Assembly: GCA_945873105.1 (NCBI GenBank) | Contig: CAMCBW010000021.1 | Span: 1 to 64,000, forward strand | Reading direction: 5' to 3' | Length of the DNA stretch: 64,000 bases | From: Tangfeifania diversioriginum | Lineage (GTDB): Bacteria; Bacteroidota; Bacteroidia; Bacteroidales; Prolixibacteraceae | Shown: piece by piece, positions 1 through 64,000 of the stretch | Position numbering within the stretch: the first letter of the stretch is position 1 | Layout: every line of letters begins with the position of its first letter | The notes under the pieces: model-generated | What the model was told of the DNA's origin: nothing | Database searches by the model: none | The model's input: only the letters and a program-made list of their open reading frames with translations | Translations under genes and position numbers: made by a program

Positions 1-229
1 CTGTGCCATCGATTGGCCAGCCAAAGCTTCTGGTTTTTATTTAGTTGTCTGTAAAACCACTCCTTGGGACAGGTGAATAAATTTTCAATAAAAACCAAAA
101 ATAAATCCTTCCCTATCATCAAATGAGAGTGAACGACCGTAACTTTATAGTAAGTGAAGTGCACAACGCTTCGGCAGATTCCGAAAAGCCGGGAAATAGA
201 GTAGGAAGGTTATTTTAGTACATTTAGTT

Positions 230-382
230 ATGAAAGAGTTAGAAAAATCTGAGTTGATTGAATTGAACGGAGGATTATTGTTTCTTGCTGCAATTCCTCT
301 GGCAAAGGTGTTTATTTGGGGTGTTGCTACTGGGTTGGCAATCGGAGTTGTTGTTTTAGATCATATACTTGATAAGCAATGA
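230..382 (+). CDS. double-glycine leader peptide, bacteriocin-like (50 aa)
   Basis: A 50-residue peptide whose first 15 residues form a typical double-glycine leader (charged helix ending in ELNGG). C39-peptidase ABC exporters cleave such leaders after GG. The predicted 35-residue core is hydrophobic, with one membrane-spanning stretch and small-residue spacing of the GxxxG kind (GVATG, GLAIG). The stop overlaps the start of the next small gene by 4 nt (ATGA), which implies translational coupling. The core is closely similar to that downstream peptide. No exporter lies in the window; it may be to the left. A secreted antimicrobial or signalling peptide is inferred from leader and size only. 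Confidence 0.65.
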   Translation: MKELEKSELIELNGGLLFLAAIPLAKVFIWGVATGLAIGVVVLDHILDKQ

Positions 383-477
383 AACCACTACCATTAAAGA
401 AAATTTTTATATATGGCCTAATTGTTGGCCTAGTGATAGGACTTGTAGTCCTTAAACATATTTTATCACTAAAGTAA
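379..477 (+). CDS. 32-aa leaderless hydrophobic peptide paralogous to the preceding core
   Basis: A very short ORF that starts inside the stop codon of the preceding peptide gene. The protein is a basic N-terminus followed by one hydrophobic helix with overlapping GxxxG motifs (GLIVG, GLVIG). From its FIYG to HIL it matches FIWG to HIL of the preceding peptide at about 13 of 20 positions, but it has no double-glycine leader and so should stay in the producing cell's membrane. This suggests a partner or self-protection peptide that pairs with the exported core through GxxxG contacts. That role is inference; the similarity and overlap are seen directly. Confidence 0.55.
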   Translation: MKPLPLKKIFIYGLIVGLVIGLVVLKHILSLK

Positions 478-489
478 AGTTAAAATGAA

Positions 490-705
490 ATGAATGAGTT
501 GAATAGTTTTATAGACAAATCCAATCTGGTTTTACTTTCAGTTGAAGAGTTATCTGCAACAGAAGGTGGAGCAATTCCATGGGGATTGATAGGCAGAGTT
601 GGACTGAGAATTCTCGTAGGTTCGGCAGGAATTGCTACAGGAACGGCTATAGCAATAGGTACTGGTCTACTGGCTTATGAAATCTATGAGGCATTATCCG
701 ATTAG
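490..705 (+). CDS. double-glycine leader peptide, bacteriocin-like (71 aa)
   Basis: Residues 1-27 form a double-glycine leader ending ELSATEGG. The remaining 44 residues are glycine/alanine-rich and hydrophobic (AIPWGLIGRVG start, then GSAGIATG), with GxxxG spacing and an acidic tail. This layout is like class II bacteriocins, and like GG-leader peptides common in Bacteroidota that are processed by peptidase-containing ABC transporters. It lies 12 nt after the 32-aa peptide gene and is followed by a hairpin terminator, so the three peptides probably form one transcript. An ATG 5 nt upstream (485) meets a stop after one codon; 490 is the only usable ATG. Confidence 0.65.
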   Translation: MNELNSFIDKSNLVLLSVEELSATEGGAIPWGLIGRVGLRILVGSAGIATGTAIAIGTGLLAYEIYEALSD

Positions 706-767
706 CAAATTCAAAATTTTGATTATTAATTGGTTATTCTAATGAGAATGTGATAATAAACTAATGG

Positions 768-801
768 CTGGCAGCATTGCATACGATGCTGATGCTGCCA
801 G
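768..801 (+). terminator. hairpin after the GG-peptide cluster
   Basis: A perfect 10-bp inverted repeat (768-777 with 792-801, arm ctggcagcat) with a 14-nt loop, followed by tttata. It lies 62 nt after the last peptide stop, and no confident gene follows directly, so it probably ends the peptide transcript. The T-tract is weak. Confidence 0.5.
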
Positions 802-816
802 TTTATACAACTAACA

Positions 817-1011
817 ATGAAGATTCTTTGGTCCTATTACAGACTATTCCTTGCTTCGATGGGTGTGACCAAGATGTGGAAAGTTTTCAAGACCTTGATA
901 AGTCTTTTGCTTGACAACAAGCAATCTGGGCTTATTTCACTTTATAAGTCCTGGATACAAAAGATTTCTGGGTCCATCCTTACATGGAAAACTTTTGCCG
1001 TAATGTTTTAA
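817..1011 (+). CDS. doubtful 64-aa ORF
   Basis: An ATG-initiated ORF rich in aromatic and basic residues, without recognisable motif, leader or clear membrane helix. It lies between the GG-peptide terminator and a truncated DUF1016 gene, in AT-rich sequence that looks eroded. Other frames in this stretch are broken by stops and match nothing I recognise. It could be a real small protein (for example immunity), or chance. Little supports it beyond being open. Confidence 0.2.
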   Translation: MKILWSYYRLFLASMGVTKMWKVFKTLISLLLDNKQSGLISLYKSWIQKISGSILTWKTFAVMF

Positions 1012-1062
1012 TCTTTGACTGATTCCTGATTTTCCACAAAGGGAAGCCTCAATCTTTAACAA

Positions 1063-1440
1063 ATGGGCATGGAGTATAATCAACTGGTTAATCAAATCGC
1101 AGAAACCTACCAACAAGGGCAGAGAAATGTGGTAATTTCAGTGAATGCCCATCTGGTCCAAACATATTGGCAAATAGGTCAATATATTGTTGAGTTTGAG
1201 CAACAAGGTAAACATCGCGCAGAATATGGAATATCCCTGATTAACAGACTCGCTGTAGATTTGTCTCACTACTTGGGCAAAGGATTTAGTCGAAGTAATT
1301 TGATTTACATGCGACTCTTTTATCTTGAGTTTCCAAAAGGTGAGAAGCCTTCTCACTTATTGAGCTGGTCACCTCGAGAGGCAAGGAAGGGATATAAAGA
1401 CATTGCAAAAAGAGGTTATAGGTTTAAAGGGAATACTTAG
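1063..1440 (+). pseudogene. truncated DUF1016 (YhcG-like) nuclease, N-terminal domain only
   Basis: The first ~105 residues match the N-terminal domain of DUF1016/YhcG proteins: a helical region with QTYWQIGQYIVEFEQQG and GFSRSNLIYMRLFYLEFP, stopping at HLLSWS. Family members are usually about 340-380 aa and carry a C-terminal PD-(D/E)XK nuclease domain. Here the match stops near residue 105, the next ~20 residues look unrelated, and no nuclease domain follows in any frame before the palindrome at 1482. The gene is a 3'-truncated relic; a residual DNA-binding fragment cannot be excluded. ATG 1063 or 1069 are both possible starts. Confidence 0.65.
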
Positions 1441-1481
1441 TAACTGTTTAAATTTGGTTTTTTAATCCCGGCAAGGATTAA

Positions 1482-1566
1482 ATGTGGGTAGAAAGTAGTT
1501 AGATAGAGATTATCTCGTCCCATACTGGACGAAATGGTCTATCAAGCATTTGCTTTCTACCCACAT
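1482..1566. repeat. nested palindrome (three stacked inverted repeats)
   Basis: The outer arms are 14-bp perfect inverted repeats (1482-1495 atgtgggtagaaag with 1553-1566). Inside lie a 5-bp pair (1502-1506/1539-1543) and a tight central hairpin (1516-1520 cgtcc with 1527-1531 ggacg). It sits just past the broken DUF1016 gene and could be a foldback or non-autonomous mobile element, or a structured RNA. No coding sequence is seen in it. Confidence 0.5.
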
Positions 1567-1632
1567 ATTATACCTCCGGTATATTGGTTTTCCAATTTTA
1601 AACAGTTTCTAAGTTTTTACTGCCAGATTCTC

Positions 1633-2490
1633 TTATTGTATCTCCACCTCTGCCAGCACCGGCAAATGGTCAGATGGGAAGAAGAGACCGTTCGAGTCGG
1701 TCAGTACCCCATGCCTTAACACCTTTACCTTTTCGTTGAGGAAGATGTAATCGATGGTGTTTTTGTGCTCCCTCACCTCAAAACCGCCACTGGTGCCGGT
1801 TGGGATATAGGGAGTGGTCACGCACTTGTCGCGGGTATCAAACAAAACCTTCAAGATGGTCTGGATGGCAGCCCCCTCCTTGCCGGAATTGAAATCTCCG
1901 GTAAGCAGCACTGGCTGGTTCTCCTTGTTGATGTCACCCATAAATTTCAGGATCAGTTTGGCCGACTCTTCACGGGCGGTCCTTCCCCGGTGGTCGAAGT
2001 GGGTATTGAAATGGTAGAAGGTTTTTTTGGTGGCCTTGTCCTTGAATTTGATCCAGGTGCAGGTCCGGTTGCAGACTGCATCCCAGCCCAAACCGGGCTT
2101 TTCGGGGGTCGGACTGAGCCAGAAGGTACCGGCATCCAGTTTTTCGAAACGATCCTTCCGGTAGAAGATGGTCATGAATTCACCGGCCTCCTTGCCGTCG
2201 TCCCGGCCTATTCCGTAAGATTCGTAATCTGGCATGCTGGCTTTCAAATCATTCATCTGAACGAGAAGTGCCTCCTGTATGCCGAAGAGATCGGCCTGGT
2301 GAAATTGAATCAAACCGGTCACTTTCTCCTTCCGGAGGGGCCAGGCATTCACCCCGTCGTCGGGCGTGTTCATCCGGATATTGAAGGTCATGATGTTGAA
2401 GGAGTCGTTTTTCTTGCTTTTCCCAAAAACCGGTACGGTTGGTGAAATGGCCAGAACGAAAAGTAAAACAAAAAGTGCAATTGGTTTCAT
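1633..2490 (-). CDS. secreted endonuclease/exonuclease/phosphatase (EEP) family hydrolase
   Basis: A 285-residue EEP-superfamily (DNase I-like, Mg-dependent phosphodiester/phosphoester hydrolase) protein with an N-terminal signal peptide (about 1-24). The family's catalytic signatures are all present in order: TFNIR near residue 37, GIQEA, FNTHFDHRG, LLTGDFNSG, IDYIFLN and the terminal SDHLPV. It should therefore be active. The substrate is not predictable; in saccharolytic Bacteroidota such genes often sit beside SusC/SusD pairs. It lies downstream of SusD on the same strand, with a repeat and a hairpin in the 271-nt gap, so it may be transcribed separately. Confidence 0.85.
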   Translation of the reverse strand: MKPIALFVLLFVLAISPTVPVFGKSKKNDSFNIMTFNIRMNTPDDGVNAWPLRKEKVTGLIQFHQADLFGIQEALLVQMNDLKASMPDYESYGIGRDDGKEAGEFMTIFYRKDRFEKLDAGTFWLSPTPEKPGLGWDAVCNRTCTWIKFKDKATKKTFYHFNTHFDHRGRTAREESAKLILKFMGDINKENQPVLLTGDFNSGKEGAAIQTILKVLFDTRDKCVTTPYIPTGTSGGFEVREHKNTIDYIFLNEKVKVLRHGVLTDSNGLFFPSDHLPVLAEVEIQ

Positions 2491-2553
2491 GAATGCGGTG
2501 TGAATAGTTGATGAAATGTTGCTATTTATTCTTCCCTGATGAATCTTTTTTCA

Positions 2554-2641
2554 GCCACGAAGACACCAAGTCACAAAGGTATTACCAAGCGGGCGAAAAA
2601 TATCATTTTTGTGAAGCTTTGAGCCTTGGTGACTTGGTGGC
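2554..2641. repeat. imperfect inverted repeat, intergenic
   Basis: The arms 2554-2578 (gccacgaagacaccaag core) and 2617-2641 pair at about 21 of 25 positions around a ~38-nt centre. This is the style of palindromic intergenic repeats found scattered in Bacteroidota genomes. It lies upstream of the EEP gene on the minus strand and may act as an mRNA processing or stability element. No coding potential is seen. Confidence 0.5.
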
Positions 2642-2682
2642 ATTCTTTTTGGGACATTACGGAGCTGAATCAATTTATTAAA

Positions 2683-2712
2683 GCAATCCTGCCGATTGCT
2701 CAGCAGGATTGC
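2683..2712 (-). terminator. hairpin downstream of the first SusC/SusD pair
   Basis: A perfect 10-bp stem (gcaatcctgc at 2683-2692 with 2703-2712) and a 10-nt loop, about 50 nt after the SusD stop on the minus strand, followed on that strand by a short T-rich stretch (tttaat). It probably ends the SusC-SusD transcript. Confidence 0.55.
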
Positions 2713-2761
2713 AGTTTGTTACAGTTCTATTTGAAGTAGTTCATTGGCTGGGAAGGCATTC

Positions 2762-4528
2762 CTACCATCCCGGATTTTGTTTGAGATTTGGATTCGCAAG
2801 CAGGTCGGTTTGCGGGATGGGGTAGAAATACATCTTGTCTTCCCATTTCCTGGAGATGTTGTTCATCCAGGTCAACTCGCCGCTGGTGCCATTCTTCAGC
2901 AATTGCGTATTGGCCTTGCCACTTACGGTAGCCGATACATCCACATAGGTTACGCCCGATACAGCCGGTGAAGGTTTGGCTCCCTGGTAGAATGCCACAT
3001 CCAGGATCCCATCTTCGTTCAGGTCCATCGGGGTTACCAGTGCCGGCACATAAAAGCCGTTCCACTCCTGGTTCATGAGTTCACCGCGTTTCCACCGCAG
3101 GAGGTCTGCAAAGCGAAACCCTTCCATGCACAATTCGATGCCTCTTTCCCTTCTGATCTCCAGGATGGTTGGGTCAGTGATATTGGGGAAGTAGACGGTT
3201 TTGAGGTAGTTGTCCACCAGGGTTGGTTTGGTGGTTAAACCGGCCGTAATTCCGCCCCTGGTGCGAAGCACACCGATCGTCTTGGCCCAGTCGGCATCCG
3301 ACAGTGTTCCCAATTCTGCGTTGGCTTCAGCATAGTTTAAAAGAACTTCTCCATACCTGAACATGGAAATTGAGTTGATGTTGAGGTCCCTGGTGTCGTA
3401 ATACATGTCGTCGAGCGTCCACTTGATGGGCTGGTATCCCGTAAAGGTGTAGGAGAAGAGGGGTGGTGCGGGCACCAGTGAACCTCCGCTGAGCCTTTTG
3501 TAATCACCCAAACGGATGGTTTGCTTGAGCCTCAGGTCCCTGTTTTTCACCTCATCCTTGAATAGCATGGTGGTGTAGGCAGGGTTGCTGGTAAACGGAG
3601 TTCCATCCACGTTGAGGTAGGTGTTGACGAAAGTCCTGGTCAGACTGGCCTTGTCTCCGTAGGTACCGCTGGTCCAATACCAGTTGGCGTCGTTCAGCAC
3701 CGACAGGGTGAGATCACAGACGGCCGCCAGCATCACCTCACTGGCAATCGGCAGTGGATTGGTAAATACGGTGCGGTAGGATTTCCCCGGACCTCCGGTC
3801 GTGTAGATGGAATATCCTCCTTTGTCCATCACCTCCTTGGCAGCCACGGAGGCATGATTCAGGAAGGTATTTGCAGAACTTTGAAGATTCAGCTCAGGAT
3901 GGTATTTCCGGAAGGTACCTTCAAACAGACAAATTCTTGATTTCAGGGCATAAGCCACATACTTGGTTACCAGACTACGGGTTGGTTCACTGGTGGCTTT
4001 GATGTTGGCACAGGCATAGTCAATATCCACCAGAATGGAGTCCATGACCAGTGTACGAGAATCGCGCGGGCCATTTAGAATTGGATCGTTAACATCCAAT
4101 GGTTTACCGATCCATGGAACATCCCCGAACCGTTTTACCTTCTCGAAATAGAAGTAGGCCCTGAAGAACTTGGCGATACCCAGGTAATTTTTTCGGACAT
4201 CAGCCGGAACCATCGGGTCGTTGCAGTTGGCGATAAAGTAATTGATATTTCTCAAATCGGTCCAGCTCCATCCTGAACTGAGGGTAGGGGCAAAGGCGCC
4301 CGCCTGGATGAAAGAATTCACTGATTTTACGGCCATGTAATCGGTCATGGCATCCCGGTTGGTGCTTTTTCCTGGTAAGATGGAATAAAAAGAGTTGGCA
4401 TAAAGGTCAAGTCCCTGCTGACTGCCAAATACAGATGATTTCGATGCAGTGGAGACAGGCGTTTCTTCCAGATCGCACCGAACGAAAAGTAAGCCTAAAA
4501 GTAGAAACCACAAATATTGTTTTTTCAT
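2762..4528 (-). CDS. SusD/RagB family outer-membrane glycan-binding lipoprotein (first pair)
   Basis: A 588-residue SusD-like protein. It starts with a lipoprotein signal whose lipobox cysteine is Cys18 and continues with the alpha-helical TPR-like SusD fold. The late segment ERGIELCMEGFRFADLLRWKRG is the family signature, and the protein ends in the usual KQNPGW-type tail. SusD-like proteins cap the SusC TonB-dependent channel at the cell surface and bind oligosaccharides. It follows the SusC gene by 24 nt and is co-transcribed with it on the minus strand. The glycan bound cannot be inferred. Confidence 0.95.
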   Translation of the reverse strand: MKKQYLWFLLLGLLFVRCDLEETPVSTASKSSVFGSQQGLDLYANSFYSILPGKSTNRDAMTDYMAVKSVNSFIQAGAFAPTLSSGWSWTDLRNINYFIANCNDPMVPADVRKNYLGIAKFFRAYFYFEKVKRFGDVPWIGKPLDVNDPILNGPRDSRTLVMDSILVDIDYACANIKATSEPTRSLVTKYVAYALKSRICLFEGTFRKYHPELNLQSSANTFLNHASVAAKEVMDKGGYSIYTTGGPGKSYRTVFTNPLPIASEVMLAAVCDLTLSVLNDANWYWTSGTYGDKASLTRTFVNTYLNVDGTPFTSNPAYTTMLFKDEVKNRDLRLKQTIRLGDYKRLSGGSLVPAPPLFSYTFTGYQPIKWTLDDMYYDTRDLNINSISMFRYGEVLLNYAEANAELGTLSDADWAKTIGVLRTRGGITAGLTTKPTLVDNYLKTVYFPNITDPTILEIRRERGIELCMEGFRFADLLRWKRGELMNQEWNGFYVPALVTPMDLNEDGILDVAFYQGAKPSPAVSGVTYVDVSATVSGKANTQLLKNGTSGELTWMNNISRKWEDKMYFYPIPQTDLLANPNLKQNPGW

Positions 4529-4552
4529 AACAGAATTATTTTTAGAATGATG

Positions 4553-7500
4553 TTAGAATGTAACGCTTAATCCGAAAGAGATACTTTTCAGCATAGGATA
4601 GTTGTATCCGTCTCCTGCATTTCCTGAGGTAAACAGCTGATCAGATGGAACGGTATTCTCTACATCAATCCCTTTTACGAGTTTGTACATTGGGGAGTAA
4701 GCCCATAGGTTTTCACCGGAGAAAAAGACTTTCATGTCGCCGGCTCCGATTTTTGAAGTCAGGCTTTTGGGCAGGTTGTATCCAAACTGAATATTGGCCA
4801 GCCTGATAAAAGCAACATTTTGTTTGTACTTGGTCTGCACCACACCGAGTTCCCTTGCGGTATTGCTGGAAGCTGCACGCGACATGGTCCGTGGGAAATA
4901 AGCATCCGTATTTTCGGGTGTCCACATATTTCCAAGGTGCCATTTGGGGATATTGTTGTAGGGTCTATTGTACTGTCCCCAGAAAAATTCTGCCTCCACA
5001 CTTGGGTACCAGTCCTGCTTCATCACCCCATTGGCATAAGCCGAAAAGAAGAAGTCGTTCCAGTCAGCACCCAGGCTAATGCCGTAGGTATAATGTGCTG
5101 CAGTATTCCCGATAATTTTTCTGTCTCCCGGGTTGGATACCCTGTTGGTTCCAATGTTGATGAATCCGTCGTTGTTCAGATCTTTCAGTTTGATGTCTCC
5201 TGCATACCAAATGTTGGTCGGGGAGGCCCTCATCTGCGGACTCTGTTTGGCATGTGCGGCAACATCGGCTGCATCGATAAAAAATCCCTCGGTCTCGTAT
5301 CCCCACATTTCGCCGATGATCTGTCCTTCATAATAGTCGGAGAGGAGTTTGTCGGGGTTGTTGTACCTGGTAATCTCAGCTTTGCTGTCGGCCAGTGTAA
5401 ACCGGACATCATAGTTGAAATCCTTCGCGGCAAGTTTGAAATTGTCTCTCCAGGTTACTGAAACCTCCCAGCCGGTAGTCTTCAGGTCAGCATAGTTACC
5501 CTTGGGAGGTGTTGCACCGAAAGTTGCCGGGAGTGTCAGACCGATGGTAAACATATCAGTCGTATTGCGCAGATACATGTCTCCCACAAATCTCAGACGG
5601 TCAGACAACATGGAAAAGTCGAGTCCAATGTCAGAAGTGGTCGAAGTCTCCCATGTTATGCCATCGGGAAGAACAGCGGGTGTTCTTGTTTGCTGAGGTT
5701 TTACCCCATTGAGAATAAGACTGGATTGGGATATGGAGAATTGCTCCTGGTACACATAGGAGCCAATATTTCCGTTGCCCAAAGAGCCGTAAGAAGCCCT
5801 CAGTTTAACATCTGAGAAGAGTTTGGGGGATACATGCCAGAAAGACTCTTTGGACAGACGCCAACCTCCTGATACCGATGGAAAGAAAGCATACCGCTGA
5901 GCGGCCGGGAACTTGGAAGAGCCGTCATACCGGCCATTGACCTCCACGAGGTACCGGTCTTTGAAGGAGTAGTTCACCCGGGCAAAACCCCCAAGGATCG
6001 CCCACTTCTCATAACCTCCACCAGTGTTGATAAGCTGCCCAAGTGCCAGGTTCATGTCGGTGGCTCCTTCATAGATCAATCCATTTCGTTGTGCGGCAAG
6101 CCGGTTGTAAACGGATTGTTCGTAGTTGTAGCCAATCATCCCTTTTAAATAATGCATACCGTTGAAGGTATTCTCATACTCAGAGTAGAGGTTGGTGGCC
6201 AGGTATTGAGTTTCGCGGTTGTCAAAAGCGAGGTCATTGGTGGTGGTTCCAACGAAAGCAGTCACCCCGGGTTTGTTGCTGTAGGGCACCTGGACCCTTT
6301 TTTGCTTGGTATTGTTGTTGGTATTCCGGATGGTAAAATCGCCTTTGACCCTCAATTTGTCGTTGAGGAACATGGCGGTAAATCCGGCAGTATTCTTGAA
6401 TACCTTCTTCTTGTTATCGATCCCGTTTTTCCCATACCAAAAATCACCCACGTTGTACACAGATACCATGGTTAGGGAGCCGTCAGGGTTAAACATCGTT
6501 CCGTTGGGGTGGCCTTCATCGGCAATATTTCTCCAGATTCCGCTACCCTCGCCAACGTTCATCGGGTTGTGGTAAAACATGTCTGAATACTCCGTGTTGT
6601 TTTCGAAAGTCAACCAGTCGGTCAGTTTGATGGACCCTTTTGCCCGAAAGTTTTTCATGTTGTAGTCGTCAGAATTGTACCTGAACAAACCCTCCTGGCT
6701 CATGTAACGCCCTGAAACCAAATAGGAGACCTTGTCGGTACTTCCTGTTACCGTCAGATTGTTGTCGGTTGCACCCAGGTTTTTCTTGTAGAGCTCCTTG
6801 TAAAAATCGGTACTGCCGTAATAGACATACTCGCCGGTGACAGGATCGATATCGACCGTTTTGTAAGGTTGACCGGATTCTACCCTTTTCTTGAATTCAT
6901 CCAGGTATGCCTGTGAAAATTTCAGGGTTTTGTTGATGTTTTGAGGGAAAGAGCCATCCCCATTGACAAATGCTTCAGAGAACATCTTCACCCAGGTATA
7001 TCCATCTGTCACAAAATCAGGCGATTTTACCGGATCCTTGATGGCATAACTGGTCGAGAAAGTGACACTCGTCCTCCCTTTCTGAGGGTTTTTGGTGGTA
7101 AGCAATACAACACCGAAGGCACCTCTGGCACCATAAATGGAGGCGGAGGCGGCATCCTTCAGGATGGATACACTGGCAATATCATTGGGATTCAACAAAC
7201 TTGGATCACCTTCCACCCCATCGATCAGAATCAAGGCACTTCCACCCTGACCGATTGAAGTTGTTCCTCGGATGTTGTAACTGGGTGCCTGGTTGGGTTT
7301 TCCGTCCTGGAGCTTGATATTCAGGTTGGGAATTACTCCCTTCAAACCTTGCGAAACGTTGGCGATCGGACGGTTGTCAAAAACCTCCCCGGTCACCTGG
7401 TCGACTGCACCTGTCAGGTTGGCCTTTTTCTGGGTGCCATAACCAACAACAACGACCTCCTCAACTCCAACGGTACTGGTCTTTAATACAACGTTAATGG

Positions 7501-7810
7501 TGGTCTTGTTCCCAATCTGGAGATCCTGCATGTCCATGCCAATAAAGGAAAAGGACAAAACGTCGACCCCTGCAGGAATCCCTGACAGGGTATATTTGCC
7601 GTTGATATCAGTCACGGTTCCAACGGTGGTCCCTTTAGCCAAAACTGTGACCCCCGGAATTGGCGATGAACTCTCGTCCTTCACCACACCGCTCACAGAC
7701 TTTTGTTGTGCAAAAGCCATTCCCGACATCACTGCAGTGAACAGAAACATTGACAGGAGAATCCTTATCAACTTCTCTTTTTGTTGAAAAATCAGTCTTC
7801 TTTTTTTCAT
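4553..7810 (-). CDS. SusC/RagA TonB-linked outer-membrane transporter (first pair)
   Basis: A 1,085-residue TonB-dependent receptor of the SusC family. After a signal peptide it has a carboxypeptidase-D-like regulatory domain (about residues 36-115, with IPGVTV and DINGKYTL), the TonB-box-like VVVVGYG segment near 120, a plug domain with RGTTS and ILKDAASASIYGARG, then the beta-barrel to a C-terminal VTF. SusC proteins import oligosaccharides across the outer membrane using TonB energy. It is the first gene of the minus-strand SusC-SusD unit. No adjacent anti-sigma or hybrid two-component regulator is present. Confidence 0.96.
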   Translation of the reverse strand: MKKRRLIFQQKEKLIRILLSMFLFTAVMSGMAFAQQKSVSGVVKDESSSPIPGVTVLAKGTTVGTVTDINGKYTLSGIPAGVDVLSFSFIGMDMQDLQIGNKTTINVVLKTSTVGVEEVVVVGYGTQKKANLTGAVDQVTGEVFDNRPIANVSQGLKGVIPNLNIKLQDGKPNQAPSYNIRGTTSIGQGGSALILIDGVEGDPSLLNPNDIASVSILKDAASASIYGARGAFGVVLLTTKNPQKGRTSVTFSTSYAIKDPVKSPDFVTDGYTWVKMFSEAFVNGDGSFPQNINKTLKFSQAYLDEFKKRVESGQPYKTVDIDPVTGEYVYYGSTDFYKELYKKNLGATDNNLTVTGSTDKVSYLVSGRYMSQEGLFRYNSDDYNMKNFRAKGSIKLTDWLTFENNTEYSDMFYHNPMNVGEGSGIWRNIADEGHPNGTMFNPDGSLTMVSVYNVGDFWYGKNGIDNKKKVFKNTAGFTAMFLNDKLRVKGDFTIRNTNNNTKQKRVQVPYSNKPGVTAFVGTTTNDLAFDNRETQYLATNLYSEYENTFNGMHYLKGMIGYNYEQSVYNRLAAQRNGLIYEGATDMNLALGQLINTGGGYEKWAILGGFARVNYSFKDRYLVEVNGRYDGSSKFPAAQRYAFFPSVSGGWRLSKESFWHVSPKLFSDVKLRASYGSLGNGNIGSYVYQEQFSISQSSLILNGVKPQQTRTPAVLPDGITWETSTTSDIGLDFSMLSDRLRFVGDMYLRNTTDMFTIGLTLPATFGATPPKGNYADLKTTGWEVSVTWRDNFKLAAKDFNYDVRFTLADSKAEITRYNNPDKLLSDYYEGQIIGEMWGYETEGFFIDAADVAAHAKQSPQMRASPTNIWYAGDIKLKDLNNDGFINIGTNRVSNPGDRKIIGNTAAHYTYGISLGADWNDFFFSAYANGVMKQDWYPSVEAEFFWGQYNRPYNNIPKWHLGNMWTPENTDAYFPRTMSRAASSNTARELGVVQTKYKQNVAFIRLANIQFGYNLPKSLTSKIGAGDMKVFFSGENLWAYSPMYKLVKGIDVENTVPSDQLFTSGNAGDGYNYPMLKSISFGLSVTF

Positions 7811-8186
7811 AGATTCATAAACTTTAAGTTTGATTATTTAAACATAAGAACGCTCATTGGTCTGTACTAACTACCCATCATTCCAAACAGGATGACAACC
7901 GATATTCTTTAAATACCTTGTTAATCATATATATACATGTATGAATTGTTGTGGATGGTCTTTCATCTCTCAGAAATAGTCTAAAAGACATAAGGATAAA
8001 AAGTTGTAGTTATTGGACTTGTGAATTTGGCTTCAAAAAAACGATCGTGGTGATCCTATGTTAAAGGCTTTAAACCACTCATCGATTGCATAAAGTTGCA
8101 AAGAATTAAAATAAAAAAAAATAGCAAAATGCACAATATTTAACAAATAGATAACATTCTGTTAAAAAATGCAAAAATAGCACCAA
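7811..8186. other. non-coding promoter region upstream of first SusC
   Basis: About 375 nt of AT-rich sequence with no supported ORF. It must hold the minus-strand promoter of the SusC-SusD unit. A 10-bp palindrome (atacatgtat, 7933-7942) and a TATGTTTA octamer on the minus strand (plus-strand 7839-7846, close to the Bacteroidota -7 consensus TAnnTTTG) are visible, but neither is decisive. Confidence 0.4.
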
Positions 8187-8191
8187 TAAAA

Positions 8192-8220
8192 AGCCCCGTT
8201 GCACGGGTTGCAACGGGGCT
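8192..8220 (-). terminator. strong intrinsic terminator
   Basis: A perfect 12-bp GC-rich stem (agccccgttgca at 8192-8203 with 8209-8220) and a 5-nt loop. On the minus strand it is followed by a T-run (TTTTTATT). It begins about 20 nt after the stop of the DUF1080 gene and separates it from the SusC promoter. Confidence 0.85.
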
Positions 8221-8240
8221 TATCAAAAAGGGATTCAATT

Positions 8241-9236
8241 CTATTTCAAGATCTGCTTGATCTCAATATTCCGGTAGGACACCTTCCCGTGGTCGCCCTG
8301 CAGGTAGATGGGTCCGGGAATGAATTCATCGGGAGTGATGGCTCCGCCGGTGCAACCCAATGCCGGTTGGTTGTTGATGATGGTTTTGCCGTTAAGAACC
8401 ACTGTCACATGCCTGTCGCACAGGGTGATGTCCATGTCTTGCCACACTCCGGCGGCCTTTTCAGCCGATTCGGATGGGGTGATTCTGCTGTAGAGCGCTC
8501 CCATGTTGTGCGGATCCAGTTCTTTGCCATAACTGTCGACCACCTGAATTTCATAAATTCCACGCAGGTAGACCCCGCTGTTGCTGCCGGCCGGAACATT
8601 CACCTGGAGCTTCAGGTTGAAATCTTCGTATTTGTCAATCGTGCACAGGTTGCCATACTGAATGTGAGGTTGTCCCTCTTTCTGTACCGGATCGTTTACC
8701 AGAACTCCATCGACGACCGACCAACCGTTTACTTTTTTCTCTTCCAGCAGTTTCCAGCCGGCGAGATCTTTCCCGTTCAGCAATTTCACGGGTTTGCCAT
8801 AGACCAGTTTGGAGAGGTTGGGTGCTGCAGGCAGATCGGCTATTTTCTTCCCGGTAAAACGCATCTTATTCACACTGCCATCTTTTTCGGGGGAAATTAG
8901 CTCTCCGACCAGCTGATCAGCGTAAAGGGAGAAGCGGTACTGGGAACTTGCCATGTGCGTCCTTTTATTGTCGCGGACAAAATTCCGGGTACGGGTCACT
9001 ACCAGTGTCTCACCATCCATGTAAACGCTGGAAACCGGTTCCACACTGCCACCAAACCAGAGAAGGCTTGCATCGAGATATTTGTCCATCTGTTTGACCT
9101 CCAGCCAGCCCGCTCCACCGGGGAGGAAGAGCGCCCAGCGTCCCAGAAATGGTTTGGCAGAATCGATGGCTTTTGAAACATTCGGGAGGCTGAGCAACAG
9201 CATCAAAGTCCCGACCAGACTGATTTTTCGTAACAT
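8241..9236 (-). CDS. secreted DUF1080 (3-keto-disaccharide hydrolase-like) protein
   Basis: A 331-residue protein with a signal peptide (about 1-23). An N-terminal ~120-residue domain is followed by a C-terminal concanavalin-like DUF1080 domain (about 145-331): LLNGKDLAGWK opening, GSNSGVYLRGIYEIQV, WQDMDITL and GPIYLQGDHGKVSYRNIEI closing. Some DUF1080 proteins hydrolyse 3-keto-glycosides made by secreted glucose-3-dehydrogenase-type enzymes; others may only bind sugar. A strong terminator follows. The upstream gene on the same strand is a thioesterase 186 nt away with a minisatellite in between, so transcription may be independent. Confidence 0.85.
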   Translation of the reverse strand: MLRKISLVGTLMLLLSLPNVSKAIDSAKPFLGRWALFLPGGAGWLEVKQMDKYLDASLLWFGGSVEPVSSVYMDGETLVVTRTRNFVRDNKRTHMASSQYRFSLYADQLVGELISPEKDGSVNKMRFTGKKIADLPAAPNLSKLVYGKPVKLLNGKDLAGWKLLEEKKVNGWSVVDGVLVNDPVQKEGQPHIQYGNLCTIDKYEDFNLKLQVNVPAGSNSGVYLRGIYEIQVVDSYGKELDPHNMGALYSRITPSESAEKAAGVWQDMDITLCDRHVTVVLNGKTIINNQPALGCTGGAITPDEFIPGPIYLQGDHGKVSYRNIEIKQILK

Positions 9237-9304
9237 TTGATCGAAGTTAATTTTTAGTTGTGGTTAATAGAACTGTCAATCAAAGGTAAAGAAAAGTTTG
9301 TAGG

Positions 9305-9373
9305 GTTTGAAATGTTTGAAATGTTTGAAATGTTTGAAATGTTTGAAATGTTTGAAATGTTTGAAATGTTTGA
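9305..9373. repeat. 9-bp tandem repeat, seven perfect copies
   Basis: Seven head-to-tail perfect copies of gtttgaaat (9305-9367), then a partial copy (gtttga). The period is a multiple of three, so one minus-strand frame reads NIS repeats, but that ORF overlaps the thioesterase gene in another frame and is not believed. Degenerate runs of the same 9-mer occur at 13404-13439 and 15261-15296. Confidence 0.9.
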
Positions 9374-9422
9374 TTCATTAAACACTTTTTCAAACCCTAT
9401 AACCCCTTCAAACTTCGTTGTT

Positions 9423-9836
9423 TTATAGCAGTTGCTCGAATCCGGGAAGCGTATCGAGTTTGAAAGGTCGTCCCTTCCTAAGTCCGACTCCGGTAACTTT
9501 GGCATGTGATACCAGTCTGTTTTCAGGGAGTTTGAAAATGTCCTGTTCAAAAATCAGCCTGAGATGCCCCTCTTTCCGGGTGGTTACCGTTACTTTGAAA
9601 ATATCTCCGCTTCGGAGGGAGTATTTGTAATCAATTTCTACCCTTGAAACAATCAGGTCAATACCCTCTGCGTGGAGTTTTGCAAAATCAATCTTCTTCC
9701 CAAGCAGGAACTGGTGCCTGGCATGCTCGTAATAATTCTGGTAGACCGAATTGTTGACGATTCCCTGCAGGTCACATTCGTAATCACGGACCGAGAATTC
9801 CAGTTCGTAAGGGATGGCAGATGCACTATGCTCCAT
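9423..9836 (-). CDS. acyl-CoA thioesterase, 4-hydroxybenzoyl-CoA thioesterase/YbgC-type hotdog fold
   Basis: A 137-residue single hotdog-domain protein, normal length for the family. The start YECDLQGIVNNSVYQNYYEHAR is the 4HBT/YbgC active-site region; the usual catalytic aspartate falls at the D of CDLQG. DYKYSLRSGD and RLIFEQDIF form the central sheet. These cytoplasmic enzymes hydrolyse short- or medium-chain acyl-CoA; the precise acyl group cannot be told. The gene begins 17 nt after the tyrS stop on the same strand, so it is probably co-transcribed with tyrS. Confidence 0.88.
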   Translation of the reverse strand: MEHSASAIPYELEFSVRDYECDLQGIVNNSVYQNYYEHARHQFLLGKKIDFAKLHAEGIDLIVSRVEIDYKYSLRSGDIFKVTVTTRKEGHLRLIFEQDIFKLPENRLVSHAKVTGVGLRKGRPFKLDTLPGFEQLL

Positions 9837-9853
9837 TTTATGTTGTTGGGTTT

Positions 9854-11143
9854 TTATCCGGCAATCAGCAGAAAGTAATTCTTCTTTCCTTTTTGCACCA
9901 GCAGGTATTTTCCACCAATCAAATGGGTGGTATTGACCAGCAGATCCGCAGATTCGAGCTTCACCTTGTTGATGGACAGACCTCCACCGGCTATGGTTCT
10001 GCGAGCTTCTCCCTTGGATGGAAAGACTTCACTCTTTTCGGCAAGGAGGTCGATCACTTGGATCCCTTGCTCCAATTCAGCCATGGAAAGGTTGAATTGA
10101 GGTACTCCTTCAAAAATAGAGAGCAATGTCTCCTCGTCCAGCTTCCGCAAAGTATCTTCTGTCCCTTTGCCAAAAAGGATCTCGGAGGCTTCCACGGAAG
10201 TGTTGTAAGCCTCTTCCGAATGAACCATGCAGGTGACCTCTTTGGCCAGACACTTTTGAAGCAGTCGCAGATGGGGTGCTTCCAGGTGCTCATTTACCAG
10301 GCTTTCAACTGCCTCTTTGGAGAGCAGGGTGAAAATCTTGATGTATTTCTGGGCATCTTCATCGGAGGTATTGAGCCAAAACTGGTAGAATTTATAGGGA
10401 GAGGTGCGCTCGGGATCCAGCCAGACATTGCCCGATTCGGTCTTGCCGAATTTGGTTCCATCGGCCTTTTTGATCAGCGGACAGGTGAGGGCAAAGGCCT
10501 CTCCGCCCATCTTGCGCCGGATCAGTTCGGTGCCGGTGGTGATGTTGCCCCACTGGTCTGAACCTCCCATCTGCAATTTGCAGTTTTTGTGCTGGTAGAG
10601 GTGGAGGAAATCTGTTCCCTGTACCAATTGGTAGGTAAACTCTGTAAATGACATGCCTGTGCTGCTGTCTTCAATTCTCTTCTTGACAGAATCCTTGGCC
10701 ATCATGTAGTTGACGGTGATGTGCTTGCCGATGTCGCGGATGAAATCCAGGAAGGTGAAGTTGCTCATCCAGTCGTAGTTGTTGACCATCTCTGCAGCAT
10801 TGGCAGCGGTGGATTCAAAATCCAGAAATTTGGCGAGCTGTTTTTTAAGACACTCCTGGTTGTGGCGCAAGGTTGGCTCATCCAGCAGGTTCCGCTCCTG
10901 TGATTTCCCGGAAGGATCACCGATCATTCCTGTAGCTCCGCCCACCAGTACAATGGGCTTGTGGCCGGCTACCTGAAAATGTTTCAGCATCATCACCCCT
11001 ACCAGGTGTCCAATGTGCAGTGAATCAGCCGTGGGGTCGATGCCGACATAGGCGGTTGTCAACTCTTTGGCCAGCTGTTCATCTAATCCGGGCATCTTGT
11101 CGTGGATCATGCCTCTCCAGGATAGTTCTTCTACAAAGTTCAT
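9854..11143 (-). CDS. tyrS: tyrosyl-tRNA synthetase
   Basis: A 429-residue class I aminoacyl-tRNA synthetase that charges tRNA-Tyr in the cytoplasm. The HIGH signature is at residues 43-46, [10 protein letters not shown] (191-200) is the tyrosine/ATP-binding segment and the KMSKS-equivalent loop reads KFGKT (231-235). The C-terminal ~70 residues form the S4-like RNA-binding domain ([17 protein letters not shown]). Length and order match bacterial TyrS of the KFGKT subtype. It is the only clear core housekeeping gene in the window. Confidence 0.98.
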
Positions 11144-11526
11144 TCGTTCTATTTTTTTGCCAAAAATAGTGCAATATTCCGGCTGGTGAAAATCGAATTG
11201 ATAATCAGGCGAAGTTTTCCGATCTTTGGGGTATCGAAGATAGTTTGAAATGTTCTTAGGAGCTGTTTAAAATTATTACTCAGAGTATTTATGACTCCTT
11301 GATGAAACTGAGTATTGCTTTGAAATTGTCGCTTTGTGCAAAATTTGCAAGAGAAAAAATGAGGTACACAGAGAGAAAATCGCTTGCGATTTTCCAACTC
11401 TGTGAAACTCCGGGGTTTCTCTAATGAAAATTCAAAATAGCTGAAATTTCTATTTGCTCTCTGTTTTTGATAAATAGTTAGATATTCTCTGTGTTATAAA
11501 TTTAAACTGTCTGTTAATCTATTTCA
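11144..11526. other. non-coding stretch between tyrS and GH29, with palindromic repeat
   Basis: No supported gene. It holds a single gtttgaaat unit (11243-11251) and a nested inverted repeat: outer arms cacagag/ctctgtg (11367-11373 and 11398-11404) around gaaaatcg/cgattttc (11375-11382 and 11387-11394). Fragments like ctctgtg recur up to about 11493, the style of decayed Bacteroidota intergenic repeats. It also contains the 5' flank of tyrS on the minus strand. Confidence 0.45.
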
Positions 11527-11572
11527 GAAACGTTTCCGAAAATAAAAACGTTTCCGAAAACGTTTCCGAAAA
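11527..11572 (+). promoter_or_regulatory. three operator-like boxes upstream of GH29
   Basis: The 15-mer aaacgtttccgaaaa occurs three times, beginning at 11528, 11546 and 11558, about 90-130 nt before the GH29 start. Its core aaacgttt is a perfect palindrome of the kind LacI/GalR-family regulators bind. Clustered copies at the head of a long enzyme operon suggest a sugar-responsive operator array. The cognate regulator is not in the window. Confidence 0.5.
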
Positions 11573-11660
11573 GAATTTGGTGCAGAAAGCGTTGATTTGG
11601 GTATTATGGTGCTAAATTTAGAGAATTAAAGTCCAAACTCTCTTTTTTAAGATCTGAAAT

Positions 11661-13355
11661 ATGCAAAAAATAGCTCTTTGCTGCCTGATAGCGCTTCTGG
11701 CAACGGTATCAATGGCACAAAACGGAGATGGTACTTCCGCATCCAAACAAAATGATCCAAAAATGCAATGGTGGAAGGATGCCAAGTTTGGCCTGTTTAT
11801 CCACTGGGGAATCTATTCAGTTCCTTCCGGCAGATGGGGCGACAAAACTACCTATGGTGAATGGATCATGCACCAGGCAAAAATTCCGCGGGCTGAGTAT
11901 GCTGCCCTGGCCAAACAGTTCAATCCAACAGGCTTCAATGCCGAAGAGTGGGTCAAAATGGCCAAAGAGGCCGGACAAAAGTACATCGTTATTACCTCCA
12001 AACACCACGATGGGTTTGCCATGTTTGGGACAAAGACAGATGCCTACAACATTGTGGATGCAACCCCATTCAAACGTGATATTTTAAAGGAACTGGCCGA
12101 GGCCTGTCGCAAGCAGGGTATGAAGCTGGGATTCTACTATTCTCAGGCACAGGACTGGTACCATCTTGGCGGTGCAGTCTCAGGAAATGTGGAATGGGAT
12201 GAAACCCACAAGGGCGACATGGGTAAATACATTGATGAGATTGCCATTCCACAGGTAAAGGAGATTCTTGCCAATTACGGCGATGTGGCTGTTTTATGGT
12301 GGGATACCCCAACCAATATGACCAAAGAAATGACCATCAGACTGGCCGAATTGACAAAACCATATCCTAACCTGATTACCAACAACCGCCTTGGGGCCGG
12401 CATGGGCGGCGATTTGGAGACACCCGAGCAATTTGTTCCGGCTACAGGCTTCCCCGGCCGCAACTGGGAAGTGTGCATGACCATGAACGGGCACTGGGGT
12501 TACAATGCTTACGACGACCGTTGGAAAAGCACTGAAGATCTGCTTCAAAAACTGATTGATATCGCAAGCAAGGGAGGAAATTTCTTGCTGAATGTCGGGC
12601 CAAACCAATATGGAATTATCCCTGAAGTATGCCAGCAAAGCCTGCGCGAAATGGGTGTTTGGCTGAAGAATAACGGGGAGGCCATCTATGGTACAAGTGG
12701 AAGTCCGTTCCCCTATTTATCCTGGGGTCGTGCGACCCGGAAAGGGCAAACGCTTTACCTGCATGTTTTCGACTGGCCCAAGGATGGTAAGCTGAGTATC
12801 CCATTTTCCAATAAAATCGGAAAGGCTTATCTGCTGGCTGATGCAAAGAGGAACCTCAAAGTCACGTCAGGTAAAGATCAATCGACCCTGCAACTTCCTG
12901 CCTATGCGCCCGACAACATAGCTTCGGTGGTGGCAGTTGAATTTGTGGGTGAGCCAATGATCCAGTCCATCCCATCGCAGGGAGCTGCTGCGACGGTATC
13001 CTCTACCGTTCAGGGAACCAAAAGCCAGGCCCTCACCGACGGTGATCCCAAAACCAAATGGCAGGCCGCCAAGGGGGAGAAGAGTGCATCTGTCGAGATA
13101 GATTTGGGAAAACCAACTGCCATTCAGTGCATCTCGCTGGTGGAGCCCTGGCATCCGTGGAGTGGCATCCGTCAGTCACACGAGCTTCAATACCTCGTTG
13201 GTGCTCAATGGAACACCATCTTCACCACCGATACGGAGGGTACAGGATTGACCAGGAGTTTTGTTCCGGTGACGGCACAGAAATTCCGGCTGCTGATCAA
13301 AAATGAAAAGGAGCCACCGGCATTGCTGGAATTGCTCTTGTTCCGGGCAGAATAG
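11661..13355 (+). CDS. secreted alpha-L-fucosidase, GH29, with C-terminal discoidin-like domain
   Basis: A 564-residue GH29 enzyme that removes terminal L-fucose by a retaining mechanism. The signal peptide spans about 1-20. The catalytic barrel (about 25-360) shows FGLFIHWGIYSVPSG, YIVITSKHHDGFAMF and the nucleophile motif VLWWDTP with Asp215; GGNFLLNVGP closes the barrel. A region (about 435-564) resembling an F5/8 type C (CBM32-like) sugar-binding domain follows. It opens the plus-strand enzyme run, behind three operator-like boxes. It should act in the periplasm or at the surface. A second GH29 gene lies at the other end of the window. Confidence 0.95.
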   Translation: MQKIALCCLIALLATVSMAQNGDGTSASKQNDPKMQWWKDAKFGLFIHWGIYSVPSGRWGDKTTYGEWIMHQAKIPRAEYAALAKQFNPTGFNAEEWVKMAKEAGQKYIVITSKHHDGFAMFGTKTDAYNIVDATPFKRDILKELAEACRKQGMKLGFYYSQAQDWYHLGGAVSGNVEWDETHKGDMGKYIDEIAIPQVKEILANYGDVAVLWWDTPTNMTKEMTIRLAELTKPYPNLITNNRLGAGMGGDLETPEQFVPATGFPGRNWEVCMTMNGHWGYNAYDDRWKSTEDLLQKLIDIASKGGNFLLNVGPNQYGIIPEVCQQSLREMGVWLKNNGEAIYGTSGSPFPYLSWGRATRKGQTLYLHVFDWPKDGKLSIPFSNKIGKAYLLADAKRNLKVTSGKDQSTLQLPAYAPDNIASVVAVEFVGEPMIQSIPSQGAAATVSSTVQGTKSQALTDGDPKTKWQAAKGEKSASVEIDLGKPTAIQCISLVEPWHPWSGIRQSHELQYLVGAQWNTIFTTDTEGTGLTRSFVPVTAQKFRLLIKNEKEPPALLELLLFRAE

Positions 13356-13403
13356 GAAATGTCTGAAAGGGGAAAGTGGGAACAGAAATCGAAATTAAGT
13401 GGT

Positions 13404-13439
13404 ATTTTAAACCCTTCAAACATTTTAAACATTTCAAAC
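13404..13439. repeat. degenerate 9-bp repeat, four copies, inverted orientation
   Basis: Four degenerate units (attttaaac, ccttcaaac, attttaaac, atttcaaac), which are reverse complements of the gtttgaaat unit at 9305. They fill the gap between the GH29 stop and the FAD-oxidoreductase start. Confidence 0.7.
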
Positions 13440-13457
13440 CAACTAGTGACATACCAT

Positions 13458-15236
13458 ATGAGAACGAACTTACTTCTTTCAATCCTGATTATCACTGCAT
13501 TTCAAGTGGTTGCTGCCCCGGCCAAACAGTTGCTGCTGGAGGCCGAGAGTTTCCAGCAAAAAGGAGGATGGGTCATCGATCCGCAATTCTCCCTCCAGAT
13601 GGGCTCGCCCTACCTCCTGGCACACGGACTGGGTAAGCCTGTCGAGAATGCCATTACTACTGCTGCATTCCCTGCCATGGGCAGCTACCATGCATGGGTA
13701 CGTACCAAAAATTGGGTCCCCGGTAACTGGGAGGCTCCTGGTCGTTTTCAACTAATAGTCAATGGGAAAACTGTTCAAACAGTTCTCGGAACAACAGCAG
13801 GATGGAATTGGCAATATGCGGGCGAGGTTCTGGTCGATAAATTGGCCTCCACTGTCGAGTTGAAGGATTTAACAGGCTTCGAAGGCCGTTGCGATGCCAT
13901 CTATTTCAGTACCCTGAAGGTTGAACCCCCATCTGAACCACTTCAAATGGCCGAATGGAGGAGAAAAATGCTGGGTGAACCGGCAAAACCCAAAACAACG
14001 GTGAAGTATGATTTTGTTGTTGTCGGCGGAGGAATTGCAGGCTGTGCTGCAGCCATTGCAGCGGCTGAGCAGGGTCTCAATGTGGCGATTGTACACGACA
14101 GACCCGTCCTGGGCGGAAACGCCAGCGGAGAAGTCAGGGTTCATACCGAAGGCATCACAGGCTATACAGACCGGATTGTTTCACAGTTAAATACCAGTAA
14201 ATATTACGACAACGGATCTCCTGATGCATTGAGAGATGATGCGCGCCGGCATGCCAATATAGAGAAATACCCCAACATAACACTTTACCTCAATTTCAGG
14301 GCCTACCAGGCGGAGAGCTCGAAAAGCAAGGTCAAATGGGTGGATGCCAGGCATACCTCCACCGGAGAGACCAAACGTTTTTCGGCGCCGGTTTTTGCCG
14401 ATTGTACGGGCGATGGATGGGTTGGCTATTGGGCAAAGGCAGAATACATGTATGGACGCGAAGATTCGGCCAAATTTGGCGAGAGCTGGCCAAAATACGG
14501 AGAGTTGTGGAGTGCCGAAAAGGGGGACAACCGGGTGATGGGGGCTTCGGTACTTTGGCGCTCTTTTGATACCACGGCTCCGGTAGCCTTTCCAGAAGTT
14601 CCCTGGGCCTTGGGGGTGGCAAAAGGACACGCTGCTACAAAAGGGGTCTGGCAGTGGGAGTATTCAGACAACAACCTGAACCAGGTAGAAGATGCAGAAC
14701 AGATCAGGGACCATATGTTTCGGGCCATCTATGGCTCCTTTTACAATGCAAAAAAAGAGGAAGCCAACCATACCCTGGCATTGGAGTGGGTGGCTTACAT
14801 CGCCGGCAAGAGAGAGTCCAGGAGATTGGTGGGTGATTACATCTATACCTTCAACGATGAAAAGTACATGCGGAAATTTCCGGATGCTGTGGTGGTCGAA
14901 AAACGTGCTGTCGATGTGCATTACCAAGAGATTCTGAAGCATCCCCAGAAGCCGGATTTTCTTTCCGAGGCCATGTTTTACAAGATAGACCAATACTATA
15001 TCCCCTACAGGTCTCTCTACTCCAAAAATATCACCAACCTGCTGATGGCAGGTCGCTGTTTCAGCTGCTCCCATGTGGGCCTCGGCGGACCAAGGGTCAT
15101 GAACACTACCGGACAGATGGGTGTGGCAGTGGGATATGCTGCCGCGCTATGCAAAAAATACAGGGAGACTCCCCGCGGAATATACGAACGTCACCTGGAA
15201 GAGCTCCTTCAGCTGGTACAGGTCAGAGAACTATAA
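13458..15236 (+). CDS. secreted FAD-dependent oxidoreductase with N-terminal beta-sandwich
   Basis: A 592-residue protein from ATG 13458, chosen because the signal peptide MRTNLLLSILIITAFQ starts there; a longer reading frame to 13359 would add 33 residues across a repeat. Residues ~25-170 form a golvesin/CBM-like sandwich (LLLEAESFQ, GSYHAWVRT). From ~183 there is a Rossmann FAD-binding motif (VVVGGGIAGCAAA, then LGGNASGEVR) of the FAD_oxidored family, and the C-terminus has LLMAGRCFSCSHVGLGG. Members are common in Bacteroidota polysaccharide loci, and some are mislabelled xanthan lyase. An oxidation or FAD-assisted cleavage of a sugar is likely, but the substrate is unknown. Confidence 0.85.
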   Translation: MRTNLLLSILIITAFQVVAAPAKQLLLEAESFQQKGGWVIDPQFSLQMGSPYLLAHGLGKPVENAITTAAFPAMGSYHAWVRTKNWVPGNWEAPGRFQLIVNGKTVQTVLGTTAGWNWQYAGEVLVDKLASTVELKDLTGFEGRCDAIYFSTLKVEPPSEPLQMAEWRRKMLGEPAKPKTTVKYDFVVVGGGIAGCAAAIAAAEQGLNVAIVHDRPVLGGNASGEVRVHTEGITGYTDRIVSQLNTSKYYDNGSPDALRDDARRHANIEKYPNITLYLNFRAYQAESSKSKVKWVDARHTSTGETKRFSAPVFADCTGDGWVGYWAKAEYMYGREDSAKFGESWPKYGELWSAEKGDNRVMGASVLWRSFDTTAPVAFPEVPWALGVAKGHAATKGVWQWEYSDNNLNQVEDAEQIRDHMFRAIYGSFYNAKKEEANHTLALEWVAYIAGKRESRRLVGDYIYTFNDEKYMRKFPDAVVVEKRAVDVHYQEILKHPQKPDFLSEAMFYKIDQYYIPYRSLYSKNITNLLMAGRCFSCSHVGLGGPRVMNTTGQMGVAVGYAAALCKKYRETPRGIYERHLEELLQLVQVREL

Positions 15237-15260
15237 AATTCAACGAAGGGAAAGAGGATT

Positions 15261-15296
15261 GTTTGAAATGTTTGGAAAGTTTGAATTGTTTGAAAT
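15261..15296. repeat. degenerate 9-bp repeat, four copies
   Basis: gtttgaaat, gtttggaaa, gtttgaatt, gtttgaaat in tandem: the third locus of the 9-mer found at 9305 and 13404. It lies immediately before a 60-bp repeat array at the 5' side of the GH127 gene. Confidence 0.8.
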
Positions 15297-15299
15297 GTT

Positions 15300-15446
15300 C
15301 CCGGTCCCTGAGCGAAGCCGAAGGGAGGTAGTATTGCCGCATCCTATTTCAATACAAGTCCTGGCCCCTGAGCGAAGCCGAAGGGTGGATGTATTGTCGC
15401 ATCTTAATTCATTTCAAGTCCCGGTCCCTGAGCGAAGCCGAAGGGT
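15300..15446. repeat. 60-bp tandem repeat with REP-like core, 2.5 copies
   Basis: Units start at 15300, 15360 and 15420 (third partial). Each opens with the core ccctgagcgaagccgaaggg, a semi-palindromic motif of the kind dispersed as intergenic repeats in many bacteria. The remainder of units 1 and 2 is also similar (gtattg-cgcatc). The array keeps the reading frame open (PERSRR in translation) and stops exactly at the GTG proposed as the GH127 start. Confidence 0.85.
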
Positions 15447-17304
15447 GAGCGGTTGGTTCCCTCCAGTTTCCGCGATCCTTTTTTTCCTCTTTTTTTTGCA
15501 ACTCTCCGCCCGTTCGGCAGATACCAACAGACAGACTGTTACCCCCTTTTCAAACAGGGATGTTATCCTGAATGAATCTTGGATAAAGCAGCGGGAAAGG
15601 CTGAATACCGACTTCCTGGTAAGGCTGGATCCCGATAGGTTGCTGCACAATTTCAGGGTCAATGCCGGCATAAAGTCGGAGGCAAAACCACTGGAAGGGT
15701 GGGAGAGTCCCGATTGCGGATTGCGTGGCCATTTCACCGGACATTACCTTTCGGCTGCTGCCACCCTGGTGGAGAGGGACGGGGACCAGGTACTGGCGAA
15801 ACGACTCACCTACATGGTCGGTGCACTGGCCGAATGTCAGCAAAAGTTGGGTGGAAAATACCTGAGTGCATTTCCTGAAAAGGAGTTCGACACCCTGGAG
15901 CGGAAGTACGGCGGAGTGTGGGCCCCCTACTATACCTTTCACAAAATCATGCAGGGTCTGCTGGATGTTTATACCCTTACCGGTAACAAGCAGGCATACA
16001 GTATCCTGCTCAATACGGCAGATTATGTAAAATCCAGGATGGACCGGCTACCGGAGGCAGAGATAGAAAAGATTTTATTTACCGTTGAGGCCAATCCCAC
16101 CAACGAAGTGGGAGGGATGAATGAGGTACTTCACAACCTTTATGCAGTTAGCAAAGATCCGGTACACCTGGCACTGGCCGCTGTTTTTGACCGGAAATGG
16201 TTCAGTAAACCCCTTTCGGAGGGAAAGGACATCTTACCAGGATTGCACGCCAATACCCACATCGTGCTGGTAAACGGATTTGCCCGAAGGTTTGAGAATA
16301 CCAGTGAAACCTATTACCATGATGCGGCCATCCATTTCTGGGATATCCTGGTGAACCACCACTGCTATGTCAACGGAACCAGCAGTGGTCCGAGGCCGAT
16401 CGCCACAACACCAACATCCAGAATCGCCGAGCACTGGGGCGTTGCCGATCATCAAAGCGCCACGCTTACAGGCGAGATTGGTGAATCCTGTGTTACCCAC
16501 AACACCCAAAAACTCACTGCCAATCTGTTTCAGTGGAGTGCCTCACCCGACTATGCCAATGCTTACCTGAACACATTTTACAATGCCGTGCAAGCAGCCC
16601 AAAATAGCGAAACCGGTATGTCGGTGTACCATCTTCCCCTGGGATCCCCCAGGAAAAAGGCCTTCATGAAGGAGAATGACTTTAAATGCTGCAGTGGTAC
16701 GGGTATCGAAGCATATGCGCATCTCAACGCCAATATTTATTTCCACGATGAAGACAATATTTGGGTCAATCTTTACCTGCCTTCCCGGGTAACCTGGAAG
16801 GAGAAGAATGTAACCATCAGCCAGACCGGTAATTTTCCCGAAAACCCCAGGGTTGTGTTTAAAGTTTCCACCAAGGATCCGGTCAGATTCAAGATGAACC
16901 TGTTGATCCCATCGGGTACCAACAGTCAAACCAGGATTCTGATCAATGGTCAGCACTACAAAACTGCTGCCAAACCAGCCTCTTTCGCGACTATTGAAGA
17001 ACGAACATGGACAGATGGAGACTGGGTAACGCTGACCTTCGGCTATGATTTGGAAATCAAGCCGATGCCTGATAACCAAAACGTTGTCGCCATCTACCAT
17101 GGTCCGGTCTTGCTGGCCTTTCAAACGGAAAAGGAACTCATCCTGAAAGGTACGCCGGAGACCATTCTTCACGACATCGTAAAGGTGAAAGACAAATATG
17201 CTTTTGAATTGAAAAACAATGGGGTTAACTACCGGCTTGTGCCATTTTATCAAATAGCCGGAGAATCATATGGGGTTTATGCCACCATCCGAAATACATA
17301 TTAG
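15445..17304 (+). CDS. secreted GH127 beta-L-arabinofuranosidase-type glycosidase
   Basis: A GH127 (former DUF1680) enzyme, 619 residues from GTG 15445. The open frame extends to 15121, but that part is repeat sequence and the tail of the previous gene, and has no ATG near the signal peptide (SAILFFLFFLQLSARS). GH127 uses a cysteine nucleophile held by zinc; the ligands are seen as E347-x-C349 (GESC) and the pair C415-C416 (FKCCSGTG), matching E338/C340/C417/C418 of Bifidobacterium HypBA1. Known GH127 activities are beta-L-arabinofuranosidase and aceric-acid hydrolase. The repeat array at the start makes the true initiation site uncertain. Confidence 0.9.
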   Translation: MSGWFPPVSAILFFLFFLQLSARSADTNRQTVTPFSNRDVILNESWIKQRERLNTDFLVRLDPDRLLHNFRVNAGIKSEAKPLEGWESPDCGLRGHFTGHYLSAAATLVERDGDQVLAKRLTYMVGALAECQQKLGGKYLSAFPEKEFDTLERKYGGVWAPYYTFHKIMQGLLDVYTLTGNKQAYSILLNTADYVKSRMDRLPEAEIEKILFTVEANPTNEVGGMNEVLHNLYAVSKDPVHLALAAVFDRKWFSKPLSEGKDILPGLHANTHIVLVNGFARRFENTSETYYHDAAIHFWDILVNHHCYVNGTSSGPRPIATTPTSRIAEHWGVADHQSATLTGEIGESCVTHNTQKLTANLFQWSASPDYANAYLNTFYNAVQAAQNSETGMSVYHLPLGSPRKKAFMKENDFKCCSGTGIEAYAHLNANIYFHDEDNIWVNLYLPSRVTWKEKNVTISQTGNFPENPRVVFKVSTKDPVRFKMNLLIPSGTNSQTRILINGQHYKTAAKPASFATIEERTWTDGDWVTLTFGYDLEIKPMPDNQNVVAIYHGPVLLAFQTEKELILKGTPETILHDIVKVKDKYAFELKNNGVNYRLVPFYQIAGESYGVYATIRNTY

Positions 17305-17318
17305 TTAAATTTATTACC

Positions 17319-18125
17319 ATGAGAAATGCGATTACTGCCACTCTCTTCTTACTGGTTTTTCAACTTAACCTGATGGCCCATAAGCCACAGCTCTTCCTGC
17401 TGGCCGGACAAAGCAATGCAGTGGGACCGGGGGATTCATTGACCAGCGTGAAGTGTTTGCCCAATACTGCGTTCGAATTTGATGCGGCTGCCAATGACTT
17501 TGTACCACTGAAAGATCCAGCCGGGAAAGCCTGGAAATTGTTTCATAAAGCAGGAACAGGCAGTGTGGCCCCGGCTTTTGCCAGGAGGCTGAATGAATTG
17601 ACTGGTCAGCCGGTATACATGGTTACCGCAGCGCGTGGCGGAGCCTCCTGTCACCAAAAGGCTGAGATGGGTACCTACAATACCTGGGATCGTTCGGGAG
17701 AACTTTTTGGGCAGGCAGTTGAGAAGGTGCAATTGGCAGAGGCCAAATCGAAAATTCCTTTGACAGGCATCATCTGGATGCAGGGCGAGCGCGATGCCAA
17801 TGCCATCCTGGCAGGTCAGACGACCGGTGCCGAATACCAGTTGGCCCTGGAAAGCTTGATCCTCCGTTTCAGGGAGAAATTTGGCAAGAAACTTCCCTTT
17901 TACATCGTGCAAACAGCTTACCAGCAGGACAAGGCACCCGATGGATGTGAAGCCGTAAGGATTGCACAGCTGGCTGTGACCCAAAAAATGAAGGGAGTCT
18001 ACCTGGCCTACGGCGAAACCGGTGAATTTGCCCAGCGCAAATGGTTCAGGGACATCGTCCATTACAACCAAACTGCCTTGAATGACATTGGTACGAAGGT
18101 GGCAGAATTTGTAATTGGCAAATAA
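17319..18125 (+). CDS. secreted SGNH carbohydrate esterase, CE6-like
   Basis: A 268-residue esterase with signal peptide (about 1-20). It has the SGNH/SASA nucleophile motif LLAGQSNAVGPGD with Ser32, the WMQGERDA block and a C-terminal RDIVHYNQ carrying the catalytic Asp/His. The architecture fits carbohydrate esterase family 6 (acetylxylan esterase) and related sialate-O-acetylesterase-like proteins. It should remove O-acetyl groups from a plant glycan so that the neighbouring glycosidases can act. It lies 14 nt after GH127 and is co-transcribed. Confidence 0.87.
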   Translation: MRNAITATLFLLVFQLNLMAHKPQLFLLAGQSNAVGPGDSLTSVKCLPNTAFEFDAAANDFVPLKDPAGKAWKLFHKAGTGSVAPAFARRLNELTGQPVYMVTAARGGASCHQKAEMGTYNTWDRSGELFGQAVEKVQLAEAKSKIPLTGIIWMQGERDANAILAGQTTGAEYQLALESLILRFREKFGKKLPFYIVQTAYQQDKAPDGCEAVRIAQLAVTQKMKGVYLAYGETGEFAQRKWFRDIVHYNQTALNDIGTKVAEFVIGK

Positions 18126-18220
18126 TTGACAGATGACTCCATTCGCTTGAATTACCAACAAGGATTTATTTTAGATAACTGTTTTATAAATATCTACGCT
18201 CACAATTAAACTTGAATGCA

Positions 18221-19648
18221 ATGAAAAAAAACCTCAATTTCCTCGCAGCGCTCCTCCTGCTGCTGACATTCACCTCCGGCAGCCTGTTGGCCGAAATCAA
18301 ACTTCCTGCCATCTTCTGCGACAACATGGTACTGCAACAGCAGACGGAGGCAGCAATTTTTGGCATGGCTACCAAGAACGCCTCTGTCAATGTTTCCACC
18401 TCCTGGAACCACAAGAGCTACAGCACCAAAGCTGCTGCCGATGGAAGCTGGAAGGTTAAAGTTGCTACTCCCAAGGCGGGTGGTCCCTATGAGGTCACCA
18501 TCAGTGACGGGAAAAGTGTAAAACTTAAAAACGTATTGATCGGAGAGGTCTGGATCTGTTCGGGCCAATCGAACATGGAGATGCCGATGAAAGGTTTCCG
18601 GAATCAACCCATCGCAGGTTCAGGAGAAGCGATTGCATTTTCATCCAATCCGAATATCCGGTTGTTTACCGTTAAAAAAGCAGCCAATCTGGAGCCACAA
18701 GTCAATTTTGAGGGCAGCTGGAGCCTTTGTGAACCAGCCAATGTCGTTGATTTCAGTGCCACAGCCTACTTCTTTGGCCTGATGCTCAACAAGGCGCTGC
18801 ATGTCCCCATCGGCTTGATCAATACCAGCTGGGGAGGTACCCGCATCGAGCCCTGGATCAGTGAAAGTGGCTGCAAAAATTTTGCATGGGTAAAGATCCC
18901 TGACAAGAAACCTGTCGAGAAACTTTCCCAACAGACACCTACCGTATTGTTCAACGCCATGGTCAATCCGATGGTGGGATATGGGGTGCGTGGAGCCATC
19001 TGGTACCAGGGAGAGTCCAACCGCAATGAGCCTAATGAATATGCCAAACTGATGCCAGGACTGATCGAAAACTGGCGCTCTGTTTGGGGGATCGGTGATT
19101 TCTCCTTCTATTATGTGCAGATTGCGCCCTTCGATTATGGTCAGACTGGCCTTAACTCTGCCTACCTGCGCGAAGCCCAGTTAAAAGCCTCCACCGTTTT
19201 GAAAAACACCGGAATGGCCTGTATCATGGACATTGGCGAAAAGGATTGTATCCACCCCGCCCACAAGGAGACCGGTTCCAAACGCCTGGCCATGCTGGCG
19301 CTGGAAAAAACCTATGGAATCAAGGGAATCAACAGCCAGAGTCCGGTATTGAAAGAGTTCAAGGTTAGTGAAGGAACAGTGAAGTTGACCTTCGACAATG
19401 CCCCCAACGGACTAACCTCTTTCGGAAAGGAGCTCTCCTGCTTTGAAGTGGCGGGTGCTGCCAAAAGATTCTATCCTGCCAAGGCATTCATCACAGGAAC
19501 AGGCATAACCTTGATTTCACCTGCAGTTGCCGAGCCTGTGGCTGTTCGCTATGCTTTCCATGATTTTGTGGTGGGCGATCTCTTCAGTACCGACGGACTT
19601 CCGGTTTCCTCCTTCCGCACCGACGACTGGGAGCCGGTAAAGAACTAA
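18221..19648 (+). CDS. secreted sialate O-acetylesterase-type carbohydrate esterase
   Basis: A 475-residue protein from ATG 18221, where the signal peptide MKKNLNFLAALLLLL begins; a TTG three codons upstream is a weaker choice. The opening LPAIFCDNMVLQQ is typical of bacterial sialate O-acetylesterases, followed by the nucleophile motif SGQSNMEMP with Ser117, NTSWGGTRIEPW and WYQGESN, with the His/Asp region at CIHPAHK. Enzymes of this type deacetylate sialic acid or, in plant-glycan loci, acetylated xylose or pectin residues; the second is likelier here. Next to a CE6-like gene it gives two different deacetylases in one operon. Confidence 0.9.
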   Translation: MKKNLNFLAALLLLLTFTSGSLLAEIKLPAIFCDNMVLQQQTEAAIFGMATKNASVNVSTSWNHKSYSTKAAADGSWKVKVATPKAGGPYEVTISDGKSVKLKNVLIGEVWICSGQSNMEMPMKGFRNQPIAGSGEAIAFSSNPNIRLFTVKKAANLEPQVNFEGSWSLCEPANVVDFSATAYFFGLMLNKALHVPIGLINTSWGGTRIEPWISESGCKNFAWVKIPDKKPVEKLSQQTPTVLFNAMVNPMVGYGVRGAIWYQGESNRNEPNEYAKLMPGLIENWRSVWGIGDFSFYYVQIAPFDYGQTGLNSAYLREAQLKASTVLKNTGMACIMDIGEKDCIHPAHKETGSKRLAMLALEKTYGIKGINSQSPVLKEFKVSEGTVKLTFDNAPNGLTSFGKELSCFEVAGAAKRFYPAKAFITGTGITLISPAVAEPVAVRYAFHDFVVGDLFSTDGLPVSSFRTDDWEPVKN

Positions 19649-19660
19649 GATTAAAGGTCA

Positions 19661-19719
19661 CGCAAAGTCGCAATGTACGCAAAGGGGCCTTTTTTCTTTG
19701 CGGTCTTTGCGTCTTTGCG
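19661..19719. repeat. inverted repeat, cgcaaag type
   Basis: The arms 19661-19684 and 19696-19719 pair at 20 of 24 positions and are built of cgcaaag units, with a gggcctttttt centre. It is a Bacteroidota-style palindromic intergenic repeat between two co-directional enzyme genes, and could also attenuate transcription or stabilise the upstream mRNA. Confidence 0.65.
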
Positions 19720-19759
19720 CGACAAATTGTTGATTGATAATCTAATATAAATTTCTTAA

Positions 19760-20902
19760 ATGAAGCTCAAGTCTTGTCAACCGATCATATTGTTTGCCTT
19801 TCTGCTGCTTTTTGGTCAGACGGGTTTCGCTCAAACTGCAAAATCAACCGAAAAAGGGAGCCTTACCTCCATCGAAGAGCTGGACCTCCAGGCCATGGTT
19901 CAGCCGGTGCCGCTGGCCAACCGTTTCATCGATCCCGGCTATTATGTTTGGTGCGGATCGGTAACCAAAGGCAAGGATGGCAAATTCTACATGCTCTATT
20001 CCCGCTGGCCACTCGAACATGGCTTTTATTCATGGCCAGTCACTTCAGAGGTGGCAGTGGCGGTTGCCGCAACTCCGGCCGGACCTTTCAAACACCTGAA
20101 AGTGGCGCTGCCTGCACGAGGTACCCAATTCTGGGATGGTTCTGCAACCCACAACCCTGCGGTGGTCAGTTACAAAGGCAAATACTACCTCTATTACATG
20201 GGGACCAGTTCGACAGCCGAAATCAAACAGCCGGTTCCTTCGAGCGGAAACTGGTGGTACTACCGCAACAGCCAACGTATTGGGATGGCGGTAGCCGACT
20301 CCCCGGATGGTGAATGGAAAAGGTTGGATCAACCGGTTTTAAGTGTCAGTTCCGATTCGACGGCCCATGATGCATTGATGGTTTCCAATCCTGCTGCCTG
20401 TTTCAACGACAAGGGTGAGGTGATCCTGTTGTACAAGCAGGTTTGTAAAAATGGCAAGATCAATGGCGGACAGGTAAGGTTCGGGGTGGCTTTTGCCAAA
20501 TCTCCCTACGGACCCTATTCAAAATACCATCAAACCATCTTCGACGCAAGGGATGGTGCCAAAGAGTGGATGGTTGCCGAAGATCCATTTGTCTGGTTCC
20601 AGCAGGGTACCTATCTCGCCATCGTGCGGGATGTGGTGGGGAAATTTACCGGCGACAGCGGTGCTTTTGCCCTGATGATTTCCAAAAACGGGAAAGATTG
20701 GGCTCCGGCCAAACACCCCAAGGTGATTGGCAGTACCTTTTTCTGGCAGGATGGCACACCCAGCCTGTCCAAGCTGGAAAGACCCTGCCTCTATTTGGAG
20801 GATGGTATTCCAAAATATTTGTATGGTGCCAACCGCGCAGACAAGGAGCAGCGGTTGAGTTTCAACGTGGCGGTGCCATTGAAGTTTGATGGCAAAAAAT
20901 AG
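19760..20902 (+). CDS. secreted five-bladed beta-propeller glycosidase, GH43-like
   Basis: A 380-residue protein with signal peptide (about 1-25). Repeated blade motifs of the GH43/GH117 type are visible: DGKFYMLYSRW, THNPAVVSYKGKYYLYYMG, VSNPAACFNDKGEVILLYK, AEDPFVWFQQGTYLAIV. These five-bladed propellers typically hydrolyse arabinose, xylose or galactose linkages. I cannot place the three catalytic acids with confidence, because the opening does not have the common DPxxxxxDGxYY layout, so family membership is looser than for other enzymes here. Its place between esterases and GH95 supports a role in side-chain removal. Confidence 0.7.
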   Translation: MKLKSCQPIILFAFLLLFGQTGFAQTAKSTEKGSLTSIEELDLQAMVQPVPLANRFIDPGYYVWCGSVTKGKDGKFYMLYSRWPLEHGFYSWPVTSEVAVAVAATPAGPFKHLKVALPARGTQFWDGSATHNPAVVSYKGKYYLYYMGTSSTAEIKQPVPSSGNWWYYRNSQRIGMAVADSPDGEWKRLDQPVLSVSSDSTAHDALMVSNPAACFNDKGEVILLYKQVCKNGKINGGQVRFGVAFAKSPYGPYSKYHQTIFDARDGAKEWMVAEDPFVWFQQGTYLAIVRDVVGKFTGDSGAFALMISKNGKDWAPAKHPKVIGSTFFWQDGTPSLSKLERPCLYLEDGIPKYLYGANRADKEQRLSFNVAVPLKFDGKK

Positions 20903-20938
20903 TTTTAATTGTATAAAACAAAATTTTGGGATAGTAGG

Positions 20939-23119
20939 ATGAAAAATAGGGTATTGACAATTGTTCTTCTTCAATTTGTTTTCGCCGGATGGTTGTTTGG
21001 GCAGTCTCCGCAAAGCGGGCTGAAACTTTGGTACACCAAACCTGCCGAAAAATGGCTGGAGGCCCTGCCCATTGGCAATGGCAGCCTGGGGGCCATGATT
21101 TTTGGCGGAGTGGGACAGGAGCACCTCCAGTTCAACGAAGAGAGCTTGATCACCGGTACCACACAAATTGTGGGATCCTATCAGCCTTTTGGCGATCTTT
21201 ATCTGGATTTTCCGGGATTGAAGGCCGAAAATTACAAAAGAGAACTCAATCTGGAGGATGGAATTCATCAGGTTAGTTTCACCGCCAGTGGTGCAAACTT
21301 CCGGCGTGAAAGCTTCGCCAGCTATCCCGATAAGGTGGTTGTCATTCACCTGAGTTCTGACAATAAGGGCAAGATATCGGGCAAAATCAGGTTGAAGGAT
21401 GCCCACAAGGCTGCCACGGTGGTCTCTGGAAATAGCCTGCGGGCTGCCGGAAGGCTTCCTGAAAACCAGATGGAATACGAATCACTGGTAACCGTAAATT
21501 ACCATGGCGGAAAGCTTGTTTCGGATACCTCCGGAGTTGAAGTAAGCAATGCCGATGAGGTTACCATCCTGCTAACGGCTGGAACCTCTTTCCTCAACGA
21601 TCACCACAAGGATTTTCAGGGCGGATCACCCAGGGCAAAGTTGGAAAAAGTGATGACTGCAGCGGCTGCGAAAAGCTATTCCCAACTCCGCAAAAGCCAT
21701 GTGGCTGATTACCAAAAACTCTTCAGCAGGGTAAGCCTGAACCTGGGTGCTGACAATAATCTGCCCACCCTTGACCGGCTCAATGCCCACAAACTGGGGG
21801 CCAAAGACCCTTCCCTTGAGGCGCTGCTGTTCCAGTATGGCCGTTACCTGCTGATCAGTTCATCACGTCCCGGAAGCCTGCCGGCCAACCTGCAGGGCAT
21901 CTGGAACAACGAATTCAAGCCCGCCTGGTATTCCCAGTACACCACCAACATCAACATCGAGATGAATTACTGGCTGACAGAGCCAACCGGACTATCCGAA
22001 TGTCACTTGCCCCTTTTCGACTGGATGGAGAATTTCGCCGCAGTGCAGAAGAAATCAACGGATCCAAAACTTCAGACCAAAAAAGGGTGGATCTGCTACA
22101 GCACCAACAACATCATGGGAGGTCCTTCCACCTGGGGAATCCACCGTCCGGGCAGTGCCTGGCTCAGCCAGCATTTCTGGGAACACTATGCCTTTGGCGG
22201 GGATAAGGAGTTTCTGAAAAACCGCGCTTACCCGATGATCAAGGATATTTCAGGGTACTGGGAAGACCATCTGATCGAAATGGATGGAAAACTGGTGACG
22301 CCAGATGGTTGGTCGCCCGAGCATGGTCCGGGGAATGTCGAAGGCGACCGCACTCCCTATCCGGGGGTTTCGTATGATCAGCAAATCGTATTTGATCTTT
22401 TCAGCAATTGTATTGAGGCCTCCGAGGTCCTGGGTACAGATCGTGAATACAGTGAAAAGATTAGCAAAATGCGCGAACGTCTGCTTGGACCCCAGATTGG
22501 CAGGTGGGGACAATTGCAGGAGTGGAAAGAGGATGTAGACAAACCGGATGACCACCACCGGCACAACTCCCATCTCTTTGCCGTTCATCCCGGCAGGCAG
22601 ATCTCGCCATTGAAAACTCCTGATTGGGCCAAGGCGGCATTGGTCTCACTTAACGCAAGGGGTGATGTCAGTACCGGCTGGAGTACCGCCTGGAAAATTA
22701 ACCTTTTTGCCCGGCTTGGTGAGGGCAACAGGTCGTACGACCTTATCCGGCAATTGTTCCGTCAATGCATTGTGGAGAACCTGTTTGATACCCATCCGCC
22801 TTTCCAGATGGATGGCAACTTTGGCTACACCGCCGGTGTAGCTGAGATGCTGTTGCAAAGCCATATCAGGGAGAAGGAGCATTATGTAATTCAATTGTTG
22901 CCAGCACTGCCTTCCGGCTGGGCCGACGGCGAAGTGAAGGGGCTAAGGGCCCGGGGCGGCTTTGTCGTCAACCTGAAGTGGAAATCAGGCAAGATGGCAT
23001 CCTGTTCTGTTCAGTCGCTTCTGGGCAATGATCTGAAATTGAGCTACAAAGGAAAAGATTATTCCATAAAAACAAAGGTTGGAAAGACCTATCAGGTAAC
23101 CTCTTTTTTGTCAAAATGA
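20939..23119 (+). CDS. secreted GH95 alpha-L-fucosidase/alpha-L-galactosidase
   Basis: A 726-residue GH95 enzyme from ATG 20939 ([13 protein letters not shown] signal peptide); a frame reaching a TTG at 20909 is not needed. It shows the family landmarks [26 protein letters not shown], then [11 protein letters not shown] with Asn337 and Asn339, GWSPEHGP with Glu461, [16 protein letters not shown], and FQMDGNFG with Asp625. These match N421, N423, E566 and D766 of Bifidobacterium AfcA. GH95 inverts alpha-1,2-fucose or alpha-L-galactose linkages, as in xyloglucan and pectin side chains. It works with the GH29 at the head of the run. Confidence 0.95.
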
Positions 23120-23160
23120 ACGAAATTAGTTGATCGATGGGGAATAAAATAAGATCAGAT

Positions 23161-23197
23161 AAACTCATAACACATAACTCATAACTCATAACTCATG
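23161..23197. repeat. short tandem ataactc repeats over the start of the GH9-like gene
   Basis: Overlapping aactcata/ataactc units occur four times immediately before and into the ATG at 23195. They replace a normal leader and leave no obvious ribosome-binding sequence. Confidence 0.7.
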
Positions 23198-25138
23198 AAA
23201 TCACTCGCGCTTGTTTTGATCCTTGTATTTTTTGCCTGCTTCCCCTCTTTGGCACAGACCAATGTGCCTCCCCCTGTCAACAAACCTTTTGTCAACCAGG
23301 CCGGCTACAACCTGGGTGAAGCAAAGCGATTTGTCTGCTATGGAGCACCCGACAACACCCCATTCAAGATCATCCTTGCAAAAACTGATCAAATCGTATT
23401 CGGCGGAAAAATTCTCAACAGCCAGGGGTATTTTACAGAATTCAATCCGGTTTCTGCCGGTGACGAATATGTAGTGGAGGTGGATGGTAGAGGTCGGTCT
23501 GTTCCCTTCTGGATTGCTGATCACCTGATGGAAAAACTCTCCTCCAAGCTGGCGTACGACTTTTTTGTAGATGTCCGGGGTTATGAGGATCTTGGTAAAT
23601 ATGACATGTCAAAGGTATATGGTGGCGGGCCCTCCCGCGACGGAGGTGCCTATGGACTTGAAACAGTTTTTGAGGTATTGCAGTATGCGGCCAATCCGGC
23701 CCTTTACGACAACTGGACAACAGAGCTGGGCGATAAAAAGGTGGCCGACCTGATCGATCTGATCCTTTGGCATGCCGAGTTTGCCTTCAAATATGTCGAT
23801 TACAACGGTCCAACCGGATACAGGCATGGGTCGCTCGGTTACGAAGGCCAGCCAAGGATGAATTACGACTACTGGAACTCCCTCGACCAGCTGGCAGCTG
23901 TCTGTGCCGCTTACCATACCTTCCTGAAACCCTACCTTCCGGCCGAAAAGTACCGGCAATACCGCAAGGTTTGTCTGGACAACTGGGAAAAATATGACCG
24001 TCACAAGGTGGTTCGTTTCTGGACCTACAGTACCAAATGGGTAGACCTGGGATTCCAGGAGTTCAACGAAATGGGTAATGCCTTTGGCCAGTCGGTGTTC
24101 AGCAACCTTTTTATGTATCTCAGTGAGAAAAACGAAAAGGATGGCCAGCCGCAAAAATTTCTAAAGTATGCACAGGAGAGTGCAATGGATATCCTGACCA
24201 ACTGGGATTTCAACAATCCGCGCCACATGTGGTGGATCCGCAACGCCGAGCACATTACCCCACAGGCACTTGCCTTTTTTCTGATGGCTTCACCTGAAAA
24301 TGCACCCATGGGTACCAAAGAGAAACTGGCAGCATGGTCGCTGCACATCAAGCAAAGAAGCAACAATTTTTGGAGGTACCGCATGCACAGTGACACAGAA
24401 TGGGCACATACCAAAACCAAGGAGTTGGGAGGAGCTCCCGCGCTGGGTGGCTCAATGTTTGCAGTGGCCCACCTATTGAACGATCCAGCCTTACGGAGCC
24501 TCGCCTGGGCCCAGGTTGATTTTGTCTTTGGGGTGAATCCGGTGGGAGCTCATCTGAGCAACAAAAGCGAGGAGCGGGTAAAGATTGGTGGTTTCTGGGC
24601 AGGGGTAGAGGAGGGTTGGCCGCAGGCGCATCCCGATGGTTATGGCCGGCTCGGACTGGTACGCGGGACCCTGGATGGTACGCCGCTCGACAGTCAGTTT
24701 CCGATCGCAAAGCAGGTGGAGAAGATTGTGGGGGAGAACAATGGACAAGTATTTGGTAAAAATGCCTATGCTACGGAGGGTTGGTGCGTTTCCAACCGGG
24801 GCTGGGAGGCTACCACCACCTTCTCCACACTGGGAAGCCAACAACTTCGCCTGCTGGATGAGACCGGACAGAAAATTGTTAATTTAGCCAAACCTGGCCA
24901 AATCGTGACGGTTGAACTAAAAGCCGCCCTTAACCAGAATTGGGACAAGGCAGACATAGGGTGGGTTGAAATCAGGACCGGCAACGATAAAGTAAAGCTG
25001 GAGGTCACCGAAACAGGCAGCAATACCGGCCTGTTTGCAGCAAAATTCAAGATTCCGGCCGAAAAGGCAGGAGCCAAACTGGAGGCATCCTATGGGTACT
25101 TTGGGCTCGGGACCAAGGCAACCCTAAAGATTAACTAA
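23195..25138 (+). CDS. secreted GH9-like (alpha/alpha)6-barrel protein
   Basis: A 647-residue protein with signal peptide (about 1-21), an N-terminal Ig-like CelD_N-type domain (VNQAGYNLGEAKRF, residues ~28-110), a helical GH9-type catalytic domain (~115-560) and a C-terminal beta-sandwich (~565-647). GH9 enzymes cleave beta-1,4-glucan-type backbones. Odd point: the catalytic DAGD motif of GH9 is not seen; the equivalent stretch reads GGGPSRDGGAYG. A late glutamate segment (TEGWCVSNRGWEA) is present. It may be a divergent GH9 with altered specificity or a related uncharacterised family. Family call is by fold signature; activity is uncertain. Confidence 0.65.
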   Translation: MKSLALVLILVFFACFPSLAQTNVPPPVNKPFVNQAGYNLGEAKRFVCYGAPDNTPFKIILAKTDQIVFGGKILNSQGYFTEFNPVSAGDEYVVEVDGRGRSVPFWIADHLMEKLSSKLAYDFFVDVRGYEDLGKYDMSKVYGGGPSRDGGAYGLETVFEVLQYAANPALYDNWTTELGDKKVADLIDLILWHAEFAFKYVDYNGPTGYRHGSLGYEGQPRMNYDYWNSLDQLAAVCAAYHTFLKPYLPAEKYRQYRKVCLDNWEKYDRHKVVRFWTYSTKWVDLGFQEFNEMGNAFGQSVFSNLFMYLSEKNEKDGQPQKFLKYAQESAMDILTNWDFNNPRHMWWIRNAEHITPQALAFFLMASPENAPMGTKEKLAAWSLHIKQRSNNFWRYRMHSDTEWAHTKTKELGGAPALGGSMFAVAHLLNDPALRSLAWAQVDFVFGVNPVGAHLSNKSEERVKIGGFWAGVEEGWPQAHPDGYGRLGLVRGTLDGTPLDSQFPIAKQVEKIVGENNGQVFGKNAYATEGWCVSNRGWEATTTFSTLGSQQLRLLDETGQKIVNLAKPGQIVTVELKAALNQNWDKADIGWVEIRTGNDKVKLEVTETGSNTGLFAAKFKIPAEKAGAKLEASYGYFGLGTKATLKIN

Positions 25139-25293
25139 CTTGTTGACTGGCGTGGTAGAATCGGGTTTTGGACCAAAAATAGACCATTGAAAAATCAGGT
25201 AGGAGGGAGGGACTTGGATGAATGTGATTTGAATAGGATAGTTTTACAACCCACCGATCTGAAATATATCAATTTCCCACAGTAATTTAGTAT

Positions 25294-27114
25294 ATGAAAG
25301 CAGATATTGCCGCCTTTAAATTTGGTACATTGATTTTCCTTCTGCCTATCCTTTTGGCTTTAGGTATTCCAGCGGTAGCGCAAAATCCTGCTGGAAAACC
25401 AATTTTAACGGATGGTTTTGGCTCATGGAATCTCTATGGAGTTGGAAATTCTGCTGCTATTGCTGAAGAAGTTACAGTGACTGGTCAGCCATTCACCAAA
25501 GCTTTGCGCATAAATACCTATCAAAAGCCAGCTGGGAATGGTAATATTGGATTGAATATTAAAATAACTTCTCCATTGCAAAAAGGGGATGTACTCTGGA
25601 TCTCATTTAGGGCACGTTCCCTGGAAAGTCAAAGGGAAACCGGCGAATCGAACATAGAATTGCGGGTCGACCAGCTGGTAAACGGAAAATATGTTTGGCC
25701 CCCTTACCTGGAAAGAGGGGTCTCTTTTGGCAAAGCGTGGACCGAAACCAGTCTGCCTTTTGTGATCCAGAAGGATGTGAAGGTTGAAGAGGTAAAACTG
25801 GTGCTCGCATTTGATGCTTACCCACAGCGGTTCGAAATAGGCCCGGTAACATTCCTGAACTGCGGTAGCAAAGTAAAACTAGCTGATTTACCGCGCTCTG
25901 TAGTTCGTTACGAAGGAGGTGAACCCGATGCTTCCTGGCGCAAATCGGCAGCCGAACGCATCGAAAAATACCGCAAAGGTGACCTTACTTTAAAAGTCCT
26001 GGATGCCAAGGGAAAGCCCGTTCCCAATGCTGAAGTAATGCTTCGTATGAAACGCAATGCTTTTAATTGGGGCACAGCAACCAGCTCACAAATGCTGTTG
26101 GATGAAAAAAATCCGGAATCAAAAATTTACCGTGATACCTTGCTGAAGTACTTCAACCAGGTGGTATTTGAGAACGAGATGAAATGGAACGTATGGTCCA
26201 TGCAGGAACCTGAAAATAGGGGTGTCAAAACCAAAAAAGCAGTGGAATGGCTGAATACCCATCATATTCCGGCTCGCGGTCATGTGATGATTTGGCCTTC
26301 GTGGCAACATTCTCCCAAATTTCTGGCTGGTATGAAAAACGATACCGCCTCACTCCGCTCTGCCATACTGAGTCATATCCAGGAGCAAACCACTCTGATG
26401 CGGGGGCAGTTTGCCGAATGGGATGTAATAAATGAGCCTTATGCCCACCACGATGTGATGGATATCCTCGGAAGGGCTGAGATGGTGAAATGGTTTAAAC
26501 TGGCTCGAACCGGTGATCCAGGTGTCAAACTGTTCCTGAATGACTATACCATGTTTCATGGAGAAGGTGCCGAATCGCCCAGTGAGAAATTCTTCGCTAA
26601 TGTTAAATTTCTGAAGGAAAATGGCGCTCCGATCGATGCCATTGGCGAACAGGCACATATTGGCGGAACTCCGCCTTCGATCCCAAAAGTACTCGAACGG
26701 CTCGACCGGTTTGCCCAACTGGGATTGCCGATCCAGATTTCGGAGTTCGACATCAACAGCAACGACGACGAATTTAAGGCCCGTTACCTGCGTGATTTTC
26801 TGACTGCCTTGTACAGCAATCCGGCTACGGTCGGTTTTGTGCAGTGGGGGTTTTGGGAAGGAATGCACTGGTTTCCGGTGGCTGCCATGTGGAACAAAGA
26901 CTGGTCGGTACGCAAACACGGGAAAGTTTATACTGATCTGGTAACCAAAACCTGGTGGACCAACGCCGACGGAAAAACTGCCCAAGATGGAACATACCAG
27001 GTTAGGGGGTTCTGTGGGGATTATGAAGTTACGGTAAAAATAAGTGGTAAAATTGTTCAGCAAAACGTTACGCTAACGAACCAAGGCAATTCTGTATCTG
27101 TTCATTTGGACTAA
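25294..27114 (+). CDS. secreted GH10 endo-beta-1,4-xylanase-type enzyme
   Basis: A 606-residue protein with signal peptide (about 1-29), an N-terminal carbohydrate-binding-like beta-sandwich (~35-190), and a GH10 barrel (~220-560). The barrel has NEMKWNVWSMQEP, PARGHVMIWPSW, the acid/base WDVINEP (Glu381) and the nucleophile ISEFD (Glu484). GH10 enzymes cut xylan backbones with retention. The C-terminal ~40 residues (GTYQVRGFCGDYEVTV) are the usual beta tail. The stop is followed at once by the in-frame-less remnant of a beta-helix protein. A GH10 points to xylan or a xylose-containing polymer as at least one substrate of the locus. Confidence 0.93.
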   Translation: MKADIAAFKFGTLIFLLPILLALGIPAVAQNPAGKPILTDGFGSWNLYGVGNSAAIAEEVTVTGQPFTKALRINTYQKPAGNGNIGLNIKITSPLQKGDVLWISFRARSLESQRETGESNIELRVDQLVNGKYVWPPYLERGVSFGKAWTETSLPFVIQKDVKVEEVKLVLAFDAYPQRFEIGPVTFLNCGSKVKLADLPRSVVRYEGGEPDASWRKSAAERIEKYRKGDLTLKVLDAKGKPVPNAEVMLRMKRNAFNWGTATSSQMLLDEKNPESKIYRDTLLKYFNQVVFENEMKWNVWSMQEPENRGVKTKKAVEWLNTHHIPARGHVMIWPSWQHSPKFLAGMKNDTASLRSAILSHIQEQTTLMRGQFAEWDVINEPYAHHDVMDILGRAEMVKWFKLARTGDPGVKLFLNDYTMFHGEGAESPSEKFFANVKFLKENGAPIDAIGEQAHIGGTPPSIPKVLERLDRFAQLGLPIQISEFDINSNDDEFKARYLRDFLTALYSNPATVGFVQWGFWEGMHWFPVAAMWNKDWSVRKHGKVYTDLVTKTWWTNADGKTAQDGTYQVRGFCGDYEVTVKISGKIVQQNVTLTNQGNSVSVHLD

Positions 27115-27115
27115 T

Positions 27116-27319
27116 TCAACTTTATCAGCATTAACTGGCCTCAATGACCTTACAGACGATCCAAAATTTGTCAATTTATCAATCAATGGTGATAGGGCAA
27201 ATTTCACTTTGGCCAAAGGAAGTCCGGGAGTGAATACAGGTGCAACAAATCTTGCTCCGGTAAAGGACACAACAGGTTCTTCCCGACCCTCAGCAGTTGG
27301 AATTGAAAGGGGAACTTAA
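27116..27319 (+). pseudogene. remnant of a parallel beta-helix protein C-terminus
   Basis: Directly after the GH10 stop, another frame reads an open segment to a stop at 27317 with DDPKFVN, FTLAKGSPGVNTGA and SSRPSAVGIERGT. This is the typical C-terminus of right-handed parallel beta-helix proteins (pectate-lyase or choice-of-anchor-Q type, where DPKFVN and GSPAINAG precede the end). No start and no helix repeats remain. It is a decayed piece of a polysaccharide-lyase-like or adhesin gene deleted from this position. Confidence 0.55.
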
Positions 27320-27420
27320 GAATCCTGTTGCTGGATTTTGGGTTGGAATTTATTGGTATCAACGCAAAATTGCATACATAAAAATCCTTGAACGATTGTA
27401 AATTCATAAAAAAAATGAAA

Positions 27421-27447
27421 CGAACCCCGATTTGTCGGGGGAGTTCC
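27421..27447. repeat. small palindrome gaac-ccccga-tttg-tcgggg-g-agttc
   Basis: A 6-bp stem (27425-27430/27435-27440) flanked by gaac/gttc arms, 30-odd nt before the DUF5060 gene. The shape is that of a Bacteroidota intergenic palindrome, or a weak terminator for the preceding transcript. Confidence 0.4.
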
Positions 27448-27478
27448 ATACTACCTTAAAAAAACAAATCATTAAAGT

Positions 27479-30070
27479 ATGAGATCAACTGGCTTAGCAC
27501 TTCTGTTTTTATTCTCAAAGTTATTTGCGCTTGTCTCATTGGGGCAATCCAGTTTGCCGGAACTGCCCAAGGTTGAAATCTACCAGTTGTGGGAGATCGA
27601 GGTTAAAAACTACAAAACATACACTGACCCACTGCGTGATGTAACTTTAAAAGTGAAGTTTAACTCACGCGAGGGAAAGGTTTTCAGCCATTCGGGTTTT
27701 TACGACGGGAACCATACCTGGAAAATTCGCTTCAGTCCCGATGAGTATGCCGAATGGACATACGAGTATTGGTTTACCGATGAGCATAAAAAAATTTCGG
27801 GCAAATTTATCTGCATTCCCACCAACAAACCTGGAAGGGTACAGAAAAATGCCTTCAATCCCTTCTGGTTAGGGCAAGGCCGTCAACCCAAAACATTGTT
27901 TAAGAGCTTTCATGTTGGTGACCGATTTTTTGCTTCCAACTGGGACGATCCGGCCAATCCTGACGATGGAAATGCCAGAACACGCTTCCTCGATTGGACC
28001 ACCAAAAATGGATACAACCTGCTCAGTATTGCCAGTTGTTTTACCAACCGCAACCAACCAGAGCGCGGAAAAGGATGGGACACCCCACGGATGTGGCCTG
28101 TTGATCCGGCAGAATACCGCAAAGCAGAGGTGATTATGGATGATTTGAAGGAAAGGGGTATCGCCGTTTTCCCCTTTGCCGGAATCTTCGGACAATCCGG
28201 TGATTGGCCGGTTAACTGGGACGACCAGCAATTTTATATCCGTTATTTTCTGGCCCGCTTTGGCCATTATCCCAACCTGATCCTGAACTTGGCCGGTCCG
28301 GAACCATTGTGGGCCGAAAAAGGTTTTAAAAATGCCATGCTCCTGAATGACATCAAGCGAATAGGCGCTTTTATCGACAGCGTCGATGTTCATAACCACG
28401 TCATTACCGTCCACAACGAAACTCGGGCAAGCCAGTTTGGGTGCCCGTTTATCGATGAGCCGTGGTGCGATATGGCGACCATCCAGGGACCTAAAACCTT
28501 TGATTCTGAAATACTCTTTTCAGGATTGAGTATGAACCACCGGCCGACCAAAACCAGTTACGCCAACGAAACACTCTGGACCGGAAATGTTTACCATCCG
28601 GCTTATTCGAACGACCGGATCAGAAAAAATACTTACACGATTCTATTTTCAGGTAGCATCCTGAATTTTGCCGACAACAACGGTGTCTCATCAACCGGTT
28701 TCTCAGGCACGATGGATTTGAAGGAGGTCAATCAGGGGAAACACGATATTGTCAGCATGGTGCACAATTGGTTTGCGACCATCCCTTTCAACCAGATGAC
28801 CACCCGTCAGGATCTGGTCAAACAAGGCTATTGCCTCGCCAAGGAAGGAGAGGAATACTACATTTACCTGGATACTTTGGGCAAAGTAGAACTTTACCTC
28901 GATTACCCCTATCCGTTTCAAACGGAATGGATCAACGCTAAAAACCCATCTGACCTCCGAAAAGGCAAAAGCGTACTTCCCCCAACCAATCTGCAGCACA
29001 CCACTTTTCAAACTCCCACAGATGGAGACGACTGGATTTTACATGTTTATGCCGCGCCTCCAACGGTGTTAGCAACTGGTAACTTTCCCGATTTGGCTGT
29101 CGACCTGCAGGGCAACATTCACCTGGTATACAATCGTTCGGGATTGATGTACCGGAGGTACGACAAGGTGAAAAAAACGTGGTCGAAAGAGACCCCCGTT
29201 GGATGTGAATGTGTCAATGCGGTACGTTCTGACCCGGATGCAGTGGTTGACTCAAAAGGCAATCCTCATGTTTACTGCGGAAACGAATATGCCTGGTTCG
29301 ACGGAAAGAGGTGGAACAAGGTAAAACCCAAGGCATCGCGCGACGCTGAATTGGCCATCAACAGCAATGACCAGCTTTTCCTGGTGAGCCGCGGAGGTAA
29401 CTTCAAAGGTGAAATTGGCATCGAGACCCGGCGGGGCTTTGCCAAATGGTCGTTCCTTCCCGATCCCGATGAAAATGGCAAAAGTTTCAATGACCATGTT
29501 TACAACGATTTATTTGTTTCAGCTGATCATACGCTCCATTTGGTACAGCGCCACGGCCCGGTAAAAGAGATCACCTATCGCCGTTCGACCGACGGTGGCC
29601 TTTCCTGGCCTATGGAAGAAGCAGTAAGCGACGATCGTGCAGAATCGCCCCACCTGGTGGTGACCCGGTCTGGCAAAGTAATTATTTCAACGGGCAAAGG
29701 ATATCTGTTTGAAAGAACCGGCAACGACGAATGGAAGGAGCTTGGACGAAAAGTAACGGCACAGCCCCGCCAGCAACCTGAGCTTGGTATCGACAACGAA
29801 GAGAACCTTTACGTGACATCGTTTGGAGGGATATATAATTCCTGTTTCAAGGGAAGATGGATGGGTGAGAAAAAATTGCGCTCCGTTACCAATCATCCAA
29901 CCATTGGATTTGTTGAAACAGCCGGATATCAAGATTTTGCCTACATCGTTTGGGAAGAGGGCAATGGTGATGCCGATGAAGGCTTGGGTGAAGATGCATC
30001 CATCGTAGTTGGAATACTCTATCCCGATGGAAGGGTCGTAGGGTTAGAGGGTATATTGTTAACGGATTAA
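27479..30070 (+). CDS. secreted DUF5060 / TIM-barrel / sialidase-like propeller fusion
   Basis: An 863-residue protein with signal peptide (about 1-22). Residues ~25-115 are a DUF5060 Ig-like domain (EIEVKNYKTYTDPLRDVTLKV, HTWKIRFSPDEYAEWTYEYW). Residues ~120-520 resemble a DUF4038/GH140-like barrel (FASNWDDPANPDDGNARTRF, NLILNLAGPEP, VITVHNETRASQ, RPTKTSYANE). Residues ~530-863 form a BNR/sialidase-like beta-propeller (FPDLAVDLQGNIHLVYN, YRRSTDGGLSWP). Barrels of this group hydrolyse apiosyl or other pectic linkages, but I cannot assign activity. The added C-terminal propeller is unusual and may bind or hydrolyse another sugar. It follows GH10 and ends the enzyme run. Confidence 0.7.
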   Translation: MRSTGLALLFLFSKLFALVSLGQSSLPELPKVEIYQLWEIEVKNYKTYTDPLRDVTLKVKFNSREGKVFSHSGFYDGNHTWKIRFSPDEYAEWTYEYWFTDEHKKISGKFICIPTNKPGRVQKNAFNPFWLGQGRQPKTLFKSFHVGDRFFASNWDDPANPDDGNARTRFLDWTTKNGYNLLSIASCFTNRNQPERGKGWDTPRMWPVDPAEYRKAEVIMDDLKERGIAVFPFAGIFGQSGDWPVNWDDQQFYIRYFLARFGHYPNLILNLAGPEPLWAEKGFKNAMLLNDIKRIGAFIDSVDVHNHVITVHNETRASQFGCPFIDEPWCDMATIQGPKTFDSEILFSGLSMNHRPTKTSYANETLWTGNVYHPAYSNDRIRKNTYTILFSGSILNFADNNGVSSTGFSGTMDLKEVNQGKHDIVSMVHNWFATIPFNQMTTRQDLVKQGYCLAKEGEEYYIYLDTLGKVELYLDYPYPFQTEWINAKNPSDLRKGKSVLPPTNLQHTTFQTPTDGDDWILHVYAAPPTVLATGNFPDLAVDLQGNIHLVYNRSGLMYRRYDKVKKTWSKETPVGCECVNAVRSDPDAVVDSKGNPHVYCGNEYAWFDGKRWNKVKPKASRDAELAINSNDQLFLVSRGGNFKGEIGIETRRGFAKWSFLPDPDENGKSFNDHVYNDLFVSADHTLHLVQRHGPVKEITYRRSTDGGLSWPMEEAVSDDRAESPHLVVTRSGKVIISTGKGYLFERTGNDEWKELGRKVTAQPRQQPELGIDNEENLYVTSFGGIYNSCFKGRWMGEKKLRSVTNHPTIGFVETAGYQDFAYIVWEEGNGDADEGLGEDASIVVGILYPDGRVVGLEGILLTD

Positions 30071-30071
30071 G

Positions 30072-30362
30072 CCAGATGCCCGAAATGAACATGAAATAGT
30101 TCATGGCAATTATTATGAAGAAAGACTGGGCCCCGACGTTACCAACAAAATGGCGAAGTGGTCACAATACGGCGATCCATCCATCAAACTTTGGTGTACT
30201 AACTCCAATCGGGTTTAAGAATATGTTCACAAAGCTGTAGAAAGCGAATGCTGGACAACATTTGACTGGCACTTCCCACATGGGGGGTGACTGCAGGCAT
30301 TCTTATTCAACGGATCTATTTTTACAAAGCTTAATAATGCAATTTGGAATTGGGTGATTTGA
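30072..30362 (+). pseudogene. decayed GH10-like barrel fragment
   Basis: No intact ORF, but 30072-30218 reads ARNEHEIVHGNYYEERLG and TNKMAKWSQYGDPSIKLW before a stop. This is the acid/base-strand region of GH10-like xylanases (the NE-x-VHG segment with following helix). Past the stop a different frame resumes with EYVHKAVESECW and FNGSIFTKLNNAIWNW, again broken by a stop. Frameshifts and stops mark it as a dead gene fragment, independent of the intact GH10 at 25294. Confidence 0.55.
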
Positions 30363-30903
30363 AAATTTCAAATACGAAACAAATTGAGATAAATGTTTCA
30401 TTATTTAGATATTAAAGAATCTAAATATTTCTTATAGAAAATCTTATTTTGAATCATATAGCGTAATTGTGCAATTTATTGCCTGAAATGTTCAAAATAT
30501 TGTCGCCATATTATTGTTGATTTGCTAAACCATTCTGACAATACCAGTTTTATGGCAGCAGTGAAGCAAATGCTGTCGAATTGTTCATCATAAGGACCCT
30601 GATGTATAGAATCCGGGTCACCTGCTGTTTGTTGAAATAGAAAAATGATAAATACCAACCAGACTCAATTTGTGAAAAAAGAAAGGAGGAAAGCCAGCGT
30701 GTCCAAATACCGGTAATGTGGGAAATGTCACACAACTGCATTACCGCTTTGATTAAGGTAAAAGGTCGTCTCAACAATTCAGGGGAGAATTGTTGAGGCA
30801 GGATAATTTGTGACGGAGTTACCACCCAACAACATTCGACCAAACAATACTGACGAATAGACTAAACTTTAAATTCAAACTTAAATTTAACAATTGGAAA
30901 CTT
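30363..30903. other. non-coding promoter region of the second SusC/SusD operon
   Basis: About 540 nt, AT-rich, without a supported gene. It contains a perfect 11-bp hairpin (ctcaacaattc at 30770-30780 with 30787-30797, 6-nt loop) about 107 nt before the SusC start. With no T-tract it looks more like an operator or leader structure than a terminator. The SusC promoter must lie here. Confidence 0.45.
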
Positions 30904-33900
30904 ATGAAAGAAGAAAACTTAATTCCGCTGCCCGCATCAGGAGGCAGAAAATTGTTTTTAGGAGTACGACTCTTTCTTGTTGTTTTTGTATTGCTTTGCT
31001 GTGAAAGCTTTGCCGGCATTGCCGCTGAATCCAGTGGATTGCCCAATGGTTTTTCAGAAAATGGAATCAGCAATTCAACAGCTCAGCAACAAACAAAGAA
31101 ATTTGCAGGGACGGTGTACGATGAAGACGGTATTCCGATTCCGGGTGCTACCGTTCGGGTAAAGGGAGGTACCAAGGGTACTGTAACCAATGTCGACGGA
31201 GGTTTTTCCATTGACATTGAAAGCAATGCCACTTTGGTGATCTCGTTTATTGGTTACCAGACACAGGAGGTAAGCATTGAGAACAAGAGTACGGTCCATA
31301 TCACGCTAAAGGCAGAAACGGAGCAGATTGAAGATGTTACGGTCGTTGCTTTTGCCAAGCAAAAGAAAGAGAGTGTCATCGGATCGATCACCACGATCAA
31401 ACCCGCAGAGTTAAAGGTGCCTTCCAGCAACCTTACTACTGCCCTGGCAGGTCGTATGTCGGGTTTGATCTCTTACCAGCGAAGCGGGGAGCCTGGTTTG
31501 GACAATGCTCAGTTTTTTATCCGCGGGGTTACCACTTTTGGGTACAAGAAAGATCCGCTGATCCTGATCGACAACAACGAGGTTACCACCCAGGAGATGG
31601 CGCGTATCCAGCCCGACGATATTGCCAGTTTCTCCATCATGAAGGATGCAACTGCAACGGCACTGTATGGATCCAGGGGTGCCAATGGGGTAATCCTGGT
31701 AACCACCAAGGAGGGTGTGGAAGGGAAAGCACAAATCAGCGTAAGGTTTGAGGAGGCAATTTCCAGACCAACCAGTATGGTCAAACTGGCGGATCCGATT
31801 ACCTACATGAACCTTCACAATGAAGCAGTTAGAACCCGCGATCCGCTCGGGGCTACTCCTTATTCCCCCAATAAGATTGCCAATACCATCGCCGGAGGAA
31901 ATCCCTATGTATACCCGGCCAACGATTGGTACAACATCATGTTCAAGGACCAGACCCTCAACAGTCGTTTGAACTTCAACGTGAGCGGCGGCGGAAAGAT
32001 CGCCCGTTACTACCTGGCAGGCAGCATCAATGACGACAATGGTATGCTGAAAGTGGACAAGATGAACAACTTCAACAGCAATATCAAACTGCGGAAATAC
32101 ATGCTTCGCTCCAACATCAACATCAACGTGACCAAATCTACCGAAGTGGTGGTTCGTTTGAGCGGAACATTCGATGACTATACCGGTCCGATTGATGGGG
32201 GTACCAACCTGTTTAAGAAGGTTATGAAAACCAATCCGGTGCTCTTCCCTTCCTATTTTAAACCGGACACTGCCAACATGTATTCCCAGCACATTTTGTT
32301 TGGAAACTACGACAAGGGACAGTACATCAACCCTTATGCCGACATGACAAAGGGGTACAAGGATTATACTACCTCCCAGATGTCTGCACAGTTTGAATTG
32401 AAGCAGCAGCTCGATTTTATCACCAAGGGACTCTCCTTCCGTGCGCTGTTCAATACCAACCGCTACTCCTATTACGATGTTTCAAGGTTCTACAATCCGT
32501 TCTATTACCAGGTTAATACGTATGACAAAGCAAGTGATTATTATACCCTTACCGGACTGAACGAGCTGACCGGTACCGAATACCTGGATTACAAGGAGGG
32601 CACCAAAGACATCAATTCAACCACCTATTTCGAGTCGGGAATGAACTGGGCGCAGACTTACAACAAGAAGCATGGAGTGAGCGGACTGTTGGTTTTCACC
32701 ATGCGGGAGCAACTTTTCGCCAATGCTGGAGATCTTCAAAAGTCGCTTCCCTACCGGAACATCAGTTTGGCAGGACGTGGCACTTACGCCTATGATTCGC
32801 GCTATTTTGGGGAGTTGAACTTCGGTTACAACGGATCAGAGCGTTTCTCTGAGAAAGAACGATTCGGCTTCTTCCCATCCATCGGCGCCGGCTGGTTTAT
32901 CTCCAACGAACAATTCTGGAAAGACGGTCTCAAAAAGAACATCACCAAATTAAAGCTCAAGGGAACCTACGGTTTGGTTGGTAACGATGCCATCGGCGAT
33001 GAGAACGACCGTTTCTTCTACCTCTCCAACGTCAACATGGACAATGCTTCCTATGCCTCTGCCTTCGGAACCTATGGCAACAGTGGTGGTGGTTATACCA
33101 AAAATGGCATCTCCGTTTCCCGTTATCCGAATGACGATATCACCTGGGAAACTGCCATTAAGCTAAATCTTGGTTTCGAAATGAGCCTCTGGAACAAACT
33201 GGACATCCAGGCCGACTTTTTCACAGAAGACCGCTCCAACATCCTGATGACCCGTTCTTCCATTCCTACCACCATGGGACTCCAGGCTCCAATTCGCGCC
33301 AATGTGGGTGAAGCAGCCAGCAGGGGGATCGATATTTCTCTCAACTACAACCAGACTTTCACCAAAGATTTCTGGATGACAGGAATGGCAAACTTTACCT
33401 ATGCCACCAGCGAGTTTACCGTGTATGAAGAGCCAGACTACTCCGATACACCTTGGAGGTCGAGGGTCGGTTATTCATTGAACCAGAACTGGGGATATGT
33501 GGCAGAGCGCCTGTTTGTGGATGAAGAGGAGATTCGCAACTCCCCGACACAGTTCGGAAACTATATGGCTGGGGATATCAAGTACAAGGATATCAACCGG
33601 GACGGCAAAATTACCGATTTGGACAGGGTTCCAATGGGCTATCCAACCAGTCCGGAAATCGTGTATGGATTTGGATTATCCGCCGGTTACAAGGGATGGG
33701 ACTTATCCTTCTTCTTCCAGGGCCTTGCGCGCGAATCCTTCTGGATCGACTCCTTTGCCACCAGTCCGTTTATCAACTACCACCCCTCCAGTGGGGATAC
33801 AGATCCTGGAAAACTAGTGAACAATGCACTGCTTAAGGATTATGCAGAGAGCCATTGGTCGGAAGACAACCGCGACCTGTATGCCTTGTGGCCACGCCTT

Positions 33901-34170
33901 TCCGAAACGGTGAATACCAACAATACCCAAACATCGAGTTGGTTCATGCGGGATGGTTCATTCATCCGGTTGAAATCGCTCGAATTTGGCTACACGATTC
34001 CAGCCAAGCTTATTTCAAAGGTAAAGATGACCAACCTGCGTTTCTATTTCAGCGGAACGAACCTCCTTACATTCAGTAAATTCAAAATGTGGGATCCAGA
34101 AATGGGTGGAAATGGCCTGGGCTATCCGATTCAAAAAGTATTTAACTTTGGAGTACAACTCTCCTTCTAA
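30904..34170 (+). CDS. SusC/RagA TonB-linked outer-membrane transporter (second pair)
   Basis: A 1,088-residue SusC-family importer. A long N-terminus with a hydrophobic signal near residues 17-40 is followed by a carboxypeptidase-D-like domain (~66-140; FAGTVYDEDGIPIPGATV, SFIGYQTQEV). The plug has GRMSGLISYQRSGEPG, FFIRGVTTFG, ILIDNNEVT and ATALYGSRGANGVILVTTK. The barrel ends FNFGVQLSF. The usual VVVGYG TonB-box-like motif is replaced by VTVVAFAKQK. It heads the second SusC-SusD operon with two accessory lipoproteins and would import oligosaccharides made by the surrounding enzymes. Clearly divergent from the first SusC, so probably different glycan specificity. Confidence 0.96.
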   Translation: MKEENLIPLPASGGRKLFLGVRLFLVVFVLLCCESFAGIAAESSGLPNGFSENGISNSTAQQQTKKFAGTVYDEDGIPIPGATVRVKGGTKGTVTNVDGGFSIDIESNATLVISFIGYQTQEVSIENKSTVHITLKAETEQIEDVTVVAFAKQKKESVIGSITTIKPAELKVPSSNLTTALAGRMSGLISYQRSGEPGLDNAQFFIRGVTTFGYKKDPLILIDNNEVTTQEMARIQPDDIASFSIMKDATATALYGSRGANGVILVTTKEGVEGKAQISVRFEEAISRPTSMVKLADPITYMNLHNEAVRTRDPLGATPYSPNKIANTIAGGNPYVYPANDWYNIMFKDQTLNSRLNFNVSGGGKIARYYLAGSINDDNGMLKVDKMNNFNSNIKLRKYMLRSNININVTKSTEVVVRLSGTFDDYTGPIDGGTNLFKKVMKTNPVLFPSYFKPDTANMYSQHILFGNYDKGQYINPYADMTKGYKDYTTSQMSAQFELKQQLDFITKGLSFRALFNTNRYSYYDVSRFYNPFYYQVNTYDKASDYYTLTGLNELTGTEYLDYKEGTKDINSTTYFESGMNWAQTYNKKHGVSGLLVFTMREQLFANAGDLQKSLPYRNISLAGRGTYAYDSRYFGELNFGYNGSERFSEKERFGFFPSIGAGWFISNEQFWKDGLKKNITKLKLKGTYGLVGNDAIGDENDRFFYLSNVNMDNASYASAFGTYGNSGGGYTKNGISVSRYPNDDITWETAIKLNLGFEMSLWNKLDIQADFFTEDRSNILMTRSSIPTTMGLQAPIRANVGEAASRGIDISLNYNQTFTKDFWMTGMANFTYATSEFTVYEEPDYSDTPWRSRVGYSLNQNWGYVAERLFVDEEEIRNSPTQFGNYMAGDIKYKDINRDGKITDLDRVPMGYPTSPEIVYGFGLSAGYKGWDLSFFFQGLARESFWIDSFATSPFINYHPSSGDTDPGKLVNNALLKDYAESHWSEDNRDLYALWPRLSETVNTNNTQTSSWFMRDGSFIRLKSLEFGYTIPAKLISKVKMTNLRFYFSGTNLLTFSKFKMWDPEMGGNGLGYPIQKVFNFGVQLSF

Positions 34171-34182
34171 CAACGGACTATC

Positions 34183-36111
34183 ATGAAAATAAAATATACA
34201 ATATTCATTGCGTTGGCCATTGTCCTGGGTTTGGGTTCTTGCAAGGGTTACCTTGACATAGTTCCTGATAATGTTGCCACCATCGACTATTCGTTCCGTA
34301 ACCGGACAGTTGCCGAGAAATATTTATTTACCTGCTACAGCTACCGTCCGACCGTTGGTGGAGTCAATGTGGACCCTGCCATGAACGGATGCGACGAAAC
34401 CTGGATCTTCTACGGGAACAATGCACCCTGGAACAATACCCAGATCCAGCGGGGATTTCAAACATCGGTCAATCCTTTCCTAAATTTTTGGGATGGTGAA
34501 TATGGGGGTAAAAAACTTTGGAACGGTATCCGTGATTGCAACATCTTTCTGGAGAATGTAGCCTCTGTTAAGGATTTACCCGATTATGAAATGAAAAGAT
34601 GGGTAGCTGAAGTGAAATTTTTAAAAGCTTACTACCATTACTATCTTTTCAAATGTTACGGGCCTATTCCAATTATGGATGTAAATCTTCCAATTTCGGC
34701 CAGTGTTGAAGAGGTACAGGTTTACCGGGAGACCGTCGACAATGTCGTCAAATACATCACAGACCTGATGAAAGAGGCCGCGGTGGATTTACCTGAAGCC
34801 GGAGCCGTGGTGGAAGGGACAGAAGCGGGTCGTATAGACAAGCTGGTGGCACTCGCCATGCGCGCTGAAGTGTTACTTTTTGCGGCAAGTCCGCTCTACA
34901 ATGGCAACACAGACTATGCCAGCATGCTCGACAAAAGCGGAGCCCCCCTCTTTGCCCAAACCTACGATGCCAACAAATGGAAATTGGCAGCCGAAGCCTG
35001 CAAACAGGCGATCGATACCTGCTTGATCCAGAAGAAGGGGCTTTACGATGTGGTAGATCCTTTCACCGCTACAGCACCGGATCCTTTTAAAATACAAACC
35101 ACCTTCAGGCAGGCCGTTTGCGACCGTTGGAACAAGGAGTTGATTTGGGGGAATACCAACCACGATAACACCTACCTTTCCCGACAGGCCCAAGCCAAGG
35201 TCGTTCGGCTGAATGCTGAATTGTCCAACCAAGTATTCACTGAATGGGCTCCTACCCTCAAAATGGCTGAGAAGTTTTACTCCAAAAATGGGGTACCAAT
35301 TGAAGAGGATGTAGATTGGCAAACCAATACCTGGTATGAAAACCGATACAAGGTACGTCCGGCAGTCTCTTCAGGCGAGGAAATTTACTATGTGCAGAAA
35401 GACCAGAAAACCGCTTACCTCCATTTCTACCGTGAGCCCCGCTTCTATGCAACCTTGGGCTTCGACAAAGGTGTCTATTTTGGAAATGGCTATTACACAT
35501 GGCCCTCCAATGTCAAATACACCGATTTCCTGAACAAACAGGTTTCAGGAGCTGCAACTGCATCAGGGAATTTCTCCATCACCGGTTACAGTGTAAAAAA
35601 GATGCACAGTTTTAAGAATGCGCAGACGGCCTCCAGCACCAGTGTGGAATATTTTCCATTTCCTGTCCTGAGGCTGGCAGACCTCTATTTGATGTATGCC
35701 GAGGCACTGAATGAATTCGGTGGTCCAAATACCGAAATTTTTACCTATCTTGACCAGGTCAGGGCACGTGCAGGATTGAAGGGGGTCAAGGAATCATGGG
35801 CCAGTTTTTCAACTAAGCCCAACAAGCCTGACACCAAGGATGGCCTGCGCCAGATTATTCAGCAGGAACGTACCATTGAACTGGCATTTGAAGGGAAAAG
35901 ATTCTGGGATATCCGCCGTTGGAAGAAGATCGATGAACTGAACGAACAGCCAAGGGGTTGGAATATTTCAGGAGAAACTACGGACGATTTTTACAACCTC
36001 GTCCCTGTCGCACAGGTTCCGGTTAAATTTACCGTGAAGGATTATTTCTGGCCCATCAAGGAGTCGGACTTGACGGTCAACAAGAACCTGATACAAAATT
36101 ACGGTTGGTAG
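34183..36111 (+). CDS. SusD/RagB family glycan-binding lipoprotein (second pair)
   Basis: A 642-residue SusD-like lipoprotein with lipobox Cys20 (LGLGSCKGYLDIVPD). It shows family marks: VAEVKFLKAYYHYYLFKCYGPIPI in the TPR region, RLADLYLMYAEALNEFG, and the C-terminal ERTIELAFEGKRFWDIRRWK signature. It ends LIQNYGW, as is common in this subgroup. It lies 12 nt after SusC and forms the surface lid of the importer. Glycan specificity cannot be read from sequence. Confidence 0.95.
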   Translation: MKIKYTIFIALAIVLGLGSCKGYLDIVPDNVATIDYSFRNRTVAEKYLFTCYSYRPTVGGVNVDPAMNGCDETWIFYGNNAPWNNTQIQRGFQTSVNPFLNFWDGEYGGKKLWNGIRDCNIFLENVASVKDLPDYEMKRWVAEVKFLKAYYHYYLFKCYGPIPIMDVNLPISASVEEVQVYRETVDNVVKYITDLMKEAAVDLPEAGAVVEGTEAGRIDKLVALAMRAEVLLFAASPLYNGNTDYASMLDKSGAPLFAQTYDANKWKLAAEACKQAIDTCLIQKKGLYDVVDPFTATAPDPFKIQTTFRQAVCDRWNKELIWGNTNHDNTYLSRQAQAKVVRLNAELSNQVFTEWAPTLKMAEKFYSKNGVPIEEDVDWQTNTWYENRYKVRPAVSSGEEIYYVQKDQKTAYLHFYREPRFYATLGFDKGVYFGNGYYTWPSNVKYTDFLNKQVSGAATASGNFSITGYSVKKMHSFKNAQTASSTSVEYFPFPVLRLADLYLMYAEALNEFGGPNTEIFTYLDQVRARAGLKGVKESWASFSTKPNKPDTKDGLRQIIQQERTIELAFEGKRFWDIRRWKKIDELNEQPRGWNISGETTDDFYNLVPVAQVPVKFTVKDYFWPIKESDLTVNKNLIQNYGW

Positions 36112-36146
36112 TAACTTTCTATTTGCATACTTAATAAAGATGTATC

Positions 36147-37316
36147 ATGAAACAAAAATTATTTTTACTGATTGCTCTTCTTGGAATCATCACTTTTGCG
36201 TGTAAAGAAGAACCTGTTGGCCAGCAGCCAAACGACAATGTACCTCCGGGAGCAGTTTCCAATGTGAAGGTGCAAAATATCCCGGGTGGTGCGATACTTA
36301 CCTACAGCGTACCCACAGACGAAGACCTGCTTTATGTAACAGCAGAATATACCCGCAAGGATGGCGTGGTGAGTGAAGCAAGAGCCTCCATGTATACAGA
36401 TACCCTAAAAGTGGTTGGTTTCGGTGATACCCAGCCCCGGGAAGTCGCCCTGGTGGCTGTTGACCGTAGCCGGAACAAATCTGCTGCCGTCAATGTGACC
36501 ATCAATCCTTTGGTGCCGGATGTCAATACCATCGGCAAAACGCTCAACATGGTGGCCGATTTTGGTGGGGTTCATGCCTACTGGACCAACCAGAACCGCG
36601 CAGAGATATCGGTGGTCGTCCTCAAGGAGGATAAGAACAAGGAGTATGTACCCATCGAAACCTTTTACAGCACAATGGTTGATGGAGAGGGAGCCAAAAG
36701 GGGTATGGATACCATTCCTGCCAATTTTGCAGTGTATGTGCAGGATCGTTGGGAAAACCGCAGCGAAACAATAAAATTCACCCTGAAGCCAATCTACGAG
36801 ACAAAGTTTGACCGTCTTAAATTCAGGGAAGTTGTGTTGCCAAATGATGAGAAATCGGCCTGGGGCTGGGTAATGCCACGAGCATGGGACGGTACCATTG
36901 GCGACCAGGGTTTCCACACCGGTAATGGAACAGGCAGATGGCCGCATTCGTTTACCATTGACCTGGGAATTACAGGAAGACTTAGCCGGGTCATTGAATG
37001 GCAACGACAGGGTTCCTATTACTACAACCATGGAAATATGCAGACTTTTGAAATATGGGGATGCCAAACGCTGGATGCTACCGGGAATTGGGCCAACTGG
37101 ACCAAACTGATGACCTGTGTTTCCATCAAACCTTCCGGCTTGCCAACCGGACAAGTTTCTGCAGAAGACAAAGCCTGGGCCAATGCAGGAGAAGAATTTA
37201 TCAACTCCCCGATGAATCCCAAGGTCCGTTACATACGAATCAAGTGTCTTAAAACCTGGTCGAATGGTGACTTCCTGCATGTGTCTGAACTTCAGTTTTA
37301 TGGAGATAACAGGTAG
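36147..37316 (+). CDS. surface lipoprotein, DUF4959/DUF5126/DUF5000 domains
   Basis: A 389-residue lipoprotein (lipobox Cys19). Residues ~25-115 are a fibronectin-III-like DUF4959 domain (PPGAVSNVKVQNIPGGAILTY), ~120-220 a DUF5126-like domain, and ~235-389 a discoidin-like DUF5000 domain (SFTIDLGITGRLSRVIEWQR, VRYIRIKCLKTW). Such proteins regularly follow SusD in Bacteroidota loci and are thought to be surface glycan-binding proteins. It lies 35 nt after SusD, in the same operon. Confidence 0.85.
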   Translation: MKQKLFLLIALLGIITFACKEEPVGQQPNDNVPPGAVSNVKVQNIPGGAILTYSVPTDEDLLYVTAEYTRKDGVVSEARASMYTDTLKVVGFGDTQPREVALVAVDRSRNKSAAVNVTINPLVPDVNTIGKTLNMVADFGGVHAYWTNQNRAEISVVVLKEDKNKEYVPIETFYSTMVDGEGAKRGMDTIPANFAVYVQDRWENRSETIKFTLKPIYETKFDRLKFREVVLPNDEKSAWGWVMPRAWDGTIGDQGFHTGNGTGRWPHSFTIDLGITGRLSRVIEWQRQGSYYYNHGNMQTFEIWGCQTLDATGNWANWTKLMTCVSIKPSGLPTGQVSAEDKAWANAGEEFINSPMNPKVRYIRIKCLKTWSNGDFLHVSELQFYGDNR

Positions 37317-37354
37317 TATGGATTGTGCCAAACTTAAAATAAAACTATATACAC

Positions 37355-38026
37355 ATGAAATTCAAATACATAAATATCTTAATCATATTAGTGATGGTAA
37401 TGCTCATTGTGCCATCCTGTTCGAAAATGAACGATTTACACCAACCATACCTGGATGAAGGTGAAATCATCTATGCCGCCAAAGTTGACAGTGTGGCTCC
37501 CGGGGCAGGAAATGCCAGGATTCAGCTGCAAATGTTTATCATCTCTCAGCGCATTGAGACTGTTCGCATTTTCTGGAACGATTACAAGGATTCAACCGAT
37601 GTGGCAGTAGCCAATCAAACTGGTGTTAAAACCAAGATCCTCACCGGTATGCCGGAGAAGAGCTACATCTTTCAGTTTGTAAGCCTGGACAAATTCGGAC
37701 ACCGCTCCCTGCCTTTTGAAACGGTGGGCAAAGTTTATGGTCCGAATTTTCAATCCACATTGACCAACAGGGTGATCAAGAGTCAGACCACCCTGGTCAA
37801 CGGAAAGATTACCATTGTATGGTCTGGTACGGTAGACAAGGGTGTTCGTTGTGATCTTACCTATACCAATACCGCCAATCAGCAGGTTACCAGGAAAGTT
37901 CCAATGACAGAGAATACCACCATCCTCACGGATGTATCCAAGGAGATGAAGTACAATACATTGTTTCTGCCGGAACCAGCTGCCATCGATACCTTTTATA
38001 CTGCTTTCAAACCTGTAATTCTTTAG
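37355..38026 (+). CDS. DUF4998 surface lipoprotein
   Basis: A 223-residue lipoprotein (Cys22 in VPSCSKM). It has two fibronectin-like modules of the DUF4998 family: LQMFIISQRIETVRIFWND, then MPEKSYIFQFVSLDKFGHRSLP, and a second half opening TLVNGKITIVWSG. DUF4998 proteins sit at the end of SusCD operons with DUF4959/5000 partners and probably help bind glycan at the surface. A terminator follows 19 nt later, closing the operon. Confidence 0.82.
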   Translation: MKFKYINILIILVMVMLIVPSCSKMNDLHQPYLDEGEIIYAAKVDSVAPGAGNARIQLQMFIISQRIETVRIFWNDYKDSTDVAVANQTGVKTKILTGMPEKSYIFQFVSLDKFGHRSLPFETVGKVYGPNFQSTLTNRVIKSQTTLVNGKITIVWSGTVDKGVRCDLTYTNTANQQVTRKVPMTENTTILTDVSKEMKYNTLFLPEPAAIDTFYTAFKPVIL

Positions 38027-38044
38027 TTGATAGGTTTTAAAAAT

Positions 38045-38079
38045 ATGATCGGGTGTTTCAGATTGAAATGCCCGATCAT
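38045..38079 (+). terminator. intrinsic terminator closing the second SusC/SusD operon
   Basis: A 9-bp stem (atgatcggg at 38045-38053 with 38071-38079), extended inside the loop by tttc/gaaa, and followed by TTTTT. It ends the SusC-SusD-DUF4959-DUF4998 transcript. Confidence 0.85.
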
Positions 38080-38147
38080 TTTTGGTGTTTTTGAGGATAT
38101 AAAACTTGCACTGTTTTTATTTGTTAACCTTTTAGATTTTCCGGTTT

Positions 38148-38807
38148 ATGAAAATAGTATGCTACATCTTGTCCATCGCACTAGCTCCCCTTTCTCTCTT
38201 TGCCGGAGATTTGTTGCAAAAAGAGCAATATGCCAATGGCAAGGTATTTCTGCTGAACAAATCGGTTTCCGATGTTTACATCAAAGTTGAATCCATTGCG
38301 AAGATGCAGAAGGGAGTTCAATACGTCGATGCAAAAGGGCTGGAGTACCATACAGACCCATTCAAGGCGAATGGATTCTGGCTGATTTATCCGGAGGATA
38401 CCATGGTATTTGAGAGCAGGAACGATATTGACAAAGCTTTGTTTCAGCCCAAAAAGGCAAGTACCTGTTTTGTGCTGAGGATCCAAAAAGGAAATCTTCC
38501 CCTCTATTATTATTTGGATGAACGGTTGGAGATGGAAGGAATCGACCAGGTGCTGCGTGAAAAACCCTATTATCTCCTGCGGTTCAAGGAGGAGTGGTAC
38601 CCCATTTCCAAAGAGCATTTTACCAATGATTTCAGAAAGGTCCTTGCCGTCTTTAAAAAGGCAGGCTTTGAAAATGAAATCAAGGAGGTCGTTGCCAATT
38701 TCGTCGAAGCAAAATATCTATTTGAGGAGACACCCAAGATCGTTGAACTTTGCGAAAATCTTATTTTCCGTAAGGGTGCAGTGGCATCTCCCATAGAAAT
38801 GCCCTGA
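38148..38807 (+). CDS. secreted protein of unknown function (219 aa)
   Basis: I do not recognise this protein. It has a signal peptide (about 1-19, ending LSLFAG) and no cysteine lipobox. The body is mixed alpha/beta with an acidic/basic C-terminal half (FTNDFRKVLAVFKKAGFENEIKEVV). The N-terminal part (KVFLLNKSVSDVYIKVE) suggests a small beta domain of the kind that carries a surface or stress-response function. It sits between the terminator of the SusCD operon and the TPR/haem lipoprotein gene, 77 nt upstream of the latter, so the two may be co-transcribed. Confidence 0.75.
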   Translation: MKIVCYILSIALAPLSLFAGDLLQKEQYANGKVFLLNKSVSDVYIKVESIAKMQKGVQYVDAKGLEYHTDPFKANGFWLIYPEDTMVFESRNDIDKALFQPKKASTCFVLRIQKGNLPLYYYLDERLEMEGIDQVLREKPYYLLRFKEEWYPISKEHFTNDFRKVLAVFKKAGFENEIKEVVANFVEAKYLFEETPKIVELCENLIFRKGAVASPIEMP

Positions 38808-38884
38808 TGACGGCACAGGAAAAGTAATTTTTACCGTTTGGGTTGACATCGATTCTAATTTCCTTATTCAATAGACGATCTGCG

Positions 38885-41158
38885 ATGAGAACAAAATATG
38901 ATCTGGTAGCCATTGTACCTGCTGTGTTGTTCATCTTTTGTGTCTTTACTGGATGTAAATTGTCTAACAATAATGCGGATTTCGACATAATTTATCCGTT
39001 GGATCGTACCCTCTTCCCAAGGGATATGGCTCCCCCTGCCTTTGCATGGAAAGACAGTAGTAAAAGTTCCGATACCTGGTTGATCTCTCTGCAGAAAGGT
39101 GATTCGGTTCTTCTGAAAAAGATAGAAGTGGCGCAAAAATATTGGAAACCCTCCCGGGAAATATGGAATTCCATCCTCAAATGGGGGCCAGGTATAGAAT
39201 ATACCTTCAAGGTACAGCCAAAATCCATTGGTTTTCCCCCAAAAGCCAGCATTACCTTTTTAATTTCAGTAGATTCGGTAAATGCGGCAATTTTCTTTAG
39301 AAGTGTTCCGCTCCCTTTTAAATTTGCCAGGGAGAACATGAAGCAAATCAAGTGGTACCTTGGTGATGTCAGCAGTGATACCAAGCCACATCCAGTTTTG
39401 GAAAACATGCCGGTTTGCGCAAATTGTCACTCCTTCTCTGCCGATGGGAAATCCATTGCCATGGATGTCGATGCGGTGGACGACAAAGGGGCTTATGTAA
39501 CCAGTTCATTTCTTGAGCAGACCAAATTTGCAACCGATAGCATCATGTCGTGGAGCAAATTTCAGATGGGAAAATTTACCTACGGACTCTTGTCGCAAAT
39601 ATCCCCGGATGGGAATTGTGTGGTCAGTACGTTGCACGATTGTGAAATATTTGTAGACCGTAAAAACCTCGAATATTCGCAGCTTTTTTTCCCCTTCAAG
39701 GGGATTCTGGAATATTACGACCGAAGGAACAAAAGAAATTTTGAGTTACAAGGGGCAAATGATACCATGTATGTACACAGCAATCCCTGCTGGACACCGG
39801 ATGGAAAGAGTATACTCTTTACCAGGGCCAAAGCCAAGCACTTCAACGAAAGTGGTATCCACAATGGTTCAGTGGCAAAAAAGCAGGATGAAGCTCGATA
39901 CAGAAGATTTGAAAAATGCTACCTCGACCGAGACTCCCTGATCAAATTCGATATTTATACCATCCCCTTCAACCAGGGCAAAGGTGGGGTAGCCAAACCC
40001 CTGGAAGGAGCCTCCGGCAATGGTTACAGCAACTACTTCCCAAGAGTTTCACCGGATGGGAAATGGGTGGTCTTCTGTCAGGCCGAGAGTTTCATGCTGT
40101 TGCAAAAAGACAGCAAACTTGCCATTGTGAGCCTCAAGGGTGGAAAAGCCAGGGTGCTGAATTGTAACAGCCAAAATATGAACTCCTGGCATTCCTGGTC
40201 GCCCAATGGCAAATGGCTGATATATTCCTCCAAGGCATTGGGCCCCTATACCCAGCTGTTTCTAACGCATATCAATGAAGATGGTACGGATACTCCCCCA
40301 GTCTATTTAGAGAATTTCTCCTTTGAAAAATACGCCAACAATATTCCTGAGTTTGTGAACGTGAATTACAACAAGCATCTAAAAATCGAACCGGAATTTT
40401 TAACAGGCAATGATTTTCTGGTACGAAAGGGTGAGATTTGTCAAAGCGAAGGGGATGAACGGCATGCTTTTGAGGCTTTCGATGAGGCTGTCAGAAAATT
40501 TCCCAAAAGTGCAGAAGCCTATTACAAAAGAGGAAAGATTCTATTTCAGCGGAATCAACTCAGTGAAGCACTTGGGGACCTGAGCAAGGCACTCGAATAT
40601 GGCAGGAATCCAAGCTATTACCTAACCCGCGGAATCGTAAAGCTGAAAATGGGAGACCAGGCATCTGCATTGGCCGATCTCACAACAGCTTTTAACAGCG
40701 ATTCGACCGATTACAATGCCAATACCTATCTGGGCGTGGCCTATACAAACATGGAGAAACCGGATTTGGCCATCCCATATTTGGAAAGGGCCGTAAGATT
40801 ATTTGCCGGAGATTATTATTCCTTCTATTACCTGGGTCTGGCTTATGCAGACAAAGGCCTCACGAACAAGGCTATTGAGGCATTTACCAATGGAATTAAA
40901 ATCTGCAATTCACCCCCGTTTTTCCCGAAGCTGCATGAAATGAGGGGAAATTGTTATGCTAAAAATCGAAATTATGAGGCCGCCATCAACGATTTCAATG
41001 CCGGTATTGGTTATTCTGCCAATGACCCAGCCCTTTACCTGGCAAAGGGAGAGGCCTTGCTGGAGTGTGGCCGTAAACAGGATGCCATCCAGAGTCTGAG
41101 CCAGGCCAAAGCATTGGGATCGCCAAAAGCCTCCTTCCTGCTGAGTACGCTCAACTGA
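38885..41158 (+). CDS. lipoprotein with CxxCH motif, TolB-like propeller and TPR repeats
   Basis: A 757-residue lipoprotein (Cys24 in FTGCKLSN) from ATG 38885; a TTG 42 nt upstream is rejected. Residues ~178-182 are CANCH, a c-type haem-binding motif, followed directly by FSADGKSIAMDVD. The middle region (~180-500) has PD40/TolB-like propeller blades (CWTPDGKSILFTRAK, FPRVSPDGKWVVFCQ, SWSPNGKWLIYSSK). From ~525 to the end are at least six TPRs (AEAYYKRGKILFQRNQLSEAL). It probably sits in the periplasm as a haem protein and assembly scaffold. It lies 250 nt upstream of the IclR gene and shares the haem theme of the following cluster. Confidence 0.8.
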   Translation: MRTKYDLVAIVPAVLFIFCVFTGCKLSNNNADFDIIYPLDRTLFPRDMAPPAFAWKDSSKSSDTWLISLQKGDSVLLKKIEVAQKYWKPSREIWNSILKWGPGIEYTFKVQPKSIGFPPKASITFLISVDSVNAAIFFRSVPLPFKFARENMKQIKWYLGDVSSDTKPHPVLENMPVCANCHSFSADGKSIAMDVDAVDDKGAYVTSSFLEQTKFATDSIMSWSKFQMGKFTYGLLSQISPDGNCVVSTLHDCEIFVDRKNLEYSQLFFPFKGILEYYDRRNKRNFELQGANDTMYVHSNPCWTPDGKSILFTRAKAKHFNESGIHNGSVAKKQDEARYRRFEKCYLDRDSLIKFDIYTIPFNQGKGGVAKPLEGASGNGYSNYFPRVSPDGKWVVFCQAESFMLLQKDSKLAIVSLKGGKARVLNCNSQNMNSWHSWSPNGKWLIYSSKALGPYTQLFLTHINEDGTDTPPVYLENFSFEKYANNIPEFVNVNYNKHLKIEPEFLTGNDFLVRKGEICQSEGDERHAFEAFDEAVRKFPKSAEAYYKRGKILFQRNQLSEALGDLSKALEYGRNPSYYLTRGIVKLKMGDQASALADLTTAFNSDSTDYNANTYLGVAYTNMEKPDLAIPYLERAVRLFAGDYYSFYYLGLAYADKGLTNKAIEAFTNGIKICNSPPFFPKLHEMRGNCYAKNRNYEAAINDFNAGIGYSANDPALYLAKGEALLECGRKQDAIQSLSQAKALGSPKASFLLSTLN

Positions 41159-41161
41159 TAG

Positions 41162-41193
41162 GGAGCTGTTCCCGGGCTCTGTTTTTGGTGGGG
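41162..41193 (+). terminator. possible weak terminator
   Basis: A short GC-rich stem (gggagc with gggctc) followed by tgttttt directly after the TPR/haem gene stop. The stem is short, so only a tentative call. Confidence 0.3.
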
Positions 41194-41343
41194 CGGGAAA
41201 GTTATTTTATGTGATTATAATTTAAACAGTCTTCGCTCATTTTTCTTCCTAAAAAATTGGAAATAATGAATCTGTTCGGTAAGTTTACACAAAAAGTTTA
41301 AATAAGGAACAAAAATCCAATAGAGAAACATTTAAATCTAAGC

Positions 41344-41361
41344 TGTTCTAAATGTGGAACA
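41344..41361 (+). promoter_or_regulatory. candidate IclR operator
   Basis: An 18-nt imperfect palindrome (tgttctaaatgtggaaca) about 50 nt before the IclR gene. IclR-family proteins often bind such TGGAA/TTCCA-like palindromes in their own promoter. Autoregulation is inferred from position only. Confidence 0.3.
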
Positions 41362-41410
41362 AAAGAAGGTGAATTGAGCAAAAGTTAAAGTTTTCAGCAA
41401 AGTACCAAAC

Positions 41411-42190
41411 ATGGAACCATCTTCATCAAACAAATACAATATTCCGATTCTGACGAAAGGAATGGAGTTGATAGAACTGATTGCCCAGCATCCTGAAGGC
41501 TTGGCAATACAGGAGATCGTAAACCAACTGGGCCATTCCAAAACATCTGTCTACCGAATCATCTGCTCCCTGGAGGAGATGGGCTACTTGAGGAAAAACC
41601 AGCAAAAGGGTACATTCTCCCTTACCAGGAAGATTTTTAAAATTGGACTCTCTACCATCGGCACGACAACGATCATTGAACATGCCTATGAGCCGATGCG
41701 ACGCCTGCGCGATCTGCTGCGGGAAACAGTGGTATTGGGAACCATGATGGGAACCAAAATCGTGATTCTGGAGCAGGTGATAGGTTCGCATCATTTTTCC
41801 TTCATACTAAAGCCTGGCATGGGGGTCTGTCTGCATGCCTCGGCTCCGGGGAAGGCATTCCTGGCCAACATCGAAGATTGGGAGCGGGATGAAATCCTCT
41901 CCAAGATTGAACTGACAAGGTTCACTGACAAGACTATCACCGACCAACCAAATTTTTTGCTTGAGCTTGAAAAAGTGAAGGCCTGCGGTTATGGGGTAGA
42001 TATGGGGGAAGAGCTCTCCGGGGTAAGGTGTGTTGGTGCGCCGATATTTAATCTGGCCGGCAAGATCGCCGCCTCCATCTGGATATCGGGTCCGGCGGAA
42101 AGGCTTTCCGATCAGTCAATCGATGAAATAGGCAAGCAGGTTGTGACTTGCGCCAATGAGATATCCGAGAAAATGGGGTACATGAAGTAA
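41411..42190 (+). CDS. IclR-family transcriptional regulator
   Basis: A 259-residue IclR-type regulator. It has an N-terminal winged helix-turn-helix (~12-75: GMELIELIAQHPEGLAIQEIV, HSKTSVYRIICSLEEMGYL) and a C-terminal GAF-like effector domain (~90-255: GVCLHASAPGKAFLA, GVDMGEELSGVRCVGAPIF). IclR regulators respond to small acids or sugar-derived metabolites and control catabolic operons. The next gene starts 15 nt after it, so it lies at the head of the operon it probably controls. It is the only transcription factor in the window. Confidence 0.93.
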   Translation: MEPSSSNKYNIPILTKGMELIELIAQHPEGLAIQEIVNQLGHSKTSVYRIICSLEEMGYLRKNQQKGTFSLTRKIFKIGLSTIGTTTIIEHAYEPMRRLRDLLRETVVLGTMMGTKIVILEQVIGSHHFSFILKPGMGVCLHASAPGKAFLANIEDWERDEILSKIELTRFTDKTITDQPNFLLELEKVKACGYGVDMGEELSGVRCVGAPIFNLAGKIAASIWISGPAERLSDQSIDEIGKQVVTCANEISEKMGYMK

Positions 42191-42205
42191 ACTACAAACC
42201 ACATC

Positions 42206-43972
42206 ATGCAAACTGTTGAAAAATATTTGAGGTTATTTTTTCTGTTTTTAATTTTTTCCTACTCCTATTCCTCCAATGGGCAGACACCATTGTTTACGAC
42301 CGATGTGCTGTCGGTTGAAGGAGATCGATTGGTGTTTTCCAACAAAGGCACCAACGCTGTAACAATGACAGATAGGGGAGGAAAGTCGGTGGGGGAGTGG
42401 TTGTTTGACGATCCGCCAACCGGATTCTGCAACCGCGGGAAGATGCTTTACGTGACAAGTTCCTACAGCCGTGGTTGGATCACGGCCATTGACCTTGGTA
42501 CAGGCAAATCTGCTTTCAAGACCGAAACCGGGATGGGGGCCTGTACACCAATCCTCAACAAGGATGGCACCCGCCTCTATGTTTTTAACCAGTTTATAGC
42601 GACAGTCAGTGAAGTAGATGCCAAATCAGGAAAACTCCTGCGACAGGCCAAGGTTCTGCGTGAACCGGTTGCCGGGGTCCTGACGCCCGACGGCAAATAT
42701 TTGTTCGTAATCAATTCATTGCCGGCTCAACGTTCAGATGCAGAATATGTTACCTCTGAAGTGTCGGTTATTGAACTTTCCGGTTTTACTGTCATTCGAA
42801 ACATTCGACTGGAAAACGGTAGCAATGCGCTGCGTGGCATATGCATCTCCACGGACGGACGTTATGTCTTTGTTTCCCATAACCTGGGTCGTTTTCAGGT
42901 GCCTACCTCACAGCTTAACCAGGGATGGATGAATACCAATGCACTGAGCATCCTGGATGTCCCCTCCTTCAGCTTTGTCGGTTCTTTGCTGTTGGATGAA
43001 CCCGATCGGGGTGCAGCCGGCATTTGGGGTGTAGTTTGTGACGACAGCCGGCTCTATGTTACCCATTCCGGAACCCATGATCTGAGCCTGATTGATTTGA
43101 AAATTCTGCGGGAGAGGCTTGACAACTATCCTGATAAGAAGAACTTGTCGTACGATTTACGCTTCCTCTACGATATCCGAAAACGAATTCCACTGGTAGG
43201 CAATGGTCCGCGCAATCTCGCCATCGCTGAAGGGAAATTGTACATCCCGGCCTATTTCTCAGATACACTTAATATTGTGGATGTTGCTACCGAAAATGTT
43301 ACCACCATCGCATTGAATCCAAACCGGAAAGAGAACATTGAACAGCTTGGCGAGAAGGTTTTCAACGATGCAACCTATTGTTACCAAAACTGGCAGTCGT
43401 GCAACGGATGCCATCCGGGAGATGCCCGCACCGATGCCATGAACTGGGACCTGATGAACGACGGAATTGGCAATCCCAAGAATTGCAAGAGCCTGCTCTA
43501 TTCCCATGTGACACCACCCAGCATGATTTCAGGTATTCGTGCGACTGCCGAATTGGCCACTCATGCAGGTTTTAAATTCATCCAGTTCAGTGACATTGCA
43601 CCGGATCTGCTGGAGAGCGTCAATGCCTATTTAAAATCATTGCGTCCACTGCCCAGTCCATTTCTTGTCAATGGCAAGCAATCGGCAAAGGGAGTAAGGG
43701 GAAACACCCATTTTGTAAATTTTGGATGTGACAATTGTCACAGCGGACCCTATTTCACCGATCTGCGGAAGCACCATATTGGGGAGAAGGTTGAAACGGA
43801 AGCGGGTTGGGATACCCCGACGCTGATCGAGGTCTGGCGTACAGCACCTTATCTTTTCGATGGACGTGCCACTACCCTAAAGGAGGTATTTTCAGTTTAC
43901 AAACATGGGATTGGCACAAAAATTTCAGATAAGGAATTGGATGAGTTGGTGGAGTATATAAATTCATTGTAA
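42206..43972 (+). CDS. di-haem c-type cytochrome with N-terminal YVTN beta-propeller
   Basis: A 588-residue exported protein. After a signal peptide (about 1-26) comes a YVTN/NHL-like seven-bladed propeller (~30-375; VAGVLTPDGKYLFVIN, GICISTDGRYVFVSH, VTHSGTHDLSLIDL). The C-terminal domain is like cytochrome-c-peroxidase/MauG proteins, with two haem motifs: CNGCH at 399-403 and CDNCH at 508-512. It also has AELATHAGFKF and PTLIEVWRTAPYLFDGRA. It should act in the periplasm as an electron-transfer or oxidising enzyme. Its place between IclR and the sugar-catabolic genes suggests oxidation of the pathway's substrate, which is inference. Confidence 0.85.
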   Translation: MQTVEKYLRLFFLFLIFSYSYSSNGQTPLFTTDVLSVEGDRLVFSNKGTNAVTMTDRGGKSVGEWLFDDPPTGFCNRGKMLYVTSSYSRGWITAIDLGTGKSAFKTETGMGACTPILNKDGTRLYVFNQFIATVSEVDAKSGKLLRQAKVLREPVAGVLTPDGKYLFVINSLPAQRSDAEYVTSEVSVIELSGFTVIRNIRLENGSNALRGICISTDGRYVFVSHNLGRFQVPTSQLNQGWMNTNALSILDVPSFSFVGSLLLDEPDRGAAGIWGVVCDDSRLYVTHSGTHDLSLIDLKILRERLDNYPDKKNLSYDLRFLYDIRKRIPLVGNGPRNLAIAEGKLYIPAYFSDTLNIVDVATENVTTIALNPNRKENIEQLGEKVFNDATYCYQNWQSCNGCHPGDARTDAMNWDLMNDGIGNPKNCKSLLYSHVTPPSMISGIRATAELATHAGFKFIQFSDIAPDLLESVNAYLKSLRPLPSPFLVNGKQSAKGVRGNTHFVNFGCDNCHSGPYFTDLRKHHIGEKVETEAGWDTPTLIEVWRTAPYLFDGRATTLKEVFSVYKHGIGTKISDKELDELVEYINSL

Positions 43973-43996
43973 AAAGAGGGGAGATCCAACAGGGAT

Positions 43997-45124
43997 ATGA
44001 TACTTAGAAACTATACCGTTTATCATACGGAGGAGAAACCATTTGAGCAAATGTGTCAATCTTTGCTTACCCAGATGGATGCGTTGCCAAAGGTGATTAA
44101 GATTGTCTTTTTTGGTCCGGCTCAGAACAACCGGGAGTACCTGCTTCAACTGCAACTGATCCGGAAATGTGCCAGGGCACACTTCCGGGAGCAAGTTCCC
44201 CTCATCAGTTATGTCTCACAGAAACCGCTGAAGGGAATGTTGAATGCGGAGGTTACCACGCTTTCGCAGGAGTCGGTTGCAAATATTTCCTATGGGAATG
44301 GCTACATCGTTCTAGAAAACAGTGGATGCAGGGAACTGATTACAGAAGGAATTCTTCCTCCGGATATTAATGCTTCTCACAAGGAGCAGTCGAACCAAGT
44401 GTTTGCCCAACTGGAAGAGATCCTTCTCGGTGAGAATCTGCCGGTCAGCAGCATCATCCGCCAATGGAACTACATTGAGAATATCTCCTCTTTTGAAAAT
44501 GATTACCAAAATTATCAGGCCTTTAACGATGCACGCAGCCATTTTTATGCCAAGGCGGATTGGAGCCTGGGGTATCCTGCCGCGACGGGCATAGGCACGC
44601 AGGCGGGAGGCGTCATGGTGGAGTTGATTGCCATTGCAGGAACAGGACTCATAAACAGGGCGCTGGATAATCCATTGCAAATAGCAGCTCACAAATATTC
44701 TCAGGGTGTATTGCTTGGAGCACTGGATCCTTGCACGCAGCAGCGTACAACGCCGAAATTTGAAAGAGCAAGGATCATTGGCCTGCCTGAGCTGCAAACT
44801 GCCTACATCTCTGGTACTGCGGCCATTCGTGGGGAGTCCAGTCTCATTTCGAAAGATGTCATTGAGCAGACGCAAATTACCATGCAGAACATCGATCATC
44901 TCATCTCAGCCGGGAATTATCCGGTTCAGGGAGCGCTCCGCGAATTCAAGCTCTTGCGCATCTATGTCAAAAATCCCAAACAGATGGAGGAGGTGCGTGA
45001 CTACATGAAGGTGAACTATCCGGATATCAGTAAACTCTATATCTGCGCAGACATTTGCCGTGAAGAGTTACTGATTGAAATTGAGGGTATTGCTGAAATT
45101 TTCCTCCCCGCAATACCAAACTAA
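43997..45124 (+). CDS. chorismatase (FkbO/Hyg5)/RidA-like protein
   Basis: A 375-residue, apparently cytoplasmic protein with no signal peptide. The central and C-terminal parts match the chorismatase/YjgF-RidA fold: ARSHFYAKADWSLGYPAATGIGTQAGG, LRIYVKNPKQMEEVRDYMK, and the closing CREELLIEIEGIAE, which is the classic RidA ending. Chorismatases hydrolyse chorismate, and RidA proteins deaminate reactive enamines. In a sugar-catabolic operon with no aromatic genes, an enol-type hydrolysis or tautomerisation of a pathway intermediate is more likely than chorismate chemistry. It is 24 nt after the di-haem gene and 31 nt before the cupin gene. Confidence 0.6.
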   Translation: MILRNYTVYHTEEKPFEQMCQSLLTQMDALPKVIKIVFFGPAQNNREYLLQLQLIRKCARAHFREQVPLISYVSQKPLKGMLNAEVTTLSQESVANISYGNGYIVLENSGCRELITEGILPPDINASHKEQSNQVFAQLEEILLGENLPVSSIIRQWNYIENISSFENDYQNYQAFNDARSHFYAKADWSLGYPAATGIGTQAGGVMVELIAIAGTGLINRALDNPLQIAAHKYSQGVLLGALDPCTQQRTTPKFERARIIGLPELQTAYISGTAAIRGESSLISKDVIEQTQITMQNIDHLISAGNYPVQGALREFKLLRIYVKNPKQMEEVRDYMKVNYPDISKLYICADICREELLIEIEGIAEIFLPAIPN

Positions 45125-45155
45125 CCCAAAAATTATCAATTTAAATTACATAGTT

Positions 45156-45845
45156 ATGAATCTACGCTCATTGATTTTTACGGCAACAGCCATCGCGCTG
45201 CTCGCAGGATGCGCTCCAAAAGCAGAAATTAAAAACGACCAAAAAACCGTTATGAAACCTTTTACCAAAAAGTACACCAACGCAGATTACTACAAGGATG
45301 GCAAAATTCAGCCTGAAATTGTCAAAAAAGCCTACCTCGAAATGCTTGAAAGTTATGGCGTTCCTTACAGTCCGACGCTAGCGGCCGGAATCTGGATGAC
45401 AGATTTCAGCCTGGGAGATTTTGAGCATGTTGGAATGGCCGGTATTTTTTGGGTAAACGACTCTGTACATGGCTATTTTGGTCATGAAATCTACCTCTTA
45501 CCAGGACAGATGATTCCCGAGCATTTTCATGTAGCCTCTAATTTTCCTGCAAAGTATGAGTCATGGAGGGTGACCCATGGATTTTGCTACAATTTTGGAA
45601 TCGGAGAACCAAGCCCCAATCCACCGGTATTGCCAGCCAGCCAGAAGGAGTACATCACCTCCCTGAACTTCGTTTCTCAGTCGGTCGACGAAGTGGTCTC
45701 CCTGAAGAAAGTGGAGTCACCTCACTTCCTGTTTGCAGGCGACAATGGGGCAATTGTTTCGGAATATGCGACCTACCATGATGGAGCAGGACTGCGTTTC
45801 ACCAATCCAAAGATCATATTCAACAACATTTTGGCACAGAATTGA
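45156..45845 (+). CDS. lipoprotein cupin resembling D-lyxose isomerase
   Basis: A 229-residue protein from ATG 45156, where a lipoprotein signal begins (LLAGCAPK, Cys19); a longer frame from 45075 overlaps the previous gene. The body resembles the cupin D-lyxose isomerase family: WMTDFSLGDFEHVG near residue 75-90, then a metal site with MIPEHFHVA, and a late SPHFLF/HDGAGLRF segment. Cytoplasmic relatives interconvert D-lyxose and D-xylulose or D-mannose and fructose. An exported, lipid-anchored form is unusual and would isomerise sugar outside the cytoplasm. It sits just before VOC, DhaK, DhaL and aldolase genes, consistent with making a ketose for them. Confidence 0.65.
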   Translation: MNLRSLIFTATAIALLAGCAPKAEIKNDQKTVMKPFTKKYTNADYYKDGKIQPEIVKKAYLEMLESYGVPYSPTLAAGIWMTDFSLGDFEHVGMAGIFWVNDSVHGYFGHEIYLLPGQMIPEHFHVASNFPAKYESWRVTHGFCYNFGIGEPSPNPPVLPASQKEYITSLNFVSQSVDEVVSLKKVESPHFLFAGDNGAIVSEYATYHDGAGLRFTNPKIIFNNILAQN

Positions 45846-45878
45846 GGACCTATTTTAATTCAAACTACATTTTAAATT

Positions 45879-46199
45879 ATGAGAAAATTCAACCACGTGG
45901 GTATTCCCACTTCCATTCCCAAAGAGGGAGAATTCTATGTAGAAGGGATGAAGCTTCATTTGACAGACTTCAACAACAGTCCCAACAAAATTGAGTTTTT
46001 GCGTTTTGAAGCGGATTCTCAGATGCCTGAGATCTTAAAGACCCACGGCCACATTGCCTACGAAGTACCCAACCTGGCCAGCGCCATGGAGGGTAAGAAA
46101 ATTGTACTTGAACCTTTTCAAGGCGGAGAGGGTTTGACCTGCGCTTTCATCGAAGAGGAGGGAATTGCCATTGAATTAATGTGTTTCGATCAAAAATAA
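45879..46199 (+). CDS. small VOC-superfamily (glyoxalase-like) protein
   Basis: A 106-residue protein with one vicinal-oxygen-chelate module: KFNHVGIPT opening with the metal-ligand histidine, HIAYEVPNLASAM in the middle and CAFIEEEGIAIELMCF closing with the acidic ligand. It is shorter than two-module glyoxalases and should dimerise. Possible roles are epimerisation, isomerisation or aldehyde handling of a sugar intermediate. It lies 8 nt before dhaK and is co-transcribed with it. Confidence 0.8.
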   Translation: MRKFNHVGIPTSIPKEGEFYVEGMKLHLTDFNNSPNKIEFLRFEADSQMPEILKTHGHIAYEVPNLASAMEGKKIVLEPFQGGEGLTCAFIEEEGIAIELMCFDQK

Positions 46200-46207
46200 A
46201 CTGAATT

Positions 46208-47215
46208 ATGATAACAAAATTTATCAACGCAACAGACCAGATTACCCGCGAAACGTTGGAGGGTTATACCATGGCTTATGCCGACAAGGTAAAACTTGGA
46301 GGTGAGAATATCGTTGTTCGCGCTACCCCAAAAAGTATGGACAAGGTAGCCATCGTTACCCTGGGAGGTTCAGGCCATGAGCCTGCACTCAGTGGCTTTG
46401 TCGGAGAGGGAATGCTCGATTGTTCAGTGGTAGGCGATATCTTCGCTGCTCCGGGTGCACAACGCTTGTTCCAGGCGCTTCAGCTTTTCAAACGCGATGC
46501 AGGTATTTTGTTGGTAGTTCTCAACCACTCCGGGGATGTGATGAGTGCCAACATGGCCACGCAGTTGGCAGAACGTGCGGGCATCAAGGTGGTCAAGCTT
46601 TTGACCCACGAAGATATCAGCGCAGGGCTTGATGTACCGGATGAGGACCGGCGCGGACTGGCAGGATGTATCCCTTTGTACAAAATCATTGGTGCCGCGG
46701 CAGAGCAAGGGAAAAGCATTGAGGAGATTGCCGAGATCGGTGAGCGCTTCATTGGCCAGACAGCTACCCTTGCTGTGGCCATGCGTTCTTGTACCCATCC
46801 CCAAAATGGGGCAGTAATTGCCGAACTTCCGGAAGGGGAGATTGAAATCGGCATGGGCCAGCACGGAGAGGGTGGCGGTGGTCGCCAGATGCTGACTTCG
46901 GCCGACGATGTTGCATCGCAGATGATTACACAGCTCATGAGCAAGCTCAAACCGGCCAAGGGAGACAAGGTATTGCTGATCATCAACGGGGTAGGAGCAA
47001 CCACCCACATGGAGATGAGCATTGTTTTCCGCAAGGCTGCCATGCTGCTTGCCGAGAAGGGTGTTGTGGTTGCCGACGGAAAAATTACGGAGCTTCTCAC
47101 CGTGCAGGAGCAGGCAGGTTTCCAGATGATTCTTTCTATCCTGGATGAAGATCATGTTGAGCTGTTGAAAAATGCTCCTTCCAATGCTCCGTATTGGGTA
47201 AATATCGGCAAATAG
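46208..47215 (+). CDS. dhaK: dihydroxyacetone kinase-type subunit DhaK
   Basis: A 335-residue DhaK-family protein. It has GGSGHEPALSGFVGEGMLD (substrate loop), NHSGDVMSANMA and GMGQHGEGGG, where His219 corresponds to the histidine of E. coli DhaK (His218) that binds the carbonyl of the substrate covalently. DhaK binds dihydroxyacetone or other short ketoses for phosphorylation by DhaL. It is followed 24 nt later by dhaL. No DhaM phosphotransferase subunit is present, so the pair may use ATP directly or act on a different ketose such as an erythrulose-type sugar. Fold assignment is firm; substrate is open. Confidence 0.92.
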   Translation: MITKFINATDQITRETLEGYTMAYADKVKLGGENIVVRATPKSMDKVAIVTLGGSGHEPALSGFVGEGMLDCSVVGDIFAAPGAQRLFQALQLFKRDAGILLVVLNHSGDVMSANMATQLAERAGIKVVKLLTHEDISAGLDVPDEDRRGLAGCIPLYKIIGAAAEQGKSIEEIAEIGERFIGQTATLAVAMRSCTHPQNGAVIAELPEGEIEIGMGQHGEGGGGRQMLTSADDVASQMITQLMSKLKPAKGDKVLLIINGVGATTHMEMSIVFRKAAMLLAEKGVVVADGKITELLTVQEQAGFQMILSILDEDHVELLKNAPSNAPYWVNIGK

Positions 47216-47239
47216 CAACTTAACCAGTAGAGGAGAGGA

Positions 47240-47869
47240 ATGAATACAATTTCCACAGATCAGTTCAGGGCAATGCTCCAGACTGCATTGACACTTGTCA
47301 GGGAGAAGGAGAGCTATCTTTCACAACTGGATGCGGTGACCGGGGATGGCGACCATGGAACCGCCATTGTTGCGGCACTCAATGCTGCCATCACAGCCTC
47401 CGAAGCTGCGACCGATCTCAAGGCAATGTTCAATGACATTGGCTTTGGTATCATGCTCACCACCAGCGGGTCTACCAGTACACTGCTGGGAGGATTTTTC
47501 CTTGGGATGGCTGAGGGCATTGAAGGGGCTGAAGCAGATGCAGGGCAACTTAAAACCATGTTCAAGTCAGGGTTGGCTGGAGTGTCAAAAAATACAAAAG
47601 CGGCCGTTGGTGACAAGACAATGATGGATGCTTTGATGCCTGCTGTAACCGCAATGACAGGAACTGAGTCGGAGGATATTGCCGAAATACTTGCCGCTGG
47701 TGCCGCAGCTGCCCGGAAGGGAGCGGAGGCCACCATTGCCATGAAGGCCAACTTTGGCCGTGCTCGCAATTATGGGGAACGTTCCATCGGAACAATGGAT
47801 GCCGGTGCATCTTCCTGGGCAACCATTTTTGAAGCATTTGCAAGGCATACAGGGCCTTCAGCCAAGTAA
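47240..47869 (+). CDS. dhaL: dihydroxyacetone kinase-type subunit DhaL
   Basis: A 209-residue nucleotide-binding subunit. TGDGDHGTA (residues 35-43) supplies the Mg-binding aspartates, TTSGSTSTLLGGFF the phosphate loop, KTMMDALMPAV a helix typical of the family, and GRARNYGERSIGTMDAGASS the closing loop. Together with DhaK it phosphorylates a ketose bound to DhaK. In PTS-type systems DhaL holds ADP that is re-charged by DhaM; DhaM is missing here. An AGGAGAGG stretch lies immediately before the ATG (47231-47238), too close for an ordinary ribosome-binding site. A 147-nt gap without a gene follows. Confidence 0.92.
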   Translation: MNTISTDQFRAMLQTALTLVREKESYLSQLDAVTGDGDHGTAIVAALNAAITASEAATDLKAMFNDIGFGIMLTTSGSTSTLLGGFFLGMAEGIEGAEADAGQLKTMFKSGLAGVSKNTKAAVGDKTMMDALMPAVTAMTGTESEDIAEILAAGAAAARKGAEATIAMKANFGRARNYGERSIGTMDAGASSWATIFEAFARHTGPSAK

Positions 47870-48016
47870 CGACAAAAGTTGACCGAAATAGAAATTATCT
47901 GAACAAGCTGCCACAGGCTTCGGCATTGAGGTCCTCTGTTTTTTAGGAATCTTAGTTCCTCTGTGCAAAGTTGGCAGGTCACATTATCAATAGAAATCAA
48001 AATTAAAAAACAAGAA

Positions 48017-48895
48017 ATGGCTGATTTAGAAGGAAACAAAGAAAACCTCGACAAAGATTATGGAATTGGGATACCCGTTGAAACAACCGGATTCTTCCTC
48101 AAAGGACTCAACAACTGTGATTGGGGAATCAAAAACCGCATGTCGCGGATCTACAATCCCAAGACCGGCCGCACCGTGATGCTGGCATTTGACCATGGTT
48201 ACATCATGGGGCCAACCTCCGGTCTGGAACGGCTGGACCTTTCCATTACCCCTTTGATCGAATATGCGGATTCACTCATGTGTACCAGAGGTGCGCTGCG
48301 CTCGACAGTTCCACCTACCGCCGACAAACCCATCTGTTTGCGCTATTCGGCAGGAAGCAGCGTATTGACCTATCTCAACAACGAATGCACCATTGATGTG
48401 GAGGACGCGATCCGTATCAATGCCTCGGCCATGGCTGTAATGGTTGCCGTGGGTGACCCGCTCTACGAAGCAAAGACCATTGAAAACCTGGTTCGAACTG
48501 CCGATTACGGATACAAATATGGAATTCCTACACTGGGTGTCACCGCAGTAGGGAAGGAGATGGTTCGCGATGCACGTTACCTTGGAACAGCTACCCGTAT
48601 CTGTGCCGAGAATGGCGCGACTTTTGTCAAGACCTACCATTGTGAAAATTTCGAAAGGGTTGTCAATGGTTGTCCGGTTCCGATTGTTATTGCTGGTGGT
48701 AAAAAACTACCGGAGATTGAAGCGCTTGAACTTTGCTACATGGCGATCAACGATGGCGCTACCGGAGTGGACATGGGCCGTAATGTCTTCCAGGCAGAAC
48801 ATCCTGTTGCCATGATTCAGGCTGTCAGGGCGGTTGTACACGACAACCTTACTCCTGCGCAGGCACTTGAACTGTACAATGATTTAAAATCATAA
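48017..48895 (+). CDS. LsrF/DhnA-type class I aldolase or thiolase
   Basis: A 292-residue TIM-barrel protein from ATG 48017; a longer frame from 47963 adds an unlikely 18-residue leader. It matches LsrF-type class I aldolases in length and in GRTVMLAFDHGYIMGP, MAVMVAVGD, FVKTYHCENF (Schiff-base Lys205, cf. Lys203 of E. coli LsrF) and PIVIAGGKKLP. The end has DGATGVDMGRNVFQ, the phosphate-binding loop. LsrF cleaves a phosphorylated C5 dione to give DHAP and acetyl-CoA; DhnA-type relatives are fructose-bisphosphate aldolases. Downstream of a DhaKL kinase it would cleave the ketose phosphate produced. It is separated by only 15 nt from the next cytochrome gene. Confidence 0.88.
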   Translation: MADLEGNKENLDKDYGIGIPVETTGFFLKGLNNCDWGIKNRMSRIYNPKTGRTVMLAFDHGYIMGPTSGLERLDLSITPLIEYADSLMCTRGALRSTVPPTADKPICLRYSAGSSVLTYLNNECTIDVEDAIRINASAMAVMVAVGDPLYEAKTIENLVRTADYGYKYGIPTLGVTAVGKEMVRDARYLGTATRICAENGATFVKTYHCENFERVVNGCPVPIVIAGGKKLPEIEALELCYMAINDGATGVDMGRNVFQAEHPVAMIQAVRAVVHDNLTPAQALELYNDLKS

Positions 48896-48910
48896 CATAA
48901 CAATAGGGTC

Positions 48911-51900
48911 ATGAAGAAAGTAGTATTTTCCGTTTTGGTGCTTTTTGTCACCATTACCTGGAGCGCAGCACAAACCGACTCAAGGTTGAAAACAGATGCC
49001 CAGTGGCTCAATGCGGCCAATGTAAGGGCTGCCTTTGAGGATATGCGCAAAATCAAGGGGTATGATGCTGCCAAATTCGAGCTTAAGGTCAAAGAGTTGG
49101 AAGAGCTGTGTAAACCAGGATTTGAAGGTGTTGCAACCGCTAACCCGGAAATTCAGTTGCGTGCAACGAAGGCCATTGCATTGAAACGGGAAATATTGCT
49201 ATCGAACCCATTGCTCGATGGGGACAAAATCATCGTGGGTCGTTACATCCTCAAAGGAGGTGCACGAAAGGTCAATACCAGTGCAATGGGAACCCAGTCG
49301 AACAACTGGACCAACCAGACTTCTGCCCCCAGGGGAGGTTTCAATGCCGAGATTGCCGAGCTAACCAATTTGCGCGGGGAGATAAATAGCAGGTCAATTT
49401 TCATTCCAGGGAATGGCTCCTCCGTGGCTGATCTGTTGCTCCACTGGGATGGAGAAAGGATATTGTTCAGCGCGGTTGATGAAAACAAGCGGTGGAATGT
49501 ATTCGAGGTTAAGACCGATGGAACAGGATTTCGCAAAGTAATCAATGTTGATGAGCCGGATCTTGAATTTTTTGATGCTACCTATCTTCCGGATGGCCGG
49601 ATTATTGCCGTATCGAACATCGGTTACCAGGGAGTTCCCTGCGTCGGAGGCAGCGATGCCGTTGGCAATTTGGTAAGCTATGATCCGAAAACCAATGCCT
49701 TGAGACGCATGACTTTTGACCAGGATGCCAACTGGCATCCGACGGTGATGAACAATGGCCGGATCATGTATGTCCGTTGGGAGTACACCGACCTGACCCA
49801 TTACTGCTCCCGCATTGTCATGCATGCCAATCCCGACGGGACGGATACCAGGGCTCTCTATGGGAGTGGATCGTGGTTTCCCAACAGCACCTTCGACGTA
49901 AAGCCAATCCCGGGAGGGAATACCACCTTTGTTGGGATCATCTCCGGACACCACGGTGTCGCACGTTCTGGTCGGATGATGCTATTTGATCCGGCGAAAA
50001 GCCGTAAGGAAGAGCAGGGAATGATCAATGAATTTCCCTTCAGCAAAAGGAAAATTATTCCCCTGGTCAAAGATGGTTTGGTAAATGGTGTCTGGCCTCA
50101 GTTTATCAAACCCTTTCCGCTCAGTGACAAATACTATCTCGTTACCGCTAAGCTGGATTCCAGCTCCTTATGGGGTATTTATCTGATTGATTCCTTTGAC
50201 AACCTAACCCTGTTGGCAGAATATGAAGGGGAAGGATTGATTCAGCCCATTTTGGTAAAAAAACGTCCTGTTCCCCCGGCCATTCCTGATAAGATTAAAC
50301 CTGCCGAAAAAAACGCTACAATTTTTATCCAGGATATCTACGAAGGAGAGGGATTACCGGGTGTGCCGCGTGGTACAGTGAAGCAGCTGCGTATCCTGGC
50401 CTATGAATATGCCTATCTGCGTTCCCCCTCCAACCACATCGCCCAGGGTATTCAGAGCGGTTGGGACATCAAGCGCCTGCTGGGTACGATACCCGTAGAG
50501 GAAGATGGCTCAGTCATTTTTACGGTGCCAGCCAATACCCCCATATCCATTCAGCCGCTCGACAGCGAAGGTCGTGCCCTGCAATGGATGAGAAGCTGGT
50601 TGAGCGCCATGCCGGGTGAAATTGTATCCTGCGTGGGATGCCATGAGAACCAGAACTCCATGCCCATGCCGAAGCGCGTATTGGCCTCGATGAAGCCACC
50701 GCAACCAATCCATCCACCCGAGGGGGGTGTGCGGCCTTTTACTTTTGAACTGGAAATCCAACCCATTCTCGACCGCGCCTGCGTGGCCTGTCACGATGGT
50801 TCAATGAAATTGGATTTCAGGGGCGGAATACCAGTAGAATCTCCTTCCAACATGGGAAAAATGCGGTTGACCAAGAGCTACCTGGCTTTTCATCCCTACG
50901 TAAACCGCCAGGGACCCGAGGCAGATATCGCCGTGATGAAGCCCTATGAATACCATGCATCCACCAGCGAGATTGTCAAAATACTGAAGCGTGGTCACGG
51001 TGGTGTAACGCTGACTGACAAGGAGTGGCGTACCCTTTACAACTGGATTGATTTCAACGCCCCCTACCACGGCGCATTTGCGGCAAATCCTGATAAGTTT
51101 TACTCCTGCGAAAACCAAGTAACCCGGAGAAGGGAATTGACCAACAAATATGCCAACAATGCCGGGGTCGACTGGCCACAGGAGATCCGGGATTTTGCGC
51201 TTTATCTTGAGAAACAGGGTAAGCCGGTTCCATACAAACCTGAACCTGTTGCGAAACCGGTCTATGAAACCGTTGTTGTCAAGGGATTTCCATTTAACCC
51301 AGCGCCTGTTGAGCGCAAAAGCCTTGAGATTGCCCCGGGAGTCAGGATAAATTTCGCAAGAATACCGGCGGGAACGTTCGTAATGGGCAACAACAGCCGT
51401 GGCAAGCTTAATGCCCCAGCCTCCAAAGTCAGGATAGAAAAGGCCTTCTGGATGGCAGAGACGGAGCTGACCAATGAACAATACAACGTGATTTTCCCGG
51501 AGCACAACAGCCGGTACATTGCGCAGTTCTGGAAAGATCACGTAAATCCGGGCTATCCAGCCAACAGGCCGACCCAACCCGTAATCCGCATCTCCTGGAA
51601 CCAGGCCAATGCATACTGTGCCAAGTTGGGAGAGAAGATCAAAGCTAAAATCAAGCTGCCCACCGAAGCTCAATGGGAATGGGCCGCCCGGGCAGGCAGT
51701 GAGACCGATTTCTGGTTTGGAAAATCGGACAGTGATTTTGCTTCCTACGAAAACCTTGCCGATAAACAGCTTTCAAAAATGGCAGTGAGCGGGGTAGATC
51801 CCCAACCCATGAAGGAGGACAATCCAAGCTTCCCATTTTATGACTATTTGCCAAGGAACCGCTCGGTAGATGATGGCAGCATGATTGTGACCGATGTGGC

Positions 51901-52141
51901 CAAATACAAGCCAAATCCGTGGGGTCTCTACGACATCTATGGCAATGTGGCAGAATGGACCCGCAGCGATTTCGCGCCATACCCCTACAAGCAGGATGCC
52001 ATTTCGGCTGATCAGCAAAAGGTTATTCGGGGAGGTTCATGGATCGATCGCCCAAAGAATGCAACCTCTTACATCCGAAACAGTTATTATGCCTGGCAAC
52101 CTGCCAACAATGTAGGATTTAGAATCATCATGGAAGATTAG
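48911..52141 (+). CDS. propeller / di-haem / FGE-like fusion protein A
   Basis: A 1,076-residue exported protein with signal peptide (about 1-21). Residues ~160-480 form a TolB/hydrazine-synthase-alpha-like propeller (LLHWDGERILFSA, FDATYLPDGRIIAVSN, YVRWEYTDLTHY, GHHGVARSGRMM). Two c-type haem motifs follow: CVGCH at 574-578 and CVACH at 624-628. Residues ~815-1076 are an FGE-sulfatase (SUMF1-type) fold (IPAGTFVMGNNS, LPTEAQWEWAARAG, GNVAEWT, VIRGGSWIDR). The two cysteines that FGE needs for formylglycine formation are absent at the C-terminus, so this module is not a normal sulfatase-activating enzyme. The propeller/di-haem layout recalls the hydrazine synthase alpha subunit, but no anammox context exists. 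Function unknown. Confidence 0.85.
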   Translation: MKKVVFSVLVLFVTITWSAAQTDSRLKTDAQWLNAANVRAAFEDMRKIKGYDAAKFELKVKELEELCKPGFEGVATANPEIQLRATKAIALKREILLSNPLLDGDKIIVGRYILKGGARKVNTSAMGTQSNNWTNQTSAPRGGFNAEIAELTNLRGEINSRSIFIPGNGSSVADLLLHWDGERILFSAVDENKRWNVFEVKTDGTGFRKVINVDEPDLEFFDATYLPDGRIIAVSNIGYQGVPCVGGSDAVGNLVSYDPKTNALRRMTFDQDANWHPTVMNNGRIMYVRWEYTDLTHYCSRIVMHANPDGTDTRALYGSGSWFPNSTFDVKPIPGGNTTFVGIISGHHGVARSGRMMLFDPAKSRKEEQGMINEFPFSKRKIIPLVKDGLVNGVWPQFIKPFPLSDKYYLVTAKLDSSSLWGIYLIDSFDNLTLLAEYEGEGLIQPILVKKRPVPPAIPDKIKPAEKNATIFIQDIYEGEGLPGVPRGTVKQLRILAYEYAYLRSPSNHIAQGIQSGWDIKRLLGTIPVEEDGSVIFTVPANTPISIQPLDSEGRALQWMRSWLSAMPGEIVSCVGCHENQNSMPMPKRVLASMKPPQPIHPPEGGVRPFTFELEIQPILDRACVACHDGSMKLDFRGGIPVESPSNMGKMRLTKSYLAFHPYVNRQGPEADIAVMKPYEYHASTSEIVKILKRGHGGVTLTDKEWRTLYNWIDFNAPYHGAFAANPDKFYSCENQVTRRRELTNKYANNAGVDWPQEIRDFALYLEKQGKPVPYKPEPVAKPVYETVVVKGFPFNPAPVERKSLEIAPGVRINFARIPAGTFVMGNNSRGKLNAPASKVRIEKAFWMAETELTNEQYNVIFPEHNSRYIAQFWKDHVNPGYPANRPTQPVIRISWNQANAYCAKLGEKIKAKIKLPTEAQWEWAARAGSETDFWFGKSDSDFASYENLADKQLSKMAVSGVDPQPMKEDNPSFPFYDYLPRNRSVDDGSMIVTDVAKYKPNPWGLYDIYGNVAEWTRSDFAPYPYKQDAISADQQKVIRGGSWIDRPKNATSYIRNSYYAWQPANNVGFRIIMED

Positions 52142-52162
52142 TCAACATCTAAAACACAGATT

Positions 52163-55100
52163 ATGATCAGACCAGGCCAATTCTTTGGTGCCATATTGCT
52201 TGCCATGGTAAGCATTGGTGGAATTTCGGCACAAACAGCAGAAAGCGATTTGATCAACCGATTGCGGTTTTACGAAGCCAGGCAATGCCGGATGTCGGTA
52301 GAGCTGCTTCAGAAAAGTTTTCCGGACACTTACATCCTGCCTGGAAACTGGGAAACCACCCTCGACCAGTTGGAAAAATCCCGTACCACCATCCTCTCCA
52401 AAATTGGTGCAGGAGACAAGACAGTCATGGCCGATGCCGAAAAACTGCTCATTTCCCTGGATGCAATTTTCAAGGCAAATCCATTGATCCGTGAGAAGCA
52501 GTTAGGGGCAGTCAGACGCGAGCTGGGCAAAAGAGCCCGAAATGCTGTCAACGGTACGCTGGGCGTTGGACCATCCAACTTCCAAAACAATTCAGAGTTA
52601 CCCAAAAAAGGATGGAGCAATCAGCTGGTCACCCTTCGGATCTCCAACGGCAAAACTGTTCAGCAGACCCTTTTTACTCCCGCTTCGGATGTACTGATCT
52701 CGGATCCTGAACCCCATTTTAGTGCAGGAAGGATCCTTTTCTCCTCCATCGGCAGCAACGACCGCTGGCACCTTTTTGAACTGGATGTTACGAGCGGCAG
52801 GGCGGTTCAGGTGACGCCAGATGCTTACAGGGATTTCGACAGTTTTGATGGCTGCTATACGGCTGACGACCGCTTTGTATTCTGTTCGACCGGTACATTT
52901 CTCGGATTGCCCTGTACCCATGGAGGCCATAAAATGTCAGGCCTGTTTTCCTATGATCCAAAGAGTGGAAAGACAAGGCAATTGACCTACGATCAGGACA
53001 GCAACTGGGGCCCGGTGGTAATGAACAATGGTCAGATACTCTACCAGCGCTGGGAATACGCCGATTTGCCGCATTCCAATTCGCGTATCCTGTTCACCAT
53101 GAATCCCGACGGAACCACACAAAGGGCCTATTATGGATCCAACTCCTATTTTCCGGCAGCCTTCTTCAACTCCCGCCCCATACCCGGCCACAACAGTGCC
53201 ATCATAGGGACTGCCTCGGGTCACCACAGCATCGCCCGCGCAGGACGATTGCTGGTGATCGATCCGATGGTGGGGGAAAAGGAGGCAGAGGGGGTAGTTG
53301 CCGAGATCCCATACTATGGAATCAAGGTGCAACCTTCCGAAAGGGATAGATTGCCGGATGGTGTTTTCCCCCAGTTTTTGCAGCCTTTTCCACTCAGCGA
53401 CAAGTATTTTGTAGTATCGATGCGGGCCACCGAACAGTCGCTTTGGGGTATTTACCTCGTGGATATTTACAACAATATAACACTATTGGCAGAAGAGGAG
53501 AATTGTGCTTTTGTAGAACCTTTTCTGCTTGAAAAGAGAAAGACTCCTCCCGTCATTCCTGACCACATCAATACGGAAAGCGCCACGGCCAATGTATTTA
53601 TTCAGGACATCTACATGGGCGACGGGCTGAAAGGTATTCCCCGCGGAACGGTCAAAAAACTGCGCATCGGAAACTATAGTTTCAGTCCGCTGGGACAAGG
53701 GGGTATCCTGGGTACCCTTGGGGTCGATGGCCCGTGGGACATCAAACGAATCATGGGTACCGTCAATGTGGAAGAGGATGGTTCTGCCATGTTTACCATT
53801 CCTGCCAATACTCCCGTGTTTGTCCAGCCACTCGATGGGGAAGGCAAGGCCCTGCAGGTAATGCGGAGCTGGTTTACAGGAATGCCGGGCGAAACTGTTT
53901 CCTGCCTGGGCTGCCACGAATCCCGCAAGAGCATTCCGGTCCCCAAAGCAAGTATGGCAACGAGGAAAAAACCTCAACCCATCCAGGAGTGGTATGGAAA
54001 AGAACGCGGCTTTAGTTACCGGCATGAAGTGCAGCCGGTACTCGATAAGTATTGCATCTCCTGCCACGATGGCTCCCGCCCCGACCGCCCCTACCTGAAA
54101 GGTGATACAATGATTACCGACTGGAAGTCTGATATTGCTGGAAGTCTGAACAAAGAGAGAGGGGGTGGTCATTTTTCCCAGTCCTATGCCAATCTCCACA
54201 GATATGTTCGCCGGCCGGGTATCGAGAGTGACATGCACATGCTCACACCCATGGAGTTCCATGCAGATCAGACCGAATTGATGCAGTTGCTCGCGAAAGG
54301 TCACCACCACGTGGTATTGGACAAGGAAGCCATCGAAAAGCTCTCCTGCTGGATCGACTACAATGCTCCCTTTCACGGCCGGCGTTCAGATATTCCGGAT
54401 TACAATAAGACAGCAGCAGGTATCGCGCTTCGCAGCCAATACCTGGAATTATTTGGCGCGCCAAAGACTGACTTCGAATCCCTTCCTGACATTCCCCGGG
54501 ATATCCAACCGGTTGTACCTGAAAAGCGCGAAATTCCAAAAGGAGAGAGCTCGTTGAAGGGATGGCCGTTAACAGATGCCAACAATGTACAGCTGGCACT
54601 GGGATATTTTCAAAGAAAAATAGCTATCGCTGAAGGTGTTACCCTTGAACTGGTGAAAATTCCGGCAGGACAATTTATCATGGGAAGTGAGAACCAGCCG
54701 GATGAAATGCCTCAGACCAAAGTCAGCATAGCGAAGAGTTTCTGGATCGGACGATTCGAGATCACCAACAGTCAATTCCGTGCGTTCGATCCTGCACACG
54801 ACAGCCGTGATGAAGACCGGCACGGATACCAGTTTGGCAGGAGAGGGTATCCAACGAACCATCCCGATCAGCCGGCAGTGCGCATATCCTGGCAACAGGC
54901 CATGGATTTCTGCAAATGGCTGAGTGAAAAAACAGGGAAGAAATTCAACCTTCCGTCTGAATCACAATGGGAATGGGCTTGCCGTGCAGGACAATCAACA
55001 CCCTACTCTTTCGGGAAATGGGGGGCTGACTTCAGCAAATATGCCAACCTGGGAGATATTACGTTGAAGGAGTATGCCGCCTGCACTGCCTACAAAAATT

Positions 55101-55462
55101 ATGAGAGCGTACGGATCATCGACAATGCCAGCAAATACGACGATTGGGTTCCCCGCGATACCCTTTACGATGACCGGGGATTTGTTGCCCGGCAGGTAGG
55201 GAGCTACCGGCTTAACGCCTGGGAGTTGTACGATACCCACGGAAATGTATGGGAATGGACACTTTCAAAATACAGACCCTATCCCTATAACGACAATGAC
55301 GGCAGGAATGATGCAGGGGCAGATGGATTGTCCAAACGCGTGGTGCGTGGCGGATCCTGGTACGATCGTCCCTACCGGGGAACCTCCTCCTTCAGGCTCT
55401 TCTACCGCGATTACCAGAAAGTATTCAATGTAGGATTTCGCGTTGTGCTGATGGAGGATTAA
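52163..55462 (+). CDS. propeller / di-haem / FGE-like fusion protein B (paralogue of A)
   Basis: A 1,099-residue exported protein with the same build as its neighbour: signal peptide (about 1-23); propeller with FSAGRILFSSIGSNDRW, FDGCYTADDRFVFCS, YQRWEYADLPHSN and GHHSIARAGRLL; haem motifs CLGCH at 581-585 and CISCH at 631-635; and an FGE-like domain from ~828 (IPAGQFIMGSE, LPSESQWEWACRAG, GNVWEWTLS, VVRGGSWYDR). Again the FGE catalytic cysteine pair is missing. A and B are 21 nt apart and clearly homologous along their length but diverged, so they may form a heterodimer. A redox or binding role in the periplasm is inferred. Confidence 0.85.
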   Translation: MIRPGQFFGAILLAMVSIGGISAQTAESDLINRLRFYEARQCRMSVELLQKSFPDTYILPGNWETTLDQLEKSRTTILSKIGAGDKTVMADAEKLLISLDAIFKANPLIREKQLGAVRRELGKRARNAVNGTLGVGPSNFQNNSELPKKGWSNQLVTLRISNGKTVQQTLFTPASDVLISDPEPHFSAGRILFSSIGSNDRWHLFELDVTSGRAVQVTPDAYRDFDSFDGCYTADDRFVFCSTGTFLGLPCTHGGHKMSGLFSYDPKSGKTRQLTYDQDSNWGPVVMNNGQILYQRWEYADLPHSNSRILFTMNPDGTTQRAYYGSNSYFPAAFFNSRPIPGHNSAIIGTASGHHSIARAGRLLVIDPMVGEKEAEGVVAEIPYYGIKVQPSERDRLPDGVFPQFLQPFPLSDKYFVVSMRATEQSLWGIYLVDIYNNITLLAEEENCAFVEPFLLEKRKTPPVIPDHINTESATANVFIQDIYMGDGLKGIPRGTVKKLRIGNYSFSPLGQGGILGTLGVDGPWDIKRIMGTVNVEEDGSAMFTIPANTPVFVQPLDGEGKALQVMRSWFTGMPGETVSCLGCHESRKSIPVPKASMATRKKPQPIQEWYGKERGFSYRHEVQPVLDKYCISCHDGSRPDRPYLKGDTMITDWKSDIAGSLNKERGGGHFSQSYANLHRYVRRPGIESDMHMLTPMEFHADQTELMQLLAKGHHHVVLDKEAIEKLSCWIDYNAPFHGRRSDIPDYNKTAAGIALRSQYLELFGAPKTDFESLPDIPRDIQPVVPEKREIPKGESSLKGWPLTDANNVQLALGYFQRKIAIAEGVTLELVKIPAGQFIMGSENQPDEMPQTKVSIAKSFWIGRFEITNSQFRAFDPAHDSRDEDRHGYQFGRRGYPTNHPDQPAVRISWQQAMDFCKWLSEKTGKKFNLPSESQWEWACRAGQSTPYSFGKWGADFSKYANLGDITLKEYAACTAYKNYESVRIIDNASKYDDWVPRDTLYDDRGFVARQVGSYRLNAWELYDTHGNVWEWTLSKYRPYPYNDNDGRNDAGADGLSKRVVRGGSWYDRPYRGTSSFRLFYRDYQKVFNVGFRVVLMED

Positions 55463-55539
55463 GAAAAATTAAATTTAAACAGTGTCTAAGTAGGACGAAG
55501 AATTAATGCCGTATTTCTCAAATAATTGATCAGTCAAAA

Positions 55540-55612
55540 TCTCCCAGAGGGGAGACTTCAGATTTGCGTTTAGATCAGCGTTGGTGTATTTCTCCCCTCT
55601 TTTGTAAGGGTT
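55540..55612. repeat. ctcccctc-type intergenic repeat
   Basis: Two related pieces (tctcccagaggggaga near 55540 and ctcccctcttttgtaaggg near 55591) resemble a decayed palindromic intergenic element. They lie in the ~200-nt gap between fusion B and the lipoprotein propeller gene and may hold its promoter or a weak terminator. Confidence 0.35.
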
Positions 55613-55668
55613 GGTGGAGGTCAAATGATAAAGATAGATTATACGATAATGTTTTATACTTAAGACTT

Positions 55669-56559
55669 ATGATGAACAAAACTAATTTCAATACCTTACT
55701 ATTCTTGCTTTCACTCCTCTTCCTCCAATCTTGCCATGTAAGTGAGAAACTGCTCATTGGTGGCTGTGGCTGGGACAAGGTGGCCATAGTTGATAAAAAA
55801 ACAGAGGCAATCGAATGGATTCACCAACTCAACAAGGGGGATGATTGCAACGATGTGGAGATCACCAAAGCCGGAAATGTTTTGTATGCCTACAAGGGGG
55901 GAGCCAGGTTGGTAACCAGGTCTCAGGAGGTAATATGGGACTACAAGACGAAAAAGGGAGAGGAGCTTTACACCGCTACGGAACTGCCCTCTGGTGAATA
56001 TCTCCTGGGTATCTGTGCCCATCCCTCACGGATCATCACACTCAATGCCAATGGCATACAAACCAAAGAGCAAAACTTCGATTCGGGCGTTGCCAATGTA
56101 CATGGTCAGTTCCGGCAGATATACCCTACGGCCAACCATACTTACCTGATTCCACTCATGGGAAAGGGCGAGGTCATCGAACTGACTCAAACAGGTGAAG
56201 TCATCCGCAGAATAGCAGTAGGGGGCAATCCATTTTCGGTCAAAGTGTTGAAGGATGGAAGCTGGCTGGTGGCCTGTGGAGATGCGCACAAGTTTGTAGT
56301 GGTGGATCCTGGTAAGCAAACGGTTACGAAAACCTTATCTGCCAGTGACCTGACCAGTGTCTCCCTTCTTTTCGTGGCAGAACCGTTCTGTTACAAGAAC
56401 GGGAATGTACTGGTGGCCAACTGGAATGGACACAGCAAGGATAAAACACAACCCAAACTGATTGAATTTGATTCGAAAAATCTGGTAGTCTGGAAGATGG
56501 CACCCAATGAGGCCATTTCGAATATTTCGGCAGTACATTCATTCAGAGGAAAAAAATAA
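55669..56559 (+). CDS. beta-propeller lipoprotein
   Basis: A 296-residue lipoprotein. Start 55669 or 55672 (tandem ATG) is chosen because a lipoprotein signal follows (LLFLQSCHV); the frame upstream to 55564 is repeat sequence. The body has about six blades of a quinoprotein/NHL-like propeller: KVAIVDKKTEAIEWIHQL, VEITKAGNVLYAY, ELPSGEYLLGICAH, VKVLKDGSWLVACG, NGNVLVANWNGHS. It has no haem motif. Such propellers bind sugars or support redox partners. It is 9 nt upstream of GH106, which links the cytochrome block with the last glycosidases. Confidence 0.8.
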   Translation: MMNKTNFNTLLFLLSLLFLQSCHVSEKLLIGGCGWDKVAIVDKKTEAIEWIHQLNKGDDCNDVEITKAGNVLYAYKGGARLVTRSQEVIWDYKTKKGEELYTATELPSGEYLLGICAHPSRIITLNANGIQTKEQNFDSGVANVHGQFRQIYPTANHTYLIPLMGKGEVIELTQTGEVIRRIAVGGNPFSVKVLKDGSWLVACGDAHKFVVVDPGKQTVTKTLSASDLTSVSLLFVAEPFCYKNGNVLVANWNGHSKDKTQPKLIEFDSKNLVVWKMAPNEAISNISAVHSFRGKK

Positions 56560-56568
56560 ACCACCAAC

Positions 56569-59547
56569 ATGATCAAGCACACTTGTCACTCCTTGCTTTT
56601 GCTGAGTTTAATTCTGGTATCCATCGGTGGTGCTGCACAAACATCTTCAAAATCATACGATAATCTTGAATCTCGTTTCCTAAATCCGCCAACCTCGGTC
56701 AAACCCTACGTCTGGTGGCATTGGATGGGACCCAACTTTTCGAAAGAGGGAATTACCAAAGATTTGGAAGCTATGAAAGCAGAAGGAATTGGCGGTGCGA
56801 CCATTTTTAATCTTTCTTCGGCCGTGCAGGAGTCGCACGCCCCCACCCTGAACAACCCCTGGCCGGAGCGGTATTACCGCAGCCCGGCCTATTGGGAGGC
56901 CATCCGGTTTGCGGCATCAGAGGCGCAGCGACTTGGGTTGGAGATTGGGCTCCACAACACAGTTGGTTATTCCACGACCGGCGGTCCATGGATTGATGAG
57001 GAGCGCAGTATGCAGAGACTAACCTGGAGCGATACCACCGTGACGGGGGGAGGCGAACTCACCCTTCAACTTAAAATGCCGGCCCTGGTGGCGGATGAGG
57101 GATGGGGAAAGACCGGGAGAAAGGTCTCTTTTTACAGGGATGTTGCCGTACTTGCCGTCCCTGCAGGTAAAAAGGAGATAGGTTTAGACGATGTTCGGAA
57201 CTTATCGGCCTCCTACAACGGGGCCACAGGATTGAAGTGGAGCGTCCCTGCCGGGAAATGGATCATCTACCGCATGGGCCATGCCTCCACCGGAAGACCG
57301 CCTCATCCCATTCCGGATGACCTGTTGGGGAAAGCCCTGGAAGCCGACAAAATGAGCAAGGAGCAGAGCAACTTTCACTGGAAATCAGTGCTGGATCCTT
57401 TCAAGGAGCACCTGGGTGAATACATGGGCAAATCGTTCAATCACATGTTGATTGACAGTTATGAAGCGGGAAACCAAAACTGGACCCCCGGCTTTCGGGA
57501 AGAATTTATCAAAAGGAAAGGTTACGATCCGATCCCCTGGCTGGCTACCTTCTGCCAGACTGTCGGAACAAACAAGGAAAGCAAAGATCGCAGAACGGTT
57601 GGTGATGCCGGTCAAACTGCTCGTTTTGACTGGGATTACCGGGATGTAATCGACCAGCTGTTTTATGAAAATGGATGGAATATTGGCCAACAAAGACTTA
57701 AGGAGGCTGGTCTGAAGTTGCAAATGGAACCTTACGGGGGGCCTTTCAATACCCCACAGGGCGTGGCTTTGTCCGATCTGCCCATGGCCGAATTTTGGAC
57801 GGCTGGAATCGGTGGCATCAACAGCGCAGTCCCTGCATCGGCAAGGGCGGCGGGAAAAACTGTGGTTGGTGCCGAAGCCTTTACGGGACGTCCGGAGGTG
57901 AGTCAGTTTACCGAAGATCCTGCTTTTCTGAAATCCACAGCAGACAAGGTCTTTGCACAGGGAATCAACCGCATGATTTTGCACCACTGGGTTCACCAGC
58001 CTTTCGACGATCGCTACCAACCGGGGATGGGCATGGGTTGGTGGGGAACGCATTTTGGCCGCAACCAAACCTGGTTCGAACCCGGCAAGGCATTTTTCAC
58101 CTACCTGGCACGCTGCCAGGCACTGCTGCAACAGGGCGAACAGCCAGCTGATTATTTGTGCGTGGATAAATTGCAGGGCTTTGCCGATTTGATGGCATCT
58201 GCCGACTTTCTCAAGCAAAAAATGAAAGTTGTAAATGGGCAGGTTTTGTTACCGACTGGTAGAAGCTACCGGTTCATTGCCTTCAGCGACAGTGTCATGT
58301 TGCCCGAAATAGCCCTTAAAATCAAGGAACTGGTTGCTGCAGGGGCTACGGTGGTTTCGCCAAAACCATTAAAATCACCCAGCCTGAAAAATTATCCGAA
58401 ATGTGATTCAGAACTAAATAAAATTGCAGAGGAAGTTTGGGGCAAGGACAACCAAAACAGTTTTGGAAAGGGCTTCATTTTTACAAAATTGGAAGACGCT
58501 GTTCAGAAATTGGGCTTAAACGAGGTTTTTCAGGTCGATCTATCCACGCCAGGCGAAGTAAAAATAGCTCACCGTCATTCGGCAAATACGGATATCTTCT
58601 TTGTGTCAAATCAATCAGAAAAAGCGCGGACGATAAATGTCACCTTCCGGATTTCAGGAAAGCAACCCGAATTGTGGCAGGCCGAAAACGGAAACATCTC
58701 AGATGCGCCTGTTTGGAGCGAAAATGTTGGAAGAACAACAGTTAGCCTAAACCTGAAAGGCATTCAATCGGTATTTGTGGTTTTCCGGAAAACGGCTTCA
58801 AAGTCCGATCATTTGGTTTCAGTGACTACAAAAGATTCGGATGAATCTTGGATTATTCAGAACAGCGAGAGCGGATCGCCTGTTTTGCGGTCTGCCGAAC
58901 CCCTCACCGCAGCAATTGTTTACGCTTCTGGAAAACAAAAGAAAATAGAGGTCAAACCCAATACTCCGGTCGAATTGTCCGGTTCTTGGACCGTCGCATT
59001 TGATCCCAAAATTGACCGGAAGTTTGAACTGGAATTCCCGGTATTGATCGATTTCAGCAAGCACAGCAGCAAATCGGTTAATTATTTTGCCGGAACAGCC
59101 ACTTACCGCAAAAAAATCGCAATGAGTCCGGCATCGTTGAAGGGGCGTACGATACTTGATTTGGGTGAGATGAACGACATTGCAGAAGTTCATGTAAACG
59201 GGAGAAGTGCGGGTGTACTCTGGTATCCTCCCTATCGGGCAGACATTACCAGCCTCCTTGTTGAAGGTGAAAATCTGCTGGAGATATTGGTCACCAACAA
59301 TTGGGCCAACCGCCTGATTGGCGATGAACAGGAACCTGTGGATTTCGAATGGGGAAAAGACCGGGGCGAAAAGATGGGAAGAGCCATGCTGGCTTATCCC
59401 GAATGGTTCGTTAAAAATCAACCCCGCCCTTCACAAGGCCGAAAGACCTTCTCGATCTGGTACTATTACCGAAAAGATAGTCCGCTAAAACCAGCGGGAT
59501 TGGTTGGACCCGTAAGATTGGTGACAGAATCGGAAGTCAAATTGTAA
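56569..59547 (+). CDS. secreted GH106 alpha-L-rhamnosidase-type enzyme
   Basis: A 992-residue protein with signal peptide (about 1-24). The N-terminal KPYVWWHWMGPNFSKEGITKDLEAM and GATIFNLSS are GH106 landmarks, and RLTWSDTTVTGGGEL and WTPGFREEFIKRKGYDPIPWL lie in the barrel. The C-terminal third is a galactose-binding-like sandwich (TATYRKKIA, LDLGEMNDIAEVHVNG, GVLWYPPYRADIT, LLEILVTNNWANR). GH106 enzymes invert alpha-L-rhamnosyl bonds in pectins such as RG-I/RG-II and related glycans. It acts in the periplasm. It lies directly after the cytochrome/propeller genes and 12 nt before the DUF5703 gene, so it belongs to that transcript. Confidence 0.9.
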   Translation: MIKHTCHSLLLLSLILVSIGGAAQTSSKSYDNLESRFLNPPTSVKPYVWWHWMGPNFSKEGITKDLEAMKAEGIGGATIFNLSSAVQESHAPTLNNPWPERYYRSPAYWEAIRFAASEAQRLGLEIGLHNTVGYSTTGGPWIDEERSMQRLTWSDTTVTGGGELTLQLKMPALVADEGWGKTGRKVSFYRDVAVLAVPAGKKEIGLDDVRNLSASYNGATGLKWSVPAGKWIIYRMGHASTGRPPHPIPDDLLGKALEADKMSKEQSNFHWKSVLDPFKEHLGEYMGKSFNHMLIDSYEAGNQNWTPGFREEFIKRKGYDPIPWLATFCQTVGTNKESKDRRTVGDAGQTARFDWDYRDVIDQLFYENGWNIGQQRLKEAGLKLQMEPYGGPFNTPQGVALSDLPMAEFWTAGIGGINSAVPASARAAGKTVVGAEAFTGRPEVSQFTEDPAFLKSTADKVFAQGINRMILHHWVHQPFDDRYQPGMGMGWWGTHFGRNQTWFEPGKAFFTYLARCQALLQQGEQPADYLCVDKLQGFADLMASADFLKQKMKVVNGQVLLPTGRSYRFIAFSDSVMLPEIALKIKELVAAGATVVSPKPLKSPSLKNYPKCDSELNKIAEEVWGKDNQNSFGKGFIFTKLEDAVQKLGLNEVFQVDLSTPGEVKIAHRHSANTDIFFVSNQSEKARTINVTFRISGKQPELWQAENGNISDAPVWSENVGRTTVSLNLKGIQSVFVVFRKTASKSDHLVSVTTKDSDESWIIQNSESGSPVLRSAEPLTAAIVYASGKQKKIEVKPNTPVELSGSWTVAFDPKIDRKFELEFPVLIDFSKHSSKSVNYFAGTATYRKKIAMSPASLKGRTILDLGEMNDIAEVHVNGRSAGVLWYPPYRADITSLLVEGENLLEILVTNNWANRLIGDEQEPVDFEWGKDRGEKMGRAMLAYPEWFVKNQPRPSQGRKTFSIWYYYRKDSPLKPAGLVGPVRLVTESEVKL

Positions 59548-59559
59548 ATACAGGTTGGT

Positions 59560-62028
59560 ATGAAAAAATTTTTTCTGCTGATTTTATTGACCATCGGAGT
59601 GTTAACCACATTTTCCCAAGGCTCATTCAACTCTTTCGAACGGGCAAAACTTCATTCGTTGACCTGCGATCGTCCGGCAACTGATTTTTTTGAAGGTGCG
59701 TTACTCGGGAATGGCGCCATGGGTGTGGTAGTTACCACCAGGCCCGATGGAGTGGTACTCTATTTCGGGCACAACAATGTATGGGATATTCGAATAGCTG
59801 AAAATAACCGCGAAAAGCTTGGAACTTTTAAAGAGGTTTTCAATCGTGTAAAAGCAATTCCTGATACCTTGAAGGTGTTGACCGATGACCCGTGGTACCG
59901 TAAATACAGTTTAATGGCCGCTGAAAATTACCGAAAGCCTTATCCTCGGCCATTCCCATGCGGTTCGGTATTGTTGGGTTTCGACCGGCGGAAGGCTGAA
60001 ATGATAGGGCATCGGCTCGATATTTCCAATGGGTTGTGTGAAGTTTTTTTGCTCACCAAAGCCCGGAAGAAGCTAACATTCCAGCTCTTCACCGATATGA
60101 CCGCCGATCAGCTTTGGTTCCGTTTGGTGGATGAACAGGGTAATCCGTGTGAGAATATTTTTGACCGTGTTAGGGTAATTCCCGATCCTTCCACACCAAA
60201 AGAATTTCCAAAGACAAGTATGGAGGAAGATTTGCCAAATGGAAGGTTGTCATTTCGCCAGACTTTGCCCTATTCCGAGCCGGAGAAGGCAGATACAGTA
60301 AAAGGGCATCTAAAAGACAAGGCCTTTCGGTTGCTCCTCGTCCTGAATAACAGCATGGAAAAGCAATCGCGCGTAAACTGGGACGGCAACAAGCAAGGAA
60401 TGACCATGCTTGAAGCAGGTTTACAGAAAAAGTCTGGATTCGCCGGGTACATTATCCTTCAGGAAGGATTGAACGCAGCTATCTCAAGTCACCAACCCAG
60501 TTTTGCGACTCCTCAAGTAGCAGATTTTGTTCGAACAACCGAAAAAAATGAGCTGATATGGAAAGACTACTGGAATAAGTCGGGTATAAAACTGGGTGAT
60601 CAGTTCTTGGAAAGGATGTGGTACCATAATCTCTACTTTTTCAATTGCGCTACCAAGGCTGAAGCTACTACACCCGGCCTTTTTGCCAACTGGAGCTACA
60701 ACAACATCGGTACCGCCTGGCATGGTGATTACCACATGAATTACAACACCCAGCAACCTTTCTGGTTAACTTTTTCAAGCAACCATCTGGAGAAAAACCT
60801 TACGTATGTTGACCTGATTGAAAAGCTGATGCCTGTAAGTAAAAGCTGGGCAAAAGAATATTATGAGCTGCCGGGCGCCTATTTTCCACACAGTGCCTAT
60901 CCGGTTGACATGACCATGAACGCCTATCCGGTTCCGACATGGGGCTGGGAGATTGCCGAAACACCCTGGGCGGTGCAGGGTTTATGGTGGCATTATTTGT
61001 ATTCAGCAGATGTAGAATTCCTCAAAAACCGTGCATTTGAACCGTTGAAGGCTGCGGTTGAATTTCTGGTCGCTTACATGAAACGACCCGAAGCCAGCGG
61101 CCCACATTGGAAGGATGACAAATTCCACATTTTCCCAACGGTTCCTCCCGAATTGTATGGTCTTCGGCCTGGGTTCAAATTCAACTACGATTGCAATGCC
61201 GATTTGTCGTTGACCAAATTTGTTTTCAAGGCCTTTGTTGAAGCGACCAGCGTCTTAAATCTCGAAAAAACAGAAAAGAGTTTGCTTTCAGATGTGAAAC
61301 TGATTTTGTCGCGCTTCCCTGAATATCCCACGGCCATTTCGAAAGAGTACGGTAAGGTGTTGGTTTCGGTTCCTGAAGAACACGATCAAGTCGTTTACAA
61401 TGTTCCGAACTCCTTGTTTACAGCCTTCCCGGGCGAAGATCATGGTTTGAATTCAGACAGGGAGACCATGCAGATTTTGAAAAACACCTTCTACAACCAA
61501 CAGAATGAAGGGGGTAATGATCTGGTATTTATCAATCTTCAGGCTGCACGTATCGGAATGCTCGATCTGGAACGCTTCAAACGCCAGGTCAACTATTGCC
61601 TGCTGCCCAACGGAACTGCATCCGACCGTGTGATGCAGGTTCATGGTCGCTACAACGACACAACTCCGTATGGTTACATGGATAAAATGGGGATCTGGTT
61701 CGAGAATTTTGCCTTGCCGGTTGTTGTCAACGAATGCCTGATGCAAAGCTACAACGGTACTATCCGGATGTTTCCCAACTGGCCGATGGATAAGGATGCT
61801 GAATTTGAAAACCTGCGCGCTGCAGGCGCTTTTCTGGTTTCTGCATCTCTGAAAAATGGACGTACAAATAGGATTGAAATTGTAAGTGAAGCAGGAGGAT
61901 TCTTGAAGATCATTCTTCCATGGAAATCAGGAGGAACGATCATTCGGGGCACCGATAAAAAGGCAATTACAAACAATGCAATGGAAATAGAGACAACTAA
62001 GGGCGAAAAAATAACTTTTCAACCTTAA
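59560..62028 (+). CDS. secreted GH95-like DUF5703 six-hairpin glycosidase
   Basis: An 822-residue protein with signal peptide (about 1-20). It begins with a DUF5703-type N-terminal sandwich (FFEGALLGNGAMGVVV, VVLYFGHNNVWDIR) and continues with a GH95-related (alpha/alpha)6 barrel. AWHGDYHMNYNTQQPFW aligns with the Asn-x-Asn region of GH95. The barrel also has FKFNYDCNADLSL, EDHGLNSDRETMQ and a C-terminal beta sheet with NGTIRMFPNWP. Relatives occur in pectin and fucosylated-glycan loci, but biochemical activity is poorly known; alpha-L-fucosidase or alpha-L-galactosidase are the best guesses. It lies between GH106 and GH29 in one run. Confidence 0.75.
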   Translation: MKKFFLLILLTIGVLTTFSQGSFNSFERAKLHSLTCDRPATDFFEGALLGNGAMGVVVTTRPDGVVLYFGHNNVWDIRIAENNREKLGTFKEVFNRVKAIPDTLKVLTDDPWYRKYSLMAAENYRKPYPRPFPCGSVLLGFDRRKAEMIGHRLDISNGLCEVFLLTKARKKLTFQLFTDMTADQLWFRLVDEQGNPCENIFDRVRVIPDPSTPKEFPKTSMEEDLPNGRLSFRQTLPYSEPEKADTVKGHLKDKAFRLLLVLNNSMEKQSRVNWDGNKQGMTMLEAGLQKKSGFAGYIILQEGLNAAISSHQPSFATPQVADFVRTTEKNELIWKDYWNKSGIKLGDQFLERMWYHNLYFFNCATKAEATTPGLFANWSYNNIGTAWHGDYHMNYNTQQPFWLTFSSNHLEKNLTYVDLIEKLMPVSKSWAKEYYELPGAYFPHSAYPVDMTMNAYPVPTWGWEIAETPWAVQGLWWHYLYSADVEFLKNRAFEPLKAAVEFLVAYMKRPEASGPHWKDDKFHIFPTVPPELYGLRPGFKFNYDCNADLSLTKFVFKAFVEATSVLNLEKTEKSLLSDVKLILSRFPEYPTAISKEYGKVLVSVPEEHDQVVYNVPNSLFTAFPGEDHGLNSDRETMQILKNTFYNQQNEGGNDLVFINLQAARIGMLDLERFKRQVNYCLLPNGTASDRVMQVHGRYNDTTPYGYMDKMGIWFENFALPVVVNECLMQSYNGTIRMFPNWPMDKDAEFENLRAAGAFLVSASLKNGRTNRIEIVSEAGGFLKIILPWKSGGTIIRGTDKKAITNNAMEIETTKGEKITFQP

Positions 62029-62086
62029 AGGTTTTTGAATTTTCAGGAAATGATTGATGTGGATTTAATCAAATAAAAACTAAAGT

Positions 62087-63757
62087 ATGCGATTCAATAA
62101 AATTGTCCGATTCGTTCTTTTATTTGTCTGTATATGGGGCTGTTCCAATTCGTCGTATAAAAAGGATGTTAATTCAGCAGCAAGCTTTCCGGAGCAACAT
62201 GCTCCACGTTTGGAATGGTGGCAGCAGGCCCGTTTTGGTTTGTTTATTCATTACGGACCCGTTTCACTTTCAGGGAAGGAAATCGGTTGGTCACGTGGAA
62301 GTTCCATTCCGGTGGATCAATACGATAATTTGTACAAGGATTTTAATCCTGTTCTTTACAATGCCGACGAATGGGTCTCGGTTGCAAAAGCAGCAGGAAT
62401 GAAGTACATCGTTTACACCTCCAAACATCACGATGGCTTTTGCAATTGGGATACGCAGTACACCGATTACAACATCATGAATTCTCCTTTTAAACGGGAC
62501 CTCATGGCAGAATTGGCCGAAGCCTGCAAAAAACAGGGAATGGCACTGGGCTTTTATCATTCAACCTGCGACTGGCGTCATCCGGATTTTCCACTGACAA
62601 GCCCAGGCGGAACCGTGGTGAGGGAAGTTTTCAATTTAGATCGTTATACGGAATACCTGAAAAACCAGTCGGTAGAGATCATTAAAAAATATGGTCCTCT
62701 TCTGGTGATGTGGTACGATGTTCCCCAAAGGTTTGATTCCATTCGTGGTAAAAGCGTTATTAACAGTATTCGGGAAGTTGATCCCGGAATTGTGGTGAAT
62801 AACAGGACCGGAGCAAAAGGTGATTTTGACACTCCGGAACAGCGGGTTGGCAGTTACCAGGATAAAAGGCCTTGGGAAACCTGCATGACCATCTGCCAGC
62901 AGTGGTCGTGGAAACCTAACGACAACATGAAATCTGCCGCCGATGTGATCAGAATTCTTGTTCGCACGGTTGGCGGAGATGGGAATCTCCTGCTCAACGT
63001 TGGCCCGATGCCCGATGGTCGAATCGAACCGCGTCAGGTTGAAGTTTTGAAACAAGTGGGAGCCTGGCTTCAGAAAAACGGCGAGAGCATTTACGGAACA
63101 CGCGGTGGCCCATGGAAACCCAATTCAACCCTGACCAGTACGCGTAAGGGGAGCAAGGTCTATCTGCACCTGTTACAATACAATATTGGAGAACTATGGT
63201 TGTCTGATCCTGGCTGCAAAGTCAAATCGACATCTTTTATCGGTGGTGGTCAGGTCAGGTTTGAGCAGCTTGATGGTAAATTGCATCTGACTTTTGATCA
63301 GGCTTTATTGGATCCAATGAGTTCGACCATCTGCCTTGAGCTTGATGGCTCTGCAATGGATTTGCCTGCCATTTCCATTGGTGACTCCTTCGTGGCAACG
63401 GCATCAAATGTGTACAATGGAATGACTGACAGTTATGGCCCTCAGATGGCTTTCGACAACGACTCACAAACCCGCTGGGCCACCAATTCAGGCACAAAGC
63501 AGGCCTGGTTGGCCGTGGATTTGGGGAAGGAATACCCGGTTCAACGTGTGCGCATCGATGAAGCCTATGCTTATCGGGTTCAAAAGTTTGAATTTCAGTA
63601 CCGCAGCGGACAGGAATGGAAGACGATCTTTACCGGCCAGAAAATTGGGATGGGCTTTGAGCAGACATTCGCCCCGGTTGTTGCACGGGAGTTTCGCCTC
63701 AATGTGCTCGACGCGACTGATGGGCCAACGATCATCGAATTAAATCTTGGTATTTAG
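62087..63757 (+). CDS. GH29 alpha-L-fucosidase lipoprotein with C-terminal discoidin-like domain
   Basis: A 556-residue lipoprotein (Cys19 in CIWGCSN). The GH29 barrel (~35-345) shows FGLFIHYGPVSLSG, YIVYTSKHHDGFCNW and the nucleophile motif VMWYDVP with Asp211. DGNLLLNVGP closes it, and an F5/8 type C-like domain lies at ~430-556 (AFDNDSQTRWATNSG, VRIDEAYAYRVQKFEFQY). Unlike the GH29 at 11661 it is lipid-anchored, and its substrate-loop sequences differ (HYGPVSLSGKE versus HWGIYSVPSGR). The two fucosidases therefore probably take different linkages. It ends the plus-strand run. Confidence 0.94.
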   Translation: MRFNKIVRFVLLFVCIWGCSNSSYKKDVNSAASFPEQHAPRLEWWQQARFGLFIHYGPVSLSGKEIGWSRGSSIPVDQYDNLYKDFNPVLYNADEWVSVAKAAGMKYIVYTSKHHDGFCNWDTQYTDYNIMNSPFKRDLMAELAEACKKQGMALGFYHSTCDWRHPDFPLTSPGGTVVREVFNLDRYTEYLKNQSVEIIKKYGPLLVMWYDVPQRFDSIRGKSVINSIREVDPGIVVNNRTGAKGDFDTPEQRVGSYQDKRPWETCMTICQQWSWKPNDNMKSAADVIRILVRTVGGDGNLLLNVGPMPDGRIEPRQVEVLKQVGAWLQKNGESIYGTRGGPWKPNSTLTSTRKGSKVYLHLLQYNIGELWLSDPGCKVKSTSFIGGGQVRFEQLDGKLHLTFDQALLDPMSSTICLELDGSAMDLPAISIGDSFVATASNVYNGMTDSYGPQMAFDNDSQTRWATNSGTKQAWLAVDLGKEYPVQRVRIDEAYAYRVQKFEFQYRSGQEWKTIFTGQKIGMGFEQTFAPVVAREFRLNVLDATDGPTIIELNLGI

Positions 63758-63794
63758 CCAACCTACAAACAATACAAGGGAATTGCAGACAATT

Positions 63795-64000
63795 AAAGGT
63801 GATGAAGGTTTATTTGCGAGTTCCATGAGTATTTACTGATATACAATAATTTAACTAATATATTTTTGAATGAAACGAGCATGGACTAAGTCAACAAAAG
63901 GTGATGTAAATCAATTTGCGAGTTCCATACGTACGAACAGATATTCAATTATTTACCTATGATAATTACGCATGAAACTAACTTGCATTTTAACATCGAT
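63795..64000. repeat. degenerate ~102-bp direct repeat in the right-end intergenic region
   Basis: Two copies offset by 102 nt share aaggtgatg (63796/63898), a perfect 15-mer atttgcgagttccat (63812-63826 and 63914-63928) and, further on, atgaaac (about 63870 and 63972). Nothing coding is seen. It may be a duplicated regulatory leader for a gene to the right of the window. Confidence 0.6.

Follow-up and report, generated by a model that had tools for sequence, protein, structure and literature searches.

Examination of the window, that is, the whole stretch of 64,000 nucleotides analysed from Tangfeifania diversioriginum, revealed a colinear block of genes coding for a regulator, an isomerase-like cupin, a kinase, an aldolase-family enzyme and several relatives of hydrazine synthase (HZS) (Table 1). 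All the genes named in the original prediction were found on the + strand between 41411 and 48895, and they are separated by gaps of 8-33 bp, with the exception of 147 bp ahead of lsrF. The predicted absence of DhaM also stood, none being seen by eye in the ORF list of the block. Other points had to be revised. The gene taken for a cytochrome is real, but its product is a relative of the fused HZS beta-gamma protein; the RidA-like and chorismatase-like entries, given as separate, are a single gene; and the block extends beyond 48895, with LsrF followed by two genes with HZS_alpha and FGE-fold domains at gaps of 15 bp and 21 bp. The likely start of the cupin gene is ATG 45156 rather than TTG 45075. 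The IclR-family regulator scored below all NCBIfam cut-offs listed, and its relatives stand at the head of the block in L009, L015, L017, L032 and L051. The source genome gave one match each for Dak1, LsrF (E<=1e-40), the cupin and HZS-beta-gamma, and two for HZS_alpha, both within the window.

Table 1. Genes of the block and its downstream neighbour, with positions in the window.
Feature	Position	Strand	Evidence
IclR-family regulator	41411..42190	+	PF01614 4.8e-39, PF09339 1.6e-12
HZS beta-gamma-like fusion, beta-propeller and di-haem region, predicted exported	42206..43972	+	two CxxCH; signal peptide by eye
Chorismatase FkbO/Hyg5-like Rid-fold protein	43997..45124	+	PF21168 and PF01042; TIGR04444 115.5 bits
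Lipoprotein cupin, D-lyxose-isomerase-like, predicted exported	45156..45845	+	PDB matches; lipobox LAGC by eye
VOC-fold protein	45879..46199	+	putative metal-site residues; AF2 fold matches
DhaK (Dak1)	46208..47215	+	PF02733 7.7e-93
DhaL (Dak2)	47240..47869	+	PF02734 5.6e-37
LsrF-family class I aldolase/thiolase	48017..48895	+	start ATG 48017; NF006081 437 bits
HzsA1, HZS-alpha-like, C-terminal FGE-fold domain, predicted exported	48911..52141	+	PF18582 6.6e-37, PF03781 8.4e-41
HzsA2, second HZS-alpha-like/FGE-fold protein, predicted exported	52163..55462	+	PF18582 5.3e-32
Mala_s_1-like propeller lipoprotein	55672..56559	+	PF22701 1.2e-49

The beta-gamma fusion matched NF052342 at 1e-29 (103 bits, for a cut-off of 1250) and, in the PDB, 5c2v_B (2.6e-18) and 5c2v_C (3.5e-14). 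The first PDB fold match of its AF2 model, whose haem region lies partly below pLDDT 50, was again 5c2v_B (E 2.2e-20, TM 0.81 by target). The protein also matches CCP_MauG, and its di-haem region is related to MauG, MbnH and CcP. The middle part of HzsA1 matched 5c2v_A (1.3e-8); relatives of HzsA1 in other blocks show 56-79% identity, the 79% one (L016) being partial, and HzsA2 is 61% identical to a protein of L095 whose gene stands between fucosidase genes. Two CxxCH motifs are present in each of HzsA1, HzsA2 and the fusion, in agreement with the HZS pattern of two in alpha and two in gamma. The block therefore resembles anammox hydrazine synthase (PDB 5c2v) in its HZS_alpha domain with two CxxCH, its propeller fused to a di-haem gamma-like region and the proximity of the genes, but its proteins have lost three residues of that enzyme, its alpha-like proteins bear an FGE-fold domain, and its setting is a sugar kinase/aldolase operon. 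The haem ligand alpha-Tyr591, four residues past the CxxCH His, is not kept in HzsA1 (CVGCHENQN) or HzsA2 (CLGCHESRK), and in 17 HZS-alpha-like rows the four residues that follow the first CxxCH never include a Tyr. The position of gamma-His144, set by counting from His106 in the beta-gamma alignment, is Ile in the window and His in none of 16 rows (Ile 12, Val 2, Thr 1, Ser 1), and no Cys aligns to gamma-Cys165 in the fusion of the window. As FGE catalysis requires an active-site cysteine pair, it is unlikely in the HzsA1 domain (residues 817-1073), which holds a single Cys, 903; that of HzsA2 holds Cys 917, 940 and 974. According to the accessible part of a paper of 2025, HZS homologues exist in other bacteria, descent from existing haem-binding periplasmic proteins is suggested, and none of the top structural matches to HZS alpha has another experimentally confirmed function (PMC12758564). 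Some homologue clades described in that part neighbour CRTAC1-like and ABC substrate-binding genes, and a sugar operon is not named there (PMC12758564).

The cupin has no Pfam or NCBIfam match and resembles two isomerases in the PDB, the D-lyxose isomerase TsLI (7nzo, 3.3e-14; PMC8378251) and the B. subtilis-type 2y0o (1.4e-12). Its residues H123, H125, E135 and H190, together with K133 and E203, are kept in 14/14 rows and correspond to the TsLI metal ligands H75, H77, E88 and H143 plus K86 and E156. It differs from TsLI in being a lipoprotein, in having His at the K62 position (12 of 14 rows, with Met in L013 and Lys in L014) and in the loss of D163, which aligns to Gly in the cupin of the window, an Asp standing one residue away; mutation of the D163 equivalent is reported to have abolished activity (PMC8378251). 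A cupin search across the phylum draw matched 8 of 395 genomes, and the seven regions fetched contained the block in L032, short cupins by methyltransferase-like genes in L033-L035 (judged by eye) and no clear context in L036-L038. The VOC protein is likewise without a Pfam or NCBIfam match; methylmalonyl-CoA epimerase and glyoxalase are among the best fold matches of its AF2 model (pLDDT 95), and H6, E39, H58 and E99, a putative metal site, are invariant in 13/13 rows.

In DhaK, the motifs GG[SA]GHEP, NH[SA]GD and QHGE occur in 10/10 aligned rows, as does GDGDHG in DhaL; we take these motifs to hold the substrate His, the catalytic His/Asp and the DhaL Asp cluster. The pair shares these catalytic motifs with dihydroxyacetone kinases, but DhaK falls below the equivalog cut-off (TIGR02363, 279 vs 406 bits), reads HGEGG for HGEPG in all ten rows, and comes with LsrF, and with no DhaM seen, in its cluster. 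The LsrF protein exceeds the NF006081 cut-off of NCBIfam (297 bits), matches PDB LsrF 3gkf at 1.2e-106, is 57% identical to E. coli LsrF and keeps the Schiff-base Lys, at the position occupied by Ala in 4p2v. Block LsrF proteins form a clade of 12 rows with support 100/100. In E. coli, LsrF carries the annotation of a thiolase, and LsrG that of an isomerase, acting on phosphorylated C5 diones, and the block shares with the lsr operon the LsrF family and a kinase-isomerase-LsrF logic. It differs in having DhaKL for LsrK, the VOC protein for LsrG and an added exported cupin and haem proteins; no lsrK/R/A/C/D/B or LsrG-like gene was recognised in it. Of the 395 genomes drawn from the phylum, 80 carry LsrF relatives outside the block, and the six such regions examined have neighbours other than those of the block (proteins of about 700 aa containing an SDR in 4/6, ADH in 2/6), so that thiolysis cannot be read from the family label alone.

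The chorismatase-like protein resembles FkbO/Hyg5 across about 220-240 residues, including a C-terminal CR..LL.EIEG motif (alignment of 10 sequences), and matched PDB Hyg5 5ag3 at 2.5e-23; its TIGR04444 score, by contrast, is below the cut-off of 325, and genes for aromatic products were not recognised nearby. No signal peptide was seen by eye. The original prediction gave it no place in known routes, yet it is not a stray, since relatives with 40-69% identity lie in 8 loci besides the window; a further one, in L105, has 26% identity, and Pfam finds the Rid domain alone in it. The gene was not found in the blocks of L009 and L011.

In an order-wide draw of 393 genomes, LsrF was matched at E<=1e-40 in 11, and all eleven regions were fetched. 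The ten above 520 bits, the window included, share the block neighbours as far as the contig or fetched slice goes, and the eleventh (264 bits, L057) is without them. Since the ten top LsrF genes keep the same neighbours, the grouping goes beyond chance; the unit spans seven family labels of the order. HZS_alpha was found in 27/393 genomes, among them 10/10 block-LsrF genomes (hypergeometric P 3.9e-13, with no correction for ancestry). It gave 47 matches in this draw, of which 30 were followed up, and many of the loci examined show no kinase/aldolase module. In a phylum-wide draw HZS_alpha was matched in 14/316 genomes, above 100 bits in the source genome only. The parts of the block are also met separately: L011 has cupin-VOC-DhaK-DhaL-LsrF and no HZS gene within about 10 kb, G742 (L091) has the HZS, chorismatase-like and cupin genes and no LsrF match at E<=1e-40, and the planctomycete cupin and VOC pairs of L019 and L022 lack DhaK, DhaL, LsrF and HZS relatives in the stretch examined. 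Co-divergence of seven block genes (r 0.32-0.94, rows below 70% coverage dropped) is not counted as support, since shared ancestry alone could yield it.

Linked glycosidases had been proposed as the source of the sugar, a claim not supported by L095, where GH29 and GH95 genes flank a second-type HZS-alpha, Mala_s_1 and HZS-beta-gamma, and cupin, DhaK, DhaL and LsrF are absent from the slice; fucosidase genes associate with the second HZS-alpha gene (HzsA2 type). Glycosidases vary among block copies, with GH92 in L051, L052 and L054, a raffinose-synthase/GH36-type gene 5.6 kb away in L011, and none recognised near L032, L055 and L056 (seven flanking proteins domain-scanned, the rest by eye). 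Mala_s_1 relatives adjoin an HZS-alpha or HZS-beta-gamma gene, or sit one gene off, in L009, L050, L052, L089, L090, L095 and L096. Six loci have, close to HZS-alpha, a gene of CcsBA type for cytochrome-c maturation: L032, L053, L055, L056, L107 (another contig of G701) and L050 (cut by the contig end). These genes are 44-47% identical to the L056 copy, which has PF01578/PF05140; no relative was detected in the window (E<=1e-3) or in L009, L011, L051, L052 and L054 (E<=1e-6). Other kinase/aldolase sets accompany HZS genes as well. In L096, HZS-alpha and beta-gamma genes adjoin FGGY kinase, ADH and DeoC aldolase genes, and in L013 HZS_alpha and a cupin occur with FGGY, SDRs, DeoC and ADH; since L013 also holds a nucleoside-symporter-type MFS protein and its DeoC exceeds the cut-off, it may be a nucleoside/deoxyribose cluster. 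A replacement of ordinary rhamnose or fucose use is rejected: the source genome holds RhaA and FucI-type genes at other sites, and RhaA is found in 8/10 and the FucI-type domain in 4/10 block genomes.

We read the block as a conserved, probably mobile carbohydrate-catabolic operon made of an exported haem/cupin half and a cytoplasmic DhaKL-VOC-LsrF half, at a rough probability of 0.35. The c-type haem proteins of HZS-alpha and beta-gamma type, with four haem motifs together, could form one complex that, with the metal cupin, would act on an aldose. One carbinol would most likely be oxidised, with electrons passing to a c-type carrier, and the aldehyde isomerised to a hydroxymethyl ketone, which DhaKL would phosphorylate with ATP. 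The VOC metalloprotein might then shift or epimerise the second carbonyl via an enediolate, and LsrF would split R-CO-CHOH-CO-CH2OP into DHAP and R-CO-CoA; if no second carbonyl is made, its substrate would be a ketose 1-phosphate and its products DHAP and an aldehyde. In this tentative order of steps, the logic would be analogous to that of AI-2 breakdown (LsrK kinase, LsrG isomerase, LsrF thiolase), except that different enzymes would take the first two steps.

This reading draws on the conservation of the unit over seven family labels, the presence of HZS_alpha in all block-LsrF genomes, the CcsBA-type genes, the FGGY/DeoC modules beside HZS genes in L096 and L013, the kept catalytic residues of cupin, VOC, DhaK, DhaL and LsrF, and the annotation of E. 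coli LsrF and LsrG. Against it stand the lack of an inner-membrane transporter among the block proteins domain-scanned and of a CcsBA relative in the window and five loci, the LsrF relatives outside the block, L011, G742 and the solitary planctomycete pairs, the loss of K62 and D163, the HZS_alpha loci with no kinase/aldolase module, and the possible nucleoside role of L013. Of the original interpretation, the isomerase-kinase-aldolase unit appears sound, being conserved, with the LsrF lysine, the metal ligands of the cupin and the kinase residues intact as judged from alignments; the role given to the linked glycosidases was not supported, and the HZS-family proteins had been missed.

Only slightly less probable is a plainer route, that of the original prediction, in which the cupin yields a ketose, DhaKL phosphorylates C1 and LsrF performs a retro-aldol cleavage to DHAP and an aldehyde, the HZS-like proteins only shuttling electrons or guarding against peroxide. 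It agrees with the preserved residues of the kinase, the aldolase and the isomerase metal site, with the SDR-containing or ADH neighbours of LsrF relatives in the phylum, with the CCP_MauG match and with the cytoplasmic part of L011; it gives the VOC protein no role, however, and its presence in all ten block-LsrF genomes drawn would make HZS_alpha an odd optional accessory. That the beta-gamma protein is instead a MauG-type protein-modifying or peroxide-reducing enzyme, maturing or protecting an exported partner (the cupin or the alpha-FGE protein) and not oxidising a substrate, is improbable. The related di-haem region and the FGE-fold domain of the alpha-like proteins would suit it, but the gamma-His144 position is Ile, Val, Thr or Ser in our rows, against the Trp reported for MauG, and for HZS homologues of clades I-III, in PMC12758564, and the single Cys of HzsA1 also speaks against it. 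Slightly less probable still is the breakdown of AI-2, or of a related furanone or diketone, from other bacteria, with DhaKL for LsrK, VOC for LsrG and the same LsrF. The score, identity and lysine of LsrF favour it, as does the LuxS match in 1/10 block genomes only, since any AI-2 in the other nine would be foreign (self-recycling is rejected on the same count); the block nevertheless holds no recognised lsrK/R/A/C/D/B-like gene, and AI-2 use would leave the exported cupin and haem proteins without a role. A biosynthetic cluster, in which an aromatic or C7 compound would be built by the chorismatase-like enzyme and the LsrF/DhnA-type one while DhaKL supplies DHAP, is very improbable: the chorismatase resemblance and a weak match to the DhnA-type aldolase model of such a pathway (BagB/FevI) are outweighed by a score far below the family cut-off, the missing gene in L009 and L011, the exported isomerase and the glycan-locus surroundings.

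A literature search made mostly without full text showed no report linking relatives of hydrazine synthase to sugar operons, nor a paper on LsrF together with DhaK or on apiose together with apulose. The proposed carbohydrate-catabolic operon, with its HZS-related exported haem proteins, hints at a carbohydrate role for the HZS family outside anammox. A wider proposal, which we consider rather unlikely, is that the family there consists of extracytoplasmic haem carbohydrate oxidoreductases feeding interchangeable kinase-aldolase modules (DhaKL-LsrF, FGGY-DeoC), that such proteins were the source of anammox HZS by recruitment, and that here they make a diketose cleaved with CoA; if true, it would be an oxidative sugar route gaining a thioester directly. 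The block is a candidate for a new way of opening an unusual sugar, and it bears on the origin of hydrazine synthase by placing HZS homologues in a defined metabolic setting, together with a regulator and with cytoplasmic partners open to testing.

Open reading frames and domain searches bore out the gene order of the original prediction, all genes from iclR to lsrF lying on the plus strand, with intergenic gaps of 8-33 bp save for 147 bp upstream of lsrF. Downstream of lsrF follow two genes, after gaps of 15 and 21 bp, coding for proteins related to the alpha subunit of hydrazine synthase (HZS), the anammox enzyme.

Genes of the block and side observations in the window
Feature	Position	Strand	Remarks
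3-keto-disaccharide hydrolase	8241-9236		PF06439
PD40/TPR protein	38843-41158		directly upstream of block; single CxxCH-type motif (CANCH); partial 28% identity with cupin-adjacent protein of locus L018
IclR	41411-42190	+
Propeller/di-haem protein	42206-43972	+
Chorismatase/Rid-fold protein	43997-45124	+
Lipoprotein cupin	45156-45845	+
VOC protein	45879-46199	+
DhaK	46208-47215	+
DhaL	47240-47869	+
LsrF	48017-48895	+
HzsA1 (HZS_alpha protein)	48911-52141		PF18582, C-terminal FGE-fold domain
HzsA2 (HZS_alpha protein)	52163-55462		PF18582, C-terminal FGE-fold domain

LsrF was found at E<=1e-40 in 11 of the 393 genomes of an order-wide draw, and all 11 regions were fetched: the ten scoring above 520 bits (window included) lie within the block, so far as contig or slice shows, and the remaining one, L057, is an isolated and divergent copy. 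HZS_alpha matches occur in 27/393 genomes of the same draw, including 10/10 genomes with a block LsrF (P 3.9e-13, ancestry uncorrected); in genomes G701 and G615 the two lie on different contigs, locus L107 being probably the rest of G701's block. Outside this draw, parts of the block were recognised in L015, L016 and L017; L011, with cupin-VOC-DhaK-DhaL-LsrF-Mala (Mala, propeller lipoprotein), is exceptional in having no HZS gene nearby. A CcsBA-like cytochrome-c maturation gene (PF01578 and PF05140 in the L056 copy) is common, those of L032, L050 (cut), L053, L055, L056 and L107 showing 44-47% identity to the L056 copy and that of L105 32%; it is not universal, since none was found in the window, L009, L011, L051, L052 or L054. 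In the LsrF tree, the 12 block rows form a single clade (100/100), separate from E. coli and other-family LsrF. The window sequence groups with L016 and family f142 and not with its own family's G023, a placement suggestive of transfer.

The propeller/di-haem protein has as top NCBIfam match the HZS beta-gamma fusion (1e-29, well below the model's cut-off), and its successive parts match HZS beta (2.6e-18), then gamma (3.5e-14), in the PDB. Its AlphaFold2 model, built from 16 sequences and averaging pLDDT 77, with low values over parts of the haem region, returned HZS beta as first Foldseek match (E 2.2e-20, TM 0.81 by target), and the HZS alpha similarity of HzsA1 spans the surroundings of both haem sites. 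Residues marking true hydrazine synthase were taken from section 8 of PMC12758564. No Tyr occurs within 4 residues past the first CxxCH of the alpha proteins in 17 rows; at the gamma-His144 position, whose place was counted off from the aligned His106, the window has Ile (16 rows: Ile 12, Val 2, Thr 1, Ser 1); and the beta-gamma protein has no Cys aligned at gamma-Cys165. Because these markers are missing, the block haem proteins are, judged by their residues, relatives of hydrazine synthase and not hydrazine synthase proper. They differ further from the published homologues of clades I-III, for which that paper reports Trp at gamma-144.

In the cupin, four metal ligands, K133 and E203 are conserved in 14/14 sequences. 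It shares the metal ligands with the D-lyxose isomerase TsLI (residue set from section 10 of PMC8378251) but has lost TsLI K62, replaced by His in 12/14, and D163, whose aligned equivalent is not conserved. The VOC protein retains H6, E39, H58 and E99 in 13/13, and its model (pLDDT 95) lies nearest to BH1468, RHA04853, methylmalonyl-CoA epimerase and glyoxalase. Enzymes of this type act through metal-bound enediolates. DhaK and DhaL retain their catalytic motifs in 10/10, with HGEGG instead of HGEPG in the DhaK loop (10/10). The chorismatase-like protein conserves CR..LL.EIEG, including the Cys that differs between two Hyg5 entries, in 9/10 aligned rows.

Cupins were also seen in other settings. 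In planctomycete loci L019 and L022, a VOC gene adjoins that of a cupin whose signal looks twin-arginine-like by eye, with no DhaK, DhaL or LsrF within the stretch read, and the two may have a common substrate; DUF1080-like and LarA-like genes (named by eye) are apparently near the planctomycete cupins of L020 and L022. Short lyxose-isomerase-like cupins without signal peptide lie beside methyltransferase-like genes in L033-L035, and also beside corrinoid-binding-like genes in L033 and L034 (by eye).

E. coli LsrF converts CH3-CO-CHOH-CO-CH2OP and CoA to acetyl-CoA and DHAP (lsr gene names were confirmed in annotation), and hydroxymethyl ketones are phosphorylation substrates of DhaK-type kinases. 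Combining both chemistries, the general LsrF substrate would be R-CO-CHOH-CO-CH2OP, which could derive from a sugar via one oxidation and one aldose-ketose shift, tasks that would match the haem proteins and the cupin, all of them exported; a carbonyl shift would suit the VOC protein. We give this mechanism a probability of about 0.35. A close rival, slightly less probable, is simpler: plain retro-aldol cleavage by LsrF. Block LsrF conserves the Schiff-base Lys and is 57% identical to E. coli LsrF. Relatives outside the block (80 of 395 genomes of a phylum draw; 82 including the source genome and G407) adjoin different genes in six regions read, so family membership is no proof of thiolysis. 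Those of L128 and L131-L133, from other families of the phylum, adjoin a protein of about 700 aa containing an SDR domain, and are perhaps the class I fructose-bisphosphate aldolase of their hosts; in L129 and L130 (two other families), LsrF adjoins an alcohol dehydrogenase and a protein of about 130 aa, VOC-like by eye, a possible further LsrF-VOC link.

HZS_alpha matches in the order-wide draw total 47, with 9 in block regions and 21 in 20 further regions read, annotated by similarity to the query set and N-termini by eye except where a Pfam match is given.

Gene order in block copies and other HZS contexts (HZSbg, fused beta-gamma-like; HZSa, HZS_alpha-domain; HZSa2, HzsA2 type; Chor, chorismatase/Rid-fold)
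Locus	Genes	Remarks
L032	IclR-HZSbg-Chor-Cupin-HZSa-CcsBA-VOC-DhaK-DhaL-LsrF
L056	HZSbg-Chor-Cupin-VOC-DhaK-DhaL-LsrF-HZSa-CcsBA
L009	IclR-HZSbg-Cupin-VOC-DhaK-DhaL-LsrF-Mala-HZSa
L096	FGGY kinase-ADH-DeoC aldolase-HZSa-HZSbg-Mala-GH43
L013	MFS-FGGY-SGL-cupin-SDR-DeoC-ADH-SDR-HZSa	located through cupin
L095	GH29-GH95-Mala-HZSa2-HZSbg-GH29
L091	HZSbg-Chor-cupin-HZSa	genome without LsrF match in order-wide search
L097, L099	HZSa, SusC-like gene in same loci
L105	HZSa, Rid-domain protein, CcsBA

No kinase/aldolase module was recognised beside the HZS genes of L089, L090, L092, L093, L094, L098, L100, L102, L103 and L106, and no related neighbours beside HZSa on the short contigs of L101, L104 and L108; neighbours in L093 (ribosomal-protein genes) and L094 are of housekeeping type. 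Such loci are evidence against a pure sugar story. The kinase/isomerase-type sugar operon of L099, on the opposite strand and 6-8 kb off, is probably unrelated to its HZSa.

Genes of RhaA and FucI type lie elsewhere in the source genome. GH29/GH95 genes accompany the second HZS-alpha type and a Mala_s_1 protein in both the window and L095, GH92 lies downstream of the block in L051, L052 and L054, and in L011 a gene of raffinose-synthase type is 5.6 kb away. Because adjoining glycosidases vary among block copies, they do not identify the sugar. The original prediction's observation stands more strongly than claimed, and its interpretation, a sugar isomerised, phosphorylated by DhaKL and split by the LsrF-type enzyme, is half right. 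Our literature search, including the part of PMC12758564 covered, found no report of HZS-family proteins tied to a sugar kinase/aldolase operon, and it is this association that is the surprising part of the finding.
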